The position numbers and the translations under genes are program-made. Of a stretch of DNA of 64,000 nucleotides, positions 1 to 64,000 are shown piece by piece. Position 1 is the stretch's first letter; every line of letters starts with the position of its first letter. This DNA comes from Lachnospiraceae bacterium. Its GTDB lineage: Bacteria > Bacillota > Clostridia > Lachnospirales > Lachnospiraceae. The stretch lies in assembly GCA_017614155.1 (NCBI GenBank), contig JAGACK010000040.1, positions 56,717-120,716 on the forward strand, written 5' to 3'. The notes beneath the pieces are model-generated. The model was not told the origin of the DNA and searched no databases. It saw nothing but the letters and a program-made list of their open reading frames with translations.

Positions 1-1
1 C

Positions 2-124
2 AGCCTTATGAAGCTGAGGTCAGGCTTTGGGATAGGTGGTCTGGTTACTTCTATCATAGGAACAGTCCTGTCTATAATTTTTGCGGTTGTTGAATTGTTC
101 GGCTTCCTGCAGTTCATGAAATGA
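2..124 (+). CDS. C-terminal end of an unidentified membrane protein (5' truncated)
   Basis: An open frame enters from the left edge and stops at TGA 122-124, leaving 40 residues. The visible part has a glycine-containing hydrophobic stretch (IGGLVTSIIGTVLSIIFAVV) ending in ELFGFLQFMK, which looks like a final transmembrane helix with a short tail. A terminator-like hairpin follows 20 bases later, which supports a real gene end. The family cannot be assigned from so short a piece. Confidence 0.5.
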   Translation, partial: SLMKLRSGFGIGGLVTSIIGTVLSIIFAVVELFGFLQFMK

Positions 125-144
125 GTTTTTGTTATGAATAAATG

Positions 145-190
145 CCCGCGGTTTCTGATGGAGTTTATCTGAAATCGCGGGACTGTTTTT
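145..190 (+). terminator. Rho-independent terminator
   Basis: CCCGCGGTTTC and GAAATCGCGGG form an 11-bp stem with one mismatch (145-155 with 171-181), followed by a T-run at 186-190. It ends transcription of the truncated upstream membrane gene. Confidence 0.7.
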
Positions 191-219
191 ATAACAGGCA
201 GACATATCATTAAAGTACA

Positions 220-1014
220 ATGATCAAAAAAATACGGAATTTTGACCTGAAAAGCATTGTCGATTCCGGACAGTGTTTCAGAATGAAGATGACGGATGAA
301 GATCATGCCGTCAATATCGCGATGGGAAAGGTGCTCGAGATAAGACATATCGGATCGGACACCTTTGAGTTTGACTGCTCCGAAGAAGAGTTCAATGATA
401 TCTGGTCTTCTTATTATGATCTTGAAACGGATTATGACAGTTTTATAAGATCGATCAAAGAGGAGGACACCTTTCTTAAAAATGCGGCTTCTGCAAGCAG
501 CGGCATCAGGATACTGCGCCAGGATCCGTTTGAGATGCTCATCTCTTTTATTATCTCACAGCGAAAGAGCATACCGGCCATTCGTTCCAGCGTGGAAAAG
601 CTTTGCAGGCTGTGCGGAAATGAGATAAGGGACGGGATTTATTCTTTTCCGGAGCCGAAGTCGCTGTCCCAGCTTTCTGATGTCGATCTGGCTTCCTGTT
701 CCCTGGGATACAGGGCAGGTTATGTCAGGGAGGCGGCTTTAAGCGTGTACAGGGGAGACCTGAACATGGAAAAGCTGGCCACGCTTTCGGATGAGGATCT
801 TTTTGAGGCGCTCGTTTCCGTCAGAGGAGTAGGAAAGAAGGTGGCAAACTGCGTTATGCTTTTCGGATTTCACAGGATAAATGCGTTTCCGGTGGATGTC
901 TGGATGCAGAGGGTGGCGGACGAGCATTACGGCGGAAGGTTCCCGGTTGAAAGCTATGAAGGCTATGCCGGGGTGATGCAGCAGTATATGTTTTTTTACA
1001 GGAGAGGCCGATGA
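220..1014 (+). CDS. ogg: 8-oxoguanine DNA glycosylase (OGG1/HhH-GPD family)
   Basis: Base-excision repair enzyme of the HhH-GPD superfamily, 264 aa. The N-terminus has the OGG1-type motif FDLKSIVDSGQCFR (residues 8-21). The helix-hairpin-helix reads VRGVGKKVANC (201-211), in which K207 aligns with the catalytic lysine of OGG1 (K249 in the human enzyme). PVDVWMQR supplies the conserved aspartate D226. A lysine in the hairpin implies a bifunctional glycosylase/AP-lyase rather than a monofunctional AlkA. No clear Shine-Dalgarno precedes the ATG, but the start fits the conserved N-terminal motif. The stop overlaps the ATG of pgeF (ATGA), so the two are translationally coupled. The C-terminus lacks the cysteine cluster of Nth-type enzymes. 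Confidence 0.88.
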   Translation: MIKKIRNFDLKSIVDSGQCFRMKMTDEDHAVNIAMGKVLEIRHIGSDTFEFDCSEEEFNDIWSSYYDLETDYDSFIRSIKEEDTFLKNAASASSGIRILRQDPFEMLISFIISQRKSIPAIRSSVEKLCRLCGNEIRDGIYSFPEPKSLSQLSDVDLASCSLGYRAGYVREAALSVYRGDLNMEKLATLSDEDLFEALVSVRGVGKKVANCVMLFGFHRINAFPVDVWMQRVADEHYGGRFPVESYEGYAGVMQQYMFFYRRGR

Positions 1015-1874
1015 CTGTAAAATATCTGGCAGGAAGAGGAAGGAGCACCGACCTTGTAGAAAGGCCCGGGAAAGCGCCCTATATTTCGATCCGCCCGTTT
1101 GCGGACATGGAGAATATCGTTGCTGCCTTTTCGGTAAGGCAGGGCGGTGTCAGCGGGGGTATCTATGAGAGCATGAATCTGGCTTTCGGCCGCGGTGACG
1201 ATCCCGAAAATGTGAAAAGAAATTACGCGATCTTTGGAGAGTCGATCGGTGTTGCGCCTGAGAATATGGTCTATGCGCACCAGACACATACCTCGAATGT
1301 GATGAAGGTCACAAAGGAGCATTGTGGTATGGGCATAATAAAAGAGAGGACTTTTTCGGATGTTGATGCCCTGATCACCAATGAGCCCGGAGTCTGTCTT
1401 GTCACGGGTCATGCGGACTGCCTGCCGATTTATCTTGTCGACCGGCGCAATAATGCCATAGGACTGGCCCACGCAGGCTGGCGCGGGACAGCAAAGGATA
1501 TTGCCGGAAATATGATCAGGATGATGGCTGACCGGTTCGGGACGGATCCAAAGGATCTGACAGGCTTTATAGGCCCCGGTATCTGCAGGGACCATTATGA
1601 AGTAGGAGAGGATGTTGAAAAGGAGTTCGAGCACAGATACGGGCCGGTGAAGCGTTCTCATATTCTGAAGAAAATACAGTCTGACGGTACAGAGCCAAAG
1701 TATCTGCTGAACCTTCACATGGCAAATTATTATAATATGAACCTGGCCGGGATGGCCATGGAAGATATCTACATGAGCGATGTCTGTACCTTCTGCAATC
1801 CGGACCTTTTCTTTTCGCACAGATATACTAAAGGGCAGCGCGGGGGGATGTGCGCATTTCTCATGATCAGGTAA
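1011..1874 (+). CDS. pgeF: Peptidoglycan editing factor / multicopper polyphenol oxidase domain protein (PgeF, YfiH/YlmD family)
   Basis: 287 aa. The family hallmarks are SVRQGGVS near residue 41, AHQTHTSNV with H90/H93, TGHADCLP with C137, and LAHAGWRGT with H154. The His-Cys-His set corresponds to the family's metal/active site. Members remove wrongly incorporated L-Ser from peptidoglycan precursors or show purine-nucleoside phosphorolysis or laccase-like activity in vitro. The N-terminal 30 residues are weakly conserved, so a later start is possible, but the ATGA overlap with the glycosylase favours 1011. A hairpin after the stop separates it from the convergent pyridoxal kinase. Confidence 0.88.
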   Translation: MTVKYLAGRGRSTDLVERPGKAPYISIRPFADMENIVAAFSVRQGGVSGGIYESMNLAFGRGDDPENVKRNYAIFGESIGVAPENMVYAHQTHTSNVMKVTKEHCGMGIIKERTFSDVDALITNEPGVCLVTGHADCLPIYLVDRRNNAIGLAHAGWRGTAKDIAGNMIRMMADRFGTDPKDLTGFIGPGICRDHYEVGEDVEKEFEHRYGPVKRSHILKKIQSDGTEPKYLLNLHMANYYNMNLAGMAMEDIYMSDVCTFCNPDLFFSHRYTKGQRGGMCAFLMIR

Positions 1875-1904
1875 GCCGGGGGCGTATCTCCGGCTTGTAC
1901 TTTG
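1873..1904 (+). terminator. Terminator between convergent genes
   Basis: AAGCCGG (1873-1879) pairs with CCGGCTT (1890-1896). A short T-rich stretch follows. It lies directly after pgeF and before the end of the convergent kinase gene. Confidence 0.5.
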
Positions 1905-1934
1905 GTTTACATAAAATAGGAAGCTTGCGCCTGC

Positions 1935-2765
1935 TCAGGGGAGCATATTCGGTATCTCCTTGAGGGCGGGTTCGAAGTTTACGCCATACCAGCGTCTGTC
2001 GGGATCATGGACGGTATAGCGTATGCAAAGACTTGTGAAATCCACTGCGTTTTTGACAGCTCTGTCAAGATCGGCGCCCCTGACCATGGAACCTGTGACA
2101 ACAGACGAGAAAATGTCTCCGGTGCCGTGGAAATTCTGCAGGAAGCGTTCGTTATAATGAAAATAGCACTCGTTTTTTTCTGAATCAAAGCCTGCTGCGC
2201 CGAGCTCGTTGGTTCCGGCGCTGATGCCGGTGATGATGACCTTCGGACATCCCAGGCTGCTTAAACCCTTAAGCGTTTGTATTATACGGTCCCTTGTAAA
2301 GGAAGAAGGATCATATTCCTCGTCCAGGAGGAGACAGCTCTCGGTAAGATTTGGAATGATAACATCTGCTTTTTTGACAAGCTTTTTCATGCTCTGCGCA
2401 AAGCCGTCAGGAAAACCTGTATAGAGGGAACCGTTATCTGCCATGGCAGGATCGACTACTGTCAGAGATTCGCTTCCGAAGTCGTCAAAGAACTCTGATA
2501 CGAGATCGATCTGGTGCTCAGACCCCATATATCCGGTATAAATAGCATCAAAACACTCGTTATCATTCTTCCATTCCGCGGCGATCTGCGGTATCTCTTC
2601 AGTGAGATCCCTGAAATAGAAATGATCGAAGGCTGTATGCTGAGAAAGGACGGCTGTTGGAATAACAGCCGTTTCTACTTCGAAAGCCGATATGATGGGA
2701 AGAGCCACCGTAAGCGAGCATCTTCCGATGCAGGAAATATCCTGGATGGTCAGTACTCTTTTCAT
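1935..2765 (-). CDS. pdxY: Pyridoxamine/pyridoxal kinase (PdxY-like)
   Basis: Ribokinase-superfamily B6-vitamer kinase of 276 aa, which phosphorylates pyridoxal or pyridoxamine in the PLP salvage pathway. The N-terminus VLTIQDISCIGRCSL is the standard start of this family. VVDPAMADNG (about 103-112) and NLTE (139-142) are the nucleotide and Mg site motifs. GTGD at 214-217 carries the catalytic aspartate D217. It lies 39 bp downstream of the L,D-transpeptidase on the same strand and is probably cotranscribed, though the functional link is unclear. No convincing Shine-Dalgarno precedes the ATG, but the start matches family alignment. Confidence 0.9.
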   Translation of the reverse strand: MKRVLTIQDISCIGRCSLTVALPIISAFEVETAVIPTAVLSQHTAFDHFYFRDLTEEIPQIAAEWKNDNECFDAIYTGYMGSEHQIDLVSEFFDDFGSESLTVVDPAMADNGSLYTGFPDGFAQSMKKLVKKADVIIPNLTESCLLLDEEYDPSSFTRDRIIQTLKGLSSLGCPKVIITGISAGTNELGAAGFDSEKNECYFHYNERFLQNFHGTGDIFSSVVTGSMVRGADLDRAVKNAVDFTSLCIRYTVHDPDRRWYGVNFEPALKEIPNMLP

Positions 2766-2804
2766 GATCAGGTTTATTGCGGAACCGCGGTTGAAAGCCG
2801 GTTA

Positions 2805-3635
2805 TCAGTAGTGCACGATCACCGGTGTGCCGATATTGACCGAAGCATACAATGCTTCGGCAGTAGCACGGGGCATGTTCACGCATCCGTGCGATCCGTT
2901 TGTCTTGTAGATGTTTCCACCGAAGGCGCCTCTCCAGCTTGCGTCGTGAAGTCCGTAGCCGCCGTAAAAGGGCATCCAGTATTTCACGAAAGCCGAATAG
3001 CCCGGACCCTTGAGGGTCCTGTTGGTTGCCTTGCTGTATATTGAATAGGTTCCCACGGGCGTTCCGTGGTTTTTGGAGGTGTTCCCTGTGACGATTTCGG
3101 AGATCAGGGCTGCTGAGCCGTTTACGAAGTATACCAGCTGCTGGTTTGTCAGGTTCACATCGACATAGGTTCCGCCTCCGATCGAAGGATCTGCCGTGAC
3201 AGCAGGAGCTGCGGGCGCATCAGGCACGACAGCGGTCTTGCTGACAGTCATGGCAGGGATATGGGACGGATCAAAGGTCCCGGCTGTGATCGCCCTGACC
3301 AGATAATTGACCTCGGCCTGCCGGTTCATTGCGGTCACGCCGGGGACTTCATAAAGAGAAGCGAGTGAATTGACAAAATTTGTTACGGCCACGCGGTCGG
3401 CCGAAAAATTGCCTGCTGCATTGACTGCAAAGGAGCCGTCGGGGTTTTTTGCCAAAAGAGTGGTCATGGCATTCTGGTCGAGGTTGAACAGCTGATTCTT
3501 TCCGGCCGGTATCGTATAACCGCTGAAATTATATGTTACGGCAGCCACAGGCTGTGCAAAGACATCGGCCGGTCTTATTATCATGCCAAACAAAATGAAC
3601 GCGGCTGCCGCCGATATCCGTAAAAACCTCTTCAT
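2805..3635 (-). CDS. Secreted L,D-transpeptidase (YkuD domain)
   Basis: 276 aa cell-wall enzyme. The signal peptide is MKRFLRISAAAAFILFGMII, with processing likely near residue 27 (VFAQP). A middle segment of about 110 residues precedes the YkuD domain, which starts near IGGGTYVDVNLTNQQLVYF. The catalytic motif is SHGCVNM at 248-254 (C251), with a second conserved histidine in GYGLHDASWR. Such enzymes make 3-3 peptidoglycan crosslinks or attach proteins to the wall. GGAGG lies 9 bases before the ATG. It heads a likely two-gene unit with the pyridoxal kinase. Confidence 0.9.
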   Translation of the reverse strand: MKRFLRISAAAAFILFGMIIRPADVFAQPVAAVTYNFSGYTIPAGKNQLFNLDQNAMTTLLAKNPDGSFAVNAAGNFSADRVAVTNFVNSLASLYEVPGVTAMNRQAEVNYLVRAITAGTFDPSHIPAMTVSKTAVVPDAPAAPAVTADPSIGGGTYVDVNLTNQQLVYFVNGSAALISEIVTGNTSKNHGTPVGTYSIYSKATNRTLKGPGYSAFVKYWMPFYGGYGLHDASWRGAFGGNIYKTNGSHGCVNMPRATAEALYASVNIGTPVIVHY

Positions 3636-3724
3636 AACTGTAAACCTCCAAAAAACAGATCATGGTAACAATGAAACATTATAGTTAAGAGGCCTTAAAA
3701 AAGCAAGGCGGCGTAAGCATCTCA

Positions 3725-3754
3725 TTGACGCAGATCGTGACTCTGTGCTAAAAT
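3725..3754 (+). promoter_or_regulatory. Probable sigma-A promoter of the suf operon
   Basis: TTGACG (3725-3730), an 18-base spacer and TAAAAT (3749-3754) lie 37 bases before the sufC start. No obvious repressor palindrome overlaps it. Confidence 0.55.
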
Positions 3755-3790
3755 CTTGCGGTAAACTCAGGATACAAAGGGAGAGAAAAA

Positions 3791-4528
3791 ATGGCTTTGC
3801 TTGAGATAAAAAATCTGTGTGTGAGCGTGGATGACAATGCGATCCTTGATAATATAAACCTGAACATCGGCAGGGGCGAGACGCATGTTCTCATGGGGCC
3901 TAACGGCGCCGGAAAATCCACGCTTGGCAATGCGCTCATGGGAAATCCCGCATATAAGATAACTTCAGGAAATATATATTTCAATGGCCTCGATATCAAA
4001 GAGGAGAGCGCCGACAAGAGGGCAAAGGCGGGCATGTTCATGTCCTTCCAGAATCCGCTTGAGGTTCCGGGGATCAACCTTTCTTCCTTTATCAGAAATG
4101 CGATCGCAGTGCAGACCGGACAAAAGATCAGATTCTCACAGTTTCGGCAGGACCTGGCAAAGAATATGGAACTGCTGAACTTTGATCCGTCATATAAGGA
4201 CAGGGATCTGAATGTAGGGTTTTCGGGCGGAGAAAAGAAAAAGGCGGAGATACTCCAGCTGCTGATGCTGAAACCAAAGTTCGCGATTCTTGACGAGACC
4301 GATTCGGGACTCGATGTTGATGCGGTAAGGACCGTGTCTGAGGGGATCAGGGAGTATCAGAAATACGAGGACGGAGCGCTCCTTATTATAACTCATTCTA
4401 CCAGGATACTGGAATCGCTTCATGTTGACAGGACCCATATCCTCGTTAAGGGAAGGATCGCCGAAAGCGGCGACGGATCACTGGTTGAAAAGATCAACGA
4501 AAACGGATTTGAGAAATATCTGGACTGA
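3791..4528 (+). CDS. sufC: Fe-S cluster assembly ATPase SufC
   Basis: 245-aa ABC-type ATPase of the SufBCD scaffold. Walker A GPNGAGKST lies near residues 36-44, the ABC signature is GFSGGEKKKAE, and Walker B/D-loop is FAILDETDSGLDVDA, the typical SufC form. GGGAGAG lies upstream of the ATG. It is the first gene of sufCBDSU; the gene order differs from the sufCDSUB order of Bacillus. In the cytoplasm SufC drives conformational change of SufB-SufD for cluster assembly. Confidence 0.97.
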   Translation: MALLEIKNLCVSVDDNAILDNINLNIGRGETHVLMGPNGAGKSTLGNALMGNPAYKITSGNIYFNGLDIKEESADKRAKAGMFMSFQNPLEVPGINLSSFIRNAIAVQTGQKIRFSQFRQDLAKNMELLNFDPSYKDRDLNVGFSGGEKKKAEILQLLMLKPKFAILDETDSGLDVDAVRTVSEGIREYQKYEDGALLIITHSTRILESLHVDRTHILVKGRIAESGDGSLVEKINENGFEKYLD

Positions 4529-4556
4529 CGAAAGGTCAGGACCGGGAGCAGCATAA

Positions 4557-5966
4557 ATGGAAAAAGAAAGAACCGAAGTCAATGACATAGACAGGAGCAT
4601 ATATGATTTCAAAGACTCCGAAGAGGACTTCTACAGGGTAAAGGAAGGCCTTACTCCGGCAATAGTGGATCAGATTTCAAAGGAAAAGCATGATCCCGAA
4701 TGGATGAGACAGTTCCGACAGAAGAGCCTTGAGATCTACGAAAAGCTCCGGGTTCCCGACTGGGGACCTGATATCAGCGGACTCAACATGGATGACATAG
4801 TTACCTATGTGCGCCCGAACACAAAGATGAGCGCAAAGTGGGAAGAAGTACCGGAGGATATCAGGAATACTTTTGAAAGGCTGGGAATACCCCAGGCTGA
4901 AAGAGAGAGCCTGGCGGGAGTGGGAGCCCAGTACGACAGCGAACTTGTATACCACAATGTCAAGGATGAAGTAAGCAAAACCGGTGTTGTTTATACCGAT
5001 ATGGAAAGCGCCCTGACCGGGGAATATGAGCAGATGGTGAAAGACCACTTCATGAAGCTCGTCCCGCCTTCAGATCACAAATTCGCGGCGCTGCACGGAG
5101 CCGTCTGGTCAGGGGGATCCTTTGTTTATGTGCCGCCGGGAGTGAAGCTTGACATACCGCTGCAGTCTTATTTCAGGCTTAATGCTGCGGGGGCGGGGCA
5201 GTTTGAGCATACGCTGATCATAGTATCGGAGGGCGCGGACCTTCACTTCATCGAGGGCTGCTCTGCGCCGAAATACAATGTCGCCAATCTTCATGCGGGC
5301 TGCGTGGAACTGTATGTCGGAAAAAATGCGCGCCTGCGCTATTCGACCATAGAGAACTGGTCAAAGAATATGTACAATCTGAACACCAAGCGCGCCATAT
5401 GTGAGGAGGGGGCCTCTATAGAGTGGGTATCGGGATCCTTTGGATCTCATGTGTCCTATCTTTATCCTTCGAGCATCCTCAAAGGAGACGATTCTCATGC
5501 CGAATTTACCGGCATCACCTTTGCAGGCAGGGGACAGAATCTTGACACGGGCGCCAAGATGTTCCACATGGGAAAGAATACATCTTCTTTTATTAATACA
5601 AAATCAATATCAAAGGATGGCGGCATCAGCACCTACAGAAGTTCCGTGACGGTCATGCCCGGCGCCGAGAACGCAAAAGCTTCCGTATCATGCGCATCAC
5701 TGATGCTTGATGATATCTCAAGATCCGACACTATACCGGCCATGGATATCAGAACGGACAAAGCGGATATCGGGCATGAGGCAAAGATAGGCAGGATCAG
5801 CGATGATGCGGTCTTTTATCTGATGAGCAGGGGGATCAGCGAGGAGGAAGCAAAAGCGATGATAGTCTCGGGCTTTGCAGATCCTGTTTCAAAAGAACTG
5901 CCGCTTGAATACGCCGTTGAGATGAACAATCTCATCAGGCTGGAAATGAAAGGAGCCATCGGCTGA
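4557..5966 (+). CDS. sufB: Fe-S cluster scaffold SufB
   Basis: 469 aa, normal length for SufB. The core beta-helix contains the family signatures HKFAALHGAVWSGGSFVYVPPGV, ENWSKNMYNLNTKRA and GHEAKIGRISDDAVFYLMSRGISEEEA. It receives sulfur from SufS-SufU and builds the cluster with SufC and SufD. It starts 28 bp after sufC behind GGGAGCA, and its stop overlaps the sufD start by 1 base (TGATGG). Sequence evidence is unambiguous. Confidence 0.97.
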   Translation: MEKERTEVNDIDRSIYDFKDSEEDFYRVKEGLTPAIVDQISKEKHDPEWMRQFRQKSLEIYEKLRVPDWGPDISGLNMDDIVTYVRPNTKMSAKWEEVPEDIRNTFERLGIPQAERESLAGVGAQYDSELVYHNVKDEVSKTGVVYTDMESALTGEYEQMVKDHFMKLVPPSDHKFAALHGAVWSGGSFVYVPPGVKLDIPLQSYFRLNAAGAGQFEHTLIIVSEGADLHFIEGCSAPKYNVANLHAGCVELYVGKNARLRYSTIENWSKNMYNLNTKRAICEEGASIEWVSGSFGSHVSYLYPSSILKGDDSHAEFTGITFAGRGQNLDTGAKMFHMGKNTSSFINTKSISKDGGISTYRSSVTVMPGAENAKASVSCASLMLDDISRSDTIPAMDIRTDKADIGHEAKIGRISDDAVFYLMSRGISEEEAKAMIVSGFADPVSKELPLEYAVEMNNLIRLEMKGAIG

Positions 5967-7084
5967 TGGAAAAGAAGGATCTGAAGGTTAACATAAATCC
6001 GATGCCGACGCTCACGTGGAATTTTCTGAAGCTGAACGGAGCTGATGTTAATGAGACCATAGATTTCAACGGCAGGGGAAAGAGCACCCTACACAACATC
6101 CCGTCAAAGGTTGTAGTCAGCAGCGGCTCGTGTGAAGAATGCGGTGAATGCGACACGGCATTCTATGAGGATATCCACAGGATGGACACCGGGCTCGGAA
6201 AAGAGGCAGACGGTTTTTTTGAGGAAAACTGTGACGGGATACTTCATGTGCGGTCAAAGAAGAACGCGCGGATAACGGAGCCTCTGTGCATCAGCTACAG
6301 CTTTGAAGACAGGGATTCAAACGCTGTCAGACAGGAGATCATAGCGGAGGAGGGCAGCACGCTTACCGTGATCATGGATCAGACCTCGGGCAGGAAGGAT
6401 TCGGGATTTTTTGCGGTGCAGACAAAACTCAAAGCCTGTCGGAATGCTGAGATCCGTTTTGTCGGGATATCCCTTTTGGGAGACGGCTTCCTTCATCTTG
6501 ACGGGATTGCGGCTCTTGCTGAAGAAGGCGCAAGGATTGAGCTGATACAGATGGAACTGGGAAGCGCAAAAAGCTATGTCGGGGTCAATGTCGATCTTGC
6601 AGGCAGGGGGAGCAGTTTTGACGGGAATGCAGCCTTCCTGCGCCTGAACGACCAGATGCTTGACATGAATTATTATATAGGACACCGCGGGAAGAGATCG
6701 GAGAGCAGCCTGAATGTCAAAGGCGCGCTGCGGGATCGAGCGGTCAAGAATTTCAGGGGCATCATAGACCTGAAGCATGGGGCAAAGGGGGCAAAGGGCA
6801 ACGAACAGGAGGAAACCCTGCTCCTGTCGGAGGGTGTCCATAATAAGACCCTGCCGGTCATCCTCTGTGATGAAGATGATGTGGAGGGAAGTCACGGAGC
6901 CACCATCGGCCGCCTTTCGCGCGAGATGCTTTTTTACATGCAGAGCAGGGGATTTTCCGAGCATGAGGCGGAAGTCCTCATGGCAAAGGGACAGCTGAAC
7001 TTTGTCAGGGATCTCATAGGGGATGAAAAGAGCATAGGCAGGATCCAGCATTATACAGAGGAGGTATTCGGGGATGACAGATAA
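5966..7084 (+). CDS. sufD: Fe-S cluster assembly protein SufD
   Basis: 372-aa SufB paralogue that forms the SufBC2D complex. The C-terminal signature is SHGATIGRLSREMLFYMQSRGFSEHEAE, and the beta-helix core includes FRGIIDLKHGAKGAKGNEQEETLLLS. The conserved histidine of SufD proteins is in SHGATIG. An unusual CEECGEC patch occurs near residues 54-60 of the variable N-terminal region. The gene overlaps sufB by 1 base and sufS by 11, indicating tight translational coupling. Confidence 0.94.
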   Translation: MEKKDLKVNINPMPTLTWNFLKLNGADVNETIDFNGRGKSTLHNIPSKVVVSSGSCEECGECDTAFYEDIHRMDTGLGKEADGFFEENCDGILHVRSKKNARITEPLCISYSFEDRDSNAVRQEIIAEEGSTLTVIMDQTSGRKDSGFFAVQTKLKACRNAEIRFVGISLLGDGFLHLDGIAALAEEGARIELIQMELGSAKSYVGVNVDLAGRGSSFDGNAAFLRLNDQMLDMNYYIGHRGKRSESSLNVKGALRDRAVKNFRGIIDLKHGAKGAKGNEQEETLLLSEGVHNKTLPVILCDEDDVEGSHGATIGRLSREMLFYMQSRGFSEHEAEVLMAKGQLNFVRDLIGDEKSIGRIQHYTEEVFGDDR

Positions 7085-8291
7085 TAAATACAGGACGGAT
7101 TTTCCCATATTTGAAAACCATCCCTGCGTTTACCTTGACAGCGCGGCGACTGCACAGAGGCCGGCGTGCGTCATTGAAGCGGAAAAAGAATTCTATGAAA
7201 AAATGAATGCCAACCCGTTAAGGGGGCTTTACGATCTTTCAGTGAAGGCAACGGATGCCTATGAAAGAGCGAGGCAGGAAGTAGCGTCCTTTATAGGCGC
7301 AGGCAGTCCTGAGGAGATAATATTTACGAGGAATACGACCGAGTCATTGAATCTGGTGGCGTACAGCTACGCAATGAATTTCCTCAAACCGGGCGACGAA
7401 ATAGTTACAACCGTTATGGAACATCATTCCAACATGCTTCCATGGCGGGCTGCAGCAGAAAAGACAGGAGCGAAGCTTCTTTATCTCGAACCCGATGAGG
7501 AGGGGAATTTCACGGATGACGAGATAATGACAAAGATAAATGACAGGACGGGGCTTGTTGCCATAGGACATGTCTCAAATGTGCTCGGCTGTGAGAACCC
7601 TGTAAGAAAGATAGCAGACAGGGCACACAGGTACGGCGCTGTGGTTGTTGTTGACGGTGCGCAGTCCGCCCCTCACATGAAGGTTGACATAAATGATCTT
7701 GGCGCGGATTTCTTCGCATTTTCAGGCCACAAGCTCATGGGCCCTATGGGAATAGGAGCGCTTTACGGAAAGAAAGATCTTCTTGAAAAGATGCCGCCCT
7801 TCCTTTCAGGCGGAGAGATGATCGAATCTGTTTCGCTGAAAGGAGTCACATATGCGGATATCCCGCACAAATTTGAGGCGGGTACCGTAAATGCGGCCGG
7901 CGCGGTCGCCATGGCTGCTGCGATAAAGTATATACAGAATATAGGATTTGACGAGATCAGGAGCATCGAGGACAGGCTGTGCGAAAAGCTTTTTGAAGGG
8001 CTGTCAAGGTCATCGCACATCCATATCCAGGGCTCAAAGGATCCGAAGAAGCACAATGGCATAGTTTCTTTTATTATGGATGATGTCCATCCGCACGATA
8101 TAGCAAGCATACTCGATGCGGACGGCATATATATCCGGGCGGGACATCACTGCGCCCAGCCGCTCATGGAATACCTGAAGGTTCAGTCAACTGCCAGGGC
8201 AAGTGTTTATCTGTACAATGATGAGCGGGATATAGCGGAATTTACGGAAAAGATCCTGAATGTTAGGAGGTGGCTCGGACTTGAGTCTTGA
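7074..8291 (+). CDS. sufS: Cysteine desulfurase SufS (class II)
   Basis: 405-aa PLP enzyme that converts cysteine to alanine and a persulfide. Visible active-site parts are EHHSN (116-120), DGAQS with D194, the Schiff-base lysine K220 in SGHKLMG, and the persulfide cysteine C360 in RAGHHCAQPL. The C-x-P arrangement and length are those of SufS rather than NifS/IscS. GGAGG precedes the ATG, which lies inside the end of sufD. The persulfide is handed to SufU, encoded next. Confidence 0.97.
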   Translation: MTDNKYRTDFPIFENHPCVYLDSAATAQRPACVIEAEKEFYEKMNANPLRGLYDLSVKATDAYERARQEVASFIGAGSPEEIIFTRNTTESLNLVAYSYAMNFLKPGDEIVTTVMEHHSNMLPWRAAAEKTGAKLLYLEPDEEGNFTDDEIMTKINDRTGLVAIGHVSNVLGCENPVRKIADRAHRYGAVVVVDGAQSAPHMKVDINDLGADFFAFSGHKLMGPMGIGALYGKKDLLEKMPPFLSGGEMIESVSLKGVTYADIPHKFEAGTVNAAGAVAMAAAIKYIQNIGFDEIRSIEDRLCEKLFEGLSRSSHIHIQGSKDPKKHNGIVSFIMDDVHPHDIASILDADGIYIRAGHHCAQPLMEYLKVQSTARASVYLYNDERDIAEFTEKILNVRRWLGLES

Positions 8292-8703
8292 ATCTGTATA
8301 CGGACAGGTCCTGAATGAACACAATCTTCATCCCTTCCACAAGGGTGAGACGGAAGGCGCCACGATGATGCTTGAGGGAAAGAATCCCTCCTGCGGGGAC
8401 GATATCTTTCTTTCACTGAAGGTGGGAGAGGACGGCACGATAGAAGACGGCAGCTTCCAGGGCAGCGGATGCGCCATATCCCAGGCATCGGTTGACATAA
8501 TGCTAGACCTAGTCATCGGGGAGAAAAAAGAGAGAGCTCTTGAGCTCTGCAGTGAATTTATGAACATGATACAGGGAAAGGCTACGCCTGAAGAGATCGA
8601 AGACCTGGACGAGGCCGGAGCCCTGAAGGATATATCTCACATGCCCGCCAGGGTCAAATGTGCTGTCCTCGGCTGGCACACGATGGAAGAGATGTTGAAA
8701 TGA
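8281..8703 (+). CDS. sufU: Zinc-dependent sulfurtransferase SufU
   Basis: Accepts persulfide sulfur from SufS and passes it to SufB. The zinc ligands are visible as SCGDD (C38, D40), GSGCAIS (C64) and RVKCAVLGW (C127), counted from the proposed start. I chose TTG 8281 because AGGAGG (8265-8270) is 10 bases upstream and SLESVYGQVLNEH matches the usual N-terminus. The in-frame ATG at 8260 would lie upstream of that ribosome site. Product about 140 aa. The start lies inside the end of sufS. No SufE or SufA-like gene is present. Confidence 0.93.
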   Translation: MSLESVYGQVLNEHNLHPFHKGETEGATMMLEGKNPSCGDDIFLSLKVGEDGTIEDGSFQGSGCAISQASVDIMLDLVIGEKKERALELCSEFMNMIQGKATPEEIEDLDEAGALKDISHMPARVKCAVLGWHTMEEMLK

Positions 8704-8728
8704 GCCAAAGGACGTATCCCTGACTTGG

Positions 8729-8740
8729 TTTTATGTAAAC
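8729..8740 (-). promoter_or_regulatory. GTTTACATAAAA motif copy
   Basis: One of three exact intergenic copies of this 12-mer (others at 1905-1916 and 24460-24471, both plus strand). It resembles the GTTGACATAA sites described in the findings. Function unknown. Confidence 0.4.
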
Positions 8741-8745
8741 TATAT

Positions 8746-8939
8746 CTGGGAATCAGTAACATATTTTGTTCACGGCTCGGACAGTTCTAAGCTCATCCGT
8801 CGTCTTATAAACAAAATTTCGCTCTGCACCGTTCCGCGCCTGAAAAGCGGCGCGGCCTTTGCACCCGCGAAATTTATAAGACTCGGATTCGCTAAGAACT
8901 GCCGGCTGGGTGTTCACAAAACATGTTACTGATTCCCAG
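8746..8939. repeat. 194-nt near-complete palindromic element (MITE-like or structured RNA)
   Basis: The outer 17 bp are perfect inverted copies: CTGGGAATCAGTAACAT at 8746-8762 and its complement at 8923-8939. Inner segments keep pairing: a CAGTTCT block near 8800 with AGAACTG near 8897, TCTTATAAA with TTTATAAGA, and a central CCGCGCC/GGCGCGG hairpin. No target-site duplication, T-run or open reading frame is apparent. It follows sufU directly, so it could also end or stabilise that transcript. A short palindrome TCACAGTCTGTGA (8940-8952) abuts it. Confidence 0.75.
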
Positions 8940-8973
8940 TCACAGTCTGTGACCGGATACTAATCAATGATGA

Positions 8974-9699
8974 TCACAGATAATTGTTGAATAAACTGGA
9001 GGATGTTCCTTTGTCATAGGATCCGGAGGAGTTGTACTGCGCATATGTTGACAGCTTGCTCTCGGCAAGGGATGCGAGTACATCGGCCTTGTTTGAGACG
9101 GCATCTGCATATGAACCGGTTCCCGAGAACAGGCTCTTGATGGAATTAATATCCGCGCTCTTGAACTTCTCTTCGTCGACTGACAGATTTCCGTCATTGG
9201 AGATCGAGATGCCTACGCTGTTCAGGAGATTTTTGTTCTTTGAGGTCAGCTGCACGAGGCTCAAGGTCCTGTTGGCTACCGCGCCGGAATCAATTGATGC
9301 CCCGGCATTGACGGTCGAGTTATAGCTCTTTACGAAGGAAGAGACCTTTTCATAGATCTTGTCCATGTCATAATCGGAATCCTCGGTGCTCCCGTCCTTC
9401 TTTGTGACCTTGAAGGAACCCTTGGCATAGAGAGAGGACGAGGTCAGGGCATCCGCATCCTTTGAAAGTGTTGACGCATTTGCCTTTACCTTGGAGTAAA
9501 CGCCTTTATTATCATCGGCTTCCTCGGTCCGGTACTCCTTTTCCTGCTTGGCATAATAAGCTTTCAGAAGCTTTCCGTAGGAACCGTTTTTGATGCTGGA
9601 ATAATCGCCGTAGAGACTCTCTAAAGAATTGCCTGTATTATTTGAAGAAACTCCGAAAGAGGAGAACAGGCCTGAATAATCACTGTTGATCCTTGACAT
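8974..9699 (-). CDS. FliD C-terminal-domain-like protein, function unknown
   Basis: The start is placed at 9699 because AAGGAG lies 8 bases before this ATG (MSRINSDYSGLFSSFG), giving 241 aa; a longer frame reaches 9762. The protein is Ser/Asn/Asp/Lys-rich, with no signal peptide or membrane helix. The second half reads SFVKSYNSTVNAG, LLNSVGISISNDGNLSVDEE and SADINSIKSLFSG, closely resembling the C-terminal coiled-coil region of flagellar cap protein FliD. It is about half the length of FliD and lacks the N-terminal cap domains. No other flagellar gene is adjacent. It may be a flagellum-related export substrate, but this is inferred from resemblance only. Confidence 0.6.
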   Translation of the reverse strand: MSRINSDYSGLFSSFGVSSNNTGNSLESLYGDYSSIKNGSYGKLLKAYYAKQEKEYRTEEADDNKGVYSKVKANASTLSKDADALTSSSLYAKGSFKVTKKDGSTEDSDYDMDKIYEKVSSFVKSYNSTVNAGASIDSGAVANRTLSLVQLTSKNKNLLNSVGISISNDGNLSVDEEKFKSADINSIKSLFSGTGSYADAVSNKADVLASLAESKLSTYAQYNSSGSYDKGTSSSLFNNYL

Positions 9700-9865
9700 A
9701 TCATCACACTCCTTATGCTGATCACCCGGTTTCGGGTAATAAAAACGGCGTCCATGCCGCAACCGATATTATCATTCTTATCCATTATATCGGCAGAACA
9801 CGCTCAAAATCAATGCCTGTATCGAAAAAAATGCAAAAAAACCCAAAAAATAAGCAAAAAAATGT

Positions 9866-9893
9866 TTTACTTACAGGATTTATCTGTTATAAT
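9866..9893 (+). promoter_or_regulatory. Promoter of the HU gene
   Basis: TTTACT (9866-9871), a 16-base spacer and a perfect TATAAT (9888-9893) lie about 55 bases before the HU start. The upstream 50 bases contain several A-tracts, as in strong promoters. Confidence 0.6.
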
Positions 9894-9947
9894 CGCATTA
9901 TCGACATTCCCATTCGGGAAAAGAATTGATCAAAAAGGAGAAAAAAA

Positions 9948-10229
9948 ATGAATAAGACAGAACTTGTTGAAGCTATTGCAAAAGAAGCAAACATTTCAAA
10001 GGCTGATGCAACAAAGGCACTCAACGCATTTGTTGATGTAACAGGTGCAGAGCTCAAGAAGGGCGGCAAGGTTCAGCTTGTAGGCTTCGGTACTTTCGAG
10101 GTTACCAAGAGAGCAGCCAGAAAGGGCAAGAATCCTCAGACGGGCGCTGAGATCAAGATTCCCGCTGCAAAGGTTGCAAAGTTCAAGGCTGGAAAGGCCC
10201 TCAAGGATGCTGTAAACAAGAAGAAATAA
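9948..10229 (+). CDS. hup: DNA-binding protein HU
   Basis: 93-aa histone-like nucleoid protein. It has the standard HU/IHF fold order: [14 protein letters not shown], a dimer helix, [11 protein letters not shown], and the DNA-binding arm [27 protein letters not shown] precedes the ATG. Codon use is restricted, as in highly expressed genes. It is monocistronic, flanked by its own promoter and a terminator. Confidence 0.97.
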
Positions 10230-10246
10230 TATTCGCGGCATAAACC

Positions 10247-10275
10247 GCCCGGGGCTCATGCCCCGGGCTTTTTAC
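10247..10275 (+). terminator. Rho-independent terminator of the HU gene
   Basis: GCCCGGGGC and GCCCCGGGC form a GC-rich stem around CAT, followed by TTTTT. It separates HU from the TetR gene. Confidence 0.9.
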
Positions 10276-10308
10276 AACATACGAAAAATAGACAAGGGAG
10301 AAGGACAC

Positions 10309-10896
10309 GTGGTCGCAAGGAGAGACAGGAGCAAATCCGAGAGAAGTGATGTCATAAGGACAAGAAAAGCGATCGAGGAGGCATACAGGTCGCTCATATA
10401 CAGGAAGATACATGACAGGATAACAGTTACCGATGTCATAAATGAGGCCAGCATCAGCAGGGGAACATTTTATGCCTATTACAGGGATATCAGTGATCTG
10501 TCAGACAGCATGGGCGAAAAACTGGTGATGCATTACAGGGAACTGGTGAAAAATGCAGCCTTGGACGATCCTGTGAGGGGGCCGAGAAACATAGTTGACA
10601 TAATATCGAGAGAACTGGAAGAGCACAGGGAGAGTATAATCATCCTGTTTAAGCAGAATGAAGGGCAAAGGCTTTTTGATAAGGTGAAAAAGAGGCTGAA
10701 GGACAGTCTGGTCGATGACTTTATCTGGATAACCGAGTCTGAAAGGGATGCTTTTTTATCCTGTGCGCTCGGAGCGATATTTGACAGCTGCATAGACTGG
10801 ATACTGAGCGATGACCCCTGTGACAGGGAAGAACTTATTACGACCGTCACCGGTTTTTTGACCGGCGGGACCGCATTCTTTAGAGAAAAGAACTGA
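10309..10896 (+). CDS. TetR/AcrR family transcriptional regulator
   Basis: About 195 aa. The N-terminal helix-turn-helix is clear: IRTRKAIEEAYRSLIYRKIHD followed by ITVTDVINEASISRGTFYAYY, where the second helix and the FYAYY end are classic TetR features. The C-terminal ligand domain ends in a tryptophan- and aspartate-rich helix (DSCIDWILSDDP). I use GTG 10309, preceded by AAGGGAG; the ATG at 10258 lies inside the HU terminator and cannot be the start. The glycosyltransferase gene begins about 30 bases later and may be its partner or target. The ligand is unknown. Confidence 0.85.
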   Translation: MVARRDRSKSERSDVIRTRKAIEEAYRSLIYRKIHDRITVTDVINEASISRGTFYAYYRDISDLSDSMGEKLVMHYRELVKNAALDDPVRGPRNIVDIISRELEEHRESIIILFKQNEGQRLFDKVKKRLKDSLVDDFIWITESERDAFLSCALGAIFDSCIDWILSDDPCDREELITTVTGFLTGGTAFFREKN

Positions 10897-10925
10897 ATGT
10901 GCCCGGATATCCGGAGGAGGACCCA

Positions 10926-11981
10926 TTGGTTGACATAACTGAAACCGTCATACTCATACCTTCGCTGAATCCTGATGAGAAAATGATCAGGCTCATAGAA
11001 AACCTCAAAGCAGGAGGCTTTTCGCATATCGTCTGTGTGGATGACGGCTCGGGTGAGGAGTATCGTTCTTATTATGAAAAAGCACAGAGTCTCGGCTGTG
11101 ATGTCCTGAGGCACTGTGTGAACATGGGAAAGGGAAGGGGCATCAAGACGGGCCTCAACTTCATAAGGAACACTTATCCCGATTCCCCGGGGGTCGTGAC
11201 TGTTGATTCCGACGGACAGCATTCGGTCGAGGATACTGTATCGTGTGCAAGGGCGATGACTGAAAATCCCGGCTGTCTGGTCTTTGGCTGCAGGGATTTC
11301 AGGGAAGAAGGCGTCCCGCCCAAGAGCTATTACGGAAATGTCATCACCAGGTGCGTGATGAAGGTTTTCTGCGGGATAAGCTTAAGCGATACCCAGACCG
11401 GGCTTCGCGCCATTCCTCAGGATCTGATCGAGGCTTTTGTAAATACAAAAGGCGAGCGCTACGAATACGAGATGCAGCAGATCCTCCAGTGCAGGGAGGA
11501 GGATATCCCGATAGTGGAGGTCCCGATAAAGACCATATATATCGAGGAAAACAAAGGCACTCACTTTAATCCGGTAACGGATTCCATAAAGATCTATGCA
11601 CAGTTCGGAAGATTCATCTTTGCGTCTGTGTCTTCATTTCTAGTTGACATAATCCTTTTTGCGCTTTTTGTGCAGCTCTTCATAATACCCTTCGGGGATG
11701 CAGAAAGATACATCCTGATATCGACAGTGTTTGCAAGAGTGATCTCGGCAGCGTGGAATTTCCTGATAAACAGAAAACTGGTATTCAAAGCAAAGAATCC
11801 GCTGATGAAAAATGCGGTAAAATATGCTGTCCTTGCCGTATGCCAGCTTGGACTGAGCGCGCTTCTGGTGACGCTTCTCTTCAGGGTCACGCACATCAAT
11901 GAGACGGTCGTAAAAGTGGTCGTGGACAGCATCCTGTTTCTTATCAGCTTCCAGATCCAGAGAGAGGTTGTTTTCAAATAG
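10926..11981 (+). CDS. Bifunctional glycosyltransferase family 2 / GtrA membrane protein
   Basis: About 351 aa. The N-terminal GT-A domain begins VILIPSLNPD, with VVTVDSDGQHS holding the metal-binding DxD and later DTQTGLRAIP, as in polyprenyl-phosphate sugar transferases. From about residue 225 the sequence becomes a four-helix GtrA-type membrane domain (FIFASVSSFLVDIILFALFV onward). The fused architecture suggests making and flipping a lipid-linked sugar for cell-surface glycosylation. I chose TTG 10926 because GGAGGAGG ends 5 bases upstream; GTG 10899 is the alternative. It lies downstream of a TetR regulator and 11 bp before a giant surface protein. Confidence 0.83.
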   Translation: MVDITETVILIPSLNPDEKMIRLIENLKAGGFSHIVCVDDGSGEEYRSYYEKAQSLGCDVLRHCVNMGKGRGIKTGLNFIRNTYPDSPGVVTVDSDGQHSVEDTVSCARAMTENPGCLVFGCRDFREEGVPPKSYYGNVITRCVMKVFCGISLSDTQTGLRAIPQDLIEAFVNTKGERYEYEMQQILQCREEDIPIVEVPIKTIYIEENKGTHFNPVTDSIKIYAQFGRFIFASVSSFLVDIILFALFVQLFIIPFGDAERYILISTVFARVISAAWNFLINRKLVFKAKNPLMKNAVKYAVLAVCQLGLSALLVTLLFRVTHINETVVKVVVDSILFLISFQIQREVVFK

Positions 11982-11992
11982 GGTTACATAAT

Positions 11993-14900
11993 ATGACAAA
12001 ATCCGGAAATAACAGAAAAAGTCATATGAAAAAAACGGCCGCCGCTGTGCTGTCTCTTATTCTTGTGCTTACGGCACATCCGTTATCGGTCTCATACGGG
12101 TCGGAGGATCTTCACGGTTTGGCCGTGTCGGAGGATGCCATATCCCGGAACGATCTTTCGGATAATAAGACCGCTCCGGATGAAGCAGTATCGGATAATA
12201 AGACCGTTCCCGGTGAAACGGTCTCGGAGGATTCATCTTCCGGAGAAAATGCCGGTGAAGAAACAATATCCGACAATACCGTTTCAGGCGATACGGTCTC
12301 CGGTGATTCAGCTTCCGAAAATGACATATCATTTGAAATCCCCTTCGGAGCCTTCGATGATGATATGGAGATTGAAAATCCCGATCCCCTTCCGGAATTT
12401 GAAACGCCGGCCTCAGAGGGAGACGAGGGGATGAGCATCATGGCGATAAAAGCCCCGGAACCTGTTCCGTATGCTGTTTCATACAACGGCGCGGCAGAAG
12501 GGCTGCTGCCGGATGCCCTCAGACATCAGGGCAGCTCGTCTCTTTGCTGGTCCTTTTCCGCAGCTCTCCTGGCGGAAGTTTCAATGATAAAAAACAGTCT
12601 TGCGCCCAAAAGCGTTCATTATTCCGAGGATCAGATAGGATACTTCTTCTATCATCACGCGGTCGATCCTCTGGGAGGAACTGTCGGAGACGAGACTTTC
12701 CCGGTTCCGTCGTCGGCAGATTATTACCATAAGGGCGGCAATAATGTTTTCAATGTGTGGAGTCTTGCTGCATGGGTCCCGGTCAGGGATCAGGCAGATA
12801 TGCCGTTTAAGAACAGGCCTTATACGGTAAGTGAGGTGACGCCGGATCTGGCATATAACAGCGTTGCCCATATGCAGAACTCCTACTGGTCCAGCATGGA
12901 GTCGACCGGAGATGATATTTCCTATATTGAAAATGTAAAGGAACTTGTATACAGATTCGGCGCGGCATCGGTGATAATCTACAGCGGGCTTAGCATAAAC
13001 AAAAACCATGCCGTTTACAATACATATCCGGGATCCGGACACAATGTCTCGATCGTCGGCTGGGACGATAACTACAGCGCGGAAAAATTTACGACCAGAC
13101 CCGCAGGAGACGGCGCCTGGTATGTCAGGGACAACTATGGGACTGACGGTAACCGCGATGAGAACGGCTGCTTCTGGATGTCTTATTATGACAAAAGCCT
13201 CCGGCGCACGAACAACAAGGCCATAGCCTTTGAGTTTGAAAGCGGTGACAATTATGATAATAACTACCAGTATGACGGCAGCTGCGGCAACTCTACGCAG
13301 CCCTGGAACGGTTCGACGGGTATCGCAGCAAATGTTTTTACGGCGCAGAAGGATGAGGTGCTTGAGGCGGCAGGTTTTGCTCCCGCAAATGCGGAAGTTG
13401 ATTATACTGTAAGGATCTACAAGCTTGTCTCGGCAGATGATGCGCCCGATAGCGGCGAAAAGGTATCGGAAGTTTCGGGCTCGACCAGGTACTACGGTTA
13501 TCGGACGATACCTCTTAAAGATAAGGTCAGCCTCAGCGCCGGACAGGCTTATTCTGTCTGGGTACGGACTGTTGCAAAAAACGAAAATGCAAGTATGTTT
13601 GTTGATATGGACAACGACAGTAACAGCTGGATCAGCTTCCACCCGTCGTCATCGGCAAACCAGAGCTATGCAAAATTCGGCAGCGACTGGTACGACATGC
13701 ATTCGACCAACAAAGGAAATGAGACCGTCAGGATCAAGGCCTACACCAATGATGCAGATGACATGTACGCTTCCTACGAGCTCCTCGACACGGATGACTA
13801 CACCTATGACGGCAGCACGGAGCACAGGGTAAAGGTTACGGTCAGCGGAGCTGACGGTATGCCCAGGTCGGAGGGCGTGGATTATTCCGTCACATATCTG
13901 AATAATATCGAACCCGGCAAAGCAAGGGTAAGCGTAAATTCCCTGAAAGGGGAAAGCCTCGGAAACAGGTACTTTACCTATGATATCAAGCCCCGTACGG
14001 TTTCCGAAGGCTTTGTGTCGACGATATCAGGCTGTGTCTACACGGGAAGCGCCCAAAAGCCGGCAGTAACCCTGTCGGATGATGCGCTCGGTCAGTTAAA
14101 GAAGGGCGTCGATTATCTTGTTAAATACAGCGACAATATCAATGCGGGAATCGGTCATGTGACCTTTACCGGGACCGGAAGATACACCGGCAGCATCACC
14201 CGCGAGTTCGTTATAGAACCAAAACAGGCAAATTTTGAAATATCAAGCGTTACCAAATGCGTATATACGGGGAAAGAGCAAAAACCCTCAGTCACGGTTT
14301 CGGATCCCGGCATTGGAAGCCTTACCGAGGGGGAGGATTATACAGCTGCTTATTCGCAGAACATCAATGCCGGTAAGGGGAGGATTATCCTGAACGGATG
14401 CGGAAATTACAAAGGCAGCGTGACAGGGTATTTTGACATCATGCCAAAGCCCGCGTCTTACTTTGTTATAGATGATATCCCGCCTGCGCAGTATACCGGA
14501 GAGGAACTGAAGCCGGAGCCCGTTGTAAAGGACCGTGAGCTCCAAACCCTGCTCAAAAGGGATATCGATTATACCGTCAGTTATAACAAAAACATAAACG
14601 AAGGCAATGCTTCGGTTTACATAAATGGAGAAGGGAATTACAGCGGAAGCGTGTCAAAGAACTTCTTCATATCGGCTGCGCCTGTAAAGGAACTGAAGAT
14701 AAAGCCCATTAAAAACATTCGGTTCAGCCCGGGAGAGCCAGATGTCAGGCCGAAGCTCGAGGTTACCTGCGACGGATATACGCTCCTGGAAGGGCGTGAC
14801 TATACTGCAAGTTATGTAAACAATGACCGGGCCGGGACAGCAACAGTCAGTATATCGGGCATATCAAGGACTTTGTACGACAATTCCCGGGCTGAGGCGC

Positions 14901-15919
14901 AGTTTACGATCCTTCCTTATTCACTGAAAAATGCTTCGATCGAAGGAATAGGCGACAGACTGCATGAAACCGGAAAGGACTGGTCGCTTGCAGGGCTGTC
15001 CGCAAATGTCCTGGCTGTCCGCGCGTCGACGGGAGAGTCTGTCCGGCTCAGGCAGGGCATTGATTATGAAATTGTCTTTGACGAAAATACAAAGATCCCC
15101 GCAAAGAGCGGAAAGAAGGTCGTTTATTATATAAAGGGCATCGGAGATTACACCGGCAGCGTGAAAAAGTCCTTTACGGTCAGGGACTATATCCCTCTTT
15201 CCGATACGGATTATTTCGAGATCACGCTGTCAAAAGATACATATACATATGACGGGGAATATCACAGGCCAATGGTCACGGTCAGATGGAAGCAGGACGG
15301 CGATCCTACGAAAGCCGCCGCCCTTACGGAAGGCATTGATTACAGCTGTTCTTATTCAAATAATAAGAACGCCGGGCGCGCGTGCATAAAGATAAAGCCT
15401 TTGTCATCCCTGAAAAAGCACAGGATCGGGGGCAGTGCGACGGTGCGCTTTACGATAATCCCTACGAAACGAGACGGGTGTTATATAAATCCGATAAAGG
15501 ATCTGACCTACAATTCAAAGGCCAGGAAGCCTTCAGTGGCTGTTTACGATATGTCTGAAGGAAAACGCCTGAAGAGCTCACAGTACTTTCTTATATATGA
15601 AGATAATATCCGGGCCGGCACGGCAAAGGTCACTGCATACGGGAAGAATAACTACACCGGCCTGCTTTGTTCCCGGACCTTCAATATCCTGCCGCAAAGC
15701 TTCGGAAAGGTTGAGCTGAAATACAGATATGACAGAAACGCAGGACAGTTCAGATATTTCAGGGTCTGCTACGGGAAATCGGTCCTCAGGGAGAACATCG
15801 ACTATACTATATCAGAGAGCGGACCGGGCAAAGACGGGAAGACGGTGCGCACAGTCACCGCGATAGAGGGCCGTGATTTTCTGGATGATGTGACAAAGAG
15901 CATGAAATACAAAAAGTAA
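11993..15919 (+). CDS. Giant secreted C1A (papain-like) cysteine protease with lectin-like domain and Ig-like repeats
   Basis: 1,308 aa. A basic N-terminus and hydrophobic core (KKTAAAVLSLILVLTA) form a signal peptide. Residues about 40-115 are a low-complexity Ser/Asp/Glu/Val linker with recurrent VSED, VSDN and VSGD units. The protease domain (about 160-410) has the oxyanion Q179, nucleophile C185 in SLCWSF, H350 in SGHNVSIVGWDD and N381 in RDNYGT. A lectin-like domain typical of this peptidase group spans about 410-590. The rest consists of roughly nine repeats of 70-85 aa with the pattern YTG..KP.V ... L..G.DYT..Y..N...G.A...I.G.GNYTGS. No LPXTG or SLH motif ends the protein. An in-frame ATG at 12026 is an alternative start. 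It is probably released or wall-associated. Confidence 0.85.
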   Translation: MTKSGNNRKSHMKKTAAAVLSLILVLTAHPLSVSYGSEDLHGLAVSEDAISRNDLSDNKTAPDEAVSDNKTVPGETVSEDSSSGENAGEETISDNTVSGDTVSGDSASENDISFEIPFGAFDDDMEIENPDPLPEFETPASEGDEGMSIMAIKAPEPVPYAVSYNGAAEGLLPDALRHQGSSSLCWSFSAALLAEVSMIKNSLAPKSVHYSEDQIGYFFYHHAVDPLGGTVGDETFPVPSSADYYHKGGNNVFNVWSLAAWVPVRDQADMPFKNRPYTVSEVTPDLAYNSVAHMQNSYWSSMESTGDDISYIENVKELVYRFGAASVIIYSGLSINKNHAVYNTYPGSGHNVSIVGWDDNYSAEKFTTRPAGDGAWYVRDNYGTDGNRDENGCFWMSYYDKSLRRTNNKAIAFEFESGDNYDNNYQYDGSCGNSTQPWNGSTGIAANVFTAQKDEVLEAAGFAPANAEVDYTVRIYKLVSADDAPDSGEKVSEVSGSTRYYGYRTIPLKDKVSLSAGQAYSVWVRTVAKNENASMFVDMDNDSNSWISFHPSSSANQSYAKFGSDWYDMHSTNKGNETVRIKAYTNDADDMYASYELLDTDDYTYDGSTEHRVKVTVSGADGMPRSEGVDYSVTYLNNIEPGKARVSVNSLKGESLGNRYFTYDIKPRTVSEGFVSTISGCVYTGSAQKPAVTLSDDALGQLKKGVDYLVKYSDNINAGIGHVTFTGTGRYTGSITREFVIEPKQANFEISSVTKCVYTGKEQKPSVTVSDPGIGSLTEGEDYTAAYSQNINAGKGRIILNGCGNYKGSVTGYFDIMPKPASYFVIDDIPPAQYTGEELKPEPVVKDRELQTLLKRDIDYTVSYNKNINEGNASVYINGEGNYSGSVSKNFFISAAPVKELKIKPIKNIRFSPGEPDVRPKLEVTCDGYTLLEGRDYTASYVNNDRAGTATVSISGISRTLYDNSRAEAQFTILPYSLKNASIEGIGDRLHETGKDWSLAGLSANVLAVRASTGESVRLRQGIDYEIVFDENTKIPAKSGKKVVYYIKGIGDYTGSVKKSFTVRDYIPLSDTDYFEITLSKDTYTYDGEYHRPMVTVRWKQDGDPTKAAALTEGIDYSCSYSNNKNAGRACIKIKPLSSLKKHRIGGSATVRFTIIPTKRDGCYINPIKDLTYNSKARKPSVAVYDMSEGKRLKSSQYFLIYEDNIRAGTAKVTAYGKNNYTGLLCSRTFNILPQSFGKVELKYRYDRNAGQFRYFRVCYGKSVLRENIDYTISESGPGKDGKTVRTVTAIEGRDFLDDVTKSMKYKK

Positions 15920-15948
15920 TTGACTAGCCCTGTTTTTTCTAATATAAT
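15920..15948 (+). promoter_or_regulatory. Strong sigma-A promoter of tRNA-Pro
   Basis: TTGACT (15920-15925), a 17-base spacer and TATAAT (15943-15948) begin immediately at the stop codon of the protease gene, 28 bases before the tRNA. Confidence 0.8.
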
Positions 15949-15976
15949 AATCGACGGTGTTTCAAGCATCATATAT

Positions 15977-16051
15977 CGGGGTGTGGCTCAGTTTGGCTAG
16001 AGCGCCGTCTTAGGGAGGCGGAGGCCGCAAGTTCAAATCTTGTCACTCCGA
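15977..16051 (+). tRNA. tRNA-Pro with anticodon AGG
   Basis: A full cloverleaf folds. The acceptor CGGGGTG/CACTCCG begins with C1-G72, as expected for proline. The D-stem is GCTC/GAGC, the anticodon stem CCGTC/GGCGG with loop TTAGGGA, and the T-arm GCAAG-TTCAAAT-CTTGT. The discriminator is A and the CCA end is not encoded. The loop differs from the common TGG isoacceptor only at position 34, giving AGG. That is an uncommon bacterial proline anticodon, whose A34 would probably be read as inosine. Confidence 0.93.
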
Positions 16052-16060
16052 CACAGGAAA

Positions 16061-16083
16061 GTCCGTATTTTACGGGCTTTTTT
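16061..16083 (+). terminator. Terminator after tRNA-Pro
   Basis: GTCCGTA and TACGGGC form a 7-bp stem with a TTT loop, followed by TTTTTT. Confidence 0.85.
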
Positions 16084-16187
16084 GTTTGCTGTTTTTGCAT
16101 TTTGTTTTGCATTGTTTACAGAATCTCCCAAGATGTTCAGATAATTTATCATGCTTATCCTGAAAATAATTAATAACCGCTCTGGGC

Positions 16188-16202
16188 AGTTCAAATCTTG
16201 TC
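16188..16202 (+). repeat. Partial duplicate of the tRNA-Pro T-arm (possible att remnant)
   Basis: AGTTCAAATCTTGTC is identical to tRNA positions 16030-16044. It lies 158 bases downstream in AT-rich DNA with no other tRNA features around it. Duplicated 3' tRNA segments are typical of integrase target sites, but no integrase or cargo lies between the copies. Confidence 0.45.
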
Positions 16203-16259
16203 TTTCTTATAAAAAATTGCTCTTTTATCAAAAATCATTCAAAAAGTGTTCAAAAATTG

Positions 16260-16289
16260 TTTACAAATTTGACGGAGGCGTGATATACT
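16260..16289 (+). promoter_or_regulatory. Probable promoter of the carbohydrate ABC operon
   Basis: TTTACA (16260-16265), an 18-base spacer and TATACT (16284-16289) give a leader of about 100 bases before the substrate-binding protein. Confidence 0.5.
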
Positions 16290-16396
16290 ATCGCGTGGAT
16301 GCTCATAAGGGTATCCGGTCGTTTTCGTCAGGTGCGCAGCACCCGGCGGAGAAAAACAAAAGCCGGAAGACCGGCAAATAATTAAGGAGGTTTTTT

Positions 16397-17860
16397 ATGA
16401 AGAAGAAAGTACTGGCACTGATTTTGAGCAGCGCAATGGCAGTTTCTATGCTTGCCGGCTGCGGCAGCGAAGCAGCAGCACCTGCACCTGCAGCAGAAGA
16501 GCCTGCAGCAGAAACAGCAGAAGAGCCTGCAGCAGAAGAGCCTGCAGCAGAAGCTACTACAGAGGAAGCTGCACCCGCTGAAGGCGGCGGAAGCGGAACA
16601 ATCAATCTGTGGGCATTCACAGACGAGGTTCCCGGGATGGTTGACAAGTACATCGAAGCACATCCTGATTTCCCTTACAAGGTTAACACAACTATCATCG
16701 CTACAACTGATGGCGCTTATCAGCCCGCTCTTGACCAGGCACTTATCGCAGGCGGAGCAGAGCAGCCTGATCTGTACTGCGCAGAGGCAGCTTTCATCCT
16801 GAAGTATTCAAAGGGTGACATGGCTGAGTATGCTATGCCTTACAAGGATCTCGGAATCGATGTTGACGCTGAGATCAAGAACAGCGACATCGCAGGATAT
16901 TCAGTTGATATAGGAACAAACAACAACGGTGATGTTGATGCACTTGGATATCAGGCAACCGGCGGTACATTCATCTATCGTCGTTCAATCGCAAAGGATG
17001 TATTCGGAACAGATGATCCTGCAGAGATCTCAAAGCAGATCGGCGGCGGTTCAGGATCATGGGATAAGTTCTGGGAAGCAGCAGCTACTCTTGCAGGCAA
17101 GGGCGTAGCAATCGTTTCCGGTGATGGTGATATCTGGCACGCAGTTGAGAACAGCTCAGACAAGGGCTGGCTTGATGAGAGCGGAGCACTTCAGATTGAT
17201 CCCAAGAGGGAAGCATTCCTTGACATCTCCAAGGATCTTACAGACAAGGGCTGGTCAAACCAGACTCAGGACTGGCAGGATGCATGGTTCGCTGATATGA
17301 AGGGCGAAGGCGACAAGCCTGTATTCGGATTCTTCGGACCTGCATGGCTCATCAACTACACACTCGCTCCTAACTGCGGTGGCGAGAAGGCCGGCGAAGG
17401 CACATATGGCGACTGGGCATGCTGCGATTCACCTATCGGATTCTTCTGGGGCGGCACATGGCTTCTTGCAAACAAGAACATGGATGCTGACAAGGTACCT
17501 GCTGTAAAGGATCTCATCTACTGGATCACTCTTGATTCTTCAGAGGACGGACTTCAGTACAAGTGGGCAAACGGAACTCTCAACGGAGAGGGCGGCACAA
17601 AGGATTCTGTTGCATCAGGCGCAGTTATGAGCAAGTCTGACGGATCTCTTGACTTCCTCGGCGGCGAGAACATGTTCGATTACTTCGTTCCTGCAAACGC
17701 TTATGCAAACGGCAAGAACCTTACACAGTATGACGAGTCCATCAACCAGATCTGGAGAGATCAGGTTAGGGCTTATGCAGCAGGCGAGAAGAGCAGAGAT
17801 GATGCTATCAAAGACTTCAAGCAGACTGTAGCAGACAACCTTGGTATCGAGGCTAAATAA
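16397..17860 (+). CDS. Carbohydrate ABC transporter substrate-binding lipoprotein (CUT1 type)
   Basis: 487 aa. The signal peptide ends in the lipobox LAGCGS (C22). Residues about 25-62 are an Ala/Glu/Pro linker (EEPAAE units). The mature domain begins TINLWAFTDEVPGMVDKYIE, typical of family 1 extracellular solute-binding proteins. The body is rich in Trp and acidic residues, as in sugar binders. AAGGAGG lies 7 bases before the ATG. Codon choice is restricted, which suggests very high expression. A strong hairpin after the stop would give excess binding protein relative to the permeases that follow. The sugar is unknown. Confidence 0.92.
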   Translation: MKKKVLALILSSAMAVSMLAGCGSEAAAPAPAAEEPAAETAEEPAAEEPAAEATTEEAAPAEGGGSGTINLWAFTDEVPGMVDKYIEAHPDFPYKVNTTIIATTDGAYQPALDQALIAGGAEQPDLYCAEAAFILKYSKGDMAEYAMPYKDLGIDVDAEIKNSDIAGYSVDIGTNNNGDVDALGYQATGGTFIYRRSIAKDVFGTDDPAEISKQIGGGSGSWDKFWEAAATLAGKGVAIVSGDGDIWHAVENSSDKGWLDESGALQIDPKREAFLDISKDLTDKGWSNQTQDWQDAWFADMKGEGDKPVFGFFGPAWLINYTLAPNCGGEKAGEGTYGDWACCDSPIGFFWGGTWLLANKNMDADKVPAVKDLIYWITLDSSEDGLQYKWANGTLNGEGGTKDSVASGAVMSKSDGSLDFLGGENMFDYFVPANAYANGKNLTQYDESINQIWRDQVRAYAAGEKSRDDAIKDFKQTVADNLGIEAK

Positions 17861-17877
17861 TTAAAGATTAAAATTTG

Positions 17878-17912
17878 CTCCGGTGGGGATTTTTCCCTGC
17901 CGGAGTTCTTTA
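17878..17912 (+). terminator. Attenuating hairpin after the binding-protein gene
   Basis: CTCCGG...CCGGAG with an inner GGGGA/TCCC pairing forms a long stem, followed by TTCTTT. It lies between the binding-protein and permease genes and probably causes partial termination, a common way to set their ratio. Confidence 0.75.
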
Positions 17913-17995
17913 CAACGAAAATGAATCATGGGATAATGATCCTGTATTTGTTTTCGTTGTATTGAGTTTAAGACCACATTAAAGGAGAAGAGAGT

Positions 17996-18976
17996 ATGAG
18001 CAAAAAGAAAAGATCCGGCGGATATGCCAAATGGGGGTATATATTCTGCCTTCCTTTTTTTATTACTTTTTTGATCTTTTCGTTGTATCCCACACTGTAT
18101 ACCATGCTGGTCGGATTCACGGATCTTCATGGTATCGGAAAGACGGCGATTCATCTGTTGAAAGATGACCCGTTTGCGAATTACAAAGCTACGCTTACCA
18201 GCCCGACCTTCCAGAAGGCGCTGGGAAATACATTAAAGATCTGGATATGCAATTTCATCCCGCAGCTGGGATTGGCATTGCTCCTTACCGCATGGTTCAC
18301 GGACAGGCGTTTCAAGATCCAGGGCGAAGGGATATTCAAGGTACTGTTCTACATGCCCAACATCATCACGGCAGCTACCGTAGCTATCCTTTTCAATGCT
18401 CTTTTCGGATATCCCATGGGACCTGTCAACGACCTGATGACCAGGTTCGGATTTTTCAAAGAACCGTACAATTTCCTTGTAAAGAAAGCTGTTGCGCAGA
18501 ATATCGTTATTTTTATACAGACATGGATGTGGTACGGCTATACGATGATAATCCTCGTTTCCGGAGTTTTGGGTATCAACCCCGAGATCTTCGAGGCGGC
18601 TGAGGTTGACGGAGCCAACGCATGGCAGACATTCTGGCTCGTCACCATACCGAACATCAAGACCATATTACTGTTCACCCTCGTGACCAGTCTTATCGGC
18701 GGTCTGAACATGTTCGATATCCCGTGGCTGTTCCTCTATGGCGGACCGGACAATGCTACCCTTACTACGAGCGTATTCATATACAAACAGGCATTCAGTG
18801 GCGGCTATCTGTATAATAAGGCCTCTGCCGCAAGTATGGTAATGTTCGTGATCATAGTGATCATTTCCGCATATCTCTTCTTTATGATGAGAGACAAGGA
18901 TGAGGCTGCCCTGAAAAAGATCAGGAAGCAGCAGGAGAAAGAGATGAGAAGAAAGATGAAGGAGGCAAAGGCATGA
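17996..18976 (+). CDS. Carbohydrate ABC transporter permease (MalF/UgpA type)
   Basis: 326 aa with six predicted membrane helices. The EAA loop EIFEAAEVDGANAWQTFWLVTIPNI is the binding-protein-dependent permease signature that contacts the ATPase. The C-terminal tail is highly basic and charged (KKIRKQQEKEMRRKMKEA). GGAGAAGAGAG precedes the ATG. Its stop overlaps the next permease start by 4 bases. No ATPase gene is in the cluster, so a shared MsmK/MalK-type ATPase elsewhere is likely. Confidence 0.93.
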   Translation: MSKKKRSGGYAKWGYIFCLPFFITFLIFSLYPTLYTMLVGFTDLHGIGKTAIHLLKDDPFANYKATLTSPTFQKALGNTLKIWICNFIPQLGLALLLTAWFTDRRFKIQGEGIFKVLFYMPNIITAATVAILFNALFGYPMGPVNDLMTRFGFFKEPYNFLVKKAVAQNIVIFIQTWMWYGYTMIILVSGVLGINPEIFEAAEVDGANAWQTFWLVTIPNIKTILLFTLVTSLIGGLNMFDIPWLFLYGGPDNATLTTSVFIYKQAFSGGYLYNKASAASMVMFVIIVIISAYLFFMMRDKDEAALKKIRKQQEKEMRRKMKEAKA

Positions 18977-19815
18977 GTAATAAAAACAAGAGCACGCTGA
19001 AAAAGGCTTTTATCCTTGTCATCTGTACATTGCTTTCAATACTGAGTCTTTTTCCTTTTGTAGTCATGATAGTGAACTCGACCAGGTCGACGACCCAGAT
19101 CCAGCAGCACGCTGTTTCACTGGTACCGTCATCGTTCTTCTTTAACAACCTGAAGATACTGGTCGGAAAATCGTTCAATCCCGCGGTAGGTTTCGGAAAC
19201 TCGCTTACGATCTCCATATGCGCTACCGCCCTTACGGTTTATTTCTCAACGATGACAGCCTACGGTCTTGTCATCTATGACTGGAAATTCAGGGACGCAT
19301 TCTTCAGCATGATCATGATGATCATGATGATTCCCGGACAGATAGTCATGATCGGTTTCTACCAGATGGTTTACAAGCTTCACATGACGAACCACCTGCT
19401 GATGCTGATCCTTCCCGCTATAGCGGCGCCCTCCACGGTGTTCTTTATGAGGCAGTACATGAAGCCTGCCCTGTCGCCGGAGATAGTCCAGGCGGCCAGG
19501 ATCGACGGAGCAGGAGAGGTATATACCTTCAACCGCATTGTCGTTCCAATGATGAAGCCCGCTATAGCAACACAGGCGATCTTCAGCTTCGTTACATCAT
19601 GGAACAACCTGTTCACTCCTCTGGTCCTCCTTACCGACCAGAAGAAGTATACCCTGCCCATCATGGTATCCCTTCTCAAGGGCGATATTTACAAGACAGA
19701 GTACGGATGCGTATACCTGGGACTGACGCTTACGGCGCTCCCGCTGATCGTCGTCTATCTTGTGCTTTCAAAGTACATCATAGCCGGTGTGGCTCTTGGA
19801 GGTGTCAAGGGCTGA
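18973..19815 (+). CDS. Carbohydrate ABC transporter permease (MalG/UgpE type)
   Basis: 280 aa, six membrane helices. The EAA loop is EIVQAARIDGAGEVYTFNRIVVPMMKPA, typical of the MalG partner. Together with the upstream MalF-type protein it forms the heterodimeric channel. The ATGA overlap with the upstream gene indicates coupling. A strong terminator follows within 30 bases. Confidence 0.93.
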   Translation: MSNKNKSTLKKAFILVICTLLSILSLFPFVVMIVNSTRSTTQIQQHAVSLVPSSFFFNNLKILVGKSFNPAVGFGNSLTISICATALTVYFSTMTAYGLVIYDWKFRDAFFSMIMMIMMIPGQIVMIGFYQMVYKLHMTNHLLMLILPAIAAPSTVFFMRQYMKPALSPEIVQAARIDGAGEVYTFNRIVVPMMKPAIATQAIFSFVTSWNNLFTPLVLLTDQKKYTLPIMVSLLKGDIYKTEYGCVYLGLTLTALPLIVVYLVLSKYIIAGVALGGVKG

Positions 19816-19842
19816 CATATCAGCATAATAAAGGCTCACAGG

Positions 19843-19877
19843 CACGGCCGGAGGATCAACCTCCGGCTGTGTTTTTT
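19843..19877 (+). terminator. Terminator of the carbohydrate ABC operon
   Basis: A 12-bp stem (19843-19854 with 19860-19871, one G-T pair) around ATCAA, followed by TTTTTT. Confidence 0.9.
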
Positions 19878-19986
19878 GTCTCCTTTTGTCTCCTTTTTTG
19901 TGGGAGACAGGGGGAGACAGGGGGACGGTCCTTTTGTCTCCTTTTTTGGGGGAGACAGGGGGACGGTCCTTTTGTCTCCTTTTTTG
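19878..19986. repeat. GTCTCC/GGAGAC repeat block with a 38-bp tandem duplication
   Basis: The segment GGGGGACGGTCCTTTTGTCTCC starts at 19920 and again at 19958, a period of 38, each ending in a T-run. Each unit is internally inverted (GGGAGACA with TGTCTCC), and two further GTCTCC units precede them. Blocks of this type occur next to REP/RAYT-type elements in many bacteria, but no transposase is nearby. Confidence 0.75.
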
Positions 19987-20023
19987 AACGACGCGGAAAG
20001 ATCTGATTCAATAAAAAATAGAA

Positions 20024-20053
20024 TTGAAAAACCATAAAAGGTAGATATATAAT
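20024..20053 (+). promoter_or_regulatory. Probable sigma-A promoter of the chemoreceptor gene
   Basis: TTGAAA (20024-20029), an 18-base spacer and TATAAT (20048-20053) lie 35 bases upstream of the start. It does not look like a flagellar sigma-28 promoter. Confidence 0.6.
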
Positions 20054-20087
20054 CTTTATGTATATATTTTTTCTTCGGAGGATGGAT

Positions 20088-22079
20088 ATGAAAAAAACAA
20101 TCAAGGGAAAACTCACTTTTGCGGCTATCCTGATCGTAGTGATAGCCATGGTGGTTTCCACCGGTATCATAGTATGGTCGGCAGGAAACAACCTGAACAA
20201 ACATGTAATTTCAGAACTGCAGATCAATGCAGGCAAATATGCAAATTCCATAAACAGCTGGGTTGCATATGAAAAGGGCCTGAATGTCGCAGGCGCGGCA
20301 GCGCTGGCGGCTCTGCCGGATGCTTCATACGACAGGGAGCACATCCAGCAGATAGTGACGACGGAGGGCGCGGACAGGCCGGAACTTTTGAACCTCTACT
20401 ATGGAATGGAGGACAAGGTACATATCCAGATGGACCCCGAGGCGGTACCCCCCGAGGGATATGATCCTACACAGAGAGGCTGGTACAAGGCTGCCAAAGA
20501 GGCAAAAACGACCATAGTGACAGATCCGTACATGGATGTCCTCATCGGCGGAATGTGCGTTACCATAGCATCCCCGGTATACAGGAACGGAGAACTGGTC
20601 GGTGTTCTGGGCGCGGATTTCACACTTGATTATATAACCGAAGTAGTAAACAGCGTGCCTTATGATACAGGAGAATACGGATTCCTGGTTGATGCGGCAG
20701 GAAACTATATAATGCACGAAAACCAGGCTTTCATGCCCGGAGAAGATTCGGCTACGGCGGTATCATCGGCGCTTCCCGATCTGCTTTCCATAATAAGCGC
20801 CCCCGGCAGCAGTGTGCTTCGGGAAAAGGACTATGACGGGGAAAAGAACTACTTCGTTACGGCAGGTATCGAGGATTGCGGATGGGTCCTGGGTCTTGTA
20901 ATGCCGGAGAAAAATGTGAACCGTACCGTCATGAAGCTTATCCTGATGAGCGTCATTACGATAATAATAGCGATAGCAGCTGTTATTATTATCATGTCAA
21001 CACTGATAGGACAGCAGCTTGCGCCTATGGAGCAGATGAAGGTCTTTATCAGGGACAAGATAATAGGAGACAACAGTGTTGATAAGTCCCGTTCGGAGGT
21101 AGAGCAGATCAGCTATCTTCTGTCGGAACTTGAGACGAGGATAATAGATACCATTCATGCAACAAAGGATGAGTCTCAGATAATAAGGGACAAGATGGTA
21201 TCTGCCTCAGACAAGATAAACGGGATCAACGACAACATATCTGCCATTAATGACGCGATGATGCGTACAGAGAGCGGTATAGAGTCACAGACCGCAGGTA
21301 TAGCGAGCATAGAGAGGATATGCGGCGATGTCAATTCTGCAGCCGAGTCCTTCAATGAAGATACAAAGCAGATGACCGAAAGGACCGGAGAGATTATTTC
21401 GAGAGTCCAGAGCATGGTGCCTGAGATACTGGCAAACAAGAACCGCGCTGTTGATATCACAAACAGGACCAAAACAGAACTCGAAGAGGCGATCAAGGGA
21501 ATAGAGGTGATCAGGCAGATCGTGGATGTGGCAAATGCCATCCAGGGCATTGCGAACCAGACCAACCTGCTTGCGCTTAATGCGTCCATCGAGGCAGCCA
21601 GAGCGGGTGCCGCAGGAAAAGGATTTGCGGTGGTGGCAGAAGAAATCAACAGCCTGAGCACCACCACAGGAAGCGAGATTGACAAGGTAAATGCTCTCAT
21701 CAGCGAAGTAAACAAGAATGTTGAGGAGCTTTCACGAGTGAGCGGCAGGATCATAGAATTCCTGACAGAAAACGTGCTCAGCGACTATGACAACCTTGAA
21801 AGGCTTGCAAACAATTATATGGAGGATGCGAACTATTACAGCGATATCAGCAAGGAACTCGGAAGAGGAGCAAAGGCGCTTGATGCTTCCGCGACCCAGA
21901 TAAGCAGCGCAATAGAATCCATAAGCGCTTCGCAGGCTGAACTTGGCGAGGCTGTCCATGATATTTCCGACAGCATGCACAGCATCACTTCTTCAAGCGA
22001 GAATGTATCCGAAGAGGCAAAAGATGTTATGGAGAGCATATCCACCCTTCAGGACACCACAGGAAAATTCAACATCTGA
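20088..22079 (+). CDS. Methyl-accepting chemotaxis protein with periplasmic-type dCache sensor
   Basis: About 663 aa. A membrane helix at about 8-30 is followed by an extracellular dCache sensor (about 35-275) containing PTQRGWYKAAKEAK and GVLGADFTLDYI, the usual dCache motifs. The second helix (LILMSVITIIIAIAAVIIIM) leads to a linker and the cytoplasmic signalling coiled coil. The kinase-control tip reads IANQTNLLALNASIEAARAG. The start at 20088 has GGAGG 6 bases upstream; earlier ATGs at 20058 and 20082 are too close to or upstream of it. It implies a flagellated, chemotactic host. The ligand is probably a small organic molecule but cannot be named. Confidence 0.92.
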   Translation: MKKTIKGKLTFAAILIVVIAMVVSTGIIVWSAGNNLNKHVISELQINAGKYANSINSWVAYEKGLNVAGAAALAALPDASYDREHIQQIVTTEGADRPELLNLYYGMEDKVHIQMDPEAVPPEGYDPTQRGWYKAAKEAKTTIVTDPYMDVLIGGMCVTIASPVYRNGELVGVLGADFTLDYITEVVNSVPYDTGEYGFLVDAAGNYIMHENQAFMPGEDSATAVSSALPDLLSIISAPGSSVLREKDYDGEKNYFVTAGIEDCGWVLGLVMPEKNVNRTVMKLILMSVITIIIAIAAVIIIMSTLIGQQLAPMEQMKVFIRDKIIGDNSVDKSRSEVEQISYLLSELETRIIDTIHATKDESQIIRDKMVSASDKINGINDNISAINDAMMRTESGIESQTAGIASIERICGDVNSAAESFNEDTKQMTERTGEIISRVQSMVPEILANKNRAVDITNRTKTELEEAIKGIEVIRQIVDVANAIQGIANQTNLLALNASIEAARAGAAGKGFAVVAEEINSLSTTTGSEIDKVNALISEVNKNVEELSRVSGRIIEFLTENVLSDYDNLERLANNYMEDANYYSDISKELGRGAKALDASATQISSAIESISASQAELGEAVHDISDSMHSITSSSENVSEEAKDVMESISTLQDTTGKFNI

Positions 22080-22250
22080 TCAGAACAGCAGACCGGAACA
22101 CTACGGAAGAATTCAACGTCCGATCAGAACAGCAGACTGGAACAGCATACTGGAATGCTGTATCAGAACATCATATTGGCATACTACATCAGAACATCAT
22201 ATTGGCATACTGCATCAGAACATCATATTGGCATACTGTATCAGAACATC
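22063..22250. repeat. Nested tandem duplications at the 3' end of the chemoreceptor gene
   Basis: The last codons of the gene and the bases after the stop (ATTCAACATCTGATCAGAAC, near 22067) recur 44 bases later with four changes. Then a 26-bp unit beginning ATCAGAACATCATATTGGCA repeats at 22162, 22188 and 22214, with a partial copy at 22240. It is non-coding and lies before the terminator. Confidence 0.85.
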
Positions 22251-22256
22251 AAATCG

Positions 22257-22290
22257 CAGGACAGGGCTTCGCCCCTGTCCTGTTTTCTTT
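22257..22290 (+). terminator. Terminator of the chemoreceptor transcript
   Basis: CAGGACAGGGC and GCCCCTGTCCTG pair around TTC with one bulge, followed by TTTTCTTTT. Confidence 0.85.
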
Positions 22291-22460
22291 TCAATACTTC
22301 GCTTCTTTTATGATTCCTTTCGCTTTTTTTGCTTGATTTCATATATTGGTTTTGTTTCCTGACTCGTTTCTTGCCTTGTTTTTGCTTCATTTCATGCTTC
22401 AATCCTTTTTTATTAATACAACCTGAGCAATTTATGTTAACCAATCCCTGGCTGGACGCG

Positions 22461-22800
22461 AAAAAAGCATCGGAAATCCACCGAATCCCCAATCCCGATG
22501 CCCAAACCCGGCTCATGCAGCCCAGTAAGCCGTCAAAAAGCATCGGAAATCCACCGAATCCCCAATCCCGATGCCCAAATCCGGCTCCAGCAGCCCTGCA
22601 ATCTGCCAAAAGCATCGGAAATCCACCGAATCGCCAATCCCGATGCCCAAACCCGGCTCCAGCAGCCCTGTAATCTGCCAAAAAGCATCGGAAATCCACC
22701 GAATCGCCAATCCCGATGCCCAAACCCGGCTCCAACAGCCCTGCAATCTGCCAAAAAGCATCGGAAATCCTCGGAAACCTCGATTTCGATGCATAATAAC
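22461..22800. repeat. 72-73 bp tandem repeat array with internal hairpins
   Basis: Units start with GCATCGGAAATCC at 22467, 22540, 22612, 22685 and 22758, giving periods of 73, 72, 73 and 73. Each of the first four contains GCATCGG and its complement CCGATGC about 20 bases apart, so every unit can fold. The last unit diverges but keeps a longer hairpin (GCATCGGAAATC with GATTTCGATGC). The unit length is not a multiple of three and all frames on both strands stay open, so the frames through it are not evidence of coding. Confidence 0.9.
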
Positions 22801-23167
22801 ACCTCTGTACAATTAAAAAACACAAAAAAATATGGTTTACCGATAAATTTAGAAAATCCGGAAAAAGCATTGATATAAAATTAACATACATAAAATAACA
22901 CACAGTGATAACATGGTGGAATAACATGTTGAAACGAAAAATAGCGTAAAATTGCGGATTTCAGAAGGGGTGAAAAGTTATCCACAATGCAACAACATAT
23001 GTTATTAATGAGATAACATGCCCGTCCGGGCTGTATATTGTATACAAAAATTCGCGATTATCTTTGTAATATATGAAAAAAATATGATGATATGTTAACC
23101 CAAATATGGTAAAATGTTCTGCGGAGTACACAAAATACAGTAGTTTAAAATAACGCAAAGGAATAAG
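22801..23167. other. AT-rich gene-free region with ATAACA repeats and one DnaA box
   Basis: It contains four (T/A)TAACA-type units at 22881, 22895, 22908 and 22921 (13-14 bp spacing). It also contains another ATAACATG at 23013, a palindrome AACATATGTT at 22993-23002, and one consensus DnaA box TTATCCACA at 22978-22986. No coding frame has a ribosome site. It is probably the regulatory region of the downstream gene. Confidence 0.5.
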
Positions 23168-24247
23168 ATGAAGATCCTGAAACGAAGTCTTTTGATCCTT
23201 CTCACAGTTGTATTGTTGCTGCTGTTTGCAATATTCGGTGCCATGACAGTGCTGTGCAAAGGCCCCTCAAAGGCCGCAGCCATCAGGTTTGTGAACACTG
23301 TCATGGAGACAAGTGCGCTTAAATTCATACCTTCCATTTATTTTTCACAGGAAAAAGTAGATGAAATGCTCACTGCAGGCAAGGCGAGAGTCCCGAGTTC
23401 CCGAACAGATGTCAATCTGATCAACATCCGGAAGAAAAAGCCTGAGAATGAGCAGGTTTCCGGGAATGAAAAAGCAGTAAAAGAAGAGGAAGCGAGCGGT
23501 TCTGATTCGGCAAATACAGTTGCGGAGGCTTCGGGATCCGATGAGAATACATCAGAAAGCGGAAATGACGGCATTTTGATTGAAGAATTGAGGTCTGAAA
23601 CCTACAGGGGAAGGATGATGATTGTGGAAGATCCCTCAAGAGTGTATATTCGCATGCTCTCCGGCTTTTCGGAGACTGGTGCCGGCAAGAAAGTCATAGA
23701 CATGGCCAATGAAGACGGAGCGATTGCGGCCATGAATGCAGGCGGGTTCTATGATCCCGACGGGCACGGAAAGGGCGGTATGCCGCTGGGAGCAGTTATA
23801 AAGGACGGTGTCCTGGTCAGCAATCATCCTGCTGATTATCATACGATAATCGGATTTGATGCCGAGCACAGGCTTATAGTGGGCGATATGTCGCCTCAGG
23901 CGGCCATAGATGCCGGAATGATGAACGGAATAGCCTTCGGGCCTGCACTGGTCATAAACGGCGAGAGAGTGCCCACAGGGAGCGGAGGAGGCGTGAATCC
24001 GCGCTCTGCTATAGGACAGAGAGGAGACGGTGCGATGCTCCTGCTCAGCATAGACGGAAGGCAGCCCACATCCCTTGGGGCCACTGCAAGCGAACTGGAG
24101 GACATCATGCTTGAATACGGGGCTGTGAATGCCGCAAACCTTGATGGAGGCTCGTCTTCGGTGCTTTATTACGAAGGAGAACTGATCAGCTCGCCTTCGT
24201 CTGTAGTCGGTATCAGGCCTGTTCCGACGGCCATACTTGTCAAATAA
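23168..24247 (+). CDS. Phosphodiester glycosidase family protein (NAGPA domain), membrane-anchored
   Basis: 359 aa. An N-terminal hydrophobic helix (LLILLTVVLLLLFAIFGAMTVL) anchors it outside the membrane. Residues about 85-135 are an acidic Ser/Glu/Gly linker. The C-terminal half matches the NAGPA/exopolysaccharide-associated fold: AAMNAGGFYDPDGHGKGG, GIAFGPALVINGE, NPRSAIGQRGDGAMLLLSIDGR and AANLDGGSSSVLYY. The family cleaves sugar-phosphodiester links in higher organisms; in bacteria it is linked to surface glycopolymers. AAAGGAATAAG precedes the ATG. It is a monocistronic-looking gene behind a long repeat-rich leader region. Confidence 0.85.
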   Translation: MKILKRSLLILLTVVLLLLFAIFGAMTVLCKGPSKAAAIRFVNTVMETSALKFIPSIYFSQEKVDEMLTAGKARVPSSRTDVNLINIRKKKPENEQVSGNEKAVKEEEASGSDSANTVAEASGSDENTSESGNDGILIEELRSETYRGRMMIVEDPSRVYIRMLSGFSETGAGKKVIDMANEDGAIAAMNAGGFYDPDGHGKGGMPLGAVIKDGVLVSNHPADYHTIIGFDAEHRLIVGDMSPQAAIDAGMMNGIAFGPALVINGERVPTGSGGGVNPRSAIGQRGDGAMLLLSIDGRQPTSLGATASELEDIMLEYGAVNAANLDGGSSSVLYYEGELISSPSSVVGIRPVPTAILVK

Positions 24248-24391
24248 CCCGGATACTGAGCATGAAAGAATTGTGCCTTGCGTGAAATCCGAGTACAAAA
24301 GCATCTCACAGAGTTTTTGGAGTATAAGAAAAAGCAGTATGTTGTAGAGTCTGAAGAATGGCTGTCAAAAATTATGTAAAATCTTGATAAT

Positions 24392-24413
24392 CCGGCATTG
24401 TGTTATGTCAACT
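24392..24413 (-). repeat. Left copy of a 21-22 bp inverted repeat bracketing the next gene
   Basis: CCGGCATT, two or three bases, then TTATGTCAACT. It matches the complement of 25442-25462 with a single indel/mismatch in the middle. It contains one minus-strand GTTGACATAA site. Confidence 0.7.
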
Positions 24414-24460
24414 GAATCGACTTTTGTGGTCGGAATCACATTTGACAACTACATATTGAG

Positions 24461-24550
24461 TTTACATAAAATATCGTCAACATAATCCGAAGCCAAAATT
24501 AACATAATTCTTAACAAATATTTACATAAATCCAAAAAAATTTAACATAA
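24461..24550 (+). promoter_or_regulatory. Array of five TTnACATAA-like sites with 21-22 bp spacing
   Basis: Sites start at 24461 (TTTACATAA), 24477 (TCAACATAA), 24499 (TTAACATAA), 24521 (TTTACATAA) and 24542 (TTAACATAA). The last four are spaced 22, 22 and 21 bases, about two helical turns. The final site ends 4 bases before the next start codon. The pattern suggests cooperative protein binding on one DNA face. Confidence 0.6.
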
Positions 24551-24554
24551 CAAA

Positions 24555-25433
24555 ATGGAAGAGAAAAAACCCAGTGACATAAAATTCTATAAAGGACTCC
24601 TGATCGCCTTTTTGGTCGGAGTGATTCTGATAGCCGGAGCACTGGTTTATCTGTGGCTGCTTTTAAAAGACTACGAGCAGTGTCTCCCGGATAATATCGC
24701 ATCAAAGATATCCGAAGAGTATGCCGGAGGCGACATATATTATTATGAAGATACTGATAAGTCGTCGGGGTTCAGACGCTATCGCATCCAGGACGGAGAC
24801 AGGAGGCTGGCGACAGTTCTTCTTGAACCGGAAGGAGAAAAGACATTTTTTGATCATCAAAAGTACAGGGTGGTAAGCGTACAGAACGAAAAGAACAGTG
24901 AAGACGACCTTATGCAGATAGTTGCTGCATCTGACGAAGAAACAGCGGGAGAAGAGACAGCATCAAAAGAGGCAGAAGATGAAGGGACTTCAAGCGGCAA
25001 TTCGGCAAGCGGTAACGAAACAGACGGTCAGGAAGTAGAAGAAGAGGTTTCGCTTCCGATCACTGCGGAAGAAGAGGAGGCCGTCAAACAGCTTGCAGAA
25101 TCTTATGTAAAGGTGTATGCTCCTTTTTCGACTATCAAGGAAATAGGAGATCTGAGATCAAAAGTCCTGTCACACATCAAACCGGATACCAATCTTTATA
25201 ACAGGCTCAAAGCCTACAGCAACAACTGGGGACAGAATGTGAACGGATATGATTTCGGGGAGACAACTGTAACCAATATCAAAAAAACAGGAGAGAACAC
25301 ATACAAATGTGATGTCGCATCCGAGTTCATTACGAGCAATGCGGACTGGGGAGTAAAGAGAAGCTATGACCTCACATACATTATGGAAATGGAAGAGACT
25401 GACGGTAAACTTCTCCTGACAAGCGTTGAATAA
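24555..25433 (+). CDS. Membrane-anchored protein of unknown function
   Basis: 292 aa. A short cytoplasmic start (MEEKKPSDIKFYKG) is followed by one transmembrane helix (LLIAFLVGVILIAGALVYLWLL). The extracellular part has a first segment rich in charged residues, an acidic Glu/Ser/Gly linker at about 125-170, and a C-terminal domain of about 115 residues beginning EEEEAVKQLAESYVKVYAPF. That domain ends in alternating hydrophobic strands resembling an NTF2-like or calycin-like module, but I recognise no family. There is no Shine-Dalgarno before the ATG, which follows the motif array directly, so the transcript may be nearly leaderless. Inverted repeats bracket the gene. Confidence 0.65.
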   Translation: MEEKKPSDIKFYKGLLIAFLVGVILIAGALVYLWLLLKDYEQCLPDNIASKISEEYAGGDIYYYEDTDKSSGFRRYRIQDGDRRLATVLLEPEGEKTFFDHQKYRVVSVQNEKNSEDDLMQIVAASDEETAGEETASKEAEDEGTSSGNSASGNETDGQEVEEEVSLPITAEEEEAVKQLAESYVKVYAPFSTIKEIGDLRSKVLSHIKPDTNLYNRLKAYSNNWGQNVNGYDFGETTVTNIKKTGENTYKCDVASEFITSNADWGVKRSYDLTYIMEMEETDGKLLLTSVE

Positions 25434-25441
25434 AATCGTGT

Positions 25442-25462
25442 AGTTGACATAACAAATGCCGG
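25442..25462 (+). repeat. Right copy of the inverted repeat
   Basis: AGTTGACATAAC continues into AAATGCCGG; it is inverted relative to 24392-24413. Its right half doubles as the 5' arm of the following terminator. Confidence 0.7.
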
Positions 25463-25484
25463 GCTATGCCCGGCATTTGCTTTG
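25453..25484. terminator. Bidirectional terminator between convergent genes
   Basis: CAAATGCCGGGC (25453-25464) and its exact complement (25468-25479) form a 12-bp stem with a TAT loop. It lies between the unknown membrane protein and the convergent hsp20. Confidence 0.8.
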
Positions 25485-25497
25485 AGGGGAGAGTATG

Positions 25498-25923
25498 TCA
25501 GCCTTCTATGGCAATAAACTTTTTCTCTGCTTCGATCTGCTTTGCGTCCTTCTTGGGGATGTTCAGCGTCAGCACGCCGTTCTCGTATTTTGCCCTGATG
25601 TCCTCTTCGCGTACCTGATCTCCTACATAGAAGCTCCTGCTGGTGCTGCCGTAGAAACGTTCGCGTCTCAGGTAGTTGCCATCGTCATCCTTCTCGTCGT
25701 TATTGGTCTCGGTCGAAGCGCTCACTGTGATATAGCCGTTCTTGAGCTCGGCCTTGATGTCTTCCTTTTTTACTCCCGGCAGGTTCATCGAAAGCTCGTA
25801 TCCGTGTTCAAGTTCCTTTACATCAGCCTTCATCATCTCTGTGCTCTTGAGGTTGCCCCAGCCTTCATCGAAAAGATCATCCAACAGGTTACCTCTGAAA
25901 ATACTCGGCATTGTCATCATCAT
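25498..25923 (-). CDS. hsp20: Small heat-shock protein Hsp20 (alpha-crystallin family)
   Basis: 141-aa ATP-independent chaperone that holds unfolding proteins. The alpha-crystallin domain spans about 35-135. It includes YELSMNLPGVKKEDIKAELKNGYITVSAS, a basic RRERFYGSTSRSFYVGDQV loop and the IxI-like end (LTLNIPKK). The N-terminus MPSIFRGNLLDDLFDEGW is usual for clostridial members. AAGGAGG lies 7 bases before the first of three tandem ATG codons. A CIRCE operator overlaps its promoter, so it is probably repressed by HrcA. Confidence 0.95.
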   Translation of the reverse strand: MMMTMPSIFRGNLLDDLFDEGWGNLKSTEMMKADVKELEHGYELSMNLPGVKKEDIKAELKNGYITVSASTETNNDEKDDDGNYLRRERFYGSTSRSFYVGDQVREEDIRAKYENGVLTLNIPKKDAKQIEAEKKFIAIEG

Positions 25924-26046
25924 AATGTTACCTCCTTTATTCCGGCACCTGCAGAGGACATTTAACAGAGCTGTATGCCTTCCGCCGATGCGTAATCTGT
26001 ATTTGTTGTATAGAACTCCGGCAAGCTCTTCCTTCGTTCTGAGAGT

Positions 26047-26088
26047 ACTATACCACCATTATTAGCACTCGTCAAGTATGAGTGCTAA
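26047..26088 (-). promoter_or_regulatory. CIRCE operator embedded in the hsp20 promoter
   Basis: TTAGCACTC (26062-26070), nine bases, GAGTGCTAA (26080-26088) is a perfect CIRCE element, the HrcA binding site. Read on the minus strand, TTGACG (complement of 26070-26075) lies in the CIRCE spacer and arm. TATAGT (complement of 26047-26052) follows after exactly 17 bases. HrcA binding would therefore cover the -35 element. The leader to the hsp20 ATG is about 115 bases. Confidence 0.92.
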
Positions 26089-26131
26089 TAAAAATTGTGA
26101 AAATTGTGTGAACTTGTTTCTATTTCATTTC

Positions 26132-26327
26132 ATATAATGATATCGGGGTCAAAACCTGATATCCGGAGCGTTCCGCACTTCGTGCTCCCACGCTCCTCTC
26201 ACATCTCGCATTCCCGTGGTGCTTTCGCCCCGCTTCATGCTCGATGTGGGGCGGGTCATAAAGTCTCTCACCCACTTTCGTGCAAGCACGAAGTGTGTTC
26301 GGACTTTTGACCCTTATATCATATAAT
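26132..26327. repeat. 196-bp imperfect inverted-repeat element with nested hairpins
   Basis: The ends (26132-26154 and 26305-26327) are inverted copies with 18 of 23 positions matching, each containing GGGTCAAAA. Inside lie GCACTTCGTGCT and a GTGCAAGCAC hairpin, plus GC-rich inverted pairs. It has no credible gene. GGGGTCAAAA recurs between genes at 48057, 56184 and 63825, so the ends belong to a dispersed family. Confidence 0.65.
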
Positions 26328-26508
26328 AGACACCATGATCTCCTGCATGTTATAGTATCAGTATTATATGGTATGTTGTCATTGGAATCCGACCGGCATC
26401 AAGCCGTCTGTATTTCTGCGGGCAATGAGACACCACGCGCCTGCATGTGTTTGGCGAATGCTGCGGTGTATTTGACTGTGTGAATAGTTTATTCTGAAAG
26501 GAGAGATC
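26328..26508. other. Intergenic spacer before the zinc-ribbon gene
   Basis: No gene, hairpin or strong promoter is recognised here. Together with the CIRCE promoter and the inverted-repeat element it fills the 585-base gap between hsp20 and the next gene. Confidence 0.3.
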
Positions 26509-26691
26509 ATGGATCATTTTGAGATTAAGAAAGGTCTCGAGAAGGTAACCGGCGGAGAGGGGTCCGGCAATTCGCTTAACGGAGAGCTCAAATGCCCTAA
26601 ATGCGGATGTACCGATATTTCCGTGGAGCGTCCCGATCCGTTGCTGACCATTTACCGTTGCCGTGAATGCGGTTACGAGTGGGATGAATGA
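26509..26691 (+). CDS. Small zinc-ribbon protein
   Basis: 60 aa. The C-terminal half is a compact zinc ribbon, CPKCGCTDISV then YRCRECGYEW, with two C-x2-C knuckles spaced as in TFIIS/RPB9-like ribbons. The N-terminus MDHFEIKKGLEKVTGGEGSGN is flexible. AAAGGAG lies 6 bases before the ATG, which supports translation. The partner or target is unknown; it may bind nucleic acid or a protein. Confidence 0.7.
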   Translation: MDHFEIKKGLEKVTGGEGSGNSLNGELKCPKCGCTDISVERPDPLLTIYRCRECGYEWDE

Positions 26692-26717
26692 TTTATGTTT
26701 TATTAAATAATAAAAGA

Positions 26718-26742
26718 ACGGACCTGATAGTGTCAGGTCCGT
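26718..26742. terminator. Bidirectional terminator
   Basis: ACGGACCTGA and TCAGGTCCGT form a 10-bp stem around TAGTG. The minus-strand side is followed by TTCTTTTATT, fitting termination of the lipoprotein gene; it also lies after the zinc-ribbon gene. The same GGACCTGA core is used in the terminator at 40425. Confidence 0.8.
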
Positions 26743-26770
26743 CCTATACATGATTTATTATTTTACCGGC

Positions 26771-27724
26771 TTATTTGGGGATAACCCTGAAGTTAATGCA
26801 CTCATCAGTGATATAATCGATCAGCGCCGGCGATTCGTCTTTGTTTGCCTGATACTCCTTATCCGTCTCGCTGTCGACTACCCAATTGGTCAGCACTATC
26901 CCGTCATATCCGACAGGGACCCGCAGATAGACGGGATGTTTATTGATGCAGATCATGGTTTCCTCGTTCCAGCCGCCGCCTTCGGCATAATCTGCCCAAA
27001 GCAGTTTGCAGTCCGGATACTCTTTGCCATTATAATTGACTGTGAAAGAGGGCAGGGAATCGATATCCGTTTTTCCGGGTTCGAACGCCTCGCCCAGATC
27101 TCCGCCGCCTGCGTTGTAGGTGTCATAATAATCCATTGCGCCTTCCCAATAGCCCAAAAAGCCATAAGCAGCCGCGTTTTCGTCATCGTATTTATCCGTA
27201 ACATCAAAGATGAACCACTCGTAGCCGTCAGCTCCCTTCAGACCAATATCATCATCTGACGAAACTCTTTTGAAGTCGGTAAACGACAGTTTGCATTCTG
27301 TTGTTTTGCTCCGATCCTGGTAGCAGGGAACCGTCATGTGGTATTCCTTTTCCCATTCGGTTTCGACGGGGATCCCTTTTTTCTCAAATTCTGCCTCTAA
27401 AGGATTTCCCTCGGTCTGCCCACAACGAGAGCAGGTCTTGGCCTGCTGATAGTTTGGTGTGTTCTCATCCCATTCATGTCCGAGAGCTTCGCCTTCTGTT
27501 GCGCCGCAGACCGAGCAGGTCTTCGGTTTGGTGCAGGTTGCCTCGACCCATGTATGACCGTCACGGCAGGGATCTTCTTTGGCGGGATCGGTGTTTTCTT
27601 CAGTTTCCCCTGTTGCCGCAGTATCGGGGACTGCATCCGGAACTGAAGCTGCAGTGCTTCCGCACGCTGTCAATGCTGCTGTCAGGCAGCACGCAAGTAC
27701 TGATACAAGAATCCGTTTTTTCAT
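26771..27724 (-). CDS. Lipoprotein with cysteine-knuckle repeats, function unknown
   Basis: 317 aa. The signal peptide ends in the lipobox LTACGS (C21). Two repeats carry paired C-x2-C knuckles: HTWVEATCTKPKTCSVCGATEG and a following unit with KTCSRCGQTEG. Such units occur in many clostridial surface proteins. The C-terminal domain, from about residue 115 (GIPVETEWEKEYHMTVP), is rich in Tyr/Trp/Asp and beta-strand-like, with no family I recognise. GGAGG precedes the ATG. The protein is probably anchored on the outer face of the membrane. Confidence 0.75.
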   Translation of the reverse strand: MKKRILVSVLACCLTAALTACGSTAASVPDAVPDTAATGETEENTDPAKEDPCRDGHTWVEATCTKPKTCSVCGATEGEALGHEWDENTPNYQQAKTCSRCGQTEGNPLEAEFEKKGIPVETEWEKEYHMTVPCYQDRSKTTECKLSFTDFKRVSSDDDIGLKGADGYEWFIFDVTDKYDDENAAAYGFLGYWEGAMDYYDTYNAGGGDLGEAFEPGKTDIDSLPSFTVNYNGKEYPDCKLLWADYAEGGGWNEETMICINKHPVYLRVPVGYDGIVLTNWVVDSETDKEYQANKDESPALIDYITDECINFRVIPK

Positions 27725-27941
27725 ATAATAAAAACCTCCTGTTGATGGATATACAGTAGATATTAGGATATGAAACCTAAAAAATCAACCGCGGCATGCT
27801 TCCCGCATCCCGCCAGATAAGATTCCGGATAGTAAGAACCTGTATAATAAGAACCCGGACGATGTGCCCTGCGGCGTTTGTATATTCCCTCCAAATGATG
27901 TATGATTACGGATGAAAACTGTAAAAAACGGAGAGAGAAAG

Positions 27942-28643
27942 ATGTCAGAAAAGGAAGAAAACATAATCTTTGACTTTATATGGGGAAATACCTACGGGCT
28001 TTTCGGCCAGGGCTACCATGTGAAGATAAAGCAGACTGACGACGGCATGTATCTGTCATATTCGGTCGACATGAAGTATGGAGAGAACAAGCTGGACACG
28101 GCAGCCTTTGAGGGCTTCATGAAGGATATGAAGGGCCTGGGCGTAGACAGCTGGCACAGCAGGACTTATTCCGACAGCAGCTTTGAATATGAAGATACAT
28201 GGAGGCTTGTCATCAACAGCGTGATAGTCATCACCGACTGCAAGGGGGCAAATGCCTACCCGCCCGGATGGAAGAATTTCCTTGATTATCTCCATGTCAG
28301 ATGTGGCATACCAAAATCTGTCAGAGAGCTTCCGCCGGAGGAGATGAAGCGTATCCGCGAGGAAAAAGCGCAGCAGTACATCCGCGAGGAAAAGGAAAGA
28401 GAGCAGGAAAGAGCCCGGGAGAAGGAAAGGAAAGACAGGCAGCACCGCGACAGAAAGGGCGGAAACCGTCCCACAGGTGATAGGCCTGACAGGCGCGAAA
28501 GACACGGGGAAAAGAAGTTCCAGGACAGGAAAGAAAAGCGCGAACATCATACGAATAATACAAACCAGCAGCCAAAGGAAAACATTTCAAAGAACGACAG
28601 ACAAAAGAGATTCCGTCACCGCAAGAAGCCGGTTAAACAGTGA
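27942..28643 (+). CDS. Hypothetical cytoplasmic protein with a long basic-acidic tail
   Basis: About 233 aa from ATG 27942, which has GGAGAG upstream; an in-frame ATG at 27912 is an alternative. The first 130 residues form a globular domain (EENIIFDFIWGNTYGLFGQGYHVKIKQ..., ending HVRCGIPKSVREL) with no family assignment I trust. The last 100 residues are almost entirely Arg, Lys, Glu, Asp and Gln, suggesting a long helix then a disordered, RNA- or partner-binding tail. A strong terminator follows the stop. Confidence 0.65.
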   Translation: MSEKEENIIFDFIWGNTYGLFGQGYHVKIKQTDDGMYLSYSVDMKYGENKLDTAAFEGFMKDMKGLGVDSWHSRTYSDSSFEYEDTWRLVINSVIVITDCKGANAYPPGWKNFLDYLHVRCGIPKSVRELPPEEMKRIREEKAQQYIREEKEREQERAREKERKDRQHRDRKGGNRPTGDRPDRRERHGEKKFQDRKEKREHHTNNTNQQPKENISKNDRQKRFRHRKKPVKQ

Positions 28644-28650
28644 TCGAAGA

Positions 28651-28683
28651 AGCCCGTCTGCAGAAAGCAGGCGGGCTGTTTTT
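28651..28683 (+). terminator. Rho-independent terminator
   Basis: AGCCCGTCTGC and GCAGGCGGGCT pair with one wobble, followed by GTTTTT. Confidence 0.88.
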
Positions 28684-28785
28684 CTGATAAAACAGGTGCT
28701 ATAATGGGTGGAGGCTCACGGAGAAAACCCCTGCGAAAAAATGTGTTCGATTTGACTTGTCATGATAATTCTGACGGAGAAAAAT

Positions 28786-31700
28786 ATGGCTGGAAAAGTA
28801 TTCAAAAGACGGATTATATGCCTGGCGCTGCTGTTGGCGCTTATTTTTATCCAGGTGACAGGAGATGTTAGATTATATGCGGCAGAATCCGGAACATCAG
28901 TATCTGATGACAGCGCTGTTTCTGAAGATGATGTCATAAAAGATGATATGACAGTCAGCGAAGATGCGGCTATAAGTGAAAATACCCCACAGAGAGAAGA
29001 CGGGGATTCGGAAGAAGGAAATGAGGGTGAAGGTGAAACGGTGTCCGGACCTGTGCCCGGGACATCAGATCAGATAATAAGTGAAAACACTGCAGAAGAG
29101 GCAGAACCTGCAGGAGCGGGTACGGTATCTTCCGGCAGCTGCGGAGCAGAAGGTAATAATATAACCTGGACGATAACAGGAAATGCGGGAAACTATACTT
29201 TAAGTTTTAACGGTTCGGGTGAAATGAAGGACTATATCGGTGATACCGGAGCCTACGCTCCGCCCTGGCTTGAAAAGTATGGCAGCGGTATCACAAGCGT
29301 TGCCTTTTCGGGCAGCATCACAAGTCTCGGAAGCAGGGCCTGTCTGGATTTCAAAAGCCTGAAGAAGATAAGTCTGCCAGACAGTCTGGAAAAGATCGGC
29401 CCATATGCATTTGAAGGCTGTGCTTCCCTGTCAGAGCTTTCCGTCGGAAAAAACCTGGCGGAAATAGGCTATGGCGCCATCAGTTCGTGTACGGGACTTG
29501 AAGTTATCACGGTAGATCCGGATAACGCCACTTATTCCGATGGAAACGGAAGTAATGTTCTTATAACAAAGTCGGATATGGTCCTGATAAAAGGAAGCAA
29601 CAAAGGAACCGTACCTGCCGGTGTGACAAAGATAGGAGACGAAGCCTTCAACGGGTGTGCAGGACTGAAGACGTGCGTTCTTCCCGACAGCGTGACAGAG
29701 ATCGGGGATGAAGCCTTTAGCAGTTGCACATCCCTGACAGAGTTCACTGTTCCGGACAGCGTGACTGTTCTGGGCAGCAGTGCTTTTTATGGTTGTATTC
29801 GCCTGACGGAGCTCTCTTTTTCTGATAATCTTACAGCAATTCCCGCGCAATGCCTGTATGGATGCAGAAATGTGAAATCTGTATCAATTCCTGCCGGGGT
29901 CACAGAGTTTGGAAACAGTGCTTTTGAGGGGTGCAGAGTTCTTGAAAATATAAACATCCCTGCCGGGATCACATTAATTCCTAATGCATGTTTTCGTGAC
30001 TGTAGCAAGCTGAAGAGAATAAAGCTTCCCGAGGGGGTTACAAAGATTGATAGATATGTTTTTTCAGGATGCAATTCACTCAATGTAGTTGGCTTGCCGA
30101 AAAGTCTTTCCGTTATTGATTATTCGGCGTTTTGCAATGATCATGATAAGGTGGCGACTTCTCTTTCTGATGTTTATTACTTGGGTAGCGAGGATGACTG
30201 GTCGAGAATCACGATAGAATCAGAAAACGATCAACTGACAAAAGCAAATATAATATTTAATACGGAAATGCCGGATGTATTTGCTGTTACATCGGTATCG
30301 CTTGATGAGACAGAGTATACGCTTGAGGTCGGAGGTTTCGCTTTTTTTCGAGCTGACGCACATCCGCTGTATGCAGATAATGTAGACTTCGCATGGTCAA
30401 GCAGCAACATGGGCGTTGCAACTGTTGATCAAAAGGGAAAAGTGATAGCCCTGTCACCTGGTACAGCTGATATAACGGTTACCGAAACTGGTGGAAAAAA
30501 AGATGTATGTCATGTGACGGTTATTAACAGTGCAGATGACGAGTCCTTGCTTGTGGGATGGAATACTCAACAAATGTTCGGTGGAAGCAGCACCGGGATA
30601 TACGCAAGTACTATCAAATCATATTTATACATGACAGGAAGTGAATATCGTATTTTACACTGTGAGAACGGGTATTATTTAGATGAGGATCGGGAGTGGA
30701 TTGTTTTTTTGCGATATGATCCGAACAAAAAACTCCTTTACAAAAGGAAGATACCCTTGGAACTTCCGATCTGGGGAGGTTTCTACGCTACAGATGATGC
30801 TTATTATATAGTGACAGGACAATCAAACTATGAAGAATCGTCAGAGGTTGAATGCTTCAGGGTGACGAAATATGATCTGAAGTGGAACCGCCTCGGTAGC
30901 GCACCGCTTTATGGTTGCAACACACGGTATCCGTTTAATGTGGCCAGTCTTAGGATCGCAAAAAAGGGAGAACAACTCATAGTCCGCACCTGTCATCAAA
31001 TGTATGTGACTAATGATGGGCTTGCTCATCAGGCAAATGCCACTTTATTTTATGATACAAGAAAGATGGATATTTGGTGTTCCTTGATGGAAGTGGATGA
31101 TAAGGCCATCGGATATGTATCACACAGTTTCAACCAGTTTGTGTTAAGTGATTCAGACGGGGTCGTGTTCCTTGATCATGGTGATGCATTCCCCAGGGCT
31201 CTGGAGATCAATAAAACATATCAGGATATAACGCAGGGATACCTTGAAGAGGAGAGAGATGATAATCATAAAAGAATTTCGCTGATGGAGTTTCCGGGGG
31301 AAATAGGTGATAACAGAACCGGAGCGGCGGTGAACGGATTTGTTGACGGAAAAAGCAGATACATAGCAACAGGATGTTCCGTAGTTCAGGATGAAGAGAA
31401 TACGAAAAGAAAGACATTCAATATTTTTGTTTCTACGGTGGATAAAGATTTACGAAGCACAGATATTCATTGGCTTACATCTGCTGCTGAAGGCGAGCGA
31501 ACCTATCAGCTTCCTCAAATTGCAAAAATCTCTGATGACAGATTTCTTGTATTGTGGACCAGAGCGAGAAATGATTACAGATGGATACAGGATGGCTTCG
31601 TTTATTACACCGAGATAAACGAAAACGGCGAACGCGTCACACCAATATACAGGCATAAAGGTGAACTCTCGGACTGCGTTCCGATAGTTGAAGACGGAAA

Positions 31701-33759
31701 AGTGCAGTGGTTTACCTGCAATGACAAACAGGTGGATTTCTACGGTATCTCAACATCGGATATCAGGAAATTTTCGATAAACGGAACAGAATCGGACTCG
31801 GGCATAGATGAACCGGGCGGCGGGGATGACAGTGCAGAGGTGACAGGAGTTGCCTTAAATGTTCATAATGCTACACTTTATCCGAGGGAGACTCTGAAGC
31901 TTTCGGCAGTGGTTTCTCCTTCTGACGCTTCAAACAGAGCTGTATCCTTCAACAGCTCCGACCCGTCGGTGGCAACAGTCGATCTTTCGGGAAAGGTCAC
32001 AGCCGTATCCGCAGGAAATGCTGTCATCACGGTCACGACTGTAAGCGGGGGAAAAAAAGACAGTATGACCCTGAAGGTCCTTCGCTCGGAAGTGGCAGAT
32101 GAAGATGAGGATAATAACAGCCCTGAAAGGAACGCGGGAGCGCTTTGGGCCTCAGGACTGAAAGAAAGCTATTATTATACGGGATATGCGATAAAGCCGG
32201 AGATCAGGGTATACAGGGGAGAGAAAAGGCTGAAGGAAAAGACGGATTATACAATAACCTATAAAAACTGCGTGAAGGTGACTCCATCCGGCGCAAAAGA
32301 TGACAAAAAGGCAAGGATCACCGTAAAACTGAAGGGGAATTATAAAGGTACAAAGAGCTTTTATTATACGATCCTTCCCATGCCCCTTTCCGAGCTTACG
32401 GCAGACAATCCATATGCAAAATATACTAAAGGGGTAAAGAATGACAGTATCAGGCCGACGCTCCGCTATAATGGAAATGCCGTAAAATACGGCGACAGGG
32501 ATTTAACACTTGAGTTTTTTCAGGGAGATTCAAAAAGCGGATGCGAGGAAAAGGGCGAGTATATCATAAAGATCACTGCGGGAAGCAGCGGATGTTTTAC
32601 AGGAAGTACATCAGCAAAGCTTACAGTGGCGGATATGACTCCGATCTCAAAGGTCAGGGTAGAAAATCTTGAGAAAAGCTATAAATATACCGGGAATCCG
32701 GTCATACCGGATATAGAATTGAAGGACGGCAATGATGTGCTCGCTGAAGGAACTGATTATACGGTAAGCCTTGAGAACAATGTAGAGATCGGCAGGGCTG
32801 TCATGACCATATCCGGCTGCGGGGCAAACTATATCGGAAAGAGGACAATGAAGTTTGATATCAAAGGAAAGTATACTTTATCCGGAGATGATATAGATTT
32901 TGTTTATGATGCCGGAAGATCTTATTATACCTATGGCGGCGCAAAGCCGGAGGTGACCGTTACATTCAGGGGAAAGAGGCTTAGAAAAAACATAGATTAT
33001 CAGGTCGGCTACAAGTACAACAAAAAATTGGGATCGATAAGTGATGATAAACCGCCGCAGGCGGTGATAAAAGGAAAAGGCAGTTACAGGACTGACGAAA
33101 AGACGGGTATAATAAAGACATTTTCGATCGAACCGAGACCCATTGCCGATCTGGTACTTGTAATATCGGACAGGGCTTACAGCAAAAACAAAAATGATTA
33201 CAAGAAAACAAAGATACTGTTTGCGGATGAGAATTTCAGGGATCAGAAACTGAAAAAGGGAAAGGCATATGATTATACGGTTTCGTTTTCGGTTTCAGAC
33301 GGATCGGCTGCGCCAAAAACGGGGGAAAGGATCACTGTCTCCATAAATGCAGGAAGCAAAGGCAATTATATCGGAAGCGCGACCGGGAGTTTCAGGATGA
33401 TCGTTCCAAAGCAGGATATCGGAAAAGCCGAGGTGAAGGTTAACGGCGGAAAAGCCTGTCCCTATACGGGAAAGAGCATAGAACCCGGAGGTGAGGGAGA
33501 GCCGCAGCTTGAACTGTCGATGAAAAACAAATCTTCCGTGATCAGGCTGGGAAAAGGAACGGACTATGATATCCTGGGATATTATAATAATATCAATAAA
33601 GGAAAGGGTGTGATCCTTCTTCGCGGAAAAGGAAAATACCGTGGAGTCCGCGCTGTGAAGTTTTCGATCAGGGCCTCAGGCTGGGGAGAGATCAACAAAG
33701 GCATCACTTATAATAAGACAGGAACTGTTTCGTGCGCTCCATTTTCGGATCGTCGATGA
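28786..33759 (+). CDS. Giant secreted surface protein with BspA-type leucine-rich repeats and Ig-like domains
   Basis: About 1,657 aa from ATG 28786 (GGAG 7 bases upstream; an earlier in-frame ATG lies at 28762). A signal helix (ICLALLLALIFIQVTG) is followed by a Ser/Asp/Glu linker with VSED and ISEN units. Residues about 110-420 hold LRR_5-type repeats (CLDFKSLKKISLPDSLEKIG and similar). Two bacterial Ig-like group 2 domains follow, around residues 500-585 (VTSVSLDETEYTLEVGG) and 1025-1105 (VTGVALNVHNATLYP). Between them lies a roughly 440-residue segment without recognised family, perhaps beta-propeller-like. The C-terminus has about seven YTG/KP/TDYT..Y repeats similar to those of the C1A protease protein. 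No LPXTG motif is seen. The 3' end runs 56 bases into the convergent ABC ATPase gene. Confidence 0.85.
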   Translation: MAGKVFKRRIICLALLLALIFIQVTGDVRLYAAESGTSVSDDSAVSEDDVIKDDMTVSEDAAISENTPQREDGDSEEGNEGEGETVSGPVPGTSDQIISENTAEEAEPAGAGTVSSGSCGAEGNNITWTITGNAGNYTLSFNGSGEMKDYIGDTGAYAPPWLEKYGSGITSVAFSGSITSLGSRACLDFKSLKKISLPDSLEKIGPYAFEGCASLSELSVGKNLAEIGYGAISSCTGLEVITVDPDNATYSDGNGSNVLITKSDMVLIKGSNKGTVPAGVTKIGDEAFNGCAGLKTCVLPDSVTEIGDEAFSSCTSLTEFTVPDSVTVLGSSAFYGCIRLTELSFSDNLTAIPAQCLYGCRNVKSVSIPAGVTEFGNSAFEGCRVLENINIPAGITLIPNACFRDCSKLKRIKLPEGVTKIDRYVFSGCNSLNVVGLPKSLSVIDYSAFCNDHDKVATSLSDVYYLGSEDDWSRITIESENDQLTKANIIFNTEMPDVFAVTSVSLDETEYTLEVGGFAFFRADAHPLYADNVDFAWSSSNMGVATVDQKGKVIALSPGTADITVTETGGKKDVCHVTVINSADDESLLVGWNTQQMFGGSSTGIYASTIKSYLYMTGSEYRILHCENGYYLDEDREWIVFLRYDPNKKLLYKRKIPLELPIWGGFYATDDAYYIVTGQSNYEESSEVECFRVTKYDLKWNRLGSAPLYGCNTRYPFNVASLRIAKKGEQLIVRTCHQMYVTNDGLAHQANATLFYDTRKMDIWCSLMEVDDKAIGYVSHSFNQFVLSDSDGVVFLDHGDAFPRALEINKTYQDITQGYLEEERDDNHKRISLMEFPGEIGDNRTGAAVNGFVDGKSRYIATGCSVVQDEENTKRKTFNIFVSTVDKDLRSTDIHWLTSAAEGERTYQLPQIAKISDDRFLVLWTRARNDYRWIQDGFVYYTEINENGERVTPIYRHKGELSDCVPIVEDGKVQWFTCNDKQVDFYGISTSDIRKFSINGTESDSGIDEPGGGDDSAEVTGVALNVHNATLYPRETLKLSAVVSPSDASNRAVSFNSSDPSVATVDLSGKVTAVSAGNAVITVTTVSGGKKDSMTLKVLRSEVADEDEDNNSPERNAGALWASGLKESYYYTGYAIKPEIRVYRGEKRLKEKTDYTITYKNCVKVTPSGAKDDKKARITVKLKGNYKGTKSFYYTILPMPLSELTADNPYAKYTKGVKNDSIRPTLRYNGNAVKYGDRDLTLEFFQGDSKSGCEEKGEYIIKITAGSSGCFTGSTSAKLTVADMTPISKVRVENLEKSYKYTGNPVIPDIELKDGNDVLAEGTDYTVSLENNVEIGRAVMTISGCGANYIGKRTMKFDIKGKYTLSGDDIDFVYDAGRSYYTYGGAKPEVTVTFRGKRLRKNIDYQVGYKYNKKLGSISDDKPPQAVIKGKGSYRTDEKTGIIKTFSIEPRPIADLVLVISDRAYSKNKNDYKKTKILFADENFRDQKLKKGKAYDYTVSFSVSDGSAAPKTGERITVSINAGSKGNYIGSATGSFRMIVPKQDIGKAEVKVNGGKACPYTGKSIEPGGEGEPQLELSMKNKSSVIRLGKGTDYDILGYYNNINKGKGVILLRGKGKYRGVRAVKFSIRASGWGEINKGITYNKTGTVSCAPFSDRR

Positions 33760-34465
33760 CCTGTTTTGAAGGTCCCTGTTCAACTATCACACCCCCGTCC
33801 ATGAAGATGGCGCGGTCGGAGACATCCCTGGCAAAGGACATCTCGTGCGTCACTATGATCATGGTCGTGTTCTTATCGGCAAGTTCCCGGATCACTTTGA
33901 GGACCTCGCCGGTCAGCTCGGGATCGAGCGCGGAAGTAGGCTCATCAAAGCAGAGAATGTCGGGATTGAGCGCGAGCGCGCGGGCTATGGCCACACGCTG
34001 CTGCTGACCGCCGGAAAGCTCGTGAGGGTAGTTGCCGGCTTTGGCGGAAAGTCCCATCTGATCGAGCAGGGCATTAGCCCGTTCCTCAAGAGTCGAGACA
34101 TCGATGGCCGGATCCTCCTTTGCAAGAAGCGACGGAGCCAGACATATATTTTCCAGAGCGGTATACTGCGGAAACAGGTTGAAGGACTGGAACACCAGTC
34201 CGAAATGAAGCCGCTTTTTTCTGATCTCGTTTTCAGACAGAGGAGCCGAAAGAGAAGAGTCAAACAGGATATCGCCGTTGACGCTGATGCTCCCGGCATC
34301 CGGTGTTTCAAGAAAATTCAGGCACCGAAGCAGGGTCGTCTTTCCGCTTCCCGAAGAGCCGATGATCGAAAGCACATCGCCTTTTTCCATGGAAAAGCTG
34401 ATATCCTTCAGCACCTCGGTGCTTCCGAAATTCTTCTTTATATTCTTCACTTCAAGTATGCTCAT
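33704..34465 (-). CDS. glnQ: Polar amino acid ABC transporter ATP-binding protein (GlnQ type)
   Basis: 253 aa from ATG 34465 (MSILEVKNIKKNFG), with GGAGG just upstream; the frame extends further 5' without a ribosome site. Walker A GSSGSGKTT, signature LSGGQQQRVAIARALA and Walker B ILCFDEPTSALDP are intact. It energises uptake of a polar amino acid. It is the third gene of a binding protein-permease-ATPase operon on the minus strand. Its 3' end overlaps the end of the convergent LRR surface protein by 56 bases. Confidence 0.95.
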   Translation of the reverse strand: MSILEVKNIKKNFGSTEVLKDISFSMEKGDVLSIIGSSGSGKTTLLRCLNFLETPDAGSISVNGDILFDSSLSAPLSENEIRKKRLHFGLVFQSFNLFPQYTALENICLAPSLLAKEDPAIDVSTLEERANALLDQMGLSAKAGNYPHELSGGQQQRVAIARALALNPDILCFDEPTSALDPELTGEVLKVIRELADKNTTMIIVTHEMSFARDVSDRAIFMDGGVIVEQGPSKQVIDDPKMERTKQFLSYYK

Positions 34466-34523
34466 ATAGCCTCCAGCATAAATACATCTCCGGATGATTC
34501 GAAGCGAAACATGAGATTTCGCA

Positions 34524-35186
34524 TTATTTGGTCTGAAAATATCCCAGCTTCTTTTCAGCATATCCGAAAAGCAGTGTCAGAAGACCTGAAAAGACCAGGT
34601 AAAAAACGCCGGTGTAGAAGAGCGGCCAGATGATGCCGGCGCTCTTTATAAATGACTGTCCTTCCCAGATCACTTCATATACCGCGATGACCCTGGCCAG
34701 AGAGGTGTCCTTTGTCAGGGTGATTATCTCATTTGACATGGGAGGGATGATCCTTTTTATGACCTGGAGAAGGATCACCTTGAAAAAGATCTGGCTCTTT
34801 GTCATGCCGAGGACCTGTCCGGCCTCGTACTGCCCTACCGGAATGGACTGGATGCCGCCGCGGAAGATCTCCGAAAAATAGCAGGCATAATTGATGACAA
34901 ACGCGACCAGAGCCGCGATGAACCTTCCGGTATCACCGGAGCCCCAGATATTCTGTTTCAAAATGATGCCGGGACCGTAATAGATAACGAGAAGCTGGAG
35001 CATCAAAGGCGTGCCCCTGATGATCCAGATAAAAAACCTCACCGGGTATTTCAATATCCGCAGTCGCTTCATGGAGCCGAAGGATATCAAAAGACCCAGT
35101 GGGATGGAAAAAACAAGAGTAAGTACAAAAAGCTTAAGAGTATTCAGGAAGCCCGACAAAAGGGCCAGCGTGACATTCAGAAACAT
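34524..35186 (-). CDS. Polar amino acid ABC transporter permease (HisM/GlnP family)
   Basis: 220 aa with about five membrane helices. The N-terminus LLSGFLNTLKLFVLTLVFSIPLG and the loop YEAGQVLGMTKSQIFFKVILLQVIKRIIPPM are typical of amino acid permeases of the His/Glu/Gln family. The start overlaps the end of the binding protein by 10 bases. Substrate specificity cannot be read from the permease. Confidence 0.93.
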   Translation of the reverse strand: MFLNVTLALLSGFLNTLKLFVLTLVFSIPLGLLISFGSMKRLRILKYPVRFFIWIIRGTPLMLQLLVIYYGPGIILKQNIWGSGDTGRFIAALVAFVINYACYFSEIFRGGIQSIPVGQYEAGQVLGMTKSQIFFKVILLQVIKRIIPPMSNEIITLTKDTSLARVIAVYEVIWEGQSFIKSAGIIWPLFYTGVFYLVFSGLLTLLFGYAEKKLGYFQTK

Positions 35187-35962
35187 AAAGCATCCTGGAC
35201 TCCGTAAGTGACAGCTGTCTTTTCAAGAGTGCCGTCTTCTTTGAATTTGTTGAATTCGCTGTTGATGAATGCAGCCAGGTCGGAATCCTTGCGGCAGCCT
35301 ACCACATATTTCTCGCTGTTCAGCTCAACAGTGTGCGTCAGGTCGGAATAGCTTGTGTTTTCGCCAATCATTGCTCCGGCCATCAGAAGGTCGATGATAC
35401 AGGCATCGCTGGTTCCCGATTCAACCTCCATCAGCGTGTCGGCCTGGGAAGTAAGAGCGGTCACATTGAAGCCGTTCTCTACGGCTACCTCTTCTCCGGC
35501 GCTTCCGGCCTCGACGGCAAATGAAAGATCCTTCAGGCTGTCAGTGTCTGAATAATCACCGGCCTTGTCACTCTTTACAACAACCACCTGCGCATTATTG
35601 CAATACGGATCGGTCACTTCCATGGCCTGAGCGACTTCATCTGTCAGGGTCATTCCGTTCCATACACAGTCGATGCTTCCGTTGTCGAGCTCCAGGATTT
35701 TATTATCCCAGTCTATCTCGACGAATTCGACCTTCACTCCGAGATCTGCAGCAACAAGCTTTGCAAGATCGGCATCAAATCCGATCCATTCCCCGCCTGC
35801 ATCCTTGTAATCCATGGGCGCGAAATCCGTGATGCCCACGATGAGCTTCCCCTTCTTTTTGATCTTTTCGGTATCGGTCCCTGCGGAAGGACCGGTGCCG
35901 CAGGCTGTCAGTGATACCACCATGGCAGCGCACAGCAGAAGGGCTGTCAGTTTCTTTTTCAT
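35177..35962 (-). CDS. Amino acid ABC transporter substrate-binding lipoprotein (family 3)
   Basis: 261 aa. The lipobox is SLTACGTG (C22). The mature part begins KGKLIVGITDFAPMDYKDAGGEWIGFDADLAKLVAADLGV, a family 3 solute-binding signature. DWDNKILELDNGSIDCVWNGMT and YSDTDSLKDLSFAVEAGSAG are typical later blocks. It binds a polar amino acid outside the membrane and feeds the permease encoded next. GGAGGA lies upstream of the ATG. Confidence 0.94.
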   Translation of the reverse strand: MKKKLTALLLCAAMVVSLTACGTGPSAGTDTEKIKKKGKLIVGITDFAPMDYKDAGGEWIGFDADLAKLVAADLGVKVEFVEIDWDNKILELDNGSIDCVWNGMTLTDEVAQAMEVTDPYCNNAQVVVVKSDKAGDYSDTDSLKDLSFAVEAGSAGEEVAVENGFNVTALTSQADTLMEVESGTSDACIIDLLMAGAMIGENTSYSDLTHTVELNSEKYVVGCRKDSDLAAFINSEFNKFKEDGTLEKTAVTYGVQDALCF

Positions 35963-35988
35963 AATAAAATCCTCCTCTTAACAACTGC

Positions 35989-37212
35989 TTATGCAGTAAA
36001 CAGATCCCTGTACCATTTGAGGGAACTGATGTAAGCGCCGTAAACGGAATCCATGTCAATGTCCTGAAGTACCATGAGCCTTGAAACCTCCTGCCATGAA
36101 GCATTCTCGTACTCCTTCATGAAGGTGAGGATGGGAGCGAGCTCGCCCTTGCCGGAAATCAGCGCATCCTGGATCATCTTTGAGACCTTGACCATCTCGA
36201 GCGCCTTTTCCATAGGCTGGTCGAGTATGAGATCGAGTACCGAGAAAAGTCCCATGAGGAACAGCTCCGAAGCAAGTCCCTTCTTGTCGTATATCGTAGC
36301 CAGCTCTTCGGCAAACTTCGCCCTGATGAGTGACATCCTTGTGATCTCGCTGGGCCTGTCGGCGCACAGCTCCTTTGTAACGGCGGTATTGATCCATTTT
36401 TTCAGTTCTCTCTGTCCGAGCATGGCTGCGGCATGATTGACTGAATTTATACCGGAATTGACCGTCATCCTGTTGACCATCTTCAAAAGCGAGATGACCA
36501 GGGCGGTATCTCTCTGGATCACATCCGACGCCTTTGTCAGGTCATAGTCGGGTTCGTTTACTATGTTCAAAAGCTCTATATAGTTGACCTTCAAGGGAGC
36601 GACTTCCCTTTCGGCCTTGACGATGGGCATTCTGAAGAAGGCTCCTTCATAGAGATCATAGCCGCCGTCAGACTTCAGCTTCTCGTAATCATCCTGTGAA
36701 TCCACATTTACGGCACAGAGCCTGATATTGGGGTAGACCTTGCTGAAGTATTCCTTTGCAACGCTTATCTTTATCTTGCGGTGGTCAAGGAGTATGTAAT
36801 CCATCATGAGAAGTATGGGCTTGTAGGTCTCGAACTGTTCTATCTGAAGCTTCCTGATGGCAAATTTATAGTTGGATTTTTTCAGCTCCGCTATCCTTGA
36901 AACATAATTCTCCGTAGGCGTTACGGAACTGTCGATGAGAAGCACCAGTTTATCGTGCGGAGCCTTGCACTGTGATTTGATATCGGCAAAGATGTTGATG
37001 TCGTTCAGCTCGATAAATACTTCCCTGTCATCAGCCAGGTTTGAAAGACCGATGCTGTCAACTATATCCAGGCCCACGACGCTGCCGGCTCCGTCAAACC
37101 TGTTTCCGCCTGCGAAAACGGGCTGCAGCAGCAGATTCTGCCTCTGGGCAAAGATCGAATAGGCCCTGACGGCCATTTCACTGTCAAACAAGGGTATCAG
37201 TGTAGCTAACAT
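35989..37212 (-). CDS. EAL-HDOD signalling protein (degenerate EAL, YuxH type)
   Basis: 407 aa from ATG 37212 (MLATLIPLFDSEMAVRAYSIFAQRQNLLLQPV), with GGAG 6 bases upstream; the frame continues upstream without start signals. Residues about 1-200 follow the EAL fold but lack the EAL, E-x-x-E and DDFG catalytic sets, so c-di-GMP hydrolysis is unlikely. DLYEGAFFRMPIVK marks the end of this fold. Residues about 205-400 form an HDOD domain (LLNIVNEPDYDLTKASDVIQ, AAAMLGQRELKKWIN). Such proteins act as protein-interaction switches, often for motility or virulence. It ends just downstream of the amino acid transporter binding-protein promoter region. Confidence 0.83.
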   Translation of the reverse strand: MLATLIPLFDSEMAVRAYSIFAQRQNLLLQPVFAGGNRFDGAGSVVGLDIVDSIGLSNLADDREVFIELNDINIFADIKSQCKAPHDKLVLLIDSSVTPTENYVSRIAELKKSNYKFAIRKLQIEQFETYKPILLMMDYILLDHRKIKISVAKEYFSKVYPNIRLCAVNVDSQDDYEKLKSDGGYDLYEGAFFRMPIVKAEREVAPLKVNYIELLNIVNEPDYDLTKASDVIQRDTALVISLLKMVNRMTVNSGINSVNHAAAMLGQRELKKWINTAVTKELCADRPSEITRMSLIRAKFAEELATIYDKKGLASELFLMGLFSVLDLILDQPMEKALEMVKVSKMIQDALISGKGELAPILTFMKEYENASWQEVSRLMVLQDIDMDSVYGAYISSLKWYRDLFTA

Positions 37213-37384
37213 GTCTGTCTCCTTTCGGATAAGGATTTGATCCTTTTTTCTCATCATTATAATATCACAGGAAACTTTTAAAAGAAATACACGAAAACAC
37301 TTAATTTTGTGGTACAATAATGAACAGGTGTGAATACGGCCATACCCGCACAGTGTGGAAAAAGAGACTAAGGACACGGATCTG

Positions 37385-38185
37385 ATGACAGATATCGGCA
37401 GGATCCCTGAAAGCTGGCTTTTTGTGCCATGCAGGGAACGGTTCCTTTCGGCGCCGGAAAAACTTGAATGTGCAGACAATGTGATCTTCGATCTGGAGGA
37501 TTCACTGAAGCCCTCTGAAAAGGATGAGGGCCTGAAGGCTCTGTGCTCGATGCGGCAGACAAGATCTTATGAGGGGCAGGGAGTCTATGTCAGGATCAAC
37601 AAGGATGCTCCCGAAAAAGAGCTGACAGCCTTAAAGGACCTGGATATAGACGGATTCATGTTCCCGAAATTCGAAGACACGAAAGATCTGGACAGATACG
37701 GCAGTCTCATCGGTTCAAAGAAGGTTGTGCCGCTCATCGAGACCTGCAAAGGGATCGTGGAGCTTGAACATTTTTCATCGGATAAAAGGATATATGCGCT
37801 TGCCCTGGGCGGCGAGGACTATTGCAGCAGCATGGGCACTGCGACAAACGATGATGCGCTTTTCCTTGCCCGTTCACGGATCGCGCTGTACGCAAAGGCG
37901 GCGGGGAAAAAAGCCATAGATACAATCAGCACCGAGTTCAGGGACCGCGCTGCCTTTGAGCGAAGCCTGCAAAAAAGCGCGGACCTCGGTTTCGACGGGA
38001 AGCTCATGATACATCCTTTTCAGGCAGGGATCGCGCTCGACCTTCAAAGGAAGATTCCGAAGGAGGCGCTGCAGGATATAATAAAAGAGTTTGAGAGCAG
38101 CAAAGAGGGCGCCGTCATCATAAACGGAAGCCTTTACGAGAAACCACATATAGAAAGATTGAAAAAGATCATAAAAGGAGAATGA
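37385..38185 (+). CDS. HpcH/HpaI aldolase / citrate lyase beta-like (CitE-type) protein
   Basis: About 266 aa. SWLFVPCRERFL, VIFDLEDSLKPSEKD, VYVRINKD, GFMFPKFED, VPLIETCKG, LGGEDYCSSMG and KLMIHPFQ are the ordered CitE-family blocks that bind Mg and a CoA-ester or oxaloacetate-like substrate. No citrate lyase alpha or gamma gene is adjacent, so it is probably a stand-alone CoA-ester lyase rather than citrate lyase. The next gene, pta, handles acyl-CoA, which fits CoA metabolism. ATG 37385 has AAGGA 10 bases upstream; GTG 37355 is an alternative. The stop overlaps the region of the pta start. Confidence 0.82.
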   Translation: MTDIGRIPESWLFVPCRERFLSAPEKLECADNVIFDLEDSLKPSEKDEGLKALCSMRQTRSYEGQGVYVRINKDAPEKELTALKDLDIDGFMFPKFEDTKDLDRYGSLIGSKKVVPLIETCKGIVELEHFSSDKRIYALALGGEDYCSSMGTATNDDALFLARSRIALYAKAAGKKAIDTISTEFRDRAAFERSLQKSADLGFDGKLMIHPFQAGIALDLQRKIPKEALQDIIKEFESSKEGAVIINGSLYEKPHIERLKKIIKGE

Positions 38186-38187
38186 TT

Positions 38188-39174
38188 ATGTTCGGATTCG
38201 GATCCATGATCGAAAACCTGAAAAAAAATCCAAAGAGCATAGTGCTGACTGACGGAACCAACCCGAGGATACTCGAGGCCGCATCCCGTCTTCTTGCCAG
38301 CAATTTCGTCAAGCCCGTGCTTCTCGGAAAGAGTGGGGAGATAGAAAAAGCTGCGGAGGAAGCAGGCTACAACATCAGGGGAGCGGAAATGATAGATCCT
38401 GCTTCATATGAAAGATTTGACGAGATGGCCGAGTCCTATTACGAGATGCGCAGGGAAAAGGGCATGACGAGAGAAGAGGCGGAAAAGATAATGCTTGAAG
38501 AGCACTATTTCGGCACAATGCTCGTCAAGAAAAAGATCGTTGACTGCCTGTTGGTCAGTTCGACATATTCCACGGCCGAGATAGTCAGGCCGGCTCTTCA
38601 GATAATAAAAACGAAGCATCCCGGAAAGATTGCATCATCCTGCATGATACTTGTCAGGCCTTCGGCAACAGGCGAAAATGAGGTGCTTGCCATGGCTGAC
38701 TGCGCGCTCAATATCAAACCGACCGAGGAGGAACTTGTGACCATCTGCGAAGATACCGTGGAATGCGCAAGAGTCTTTGGCGTTGATCCCAAGGTCGCGT
38801 TCCTTAGCTATTCCACCCTGGGCTCCGGCAAGGGCGAGGATGTTGACAGGATGAGAAAGGCTGCCGAACTTGCCAAAAAGGCAATGCCCGATGTTCCGAT
38901 CGAAGGAGAACTGCAGTTTGATACAGCGGTGTCACCGAGGGTGGCCAGGACCAAATGTCCCGAATCGAAGGTGGCAGGCTATGCCAACACTTTCATATTC
39001 CCCGATCTGTATTCCGGGAACATAGGAAGCAAGATAGCGCAGAGAATGGGAAACTTCGAAAGCTTCGGCCCGATCCTTTTAGGCCTGAATGCGCCGATCA
39101 ACTATCTGCCCAGAGGCTGCAATGCGCTTGAGGTTTATTCCATGTGCATAGTGACAGCGGCGCTGGCCATCTGA
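38188..39174 (+). CDS. pta: Phosphate acetyltransferase
   Basis: 328 aa, the short PTA-domain form. It converts acetyl-CoA and phosphate to acetyl phosphate in acetate fermentation. Family blocks are IVLTDGTNPRILEAA, PDVPIEGELQFDTAVSPRVARTKCPESKVAGYANTFIFPDLYSGNIGSKIAQR and FGPILLGLNAPINYLPRGC. ATG 38188 has AAAGGAG 7 bases upstream; another ATG at 38182 overlaps the stop of the CitE-like gene. No ackA is adjacent, so acetate kinase must lie elsewhere. Confidence 0.94.
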   Translation: MFGFGSMIENLKKNPKSIVLTDGTNPRILEAASRLLASNFVKPVLLGKSGEIEKAAEEAGYNIRGAEMIDPASYERFDEMAESYYEMRREKGMTREEAEKIMLEEHYFGTMLVKKKIVDCLLVSSTYSTAEIVRPALQIIKTKHPGKIASSCMILVRPSATGENEVLAMADCALNIKPTEEELVTICEDTVECARVFGVDPKVAFLSYSTLGSGKGEDVDRMRKAAELAKKAMPDVPIEGELQFDTAVSPRVARTKCPESKVAGYANTFIFPDLYSGNIGSKIAQRMGNFESFGPILLGLNAPINYLPRGCNALEVYSMCIVTAALAI

Positions 39175-39185
39175 AAGGAGAGGGC

Positions 39186-39593
39186 ATGGACGAACGCTAT
39201 GATGACTATTCCTTCATTCTTGATGTGGACGGGACCCTGTGCCCGATAAAGAAAAAGGATGAAAGGTATGAGGATCTGGTGCCCTATGAAAATATCGTGA
39301 AAAAACTCCGTTATTACAGGGAACGGGGAGCAAAGATAGTCCTGTTCACTTCAAGGAATATGAATTCCTATAACGGGAACATAGGCCTCATAAACAAGAA
39401 TACGGCGCGTATCCTGCAGGAGTGGCTTGATAAATGGGATATCCCCTATGACGAGATCATCTACGGGAAGCCGTGGCCCGGCAGGAAGGGCTTTTACATC
39501 GATGACAGGACAGTCAGGCCGGATGAGTTTCTGGACAAAGATGTGGGGGAACTTGAAAAGATCTGTGAAAGATCGAGGGAAAGATCGGTATAA
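39186..39593 (+). CDS. HAD-superfamily phosphatase (capsular biosynthesis/short C-type)
   Basis: 135 aa from ATG 39186 (AAGGAG 6 bases upstream). Motif I is FILDVDGTLCP with D13 and D15. VLFTSRN supplies motif II (Thr/Ser). YIDDRTVRPDEF is motif III/IV. There is no cap domain. Close relatives are annotated as capsule-biosynthesis phosphatases or sugar-phosphate phosphatases. It lies 11 bases after pta and before gpmA, which suggests a metabolic or sugar-phosphate role, but the substrate is unknown. Confidence 0.78.
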   Translation: MDERYDDYSFILDVDGTLCPIKKKDERYEDLVPYENIVKKLRYYRERGAKIVLFTSRNMNSYNGNIGLINKNTARILQEWLDKWDIPYDEIIYGKPWPGRKGFYIDDRTVRPDEFLDKDVGELEKICERSRERSV

Positions 39594-39665
39594 TCTTGAA
39601 AAAAAGCGGTTTTTAAGGTATGATCATATAGTTGTGTATCTAATATAAGAAAGGATGGAAAAGGT

Positions 39666-40412
39666 ATGTATACACTTGTACTTGTCAGGCACGGAGAGAG
39701 TGCATGGAATCTCGAAAACAGGTTCACAGGCTGGACGGATGTGGATCTTTCACCCAAGGGCGTGGAAGAGGCAAAGGCAGCGGGACAGCTGATGAAAAAG
39801 GAAGGATATGATTTTGATATCTGCTATACATCATATCTTCGCCGCGCGATCCATACACTCGGACTTGCATTGAATGAGATGGACAGGGAATGGCTCCCGG
39901 TCATCAAAAGCTGGAAGCTGAACGAGCGTCATTACGGAGCGCTTCAGGGACTCAACAAATCCGAGACCGCAACAAAATACGGTGAGGATCAGGTAAAGAT
40001 CTGGAGGAGATCCTTTGATATCCAGCCTCCGGCGCTTGAAGAGAGCGATGACAGAAATCCGGCAAGACAGGAACAGTACAGATACGAGCCGAAGGATGAG
40101 ATGCCGCTGACAGAGAGCCTGAAGGATACCATAGCAAGGGCTGTCCCTTATTATCAGCAGGAGATCCTTCCGAAGCTCAAAGAGGGCAAGAGAGTCATCA
40201 TCGCCGCACACGGAAATTCACTGAGAGCTCTGGTAAAATACTTTGACAATGCATCGGATGAAGAAATCGTCGGAGTGAACATCCCTACAGGTATCCCGCT
40301 GGTCTACAAATTTGATGATAATGACAAGGTTCTGGAAAAGTTCTATCTCGGGGATCAGGAAGCCATCAAGGCGAAGATGGATGCCGTTGCAAAGCAGGGT
40401 TCTGCCAAGTAG
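39666..40412 (+). CDS. gpmA: 2,3-bisphosphoglycerate-dependent phosphoglycerate mutase
   Basis: 248-aa glycolytic enzyme interconverting 3- and 2-phosphoglycerate. [24 protein letters not shown] holds the catalytic histidine H9. [28 protein letters not shown] and [14 protein letters not shown] are the further dPGM signatures. AAGGATGGAAAAGG precedes the ATG. A terminator follows. Confidence 0.97.
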
Positions 40413-40424
40413 TTGATCGATACT

Positions 40425-40455
40425 GCGGACCTGAATTCTTTCAGGTCCGCTTTAA
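40425..40455 (+). terminator. Terminator of gpmA
   Basis: GCGGACCTGA (40425-40434) and TCAGGTCCGC (40441-40450) form a perfect 10-bp stem, followed by TTT. Confidence 0.85.
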
Positions 40456-40475
40456 GGTTTTAAAAAGGACTGCTG

Positions 40476-42419
40476 ATGTTTATCGAATGGTTTGATGTCT
40501 GTGCCTTTTTCATTCTGTTTGAAGTGCTCTATACATGCATAGTCAGACGGAATCTGAGAGTCAGACAGAACTACATATTCCTTATAATGCTTGTGGTGCT
40601 GATGCTTACCACCATAGGCAGTCTTTTTTGTACTCTCGGACAGAACGCCGTATATCTTGGAAATGTATCCTCGCCTTTCTATGACATAATCTCGATGAAG
40701 GTGTCGGTATATCTTTATATGTCCATGCATATAGTCACTCCCATGCTCTTTGTGATCTATATGTATTCGGTTCTGGGCATTGAGTATACAAAGCTCTGGG
40801 AATTTCTCGTCCTGTTCCTTCCCGTTGTCGTTGCGCTCCTGTTTCTTGCGGCGACACCGGCAACCGGGGCGATCTTTTATTTTGATGAGTACAATGTCTA
40901 TACCCGTGGACCGGCAATGCCCGTGTTCTATGCTGTTGCCGCGTATTATGTGGGCTATATCATTTATCTCATCCTTTATTTCAGAAAGAGCATCAGGCGC
41001 GAGGTAGGTATTTCGGTATGCTCATTTCTGTTCTTTTCCGGAGCGGGCGTCCTGGTGCAGTTCGTGAACGCGCACTTCAAGGTTGAGGATTTTTTCAATG
41101 CGCTTGTGATGATCATAGTCTATATCACCATAGAAAGACCGGGAGATTTCCTTGACTCGCAGACCGATCTGCAGAATCAGGCGGCATTCTATATGAATAC
41201 GGAGACCCGGCTCAAGCGCCGTTCCCAGATGGACATGATCCTTATATCGATCGATAACCTCGCGTTTCTCGACAAGCAGATAGGGATCGCAAAGAGCGAT
41301 ATGCTCCTTATTGAGGCGGCGAAATTCCTGGCGTCTTTTTCAAAGTCCGTTACCGTATACAGGCTGAAAAGAGGAGTGTTCATACTCATCATGAAAAGCA
41401 AGGCCGAGACTACGGTGGAAAACATCATGTTTGAGATCAGGGACAGGTTCAAGGACGCTTTTACGACCGAAGGCTACAACATTCTTCTGTATGAATGCTG
41501 CACGCAGATCATCTGTCCGAAGGATGCTGATAATAATACCGACCTGAATCATCTGATAACCCTTGCTTCATCTCCCGAGGCACACAGGAACAGGCACAGA
41601 TATGATGTGACAGAGATCAATCTTGCCGAGGACAACAGGAAGAGGACCATAGACAGGATACTGCGATCATCGGTATCAGATATGAGCAATATCGTGATAA
41701 AGTACCAGCCCGTTTATGATGTGAAGACAAAGAAATTTGACGGCGTCCAGCTGAAGACCATGTTCCGGTCAAAGGAACTCGGAGCGCTTTCCAGACGGGA
41801 GTATTTTGCTGCAGCCGAAGGCAATGGAACAGCCGCAGTCATAGAGCCGTATATCTATGAGAGACTGTGTTCTTTTATCGAATACAGCGGGATCAGCCAC
41901 TACGGCATCCGGGATTTTGCCATAGAGCTTCCCATAGGATCGCTGATGATGAAAGGGGCGGCCGATACCATAATCCTGGCCGCAGACGAGCATGGCGTCC
42001 CGCATCACCTGATCACCTTCGAACTTATGGAGGATGCCCTCATGAACTATCAGGGCATAGTCAGGTATAACGTGGAAAAGCTGCGGGAGAGAGGCTTCAT
42101 GTTCTCGCTGATCAATTACGGCAGGGGCTATACCGATGCCGGCACCATACTGAAGATGCCGCTAAGCTCCGTCACGCTTGACAGCGCACTGATCGCAAAG
42201 GGACTCGAGAACAGGATGGCTGACACACTGCTTCAGAGCTCCGTTGCCATGCTCAAGAAATTCAATATCCGGATCAAGGCTGACGGGATAGAAAACGAAG
42301 AACAGATGAAGTATGCATCAAGGCTCGGCTGTGATATGCTCCAGGGCTATCACCTTGCCACTGTTTTTTCGGGTGATGAGCTTTTGGAATATGCAAAGGA
42401 GGGACGGAATGCGGTATAA
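40476..42419 (+). CDS. Membrane signalling protein with degenerate GGDEF and degenerate EAL domains
   Basis: 647 aa. About seven membrane helices (residues 1-225) precede a GGDEF-like region lacking the motif (about 230-385) and an EAL-fold domain (about 400-640). Catalytic positions are altered. The EAL triad position reads VQLKTMF, the E-x-T-E site reads FELMEDAL, the DDFGTGYSS loop reads INYGRGYTD, the conserved lysine strand reads SSVTLDSAL, and AEGVE reads ADGIE. The protein therefore probably binds or senses rather than hydrolyses c-di-GMP. AAGGA precedes the ATG. Its last 11 bases overlap the next gene, an intact EAL protein of the same architecture, which suggests that they work as a pair. 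Confidence 0.82.
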   Translation: MFIEWFDVCAFFILFEVLYTCIVRRNLRVRQNYIFLIMLVVLMLTTIGSLFCTLGQNAVYLGNVSSPFYDIISMKVSVYLYMSMHIVTPMLFVIYMYSVLGIEYTKLWEFLVLFLPVVVALLFLAATPATGAIFYFDEYNVYTRGPAMPVFYAVAAYYVGYIIYLILYFRKSIRREVGISVCSFLFFSGAGVLVQFVNAHFKVEDFFNALVMIIVYITIERPGDFLDSQTDLQNQAAFYMNTETRLKRRSQMDMILISIDNLAFLDKQIGIAKSDMLLIEAAKFLASFSKSVTVYRLKRGVFILIMKSKAETTVENIMFEIRDRFKDAFTTEGYNILLYECCTQIICPKDADNNTDLNHLITLASSPEAHRNRHRYDVTEINLAEDNRKRTIDRILRSSVSDMSNIVIKYQPVYDVKTKKFDGVQLKTMFRSKELGALSRREYFAAAEGNGTAAVIEPYIYERLCSFIEYSGISHYGIRDFAIELPIGSLMMKGAADTIILAADEHGVPHHLITFELMEDALMNYQGIVRYNVEKLRERGFMFSLINYGRGYTDAGTILKMPLSSVTLDSALIAKGLENRMADTLLQSSVAMLKKFNIRIKADGIENEEQMKYASRLGCDMLQGYHLATVFSGDELLEYAKEGRNAV

Positions 42420-44382
42420 CTACTGGATGGATGTATGTGCATTCGTCCTGCTCGTTATCCTCATAATCTTATATCTGACACGGCATTCTGTGAAACTTCT
42501 GCAGAACAGCTTTTTTTATTCCATGGTGATGAGCGCGCTCTTTGCGACTGATTTCAACATACTCTCGGTCGCCGTGAGCGAAGGCGCCCCGTCGCTGCTG
42601 ATGGTTGTCAAGAGCATAGTGCTGTCGCTTGATCTCCTGACAGCTGTGCTTTTCGCATTTTATATCACATCCTATGCGGGCTATCAGGTCAGGAGCAGGA
42701 AGGTGATGAAGGTGCTCTTTCCGCCTGCCATAATATGTGCCCTGGGCATCATCATCAATCCGTTCACCGGGATACTGTATACTGTGGACGGAGGTTACGG
42801 GATCACATGGCAGCCGCTGTCCGTGCTCTACTTCCTGAGCCTTATGTATTATCTGTTCTATACCATTGTTCTTCTTTTGAGAGTCAGGGATACGATGAGC
42901 AGGGAAAAGCTTTTCCTCATTGTTCCTTTCGCGTTCCTGATAAGCTTTGCTTCATATTTCGAATATACCAATACGGAATTTTTAGGGAAGCATTTTGCGG
43001 AAGCGCTTCTCGGGGTCGTCCTGTATTTCGGACTGAGGAACCCTGACGAGCTCTATGATGAGGTGACCGGCATGTTAAATGATGCCGCCCTGACCTCATT
43101 TCTTGAAAAAAGGCTGGTCAGCGACAGGAGGATCTTCATCGTCGCGATAAAGATCCATGATGTGGAACTCTTAAGAAAGACCATAGGAGCAGAGGCCGGA
43201 CAGGGCATGAGAGACCGCATAGCGGAGCTGTTATATGCATATTCAAAGGATACCATGGCTTTTGCGATATCAAGCGGTCTGTACTGCATAGTGACCGACA
43301 GGCCGGACAGGACATATGCCGCGAATATCCAGAATGATCTGAGCGAGAAGCTTTCCAGGACTTTCTATTTTGACAAGGCAAGGGTTGATATCTCATCATC
43401 CCTGTGCCTGATTGAGATGCCGCAGGATGCAAAGGATACCACGGCCCTCATGGATGTCATCCGGCTTTTTGCTGAAGTCGGCGAAAAGAGAAACATGAGT
43501 GTTGTCAGCACGGCCGATCTGGATCTTCGCCACATTGCTTATATGCGTACCATAGACGAGAAGGTCAGGAACGCGATCAGCGACGGAAAGCTGGAGGTAT
43601 ATTACCAGCCGATCTTTTCATGCAAAAAAATGAGATTCGTTGCGGCAGAGGCGCTTCTGCGAATGCATGACGACGAGCATGGGTTTGTTTCTCCGGAGAT
43701 CTTTGTTCCCGTGGCCGAAAACAACGGTTCCATAGTAAAGATAGACAATTTTGTCATAGAACAGGTCTGCAGCATGATATCAAGGAATGACATAAAGAGC
43801 CTTGGCGTTGATTATATCGAAGTCAACCTTTCACCGGGCGACTGCATCCAGGATGATCTGGTAGGAAAGATCAGCGGGCTCCTTGAGCACTATCATATCG
43901 AGCCGTCAAGCATCAATCTTGAGATCACGGAGACTGCGCCGGATGAATTTACCGGCATAGTCGACAGGAATGTGAAGGCCTTAAATGATCTTGGCATCAA
44001 TTTCTCTCTGGATGATTTCGGCACGGGATACTCTTCGTTAAGCCGTATCCTGACCCTGCCGCTAAAGATCATAAAGCTTGACAAGACACTGGTGCAGCCG
44101 GCATTCAGGGCGGAAGCGGGTTCGGGCGATGATGAACGGACAAAGAACATCAAAAACTCAAATCCGAGGCTGATGCTTGAAAGCTATGTCGAGATGATAA
44201 AGAACATCGGGGATGATATCGTTGCGGAGGGAGTTGAGACGAAGGAACAGGCAGAGGAGATCATCAGGATGGGCTGCGACTACATACAGGGGTTTTATTT
44301 TGCACGGCCCATGCCGGAGGCAGATTTCATCAGGGTTTTGAAGGAAGGAAAGATAAAGCAGATAGCGGAACTGCAGGTTTGA
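42409..44382 (+). CDS. Membrane c-di-GMP phosphodiesterase (EAL domain)
   Basis: 657 aa from ATG 42409 (AGGAGG 6 bases upstream, inside the end of the previous gene). About seven membrane helices (1-215) are followed by a GGDEF-like region without GGDEF (about 225-370) and a complete EAL domain (about 395-650). The catalytic set is intact: AAEALLRMHD, INLEITETA, FSLDDFGTGYSSLSRI, IIKLDKTLV, IVAEGVETKEQAE and GCDYIQGFYFARPM. It should hydrolyse c-di-GMP to pGpG in response to a membrane signal. The whole architecture matches the degenerate protein upstream, indicating tandem duplication. Confidence 0.9.
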   Translation: MRYNYWMDVCAFVLLVILIILYLTRHSVKLLQNSFFYSMVMSALFATDFNILSVAVSEGAPSLLMVVKSIVLSLDLLTAVLFAFYITSYAGYQVRSRKVMKVLFPPAIICALGIIINPFTGILYTVDGGYGITWQPLSVLYFLSLMYYLFYTIVLLLRVRDTMSREKLFLIVPFAFLISFASYFEYTNTEFLGKHFAEALLGVVLYFGLRNPDELYDEVTGMLNDAALTSFLEKRLVSDRRIFIVAIKIHDVELLRKTIGAEAGQGMRDRIAELLYAYSKDTMAFAISSGLYCIVTDRPDRTYAANIQNDLSEKLSRTFYFDKARVDISSSLCLIEMPQDAKDTTALMDVIRLFAEVGEKRNMSVVSTADLDLRHIAYMRTIDEKVRNAISDGKLEVYYQPIFSCKKMRFVAAEALLRMHDDEHGFVSPEIFVPVAENNGSIVKIDNFVIEQVCSMISRNDIKSLGVDYIEVNLSPGDCIQDDLVGKISGLLEHYHIEPSSINLEITETAPDEFTGIVDRNVKALNDLGINFSLDDFGTGYSSLSRILTLPLKIIKLDKTLVQPAFRAEAGSGDDERTKNIKNSNPRLMLESYVEMIKNIGDDIVAEGVETKEQAEEIIRMGCDYIQGFYFARPMPEADFIRVLKEGKIKQIAELQV

Positions 44383-44385
44383 TAA

Positions 44386-45990
44386 ATGAAAAAGGATATT
44401 CTTGGAAATAAGATCTATCTCTACCTCACGGAGTTTTTTGCGGGAATGTCGGTGATGGCGGTAGAGCTTGGAGCAAGCAGGCTGCTGGCTCCTTATTTTT
44501 CGTCTTCGCAGATAGTATGGACCATCATAATCGGAACCATAATGATCGCGATGGCTCTGGGCAATGTCTATGGCGGAAAGAGCGCTGACAAAAATCCCGA
44601 TCCCGACAGGCTCTACAAAAGGATCCTCATTGCATCGGTCTGGATTGCAGCCATTCCCCTTGCGGGCAGATATATCATCATAGGCATTTCGGCCCTGCTC
44701 ATACTTACGATAAATGTTAATTTCCTCGTGATAGCAGCCTTTGTTTCCTGCATGATCATCTTTGTGTTTCCGCTATTCCTTCTTGGTACGGTCACTCCTT
44801 CGCTTGCAAGATATACCGTAAAGAGCGTTGATGATTCCGGAAAGACAGTCGGGGCCCTGGGAGCATTCAATACGATAGGCAGCATAATAGGAACCTTTCT
44901 CCCCACCTTTGTGACGATCCCCGCAGTGGGAACATCGGTGACCTTTCTTTTGTTTTCGGCAGTGCTTCTGATACTCGGGCTTATATATTTCATATCAAAC
45001 AGAAGAGGAAAAAAGGCATGCATCATAGCTGTCATACTCTATGTGATCTGCATGGTCTTCGGACACGGCGACAGTTTTGCTTTCTGGGAGAATGATCTGC
45101 TGTTTGAGGGGGAGTCGGTATACAATTACCTTCAGGTAAAGGAAAATGAAAAAGAGATCCTCCTTTCAACCAATGTGCTCTTTGGAGTGCAGTCAGTCAA
45201 AAGAAAAGATGATGAGCTCTCGGGCATGTATTACGATTACGCCATGGCCGCTCCCGTGATGGCAGGGATCAGGGAAAAGAAAGATCCCCGGATGCTGATC
45301 CTCGGCATGGGCACGGGAACTTATGCTTATCAGTGTGACAGATATTTTGACAACATGAAGATCGAAGGTGTGGAGATCGACGGAAAGATCACGGATCTTT
45401 CAAAACAATATTTTGGAGCGCTTGATAATGTGCCGGTCTATACCTATGACGGAAGGGCTTATCTTGACTGCGTGAAAGAGAAATATGATGTCATCATGGT
45501 GGATGCCTACCAGGATATCTCGATTCCTTTTCAGATGTCATCCGTTGAATTTTTTTCTTCCGTATATGATCACCTGAATGAGGACGGTGTCATGGTCGTC
45601 AACATGAACATGAGATCCGACGGGGAGGATAATATAAACGGGTATCTTTCGGACACCATCGCAAGCGTCTTTCCTTCGGTGTGTACCATGGATGTACCGG
45701 GCTTCACCAACCGCGAGCTTTTTGCGATGAAGAATGGTGAATGCAAAAAAGCGCTTGCAGACAATTCTTCCGGCATATCCGATCCGGGATTTGAAACCCT
45801 TATGAAGCAGACTGCATCCCTCCTGACAGATCACAAAAAGGGAACACATATATTTACGGACGACAGGGCGCCGGTAGAGCTTTTGGGCATGAAAGAGATC
45901 GACGGCCTTATCAGTCACGAAGTCTCTTATTATAAAAACCTCTACAGAGAACAGGGCCTGTCAGCCGTTTTAAGTGACCTGGGAGTATGA
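44386..45990 (+). CDS. Spermidine-synthase-like methyltransferase-fold protein fused to a membrane domain
   Basis: 534 aa. Residues 1-230 hold about seven hydrophobic helices (MSVMAVELGASRLLAPYFSSSQIVWTIIIG at the start). Residues about 235-480 form a spermidine synthase-type Rossmann domain, with MLILGMGTGTYAYQC as the nucleotide loop, IEGVEIDGKI, YTYDGRAYLDCVKEKYDVIMVDAYQD and IPFQMSSVEFF. Such membrane fusions are common but their reaction is often unproven. The aspartates of the aminopropyl site are partly retained. It starts 3 bases after the EAL gene stop and is probably cotranscribed with the pair. Confidence 0.83.
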   Translation: MKKDILGNKIYLYLTEFFAGMSVMAVELGASRLLAPYFSSSQIVWTIIIGTIMIAMALGNVYGGKSADKNPDPDRLYKRILIASVWIAAIPLAGRYIIIGISALLILTINVNFLVIAAFVSCMIIFVFPLFLLGTVTPSLARYTVKSVDDSGKTVGALGAFNTIGSIIGTFLPTFVTIPAVGTSVTFLLFSAVLLILGLIYFISNRRGKKACIIAVILYVICMVFGHGDSFAFWENDLLFEGESVYNYLQVKENEKEILLSTNVLFGVQSVKRKDDELSGMYYDYAMAAPVMAGIREKKDPRMLILGMGTGTYAYQCDRYFDNMKIEGVEIDGKITDLSKQYFGALDNVPVYTYDGRAYLDCVKEKYDVIMVDAYQDISIPFQMSSVEFFSSVYDHLNEDGVMVVNMNMRSDGEDNINGYLSDTIASVFPSVCTMDVPGFTNRELFAMKNGECKKALADNSSGISDPGFETLMKQTASLLTDHKKGTHIFTDDRAPVELLGMKEIDGLISHEVSYYKNLYREQGLSAVLSDLGV

Positions 45991-46023
45991 TTTGTCATAA
46001 GTACATTTATATAAGGAGAAGAT

Positions 46024-47667
46024 ATGAAATACAGGGAAACGGTAAAAGCTGACAATGAAGGGATCGCTCGCATAAGCAGCCTGGTCCGTGAATATCTCTT
46101 AAAACACAGAACCGAACCGAAGGAAGCGGACAAAATGGCCATTGCCGCGGAAGAGGCAGCAGGGGGAATGGCAGAACAAGCGGGGGAAGATGCATCGATT
46201 GAAGTTGTTATCAGGCCCTTTCCGGATCATGTAAGCGTGATCCTGACATCAAAAGGCAGGGAGTATGATCCTCTAGAGGGCAGCGGGATGGGGGATCTTC
46301 TTGATGATGAAATGGATTACCCGATGCAGCAGGCCATCAGGGGGATCCTGATAAAGTCTTTTGCCGACAGGATGAAGTACCGTCACAAAAACGGAGTCAA
46401 CCGGATCAGCTTTGTTATCTTTCGTTCCCCGAGGGCGCATCTTTACCGTACTCTCGGCGCGATGGCAGCGGCTGCCATCATCGGGCTCATCCTTTCACGG
46501 TTTGCTCCCGGAAGCTTCAATGATGCATTAAGATCATATATCCTTGTGCCCGTTTATACCATTTACCTGAATGCGCTGAAAATGGTCGTCGCGCCGGTGG
46601 TGTTTCTTTCGATCGTTTCCTGTATAGTGCAGTTTTCCGATCTGTCGGAGCTTGGCAGGATCGGGGGACGTACGATGTCTGTCTTTGTCTTTACGACGCT
46701 CATCGCATCTTTGGCGGGCATTGGGCTGTTCTATCTGTTCAGGCCCGGTATCCCTCTGACTTCGGGAGCGGATCTGCAGGCTGCAAAGGATATAACTTCA
46801 CAGACCATGAACATCTCCCTGAAGGACATGATCGTCGGGATAGTGCCGTCTGATTTCTTAGAGCCTTTTGTTTCATCAAACATGCTCCAGCTCATCTTCC
46901 TGGCCGTATTCTGCGGCGTGATCGCAGGCCGTATCGGCAGATACTCAAAAACAGTCACAGACATATTTGAGGCCTTTAATGAGCTTTTTCTGAGGATGAC
47001 AACGGCGATCATATATTTCATGCCGGCTGCGGTATTCTGCTCGATCTGTTCCATGATGCTGACGACGGGAGTCTCGGTGATCGTTTCGGTGCTGGGGATT
47101 TTTGCTACATTTCTTTTAGGCCTCTTGTTCATGATCTTTGTATACTGCCTGATACTCGCATTGTACGGAAGGGTCAATCCCATTGTGTTCATCAGAAAAT
47201 ATGTGCCGACCATGACGCAGGTCTTTTCTGTGGCATCAAGCAATGCGTCTATCCCTTTGAATATGAAAGCGTGTGAGAATCTCGGAGTTCCGAAAAAGAT
47301 ATACTGCCTGACGATACCTCTCGGAGCAACCCTCAATATGGACGGCGGATGTATATACATGGGAGTTTTTTCAATGGCGCTGGCAAAGTCGTACGGCGTG
47401 ACGGTCCCGGCCGCAACGATAGCCGCAATGATAGTCACTATTATCGTCATGTCCATGGGAGCGCCGGGGGTTGCAGGCTCGGGGCTGATATGCCTAAGCG
47501 TCCTTCTTACCCAGATGGGAGTCCCTGCGGAAGCGGTTGCGCTGGTCATGGGAATAGATGCCCTGGTCGGCATGTTCCGCTGCATGAGCAACTGCACGGG
47601 CGATGTCATGACAAGCATCATCGTGGCAAAAAAAGAAAAAGTCCTGGACATGGAAAAGTACAGATAA
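46024..47667 (+). CDS. Dicarboxylate/amino acid:cation symporter with an N-terminal RsbW-like domain
   Basis: 547 aa. Residues about 1-135 resemble the GHKL fold of RsbW-type anti-sigma kinases: ADKMAIAAEEAAGGMAEQAG aligns with their N-box helix, but the usual asparagine is Gly, and RHKNGVNRISFVIF resembles the last strand. The ATP-lid glycine motif is missing, so the domain is probably regulatory rather than a kinase. Residues about 140-540 form a DAACS (SDF-family) transporter with the substrate-site elements SVASSNASIPLNMKACENLG, TIPLGATLNMDGG and a late CMSNCTGDVMTS loop. GGAG precedes the ATG. It is separated from the spermidine-synthase-like gene by 33 bases. Confidence 0.85.
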   Translation: MKYRETVKADNEGIARISSLVREYLLKHRTEPKEADKMAIAAEEAAGGMAEQAGEDASIEVVIRPFPDHVSVILTSKGREYDPLEGSGMGDLLDDEMDYPMQQAIRGILIKSFADRMKYRHKNGVNRISFVIFRSPRAHLYRTLGAMAAAAIIGLILSRFAPGSFNDALRSYILVPVYTIYLNALKMVVAPVVFLSIVSCIVQFSDLSELGRIGGRTMSVFVFTTLIASLAGIGLFYLFRPGIPLTSGADLQAAKDITSQTMNISLKDMIVGIVPSDFLEPFVSSNMLQLIFLAVFCGVIAGRIGRYSKTVTDIFEAFNELFLRMTTAIIYFMPAAVFCSICSMMLTTGVSVIVSVLGIFATFLLGLLFMIFVYCLILALYGRVNPIVFIRKYVPTMTQVFSVASSNASIPLNMKACENLGVPKKIYCLTIPLGATLNMDGGCIYMGVFSMALAKSYGVTVPAATIAAMIVTIIVMSMGAPGVAGSGLICLSVLLTQMGVPAEAVALVMGIDALVGMFRCMSNCTGDVMTSIIVAKKEKVLDMEKYR

Positions 47668-47692
47668 TCTGTCCCTGAATTGCTTTTCTTCG

Positions 47693-47698
47693 TATAAT
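47693..47698 (+). promoter_or_regulatory. -10 element before the leader-peptide gene
   Basis: A perfect TATAAT lies 52 bases before the start codon. No convincing -35 hexamer is seen at the right distance. Confidence 0.4.
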
Positions 47699-47750
47699 GA
47701 TATAGTAAATGATCCTTAAAGATCATCATTTCATAAAGGAGGTATCTGTT

Positions 47751-48032
47751 ATGAACGAAAATGGAAAGATCAATGATGAAGAACTGGAGCAGGCTGCAGG
47801 CGGGATGATATTCAATGCAGCGAACACGCCGGAAGATGATTTTGATCCGCGTTTCCCGTGGGAGGTCATCGATAATAATAACGGGAAGGTGCTCGGAAAG
47901 TTTGCGACCTATGATCAGGCTTGTCAGTATGCAAAATCATTCGGTGATGACAGCTACAACACGATGCAGGTTTACTGGGACACGGTCAGCAGGCTTCGCG
48001 CCAACCCGAATGTTTTCCCTAATCCTCAATAA
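47751..48032 (+). CDS. Double-glycine-leader peptide (candidate RiPP or exported peptide precursor)
   Basis: 93 aa from ATG 47751, with AAGGAGG 8 bases upstream. The N-terminus MNENGKINDEELEQAAGG is a classic double-glycine leader (ELxxAxGG) for C39-peptidase exporters. The remainder of about 75 residues is acidic and aromatic, with one cysteine and the pattern WEVIDNNNGKVLGKFATYDQACQYAKSFG, a small domain seen in other clostridial GG-leader proteins. No modification enzyme or C39 exporter is in the window. A hairpin containing TTTTGACCCC follows the stop. Confidence 0.7.
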   Translation: MNENGKINDEELEQAAGGMIFNAANTPEDDFDPRFPWEVIDNNNGKVLGKFATYDQACQYAKSFGDDSYNTMQVYWDTVSRLRANPNVFPNPQ

Positions 48033-48042
48033 TGATGAAGCC

Positions 48043-48066
48043 GGGGGCAAAAGACCTTTTGACCCC
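48043..48066. terminator. Hairpin after the leader-peptide gene
   Basis: GGGGGCAAAAG and CTTTTGACCCC pair with one mismatch around AC. There is no T-run, so termination is uncertain. The right arm contains the dispersed TTTTGACCCC motif. Confidence 0.45.
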
Positions 48067-48097
48067 GAAATCATAATGATTCAGAAAGGTATTAATC

Positions 48098-49279
48098 ATG
48101 GATGTACAGCTTCTCTTGGATCTGGCGCTGCTTATCTTTGCCGCAAAGGCGCTGGGACTGCTTTGCAAAAGGATAGGAGCGCCTCAGGTTGTGGGCGAGA
48201 TACTGGCGGGACTTCTTGTCGGGCCGTCGGTATTAAAGATCGTCGGTGTAAATGATGCGATAGAGATATTTGCCGAGATAGGCGTGATAATGCTCATGTT
48301 CTCGGCAGGGCTTGGAACCGATATAAAGAAACTGAAAAGCTCGGGCGGCAGATCTTTTCTTGTGGCGCTGATAGGAGTGATAGTTCCGCTCATCGGCGGA
48401 TTTGCGCTCTACGGAGCTTTTTACGGATTTGCCATGCCGCCTTCAAAGGAATTCTACACGGCTCTTTTCATGGGGACCATCCTGACCGCGACGAGTGTTT
48501 CAATTACCGTTGCGGCGCTGCAGGAAATGGGAAAGATAAACAGCGATGTCGGAACTACCATCATCGGTGCGGCGGTGATAGATGATGTTATCGGCATCAT
48601 CGTTCTGACCTGTGTTGTAGGCGGTTCCGGCGGAGACGGAAATGTCGGTCTTGTTCTTTTGAAGATAGTGCTGTTCTTTGCAGCAACTCTTGTGATCGGT
48701 TTTGTCGTCCATAAATGCATGGAGTGGCTTGACAACAGATATCCGCATACCCAGAGGATCCCGATCTACAGCCTGGCATTCTGCTTTGCGATGGCATATA
48801 TCGCGCAGAAGTTTTTCGGGATCGCGGATATTACCGGGGCATACTGCGCGGGGATAGTCCTTTGTACGATCAAGGATACGGAATATGTCGAAAAAAAGAT
48901 CGACATCAGCAGCTACATGCTTTTCGGCCCGATATTCTTTGCATCCATCGGACTCAAGACAGATCTGTCAGGACTGACATTATCGATCCTCGGATTCAGC
49001 GTATGCTTCATCATCGTTGCCCTGCTCTGCAAGGTCATAGGCTGCGGCCTTGCCGCAAAGATCTGCGGATATGACTGGATGGACAGTCTTCGGACCGGGG
49101 CCGGTATGATGACAAGGGGAGAGGTGGCTCTGATAGTCGCGCAGAAAGGGCTGGCAGCGGGAGTGCTGGATTCGGTTTATTTTCCGGCAGTCATATTGCT
49201 GATCATAGTGTCATCCATTGTGACGCCGATCGTACTGAAGTCTCTTTTTGCGGAAAAAGGCGCAAAGAAAGCGGCTTAG
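48098..49279 (+). CDS. Cation:proton antiporter, CPA2 (KefB/NapA) family
   Basis: 393 aa with about 12 hydrophobic helices. LCKRIGAPQVVGEILAGLLVGPSVL is the N-terminal signature of the Na/H exchanger domain. GAAVIDDVIGIIVL carries the two adjacent aspartates expected in the ion-binding helix of electrogenic exchangers. MTRGEVALIVAQKGLAAG is the conserved loop near the end. There is no TrkA-N domain, so the protein ends after the membrane part. AAAGG lies upstream of the ATG. Monocistronic. Confidence 0.9.
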   Translation: MDVQLLLDLALLIFAAKALGLLCKRIGAPQVVGEILAGLLVGPSVLKIVGVNDAIEIFAEIGVIMLMFSAGLGTDIKKLKSSGGRSFLVALIGVIVPLIGGFALYGAFYGFAMPPSKEFYTALFMGTILTATSVSITVAALQEMGKINSDVGTTIIGAAVIDDVIGIIVLTCVVGGSGGDGNVGLVLLKIVLFFAATLVIGFVVHKCMEWLDNRYPHTQRIPIYSLAFCFAMAYIAQKFFGIADITGAYCAGIVLCTIKDTEYVEKKIDISSYMLFGPIFFASIGLKTDLSGLTLSILGFSVCFIIVALLCKVIGCGLAAKICGYDWMDSLRTGAGMMTRGEVALIVAQKGLAAGVLDSVYFPAVILLIIVSSIVTPIVLKSLFAEKGAKKAA

Positions 49280-49321
49280 CAGGCAGAAAAAAATAATAAA
49301 AAAAATTAAAAAAAATCCGAA

Positions 49322-49379
49322 ACCTCCGTTTGTGTTTTGCGTCTATATAGTCAGAGGACAAAAAACACCAAACGGAGGT
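49322..49379 (+). promoter_or_regulatory. Hairpin covering the Shine-Dalgarno of the vWA lipoprotein gene
   Basis: ACCTCCGTTTG (49322-49332) is exactly complementary to CAAACGGAGGT (49369-49379), which contains the GGAGG ribosome site. Pairing continues after one bulge for six more bases. The loop is about 23 bases. If transcribed, the structure would block translation until melted or bound. Confidence 0.7.
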
Positions 49380-49386
49380 ATTTATT

Positions 49387-51156
49387 ATGAAAAAGAAAAT
49401 CGTTGTATCTTTACTTGTCGGAGCCATCGTTACAGCATCTCTTGCTGGATGCTCATCAGCGGCCACATCTTCACATACGGAAAGGGCAGAGCCCGAGGCT
49501 GTCTGCATCGATCCTTCCTATCCGGAAGAACTCCCGGAATATGAAAGCGCGGCAGATGATGAAGGCTCTTATTATGCTGAAAGCTGTGAAGAAGAATCAT
49601 GCGCTGCGGGCAGCGCGGTAAATGAAAGCATCTGCTTTGACAATTCCTTTGCGGCATCGGAAAGCGCTTCATATAAAGCTGATGCGCAGGAAAGATTATG
49701 CGGCCCGGTCACTGATATGTTCTGCCCCGGATATATCTGTCCGAAGCCTGATCCAAACCGCGGGGAAAACTACAGGAGCGTGGCTGAAAACCCCTTCACC
49801 GATGTTGCTTCATCCCCGCTTTCAACCTTTGGCGCAGACATAGACACCGCAAGCTATTCAAATCTCAGGCGGATGATCACTGACGGTTACACGCTTTCGC
49901 AGATACCGGCAGGATCGGTCAGGACAGAGGAACTTGTAAACTACTTTGATTATGATTACAAAAGCCCGAAAAACGGCGATGCATTTGCGGTGAATGCTTC
50001 CATCATAGACTGTCCGTGGAACAGGGAGACGAAGCTTGTAACCCTGGGGATAAAAGCAAAGGAGATCGGAGAGGTCGAAGATATCCCTTCAAACATTGTT
50101 TTTCTCGTTGATGTTTCCGGCTCGATGAACGATTATGACAAGCTTCCGCTTCTTCAGATGGGCTTTGACATGCTGATAGATGATCTGGATGAGGACGACA
50201 GGGTTTCTATAGTGACCTATGCTTCCGATTCGGATATAGTGATCGCCGGAGTTCCCGGAAATGAGCATACGGCGCTGAAAAAAGCCGTCAACTCTCTTAA
50301 AGCCTCAGGCTCCACAAACGGCGGAGAGGGTATCAGGACCGCATATAAACTTGCAGAAAAGTACTTCATCAAAGGCGGGAATAACCGTGTCATCATGGCC
50401 ACGGACGGGGATCTGAATGTCGGCATCACATCAGAGGATGAGCTTGAGGAACTGATCAGTGATAAAAAAGAAGGCGGTGTCTTTCTTTCGGTTTTAGGCT
50501 TTGGCACCGGAAACTACAATGAGGCAACGCTTGAGACGCTTGCAGATAAGGGCAACGGAAACTATTCCTACATCGACTGCCTTGCGCAGGCAAAAAAGGT
50601 TCTCGTGGATGAATTCAATTCCACCCTTTTCACGGTGGCAAAGGATGTGAAATTCCAGACAGAATTCAACCCGGGATATGTCAAAGAATATCGTCTTGTC
50701 GGCTACGAGAACAGGCAGATGGCATCCCGCGATTTTAATGATGATTCAAAAGACGGCGGAGAGATAGGAAGCGGACATGCCATGACCGTGATGTATGAGA
50801 TAAAGATGAATGACAGTGATGAAAAGGATGACGGTATCTCTCTTCGCTACCAGGATAACAGGCTTTCGGATGACGGGCTCAGATCGGGCGAATGGATGAC
50901 CGTATCCGTACGCTACAAGGAACCTGAGGCCGATGAGTCAAAACTCATATATTTCCCTGTCAGCAGCGGATGCTATACGAAAAACCCGAATCGTGATACA
51001 CTTTTTGCAGCGTATGTTGCAGAGTGCGGCATGATAATAAATGACAGTGAGTATACCGGAAACCTTGACATGCGCGATGTTTCAAAACAGGTTTCAAGGC
51101 TGGATCTGAATGATGAATACAAGGAGGAGTTCCTTGACCTTATCAGACAGCTCTGA
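49387..51156 (+). CDS. Von Willebrand factor type A domain lipoprotein (YfbK-like)
   Basis: 589 aa. The signal peptide ends in the lipobox SLAGCSSA (C22). An acidic, Ser/Glu/Cys-containing linker reaches residue about 130. A YfbK-type pre-domain follows (NPFTDVASSPLSTFGADIDTASYSNLRR). The vWA domain starts near residue 235, with the metal site VDVSGSM near 241. A C-terminal block (YVAECGMIINDS..DMRDVSKQVSRLD) resembles the DUF3520 end of this family. A sigma factor and its likely regulator follow in the same direction, as in many clostridial vWA-sigma clusters. Its ribosome site is sequestered in a strong hairpin. Confidence 0.88.
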   Translation: MKKKIVVSLLVGAIVTASLAGCSSAATSSHTERAEPEAVCIDPSYPEELPEYESAADDEGSYYAESCEEESCAAGSAVNESICFDNSFAASESASYKADAQERLCGPVTDMFCPGYICPKPDPNRGENYRSVAENPFTDVASSPLSTFGADIDTASYSNLRRMITDGYTLSQIPAGSVRTEELVNYFDYDYKSPKNGDAFAVNASIIDCPWNRETKLVTLGIKAKEIGEVEDIPSNIVFLVDVSGSMNDYDKLPLLQMGFDMLIDDLDEDDRVSIVTYASDSDIVIAGVPGNEHTALKKAVNSLKASGSTNGGEGIRTAYKLAEKYFIKGGNNRVIMATDGDLNVGITSEDELEELISDKKEGGVFLSVLGFGTGNYNEATLETLADKGNGNYSYIDCLAQAKKVLVDEFNSTLFTVAKDVKFQTEFNPGYVKEYRLVGYENRQMASRDFNDDSKDGGEIGSGHAMTVMYEIKMNDSDEKDDGISLRYQDNRLSDDGLRSGEWMTVSVRYKEPEADESKLIYFPVSSGCYTKNPNRDTLFAAYVAECGMIINDSEYTGNLDMRDVSKQVSRLDLNDEYKEEFLDLIRQL

Positions 51157-51194
51157 TCAGTAATGTGCGGCTTAACTTAACGGCATAAATCAGG

Positions 51195-51764
51195 ATGAAT
51201 AAAGTGATGCAGGATTTTGAGATCGTCGACCTGTACTGGAGCAGGGACGAAAACGCCATAACCGAGACAAACATCAAATACGGAAGTTATTGCAGGAAGA
51301 TCGCAATGAACATAACGGCAGATGACGGGGATACCGAGGAATGTATCAACGATACCTATCTGTCGGCCTGGAACAGCATGCCCGAAGAACGCCCCCGGAT
51401 GCTGGCGCCCTTCCTTGCAGCGATCGTAAGGAATCATGCGCTTACCATTTTCAGAAAAACACATTCAAAAAAGCGCGGGGCGGGACAGACCGCTCTCGCG
51501 CTTGATGAACTGTCAGAGGTGGCCGGACCCTCAACGACTGAGGATGCAGTGGATATGTCGCTTCTGTCGGGACATATCAATTCTTTCCTGAAGACTCTGG
51601 GTTCAAGAGAGCGCATTGCCTTTGTCAGGCGTTACTTTTATGTCGAACCGCTTTCGGATATAGCCGCAGCGCTTTCGATGTCCGAATCCGCCATGAAATC
51701 ATCGCTTTTCAGGACACGCACGAAACTGAAGGACTATCTTGCAAAGGAGGGTTATGAGCTTTGA
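51195..51764 (+). CDS. ECF-type RNA polymerase sigma factor
   Basis: 189 aa. Sigma-70 region 2 spans about 5-85 (YCRKIAMNITADDGDTEECINDTYLSAWNSMPE). Region 4 spans about 125-180 (LGSRERIAFVRRYFYVEPLSDIAAALSMSESAMKSSLFRTRTKLKDYL), with a clear helix-turn-helix. The ribosome site is poor, suggesting low or coupled translation. Its stop overlaps the TTG start of the membrane protein that follows, the usual arrangement of sigma and anti-sigma genes. Target promoters are unknown. Confidence 0.92.
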   Translation: MNKVMQDFEIVDLYWSRDENAITETNIKYGSYCRKIAMNITADDGDTEECINDTYLSAWNSMPEERPRMLAPFLAAIVRNHALTIFRKTHSKKRGAGQTALALDELSEVAGPSTTEDAVDMSLLSGHINSFLKTLGSRERIAFVRRYFYVEPLSDIAAALSMSESAMKSSLFRTRTKLKDYLAKEGYEL

Positions 51765-52540
51765 ACGGCAATGACCTGATGAATGCCTTAAACGGGCTTG
51801 ATCCGAAATACATAGATGAAGCTGCTTTTGAACTTCATGAAAAAGAAGCATCTGAAAAAAGAGCAAAGACCATACGGTTCAGAAGGACTCTTTTTGTCGT
51901 CATCCCCGCAGCTGCTGCCATACTGATCACAATGACGACCCTGCTTTCTTCGGGAGTGCGCAGGGCAAAGAATGAGAGCGCATCTTTCACTCCTGCAGCA
52001 GATGCTGCCGCAACAGGTGCTGCTGCGCCGGTTTATGAAGAGGAGGCAGCGTCGGAAGAAGCTTCCGATGAAGCTCCTGTTTTTGAGGAAGAAGCTGCTG
52101 ATGCTGCAACAGAGCATTCATATGATGCCGCAGGGGCAGACGAAGCTGTTCAGTTCCCGGTTGCCGGTGAACTGGCAGAAAACTTCATGCCGGAAGCGCA
52201 GGCTGATGAGGAAAAGACGCCGGCTGCTCCGGAGGCTGCTCTAAACTCAGAGAAGAAAAGAGAATCAGAAGACAGAAGGCTCAGGATCGAAAGCGTATCC
52301 TGTGAAAATGGGACGCTGACAGTAAAGATAAAAGGAACCTGGCCGGAGAATGTTTCCGATACCGTATACATCATAACCGGAATAAACGATGACGGTTCGG
52401 AAAAGATCTGCGGCAAAGGAACCGTGGAAAAACTGCCCAAAGGACAGGAACCCCTGAATATAGATATCTCCGGACACGGTCTTGAAAAAGGCGCCTATAC
52501 GCTGTTCATACTTGGGGAAAAGACAGAGTTTGAGATCTGA
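51761..52540 (+). CDS. Membrane protein, probable anti-sigma factor of the adjacent ECF sigma
   Basis: 259 aa from TTG 51761, with AAGGAGG 10 bases upstream. A cytoplasmic part of about 45 residues (DLMNALNGLDPKYIDEAAFELHEKE...) precedes one membrane helix (TLFVVIPAAAAILITMTTLL). Outside lie an Ala/Glu/Asp linker (about 70-165) and a C-terminal domain of about 85 residues (RLRIESVSCENGTLTVKIKGTWP...). The start resembles the cytoplasmic segments of clostridial sigma-linked membrane proteins. Its position overlapping the sigma gene makes anti-sigma function likely, but no zinc-binding ZAS motif is present. Confidence 0.72.
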   Translation: MNGNDLMNALNGLDPKYIDEAAFELHEKEASEKRAKTIRFRRTLFVVIPAAAAILITMTTLLSSGVRRAKNESASFTPAADAAATGAAAPVYEEEAASEEASDEAPVFEEEAADAATEHSYDAAGADEAVQFPVAGELAENFMPEAQADEEKTPAAPEAALNSEKKRESEDRRLRIESVSCENGTLTVKIKGTWPENVSDTVYIITGINDDGSEKICGKGTVEKLPKGQEPLNIDISGHGLEKGAYTLFILGEKTEFEI

Positions 52541-52551
52541 TCACAGAGATT

Positions 52552-53898
52552 TTATTCGACTGTGACTCCGGCCCACCGTCCCCTGCGGTAGGATCCGTAA
52601 AAGGCTGCCGCGCGGAATACCCAGTCTATGTACATCCCGATCCACACACCGAGCACTCCCAGGCTGAAGACCTTTGCGAGAATGATTGCGCTTCCTATCC
52701 GGAATACCCACATTGAAAAGGTGCTGACGACCATGGAATACTTTACCTTTCCGGCAGCGCGCAGTATGTTCGGCGTGCAGAAGCTTTCCGCCCAGAAAAA
52801 CATCGAGCATATGGCGCAGGTTGTAAGAAGCCTGGCAGTTTCAAAATAGGTCGCATCAGACAGCTGATAGAGAAGCAGTATCGGTCTGAGCAGGATCAGA
52901 TGGAGGGACTGGGCTGCAAACTCCGATATAAGCCCAATCCTGTGAAGGAGCCTGCCGTACCGAAGCGTTTCCTTCCTGTCGCCGTATCCGACAGCCTGGC
53001 CTATGACCACGAGCATGGTCTGGCAGACCGCAGACCCCGGCACATTGAAAAATGCGGATACATTTCCGCCAATGGCGTTTGCTGTGATCGCAACCGTTCC
53101 GAATCCGGATATCATGCTGGCAAGCATCAGCTTTCCGATCTGGAACATGCCGTTTTCGATACCGCTCGGGATCCCGATGGACAGTATCCTTTTTATCATC
53201 TTTGGATCGGGGATGAAAAAAGTCTTTGGCGTAAGTGCCAGAACGGGATTTTTTTTCTGCAGGAACCATATCACGGCAAAGGCCGCTATGAAGCGTGAAG
53301 CGGTGGTCGCTATCGCAGCTCCCGCAACACCCATGTTAAATCCGTAGATGAGCAGGGCATTGCCGCCGAGATTGAATATATTCATCACAAGGCTGGCAAG
53401 GAGACTTATCCTGCTGTTTCCCTGGCTCCGAAATACTGCGGCTCCGGCATTGTATGCGCCTAAAGCCGGATAGGACAGCGCCGAAATGAAAAAGTAGGTA
53501 ACGGCGCTTTCCATTACATCTGCTTCGATCTTTCCGAAGATGATCACGATGAGAAATCTGTATGAAAAGAGGATGATGAGCATCAGGCCCAGAGATGATG
53601 TCACGAGAACAAGCATCAGCTGGCCTGAAGCAAGCTTTGCATGCCCTTTGTGATCCTGGCCTATATAGCGGCTTATGATGACTGCCCCTCCGGTGGCAAG
53701 GGCGGAGAGTATCTGTATGAAAAGCACGGATATGGAATCGACCAGGGATATCCCGGATACCGCTGCTTCTCCGCAGGATGCGACCATAACGGAATCAAAC
53801 AGTCCCAGGCTTATCGCAAGAAACTGTTCTCCCAGTATCGGGAGCATCAGTCTGATCATTTTGTTACGGTCAAAAAGGACCGTTCTGTTTTCAGACAT
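52552..53898 (-). CDS. MATE-family multidrug/cation efflux transporter
   Basis: 448 aa with twelve hydrophobic helices. MLPILGEQFLAISLGLFDSVMVASCGEAAVSGISLVDS at the start and AIATTASRFIAAFAVIWFLQKK in the middle are MATE features. It exports cationic compounds using a Na or H gradient. It starts 14 bases downstream of the permease-GGDEF gene stop on the same strand, so the two are probably cotranscribed. This raises the possibility that the signal controls or reports on export. Confidence 0.9.
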   Translation of the reverse strand: MSENRTVLFDRNKMIRLMLPILGEQFLAISLGLFDSVMVASCGEAAVSGISLVDSISVLFIQILSALATGGAVIISRYIGQDHKGHAKLASGQLMLVLVTSSLGLMLIILFSYRFLIVIIFGKIEADVMESAVTYFFISALSYPALGAYNAGAAVFRSQGNSRISLLASLVMNIFNLGGNALLIYGFNMGVAGAAIATTASRFIAAFAVIWFLQKKNPVLALTPKTFFIPDPKMIKRILSIGIPSGIENGMFQIGKLMLASMISGFGTVAITANAIGGNVSAFFNVPGSAVCQTMLVVIGQAVGYGDRKETLRYGRLLHRIGLISEFAAQSLHLILLRPILLLYQLSDATYFETARLLTTCAICSMFFWAESFCTPNILRAAGKVKYSMVVSTFSMWVFRIGSAIILAKVFSLGVLGVWIGMYIDWVFRAAAFYGSYRRGRWAGVTVE

Positions 53899-53912
53899 TT
53901 TTTCAGTCTACC

Positions 53913-56156
53913 TCAATCCGGTTTTTTTCGGGCCCGTTCGGCCTCGGCAAGCTTCATTTCAGCCTTTCTTGAGTACATGAGCTCATCGGCCCTGGTAAAG
54001 ACCTCTCCGAAAGTCCGGTCTTCATCCTTTGCAAAATCGCTTATGCCCACAGCAAGAGAAGAGCCGATCCGGTCAAAAAGATCATCAGACTCGCGGTTTA
54101 GCAGTTCCACAAGCGCAGAGCGGTTTTCGTGATCACTGCCTTCGAGCACGACCACAAATTCATCGCCGCCGATCCTGTAAACAGGGCTGTGTGAAAAAAC
54201 TTTGCAGATCATCCTGCAGTTCAGGAAGATGCATTCGTCTCCCTTTTTGTGTCCTTCATTATCGTTGATTTTTTTCAGATTATTCACATCACATACCGCC
54301 ACTGAAAAGGCCTCGACCGCACCGTTCTTTATACGGGCGTTCATTTCGCTCTCCTTCAGGGAATAAGCCTGACGGTTCTTTACTCCGGTCAGTTCATCAG
54401 TAGTGGCTTTCTTTTCCGCCATTCCGATCAGCTTCGAGCTTTCTTCTTCTCTCTTTTTCATGATCTGATAGTTGCTGATGATGATAGCGGCTGACAGCAA
54501 GAAGATTCCGAAAGAGGCGATCGTGAACAGGGCGTTTGCATTATCTATCTTTTCTGCCTGGAGCTGAAGATAATCCGCCTCAGGATCCTTTTCATCAAAG
54601 TTCCCGGCAATTTCCGAATAATGACGGCGGATCTCTTCCATGGTCTCATCGGTTACTCTCTGAGTCTCTTTTGTGACCCACATCATCGAGGAAAAGAGGA
54701 CGAAAAGCAGGAGAATGACCCATACGATCACGGAATGTCCGTATTTTCCGTCCTTGTCCCGTATAACCAGATTTCTGAAATAGACGAGACCGATGACGGC
54801 CCAGATGGCAAATAGAATATATGATGCGGATTCCATGACATCAAACGACAGAAGGTGGGGGATCAGGATCATGATCACGAAAACGAACATCAAAATGACG
54901 CCTGTAAACCCTGCAGCTTTCTGGGGTTTAAGTCCGTCCTTCTTTGCGTCACGGTATACCGAATATGAAACAAGGGCATATATGAGGGTTGCGCCCAGAG
55001 TTGTGACATCCACTATCCATCCTATTGCGGTCCGGCCAAGGAAGGGAATGAAAACCGACACGGCGGCAACGGCAAATACTGCTTTTGAAGGATTGCCGTT
55101 TTGATCGACTCTGCCAAGGAATCCCGGCGCGCTCTCGTCTCTGCCCGCAGCATACAGGAGTCTTGAAAGAGCCAGGGTATTTCCGATCAGGCTGGTAAGT
55201 ATGGCTCCCAAAAGCGCAGCCATCAGTATTATGACCCCGGCATTTCCCAGATAATGATATGCTGCATAAAAAGCCGGGACTGCCTTCAGACCGGTCAGAC
55301 TGCCCATATCATTTATATAATCGATCCAACTGGTATATTCTTCGGGATAGGCCGAGACCGAAAGAAGCGTCACGCAGATATAAACAGCAGTTGTCATTAC
55401 CACGGATGCAACCAGTATTTTTTTTATCTTTTTTGTTTCAAATGAGTATTCGCCGGAAAAATGCGCTATGTTTTCAAAACCGATGAATGCCCAGGGCGAT
55501 ATGACCGCGATCTTTGCGATCTGCGATATGGCTGCGGAATCAGACTGGAAAAACGGCCTGAAGTCAAAACCGCTGTTTGGATGATATATGAGCGCCAGGA
55601 CAGCACAGAGCGCAAAACCGGCGACAAACAGGAAGGCCGCGGCGATCATGACCGCATTGACGGCTCGTTTGCAGAAGGCGCAGAACAGCCCCGTAACGGC
55701 GACAGCGGCTATTGCCAGGAGCGCTTCGCCAAGGTATACCTCATAACCGAATATCCCGTAATGAAGACCGAAGCGGAAAACATCTCCGGCAAAGAATCTT
55801 GCAAACAGGGGGACTGATGTGATATTTGCCCACAGGATCGATATATAGGTGATGAGCAGGAACCAGCCGGCAAGAAAACCGTGATCGGATCCGCACACAT
55901 TGCTCACATATCTGTATATCCCGCCGGCGTCCTGACATCTGTTTATCATAAACTGCAGATTGTATGCTATGACAAGGATGACGACCATCCCGGCTATAAG
56001 CCCAAGGATGGTCCCTGCCACTCCGGCCTTTGCAAGATATGTATTGCAGGTAACGATAAGAGATCCCCAGCCTATGCTCGTGCCGATGGAGAATGCCCAC
56101 ATGGAGAGCGGTCCGAATCTTTTGTTCAGTTGTCCGTTTTTGTGCTCAGTGTTCAT
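53913..56156 (-). CDS. APC-family amino acid permease fused to a GGDEF diguanylate cyclase
   Basis: 747 aa. Residues about 10-480 form an APC-superfamily permease: FGPLSMWAFSIGTSIGWGSLIVTCNTYLAKAG is the first-helix signature, and SPWAFIGFENIAHFSGE matches the helix 6 region. Two more helices flank an extracytoplasmic loop of about 60 residues (WVTKETQRVTDETMEE..., ending before LFTIASFGIFLLSAAIIISNY). A short coiled linker leads to a GGDEF domain at about 580-735, with DELTGVKNRQAY, AVCDVNNLKKINDNEGHKKGDE and an intact RIGGDEFVVVLEG. The cyclase should make c-di-GMP. The fusion suggests transporter-coupled signalling; the amino acid is unknown. Confidence 0.9.
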   Translation of the reverse strand: MNTEHKNGQLNKRFGPLSMWAFSIGTSIGWGSLIVTCNTYLAKAGVAGTILGLIAGMVVILVIAYNLQFMINRCQDAGGIYRYVSNVCGSDHGFLAGWFLLITYISILWANITSVPLFARFFAGDVFRFGLHYGIFGYEVYLGEALLAIAAVAVTGLFCAFCKRAVNAVMIAAAFLFVAGFALCAVLALIYHPNSGFDFRPFFQSDSAAISQIAKIAVISPWAFIGFENIAHFSGEYSFETKKIKKILVASVVMTTAVYICVTLLSVSAYPEEYTSWIDYINDMGSLTGLKAVPAFYAAYHYLGNAGVIILMAALLGAILTSLIGNTLALSRLLYAAGRDESAPGFLGRVDQNGNPSKAVFAVAAVSVFIPFLGRTAIGWIVDVTTLGATLIYALVSYSVYRDAKKDGLKPQKAAGFTGVILMFVFVIMILIPHLLSFDVMESASYILFAIWAVIGLVYFRNLVIRDKDGKYGHSVIVWVILLLFVLFSSMMWVTKETQRVTDETMEEIRRHYSEIAGNFDEKDPEADYLQLQAEKIDNANALFTIASFGIFLLSAAIIISNYQIMKKREEESSKLIGMAEKKATTDELTGVKNRQAYSLKESEMNARIKNGAVEAFSVAVCDVNNLKKINDNEGHKKGDECIFLNCRMICKVFSHSPVYRIGGDEFVVVLEGSDHENRSALVELLNRESDDLFDRIGSSLAVGISDFAKDEDRTFGEVFTRADELMYSRKAEMKLAEAERARKKPD

Positions 56157-56277
56157 ATTCCGATTTTATAACAAACCTTTGCCGGGGTCAAAAGAATCGG
56201 ATACAAAAAACAGATCAAAAAATTTGCGGATGAACGGATGAAGTGATATTATATGTCCTGAAGGAACAATCAGTGGA

Positions 56278-56312
56278 TCACCTTTTGCTCCTGAAAAAAT
56301 CAAAAAAGGTGA
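56278..56312 (+). promoter_or_regulatory. Possible Shine-Dalgarno-masking hairpin before the PAS gene
   Basis: TCACCTTTT (56278-56286) is complementary to AAAAGGTGA (56304-56312), which forms most of the ribosome site of the PAS gene. The stem is 9 bp with a 17-base loop. Confidence 0.45.
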
Positions 56313-56322
56313 GGACAAAAAA

Positions 56323-56934
56323 ATGATAGACCAGCAATATGATTTGAAAGGAAGTCTGAGAATGAGCGAGGATAGCAGAAAAAGAAGAGACCGTTACGCG
56401 GACGAATTTGCACTGACAAAGTATACTCTCCCTGTCGTATGGCAGATGGCAGAGGTCATCCCCGGAGGATTTTTCATCTACCGTGAGGATGAAAAAAGAG
56501 AACTAATCTATTCAAACAAAAAAGTTCATGAGATATTCGGCTGCAAAAATCTGGCTGAGTTCAAGGAGTATACCGGCTATAATTTCCAGGGCATGGTATA
56601 TCCGGAGGACTTTGAAAAGATCCAGTCGGCTATCGACAGCCAGATAGATTCCGAAGAAGGTGACGGCATGGATCATGTTGTATACCGTATAAAGAGAAAA
56701 GACGGCGAGATCAGATGGGTCGATGATTACGGACACTTCAGCCACTCTCCCGAGTATGGCGATGTTTACTATGTTTTCATAAACGACATTACCGAGGCAA
56801 AAGCAAGCGAGGATGCGGAGAAGACCCTTGAGGCGATCCCTGAAAAAATCGGAAAGATCCTTGAAAAGGCTGCCGAGGGAGATTATGAGGCTGTCAGCGA
56901 AGGACTTGAGGGATTAAAGGAATCTTTATCATAA
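56323..56934 (+). CDS. Stand-alone PAS-domain protein
   Basis: 203 aa. Residues about 40-170 form a PAS fold with a PAC end: GGFFIYREDEKRELIYSNKKVHEIFGC, MVYPEDFEKIQSAIDSQ, VVYRIKRKDGEIRWVDDYGHFS and YYVFINDITEAKASE. A helical tail of about 35 residues follows. No kinase, GGDEF or DNA-binding domain is attached, so it probably acts by protein interaction. It is divergent from the permease-GGDEF gene, 166 bases away. ATG 56323 follows GGTGAGGA; an in-frame ATG at 56362 after AAAGGAAG is an alternative. Confidence 0.82.
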   Translation: MIDQQYDLKGSLRMSEDSRKRRDRYADEFALTKYTLPVVWQMAEVIPGGFFIYREDEKRELIYSNKKVHEIFGCKNLAEFKEYTGYNFQGMVYPEDFEKIQSAIDSQIDSEEGDGMDHVVYRIKRKDGEIRWVDDYGHFSHSPEYGDVYYVFINDITEAKASEDAEKTLEAIPEKIGKILEKAAEGDYEAVSEGLEGLKESLS

Positions 56935-56950
56935 GTATAATAAAAACATG

Positions 56951-56990
56951 CAGCCCCGGGGAAGGTGAAGTCTCCGGGGCTGATTTTTTT
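56951..56990 (+). terminator. Terminator of the PAS gene
   Basis: CAGCCCCGGGGA and TCTCCGGGGCTG form a 12-bp stem with one wobble, followed by ATTTTTTT. Confidence 0.92.
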
Positions 56991-57078
56991 CTTTCATAAC
57001 AACAAGATATAGTGTATAATCTATAAGGTTATGCACATGATATGGTTTTGGTGATGTGGTCAAAGGGACTATTGTACA

Positions 57079-58176
57079 ATGTACGGTTACGGTAACGAGC
57101 AATACCGCCTTTCGGATTCATATAGAAGAAAACGCCCGAAAAAGCTCATATGGATACTTGCAGGCGCAGCGGTCCTTCTGATCGTGGCAGGGCTGATTTT
57201 CACCCTGGTGCATGTGATCAGGGAAAGAAAGGCTGCAGACGACGAAGAAACAAAGGAAATTGCGGTTTCGGAGGCTGCGGCAGCGGCCGGCCCGGTGATG
57301 GTACCGGTGGACACACCTGTATGGCAGGGCGAAGAGGAGAGCAGCATAGAGGAGTATGAGCCGCTTAAAGTTGAGCCGGATGATCGTACAGTCGGGGTCA
57401 GTGACGAGGTTGTCAGCGAATACGCAGTCCTGATCTCTCTTTCGGAAAACCGTGTTGTGGCTGCAAGGAACTGCCGTCAGAAAATGTATCCAGCATCGAT
57501 GACAAAGGTGCTGACCGTACTGGTCGCAGCCGAGAATTTAAGGGATATGAGCGCTCTTGATGATATATTTGAGATGACGCAGGCTATAGAAGGCTTCAGC
57601 TATGAGAACGGATGCAGCAATGTAGGCTTCATGCCGGGTGAAAAGATACCGGTAAAGGATCTTTTTTACGGTACGATCCTTCCGTCGGGAGCCGATGCGG
57701 CAATGGGGCTTGCGGAATATATTGCAGGTTCTCAGGAGGCCTTTGTCGACATGATGAACGAAAAGGCGGCAGAGCTTGGGATATCGGAGACATCACATTT
57801 TACAAACTGTGTGGGCCTCTATGATGACGAGCATTACACAACGGCCATGGATATGGCGGTCATAATGGATGCGGCCATGAAAAACGATGTCAGCCGCGAG
57901 GCCCTGACGCGCCATATCTATACTACGACCGCAACCGCAGAGCATCCTGACGGGATAACGGTTTCCAACTGGTTTTTAAGAAGGATAGAGGACAAGCAGG
58001 AAACAGGCCAGGTCCTGGGGGCAAAGACGGGTTTTGTCAATCAGTCAAAAAACTGTGCCGTAAGCTATGGCGTGTCGGATGAGGGAAAACCTTTCATCTG
58101 TGTTACGGGCTCTTCTTCAAGCTCCTGGCGCTGTATCTATGACCATGTTGACATATACACAAATCTTGCGTTCTGA
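57079..58176 (+). CDS. D-alanyl-D-alanine carboxypeptidase (DacA/PBP5 family)
   Basis: 365 aa. One N-terminal membrane helix (LIWILAGAAVLLIVAGLIFTLVHVI) anchors the protein, followed by an acidic linker. The S11 peptidase domain starts near residue 110. The SxxK motif is S140-M-T-K143 in PASMTKVLT, and KTG is in GAKTGFVNQ. The second motif reads SGAD (203-206) instead of the usual SGN. It trims the terminal D-Ala of peptidoglycan stem peptides. It lies just upstream of a glycosyltransferase gene. An AAGGG and a TATAAT at 57015-57020 lie upstream. Confidence 0.88.
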   Translation: MYGYGNEQYRLSDSYRRKRPKKLIWILAGAAVLLIVAGLIFTLVHVIRERKAADDEETKEIAVSEAAAAAGPVMVPVDTPVWQGEEESSIEEYEPLKVEPDDRTVGVSDEVVSEYAVLISLSENRVVAARNCRQKMYPASMTKVLTVLVAAENLRDMSALDDIFEMTQAIEGFSYENGCSNVGFMPGEKIPVKDLFYGTILPSGADAAMGLAEYIAGSQEAFVDMMNEKAAELGISETSHFTNCVGLYDDEHYTTAMDMAVIMDAAMKNDVSREALTRHIYTTTATAEHPDGITVSNWFLRRIEDKQETGQVLGAKTGFVNQSKNCAVSYGVSDEGKPFICVTGSSSSSWRCIYDHVDIYTNLAF

Positions 58177-58216
58177 TTGGAAAATGGACAGGACACCTGA
58201 TAATAAAGAACGAAAA

Positions 58217-59449
58217 ATGAAAGCAGCACATTTTTGTACAACCGATTTCGGAGGAGCTTTCAGGGCAGCATCACGGATCAACAGTGCCATGCGGCTTTGC
58301 AATGCCGATTCATCGCTTTTTGTGAGGACTAAGACCCGCTCTGATACGGACTGTACCGGGATCATCGATACTCCCGTAAAGAGTTTTGTATCAAAGTCGA
58401 AAAACCTTGCAAACCTCATGCTGTCCAAAGGTGAAGTGATCACCGACCGGTTCGGCACAGACATTACAAAAACGCAGGCGGCAAAAAACGCCGATGTGAT
58501 CATCCTTCACTGGGTAAATTCCTTTGTATCTGCAGGCACGATAAAGAAACTTGCGGAAAGCGGAAAGCCTGTGATATGGGTCATGCACGACATGTGGCCG
58601 TATACCGGCGGATGTCATCACGGCTATGGCTGTGAAAGGTATGAAGAAGGCTGCGGGAAATGTCCATTCCTTAAAAGCACAGATGAAAATGACCGTTCGA
58701 GAAAGAACTTCCTTCAAAAACAGGAGGCGCTTAAAGGATCCGGCTTTGCCATTGTTTCGCCGAGTATCTGGAATAAGGAATGCTCTGAAAAAAGCGGCAT
58801 CATGGCGGGACTTCAAAAGCATGTGATCAGAAATCCCATAGATACAAAGATATACAATCCGCAGGGAGATCCGTACCTGATACGAAAGAAACTCGGGCTG
58901 CCGATGCACAAAAAGCTGATACTCTTCGGAGCCATGGTCCAGTCCGTGCACAAATGGGAAGGCATGCAAATGGTGGCAGAGGCAGTGGCTCTGCTTCCCG
59001 CTGATATTAAAAAGGACTGTGAGCTTTTATTGTTCGGAAACGCCCCGGGCATGGATCTTTCAGTATTTGATATACCTGCCAGATCGCTCGGACACATAGA
59101 CGGAGAAAAAGAGATAGCAGATATATACCGGGCAGCGGATGTATTCATATCACCCTCGGTCGCGGACAATTATCCGAACACCCTGCTTGAGTCCATCTGC
59201 TGCGGTACGCCCTGTGTATGCTTTGACATAGGCGGGATGGGGGATCTGGTAAAGACCGGAGTTACCGGATATCTTGCGGCGCCGAAGGATACAGGGGATC
59301 TTTCAAAGGGCCTTTTCGCTGTTTTTGACAGTGACCTGAAAGAAAAACTTAAAAGTCCCGAGCATAATAAGAACCTTTCTGACAATTCCTATGATATAAT
59401 AGGCAGGCAGTATGTAAAGCTTTGCGAAGAGTTGATGGATAATGGCTGA
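58217..59449 (+). CDS. Glycosyltransferase, GT4-like
   Basis: About 410 aa from ATG 58217; an in-frame ATG at 58184 is possible and neither has a strong ribosome site. The start MKAAHFCTTDFGGAFRAASRIN is the usual N-terminus of this group. WVMHDMWPYTGGCHHGYGCERYEEGCGKCPFL is a characteristic cysteine-rich block. The GT-B C-terminal half includes LILFGAMVQSVHKWEG, DIYRAADVFISPSVADNYPNTLLESICCGTPCVCFDIGG with the conserved E of the E-x7-E type motif. It likely transfers a sugar to a surface glycan. It overlaps holA by 8 bases. Confidence 0.88.
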   Translation: MKAAHFCTTDFGGAFRAASRINSAMRLCNADSSLFVRTKTRSDTDCTGIIDTPVKSFVSKSKNLANLMLSKGEVITDRFGTDITKTQAAKNADVIILHWVNSFVSAGTIKKLAESGKPVIWVMHDMWPYTGGCHHGYGCERYEEGCGKCPFLKSTDENDRSRKNFLQKQEALKGSGFAIVSPSIWNKECSEKSGIMAGLQKHVIRNPIDTKIYNPQGDPYLIRKKLGLPMHKKLILFGAMVQSVHKWEGMQMVAEAVALLPADIKKDCELLLFGNAPGMDLSVFDIPARSLGHIDGEKEIADIYRAADVFISPSVADNYPNTLLESICCGTPCVCFDIGGMGDLVKTGVTGYLAAPKDTGDLSKGLFAVFDSDLKEKLKSPEHNKNLSDNSYDIIGRQYVKLCEELMDNG

Positions 59450-60422
59450 TATTTCTGCTGATATAAAAACAGGCGAATTCAAGAATGTTTACCTGATCTA
59501 CGGGGAAGAGAGATATCTTCGTGAAAACTATGCGGGCAAACTATTAAAGGCGCTGGTCGCTCCGGGCGACAACCTGAATTTTTCAAAATTCGAGGGAGAT
59601 ACATCAGATATAAACGAGATACTGTCTCTGGCGCAGACCCTGCCCTTCATGGCGGACAGGCGCGTTGTCTTCGTAAAGGATTCGGGATTGTTCCATAAAG
59701 CCTGTGATGAGCTTTTTGATTATCTTGAGGCGCCTGCTGAAGATACCGTGCTCATCTTTGATGAAGAAAATGTTGACAAAAGAAGCAGGAACTACAAGGC
59801 TGTATCAAAGCTGAAAGGCGATGTGAACGCGGCCCCGATGACCGGAGATGCTCTCAAACGCTGGGTCGCTGCCTGTTTTTCAAAAAAATACGGCAAAAAG
59901 ATAAGGGAATCCACGGTTGAGCTTTTGATGTCAAGAGCCGGGACTGACATGTCCGTGCTTTCTTCCGAGATCGCAAAGCTTTCAGGCTATGTCGGACAAA
60001 GAGAGATCATCGAGGATGCGGATGTAGTGACAATGACAAACAGGAACCCTTCCGGCAGCGTATTTGAGATGATAGAGGCTATGACATTAAAGAAGCAGAA
60101 GGAGGCCGTTTCGATCTATTACGAGATGCTTGAGGCGAAGGAAAGCCCCTATGGCATCCTGTCACTTATAGAAAGGCAGTTTAGGATCATCTACATCGTA
60201 AAGGAACTGACGGAAAAAAAGGCATCAAAGCAGGAGATCGCGTCCGCGGCAGGCATAAAGGATTACTTTGTCCCGAAATATCAGAGACAGGCAGCAAAGT
60301 ATTCCAGGACGAAGATCAGACAGGTGCTTGATGAATGCGCGGGGGCGGATGCCGACAGCAAATCCGGCAGGATAGCCGACACTCTTGCGGTCGAGCTTTT
60401 GATAATCAGGTTTTCTTCTTGA
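59442..60422 (+). CDS. holA: DNA polymerase III delta subunit (clamp loader)
   Basis: 326 aa. NVYLIYGEERYLRENYAGKL is the domain-I start, FADRRVVFVKDSG-like strands follow (PFMADRRVVFVKDSGLFH), and GNPSGSVFEMIEAMTLKKQKEA-type sequence marks the hinge (NPSGSVFEMIEAMT). The C-terminal helical domain ends GRIADTLAVELLIIRF. It opens the beta clamp in the clamp-loader complex. It starts within the end of the glycosyltransferase gene. rpsT, often found nearby in other Firmicutes, is not seen. Confidence 0.94.
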   Translation: MADISADIKTGEFKNVYLIYGEERYLRENYAGKLLKALVAPGDNLNFSKFEGDTSDINEILSLAQTLPFMADRRVVFVKDSGLFHKACDELFDYLEAPAEDTVLIFDEENVDKRSRNYKAVSKLKGDVNAAPMTGDALKRWVAACFSKKYGKKIRESTVELLMSRAGTDMSVLSSEIAKLSGYVGQREIIEDADVVTMTNRNPSGSVFEMIEAMTLKKQKEAVSIYYEMLEAKESPYGILSLIERQFRIIYIVKELTEKKASKQEIASAAGIKDYFVPKYQRQAAKYSRTKIRQVLDECAGADADSKSGRIADTLAVELLIIRFSS

Positions 60423-60474
60423 TCCGGTTTTAAGATTTTAGGATCGCAATTTTTTTGAAAGGAAATATCAGAAT

Positions 60475-61074
60475 ATGAGAGATGTTCCAAAAAAACATGA
60501 GATCTACAGACACTTCAAAGGCGGACTCTATGAGATAGTGACCATAGCCCGCCACACGGAAACCATGGAAGAACTGGTCATTTACAGGAGCATGGAGGAC
60601 AAGACAAAAGTCTATGCCAGGCCGCTGACCATGTTCATGGAGGGGATAGACAGGCAGAAATACCCGAATACAAAAGCGGAGTACCGTTTTGAAAAAGTTG
60701 ACATAAAGAAACCGGATGAATATGCAAAGACACTGGATTCTGTCAATGCCAATGCGGTATCTGATTTCAAGAGACTGGTTGACATAAAGATTAAAGAAAA
60801 ACAGCAGGAGGAAAAGGTTGCCGGCTCGGATGAGATTCCCGAGGGAATATCCCTGGATCTCATCAGATTCCTTGATACGGATGATTTTGAGGAAAAGCTT
60901 GACATCCTCGAGGATGTGAAGGACAGGATAGATGACGGAGTGGTAAGCGCCATGGCGGTTTCCCTCGACCTGGCCATTGAGGAGGGTTCAAAGGAAAGCA
61001 TGATCCACGATATCAGGAATTATCTGATGCTGCAGATGAGATTTGACGGAAAACACTTAAGAGAAAGGCATTAA
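60475..61074 (+). CDS. DUF1653-containing protein
   Basis: 199 aa. Residues about 7-72 match DUF1653: HEIYRHFKGGLYEIVTIARHTETMEELVIYRSMEDKTKVYARPLTMFMEGID. The C-terminal 120 residues are charged and helical (EIPEGISLDLIRFLDTDDFEEKLDIL...) and do not match a family I know. The function of DUF1653 is not established. Two of the GTTGACATAA decamers lie in this gene (60697 and 60778). AAAGGA lies 11 bases upstream of the ATG. Confidence 0.8.
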   Translation: MRDVPKKHEIYRHFKGGLYEIVTIARHTETMEELVIYRSMEDKTKVYARPLTMFMEGIDRQKYPNTKAEYRFEKVDIKKPDEYAKTLDSVNANAVSDFKRLVDIKIKEKQQEEKVAGSDEIPEGISLDLIRFLDTDDFEEKLDILEDVKDRIDDGVVSAMAVSLDLAIEEGSKESMIHDIRNYLMLQMRFDGKHLRERH

Positions 61075-61116
61075 GTCAATATTTTTTTATATAGGTTTAC
61101 CATAAAGCATGGATTT

Positions 61117-61158
61117 AAAAAGGGCGCGAAACTATAATAGAAAATGCGCCCTTTTTTT
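61117..61158 (+). terminator. Rho-independent terminator
   Basis: AAAAGGGCGC (61117-61126) pairs with GCGCCCTTTT (61146-61155) around a 19-base loop, and the T-run continues to 61158. Confidence 0.85.
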
Positions 61159-61257
61159 GTTTGCCACAGATACTGGGTCCTTTTGGTGAGTCCTGTCCGG
61201 GACAGACTTAGAGTGCGCAAAAGGGAAATCTACATTTAAGGAAGGAGCATGGTACAG

Positions 61258-63816
61258 ATGAAAAGAACGAGATTGTTGCTGGTTCTGCTTATGGTTCTCG
61301 CTTCAGTCCTCGTGTTCTCGGGGTGTACTGCGGTGATCACCGATGATGACGGTGAAACATACGAGATCCCCATGGACGAAGCCGAGGATTATGCCAGAGA
61401 GTTTATCTCCGAGGAGATGGAGCTTTATATCTCCGACCAGATAAATCAGGGATATTCACTGGCGGATACTCTGGGCATTAAGCAGGAGGATATCGAACAG
61501 ATCATCCGGGAAGAGGTCAGGAATGCCATCAAAGAGGAGATCAAAAACGGCGACCTGGTAGATCAGGTCTTTGCGGAGGCAGGTGTCTCAAAGGAAGATG
61601 TTCAGACTGCTGTAAATGCAGTGTCAGCTTTCAGCCCGAAGACTTCAGAAAAGAAGGCTGAAGAAAAGAAGGAAGTAAAGAAGGAAGAGCCGAAGGCTGA
61701 GGTAAAGAAGGAAGAAAAGAAGGAAGAGCCGAAGGCTGAAGAAAAGAAAGAAGAAAAGAAAGAAGAGCCGAAGGCTGAGGTAAAGAAAGACGAAAAGAAG
61801 GACGAGCCGAAGGCTGAAGAAAAGAAGGACGAAAAGAAGGACGAGCCGAAGGCTGAGTCAACTTCGAAACTGGATGACGGAAAGCCCTGGGTCGATTATG
61901 AGGTGCAGGACAATGATGCATCAAAGGCAAAGGCAGATCCAAAGGATGATTTTCATCTTTTTGTAAATCAGGACTGGCTTTCAAAAACAAAGATCAAGGA
62001 GGGAAAGCATTCCGCAGATCCTTTTTCACAGAGCGCTGAAGAAACGCTTGAAAAGGCAAAGAAACTTTTTGATGACAAGAGCTTAAAAAGCCATGATGCC
62101 GAGCTTATCCAGGATTATCATAAAGCTGTACTGGACTGGGATGCCAGAAACAAGGAAGGTGTAAAACCCCTGGAAAAAACGATAGTCGATCTTCAGAAGG
62201 CTGAAAAGGTTGAGGATCTGAACAAAATTTTCCTTGAAGATGAAAACCGGGTTTTTCTTTGCAATCCCATAGAGATTGGCAATACCGGTTCGTATAATGA
62301 CAGTTCTTCGTATGTGCTCATTATGCAGGGACCCTCACTTTTCCTTTCAGATGCCGGGGAATACGAAAACCGGACAGAATATGGGGACAGACGATATGAA
62401 GCGACAAAAAAAGCCGTGACAGAGATGCTTGTCAGATTCGGGTACAAGAAGGATGAGGCGGAAAAAGTATATGAAAGCGCTCTTGCCTTTGAAAAAAAGA
62501 TTGCAAAGGGCAGGTATACCTCGACAGACAGGATGCAGAGCGATTATATGCAGAAGACAAACAACGAATTTGATACGGCCGGGATAAAAAAGATGATAAA
62601 GAATTATCCGCTGTTCGAGATGATGGATTCCTATGGATTTGCCGGAGCGGATAAGTTCCGTGTGCCTGAACCCGATAATCTGAAGACCATAGACTCCCTT
62701 TACACAGATCAGAATGTACCGGATATCAGGGCCTATGTTATTGCGCATCTGGTTTATGATGGTACCGAGCTTCTTGACAGGGAGGCTTACGAACTGCATG
62801 TAGAAACGGATAATATCATTTCAGGCGCACAGGGCAGTGTTTCGGATGAGGAATACGCATTCGATAAGGTCAGAAAGACACTTACCACACCGATGGACAA
62901 GGTCTTTATTGAAAAATATGATGCCTCAAAGATGAAAAAGGATATCACCGGTCTTTGCAAGGAGATCATTTCCAATTACAGGGAAATGATCAAAGAGGAG
63001 GACTGGCTTTCTGAGGAGACAAAAAAAGCAGCCATTAAAAAACTTGATGCCATACAGATCAATGCGGTCTATCCTGATAAATGGGAGGATTACAGCGGCC
63101 TTTCGCTCGACGGCCTTTCTTATTTTGAGTGCTCGAGGGAGGCTGCAGCCTATACATATATGCTGAATGCGAAAAAAACCGGAAAAAAGGTTGACAAGGA
63201 TATCTGGATTATGGACATTCTGGAAGCAAATGCATTTTACTATCCCCGGGATAATTCCATAAACATCGTCCGCGGGATCCTGGGAGAAGATTTTTACCGC
63301 GAAGATATGAGCCGTGAGGAATTGCTGGGCGGCATGGGAGTGGTCATAGGCCATGAGATATCTCATGCCTTTGATACGAATGGCGCACAGTATGATGAAA
63401 AAGGCAACCTGAACAACTGGTGGACCGATGACGATCTGAAAGCTTTTCAGGACAGAGCCTCAAAGCTGGCTTCCTACTATGATAATATCACGGTGTTCGG
63501 CGGAAACAAGGAAAGGGGCGAAAACATTAAGACAGAGGCAATAGCGGACATGGCTGGCATGAAGTGCGTACTGGACATAGCAGGTTCGGAAAAAAATACC
63601 AATTACAAAGAGCTTTTTGAGTCGCTTGCAGCTTTATGGAGAAGGAAGGTTCCGTATGAATATGCTTATTATATGCTCACTCAGGATGTACATCCGGCCA
63701 GCTATCTAAGGACCAATGTCACAGTACAGCAGTTTGACGAATTCCTGAATGAGTATGGTATCAAAAAAGGCGACAACATGTATCTCGCCCCCGAAGACAG
63801 GGTACTTGTTTGGTAA
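61258..63816 (+). CDS. M13-family zinc metallopeptidase lipoprotein (PepO/neprilysin-like) with a charged tandem-repeat stalk
   Basis: About 852 aa from ATG 61258; the ATG at 61249 sits one base after GGAG and is less likely. The lipobox is VFSGCTA. After a helical segment, residues about 140-205 contain five 13-residue repeats of the type KAEVKKEEKKEEP, a flexible charged stalk. The peptidase part begins near residue 225 (DDFHLFVNQDWLSKTKI). The zinc site is GHEISHAFD near residue 700, with the third ligand in ENIKTEAIADMAG about 57 residues later. The protein ends EDRVLVW, similar to the family's conserved terminal CxxW. It probably degrades or processes peptides outside the cell. Confidence 0.92.
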   Translation: MKRTRLLLVLLMVLASVLVFSGCTAVITDDDGETYEIPMDEAEDYAREFISEEMELYISDQINQGYSLADTLGIKQEDIEQIIREEVRNAIKEEIKNGDLVDQVFAEAGVSKEDVQTAVNAVSAFSPKTSEKKAEEKKEVKKEEPKAEVKKEEKKEEPKAEEKKEEKKEEPKAEVKKDEKKDEPKAEEKKDEKKDEPKAESTSKLDDGKPWVDYEVQDNDASKAKADPKDDFHLFVNQDWLSKTKIKEGKHSADPFSQSAEETLEKAKKLFDDKSLKSHDAELIQDYHKAVLDWDARNKEGVKPLEKTIVDLQKAEKVEDLNKIFLEDENRVFLCNPIEIGNTGSYNDSSSYVLIMQGPSLFLSDAGEYENRTEYGDRRYEATKKAVTEMLVRFGYKKDEAEKVYESALAFEKKIAKGRYTSTDRMQSDYMQKTNNEFDTAGIKKMIKNYPLFEMMDSYGFAGADKFRVPEPDNLKTIDSLYTDQNVPDIRAYVIAHLVYDGTELLDREAYELHVETDNIISGAQGSVSDEEYAFDKVRKTLTTPMDKVFIEKYDASKMKKDITGLCKEIISNYREMIKEEDWLSEETKKAAIKKLDAIQINAVYPDKWEDYSGLSLDGLSYFECSREAAAYTYMLNAKKTGKKVDKDIWIMDILEANAFYYPRDNSINIVRGILGEDFYREDMSREELLGGMGVVIGHEISHAFDTNGAQYDEKGNLNNWWTDDDLKAFQDRASKLASYYDNITVFGGNKERGENIKTEAIADMAGMKCVLDIAGSEKNTNYKELFESLAALWRRKVPYEYAYYMLTQDVHPASYLRTNVTVQQFDEFLNEYGIKKGDNMYLAPEDRVLVW
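61648..61860 (+). repeat. 39-bp in-frame tandem repeats in the M13 peptidase gene
   Basis: Five copies encode KAExKK(E/D)xKK(E/D)EP. Later copies exchange Glu for Asp. The run is prone to length changes by slippage. Confidence 0.85.
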
Positions 63817-63826
63817 AACACCCCTT

Positions 63827-63854
63827 TTGACCCCAACATCATAAATTATATAAT
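63827..63854 (+). promoter_or_regulatory. Promoter-like sequence near the right edge
   Basis: TTGACC (63827-63832), a 16-base spacer and a perfect TATAAT (63849-63854). The -35 is part of a dispersed TTTTGACCCC motif, so the match may be partly coincidental. Confidence 0.45.
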
Positions 63855-63859
63855 TTAAG

Positions 63860-64000
63860 AGACTAACTATTAAAAGTCAATAGCAAAACATCGATTTTTG
63901 AATAAAGCATTATGAGATGTTTTAGATAGCCTGGAGGCAGGCTTAAGCCTCAATCAGTACCTTGAAAAATGCATGACAAATAGAGCATCTGTATAGGTGC
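63860..64000 (+). other. Structured leader at the right edge, possibly the start of an rRNA operon
   Basis: No open reading frame is present. AAAACATC (63893-63900) and GATGTTTT (63916-63923) are inverted copies, then GCCTGGAGGCAGGC and a GAGGC...GCCTC hairpin follow. CAGTACCTTGAAAAATGCAT near 63957 resembles the boxA-like sequences seen before rRNA genes in clostridia. A last hairpin (GCATCT/AGGTGC) abuts the edge. The gene it leads is outside the window. Confidence 0.3.

Follow-up and report, generated by a model that had tools for sequence, protein, structure and literature searches.

Transceptors are described as rare in the available sections of PMC13022988 and PMC11109136. Among described systems, the kinases of the CbrA/SLC5-STAC type (CbrA, CrbS, MxtR and RpuS) place a LeuT-fold transporter first and a cytoplasmic output last; in CbrA, an SLC5 domain that transports histidine is connected via STAC to a kinase, the ligand is an amino acid, and the activating signal is still debated, with transport turnover among the options (PMC13022988 and PMC7918813, available sections). 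Ks-Amt5 has lost transport and its kinase is triggered by ammonium binding (PMC5764959, available sections). The S-component/5TMR sensor kinases use a membrane fold common to transporters and receptors and are called the first prokaryotic transceptor case under a strict definition (PMC11109136, available sections). In addition, three PDB entries (8qj3, 8qj4 and 8qpf) contain a chain named as an ammonium transporter together with a GGDEF region; they are compared here from the entries alone, as no paper on them was found in the open-licence literature. Isolated examples like CbrA do not settle how the state of a transporter fold reaches the output.

The 64,000-nucleotide stretch of Lachnospiraceae DNA analyzed here (the window) encodes a protein of 747 aa that joins a transporter fold to a signalling output in one chain and is therefore a transceptor in the broad sense. 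Judging from its sequence and a structural model, it is probably a receptor-type diguanylate cyclase with an APC permease as the sensor. It resembles CbrA in the order of its parts and in the proposed ligand, and differs from it in having an APC instead of an SLC5/SSS transporter, an apparent TM13-loop-TM14 hairpin instead of STAC and a cyclase instead of a histidine kinase. With Ks-Amt5 it shares the use of a transporter fold as sensor for a fused output, although Ks-Amt5 has the Amt fold, responds to ammonium and carries a kinase. The three PDB chains, aligned to residues 580-683 of the window protein, are likewise Amt and not APC, and the S-component/5TMR fold presumably differs as well. 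No APC-family permease fused to a GGDEF domain or kinase was found in the open-licence literature, in the sections available. The protein thus appears to represent a transporter-fused receptor of APC type, with unusually wide outputs among its relatives, that is undescribed in that literature; domain databases may list it. The features of the locus are, in window coordinates:

53913..56156, minus strand: whole gene, APC permease, TM13/TM14 adaptor and GGDEF domain, 747 aa (single frame, Pfam, recurrence)
54759..56132, minus strand: APC-type 12-helix permease domain, residues ~9-466 (Pfam, AlphaFold model, Foldseek/VIA-align, conservation)
54462..54734, minus strand: adaptor of TM13, an extracytoplasmic stretch of ~49 residues and TM14, residues ~475-565 (model helices 475-516 and 526-584)
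54405..54470, minus strand: signalling helix from TM14 to the GGDEF domain, residues ~563-584 (continuous helix 526-584 in the AlphaFold model)
53955..54407, minus strand: GGDEF diguanylate cyclase domain, residues 584-734 (Pfam 74.3 bits, cut-off 23.8; active-site positions conserved)
54156..54170, minus strand: GGDEF active-site motif, residues 663-667 (sequence; motif in 42 of 43 same-build proteins)
52552..53898, minus strand: MATE exporter, a neighbour only, outside the conserved system (Pfam; starts 14 bases after the stop of the 747-aa gene)
56323..56934, plus strand: divergent PAS_3 protein of 203 aa, possible associate (Pfam)

The permease half matches both AA_permease (PF00324; residues 22-455, 100.3 bits, curated cut-off 24.6) and AA_permease_2 (PF13520; residues 14-431, 96.4 bits, curated cut-off 27). 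These two APC families and GGDEF are the only Pfam matches at E 0.01, with no SLC5/SSS domain and no Amt family at that threshold in the 747-aa protein, and the NCBIfam rows BcaP, 2A0306 and 2A0302 stayed far under their cut-offs and yielded no ligand assignment. The AlphaFold model, a monomer without ligand that replaced a poorer one built from 8 rows (pLDDT 67.8), has a 12-helix LeuT-type fold in which TM1 is broken near G29-W30-G31 and TM6 near G226-F227-E228. Foldseek and VIA-align matched it to AdiC, LAT1, ApcT and GkApcT, with all 50 among the matches listed lying within residues 3-477; AdiC, LAT1 and GkApcT share the fold of this part, and the matches end after TM12, leaving adaptor and output unmatched. 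An earlier note on this DNA had proposed a complete APC permease whose helices 1-12 should match APC structures, and the full core, rather than a permease half lacking it, was indeed found. The lysine that ApcT presumably carries in mid-TM5, at the position compared here, is absent by eye from the window protein, 7 other fused rows and the 10 plain rows compared.

The cyclase half contains RIGGDEFVVVLEG, with the GGDEF codons at 54156-54170, and the intact GGDEF domain of the earlier note is confirmed by the Pfam score, this motif and the catalytic positions. Including the window's own, 43 distinct complete permease-GGDEF proteins were collected, the 42 others coming from other genomes. D623, L627, K628, N631, D632 and H636 are present in all 43, R661 and K731 in 42 and D640 in 40; by analogy to PleD, we take D623, N631, D640, R661 and K731 to be metal, guanine and phosphate residues. 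The one protein without the GGDEF motif, L068, diverges around residue 660 and looks frame-shifted. The RxxD inhibitory site is common in, but not defining for, GGDEF cyclases. At its positions, as we assign them from PleD, stand F654 and S657 (the latter in 43/43), and this absence suggests a cyclase without classical product inhibition.

Between the halves, the two extra helices and extracytoplasmic loop described earlier are present, although the loop measures ~49 residues (497-545) and not the ~60 proposed. The adaptor has no match over a Pfam cut-off, which bears equally on whether the linker is a STAC domain, and no relevant PDB match; in the model it forms two long helices, read as a membrane hairpin. 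It is common to the GGDEF, PAS-GGDEF and most kinase members of the family described below. Among the 33 complete HisKA-HATPase-REC ORFs, however, 10 match the module only as far as profile position 470-514, so that their adaptor is missing or different. Counted with both end residues, the segment N562-D587 has a length of 26 in 38 of the 43 permease-GGDEF proteins, 22 in three and 19 in two.

Relatives were collected by a scan of genome contigs, the best 80 of at least 568 confirmed being taken as 79 loci; since this is a selection from a set that may include plain permeases, the class counts that follow are not prevalences. Local profiles were used to classify 150 module ORFs, double-fetched loci and contig-end fragments included, and Pfam scans of example proteins were consistent with the classes. 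The outputs are GGDEF in 50 ORFs (plus 2 open-ended), HisKA-HATPase-REC in 33 (plus 1 open-ended), PAS-GGDEF in 10 (plus 2), GGDEF-REC-EAL in 10, PAS-HK-REC-REC in 7 (plus 1), GGDEF-REC-GGDEF-EAL in 6, GGDEF-GGDEF-EAL in 2, and EAL (open), HK-REC-REC and a doubled HATPase match in 1 each, with 6 truncated variants. In a few ORFs of the GGDEF class (877-1032 aa), an additional unmatched segment precedes the GGDEF domain. No output was recognised in 12 complete and 5 open-ended ORFs; the 12 comprise four plain permeases (L038, L140, L142 and L149), 6 fragments or broken frames, an HD_5 fusion (L084) and a cytidylate-kinase-like fusion (L039). In L084 (3935-6298, plus strand) it is the same permease module that precedes the HD_5 domain, of HD-GYP type, so that the two known types of c-di-GMP phosphodiesterase, EAL and HD-GYP, both seem to be represented in the family. 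The permease of L039 (1154-3265, minus strand), from a same-genus genome, is a distant APC member and its partner a cytidylate-kinase-like domain (PF13189). Adjoining module genes of ~815-848 aa were seen in L150, L151, L159 and L160; the two scanned, L150 and L159, have a HATPase end without REC (under the cut-off in L150), and a CheB-methylesterase-type protein lies beside the module genes in L159, with a similar-looking frame in L160.

A quick tree without bootstrap was built from 134 distinct permease parts, after removal of ORFs <450 aa, repeat copies of the same permease part and open-ended ORFs lacking an output. Output class changes 22 times on this tree, compared with a minimum of 6 and a shuffled mean of 72.6, and is therefore neither random nor fixed. 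The window protein and its sister L041 (support 99) belong to a clade of 37 rows (support 100) in which GGDEF, PAS-GGDEF, PAS-HK-REC-REC and EAL types occur together, and the same-genus GGDEF proteins L002-L009 (minus L008, of PAS type) fall in a different clade. The permease of L065 (PAS-HK-REC-REC) is 83% identical to those of L045 (GGDEF) and L048 (PAS-GGDEF), and such similarity under different outputs marks the permease as the input. The genome of the window (2.64 Mb, 59-contig draft, 94.67% complete, 30 GGDEF places) holds a second member of 1166 aa with PAS_4 and GGDEF. The permeases of the two are ~56% and their GGDEF domains 38-41% identical, and GGDEF domains at three further places in this genome are 39-42% identical to the window's GGDEF; for L045 and L055 the values are similarly 60-61% (permease) and 36-38% (GGDEF). 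A single permease-GGDEF origin with later PAS insertion is not favoured for the paralogue, as its GGDEF domain is no closer to the window's than are those three.

Because one and the same module is found on histidine kinases, EAL and HD-type domains, the permease looks like an input that can be exchanged between outputs; this output swapping is the strongest argument for that role and lends support to the transceptor reading of the earlier note. Since one transporter part is fused to so many different outputs, it is probably a nutrient receptor, with an amino acid as the probable ligand. An amino acid or similar small solute would bind the central site between TM1 and TM6 and shift the outward/occluded/inward equilibrium of the APC core; this shift would move or rotate the TM13/TM14 hairpin, probably within a dimer, and the signalling helix would then align or separate two GGDEF domains and so set c-di-GMP synthesis. 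More tentatively, with the balance slightly against it, the relatives may form a very large undescribed receptor family, spread over several phyla of gut and rumen bacteria, whose APC permease, fitted with a TM13/TM14 adaptor, no longer transports but senses amino acids and has been combined freely with a cyclase, a phosphodiesterase (EAL/HD-GYP), a histidine kinase or a hybrid kinase. If true, no other known family of prokaryotic transceptors would have such diverse outputs. Lachnospiraceae and other gut bacteria, in which the inputs to c-di-GMP are, to our knowledge, little known, would thereby gain an amino-acid input. The near-identical permeases (up to 83%) on cyclases versus hybrid kinases make chimera and ligand tests of LeuT-fold signalling feasible.

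Plain relatives of ~480 aa (including L140, L142 and L149) allowed a comparison of 10 plain with 125 fused rows (L008 and L084 of 127 fused rows left out). Two further sets comprised 22 of 30 proteins (without L006, L007, L015, L017, L021, L037, L038 and L039) and 110 of 118 rows (without L015, L017, L021, L067, L084, L100, L103 and L137). G29, G31, N111, G226, G374, R375 and D383 are found in all 135 rows. E228 is present in 125/125 fused rows, compared with D in 8 and G in 2 plain ones; W109 (124/125) and T386 (123/125) are absent from the plain rows; N326 occurs in 111/125 fused rows versus F in 10/10 plain ones, with F also in 3/37 kinase rows; and position 231 is S, A or T in at least 122/125 fused rows and P in 10/10 plain ones. 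The shared invariant positions together with the fused-specific residues suggest a predicted ligand site that seems to be kept but retuned in the fused class. By eye, W222, E228, N111 and N326 presumably correspond to W202, E208, N101 and W293 of AdiC. W30, invariant among fused rows, stands at what we take to be the Ser of the AdiC G-S-G motif, so that the mode of ligand binding may differ from that of AdiC. The window protein itself departs from the fused class at E444 (A) and E235 (G).

These residues bear on the alternative that the protein still imports or exchanges its amino acid and that turnover, not occupancy, drives the cyclase. In its favour, neither the APC core nor the backbone motifs of TM1 and TM6 are disrupted, and histidine transport by the SLC5 domain of CbrA offers a precedent (PMC13022988, available sections). 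On the other hand, the P-Q after TM6 and F326, each in 10/10 plain rows, are replaced in most fused rows, both AA_permease_2 loci of the genome (PF13520 being the only one of the two families sought there) are signalling fusions with GGDEF, and the fusion of Amt to a kinase in Ks-Amt5 went along with loss of transport (PMC5764959, available sections). We regard a working transporter as a serious but rather unlikely alternative and lean towards a receptor role in which productive transport is slight or absent.

Much less probable is that the permease binds no ligand and merely anchors the cyclase at the membrane. That its ligand is not known would fit such a role, but the predicted ligand-site positions are strongly conserved across output classes, class-specific residues occur in TM3, TM6 and TM8, and a 12-helix core that is 45-62% identical between the window protein and the 42 others exceeds the needs of an anchor. 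Control in the reverse direction, with the GGDEF half regulating the permease and the nucleotide state gating transport, appears very improbable: the kinase, EAL and HD-type domains borne by the same module have no single nucleotide product in common, and the linker prolongs TM14 as one helix in the model, a link from the last TM to the output that is typical of ordinary sensors. That chance or an assembly artefact joined two genes, for which only the 59-contig draft state of the genome might speak, can be rejected as practically negligible given the 43 distinct single-frame ORFs, the paralogue in the same genome, the 26-residue spacing in 38/43 and three loci whose source records do not bear MAG or uncultured in the title, namely AD3010 (L083, GGDEF), AC2029 (L090, GGDEF-REC-GGDEF-EAL on a 3.86-Mb contig) and NK3B98 (L049, PAS-GGDEF).

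The fusion of the earlier note is thus conserved in single frames in many genomes, and not two separate genes joined by a sequencing error. Among the matches listed, 29 of 48 same-genus genomes have the permease part (E 1e-70 or better); eight have the full-length permease-GGDEF protein, and in 16 of the other 21 the module is joined to histidine kinases, for the most part hybrid ones of ~975 aa. A family sample (E <= 1e-80) had the module in 34 of 397 genomes, with 34 of 44 places, among the matches listed, in open frames of at least 750 aa. The module occurred in 10 of 398 genomes of a phylum sample, and of 14 places outside the family 10, in frames of 411-532 aa, are no bigger than a plain permease and 4 are larger (815-848 aa). 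According to the record titles, loci come from Bacillota groups, Chloroflexi/Anaerolineaceae (L042-L044), Treponema and Spirochaetales (L072, L081, L092 and L096), Coriobacteriaceae, Eggerthellaceae and Atopobiaceae (L071, L084, L095, L111 and L119) and, on two MAG contigs only, Sutterella (L070 and L078), many of them from rumen or gut metagenomes. The genus of the Treponema locus L081 has the module in 20 of 146 genomes. Three Treponema rows cluster on the tree, as do three Chloroflexi rows and L111 with L119, which argues against mis-binning for these groups; L072, L071, L084 and L095 stand apart. Spread by phages or plasmids was rejected, as none of the plasmid (2194 matched) or phage (78 matched) records had a place covering 80% of the query.

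The gene itself is a single intact frame from ATG to stop. A promoter-like TTGACC-17-TAAAAT lies at 56163-56191 (minus strand), ending 6 bases ahead of the ATG; a genuine promoter there would imply an almost leaderless mRNA. Predicted promoters in the region number 8, compared with a shuffled mean of 6.3. An Rfam scan of window positions 50000-60000 gave no matches, and PADLOC found no defence system. The MATE exporter 14 bases downstream and the divergent upstream PAS protein reported earlier are both where they were placed, according to the ORF list and Pfam for the former and Pfam for the latter, and add little to the transceptor reading. In a survey of 164 module loci, with flanks mostly of 1.5-4 kb and some loci stopping at contig ends, MATE matches occurred, besides L001/L158 (the window gene itself), only at L100 and L107 (22-24% identity, E 1e-10); a conserved functional unit of MATE and permease-GGDEF was rejected, with MATE beside just 2 of 162 other loci. 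Six other loci of the 164 have nearby PAS domains with 40-52% identity to that of the divergent protein. In L101 and L103 they are directly upstream of the module gene and divergent, in these two and in L082 and L087 they start larger frames, and in L011 and L026 the frames are cut by the locus end. The PAS protein is a possible associate of the permease-GGDEF protein. Elsewhere in the window, a sodium:dicarboxylate symporter (46024-47667, plus strand) has its SDF domain on residues 141-536 only, the N-terminal ~140 residues matching no Pfam family at E 1e-5. Two overlapping frames at 40476-44382 (plus strand) encode a GGDEF-EAL protein with a weak GGDEF and then an EAL protein; downstream (44386-45990) follows a protein of 534 aa that contains a spermine-synthase domain.
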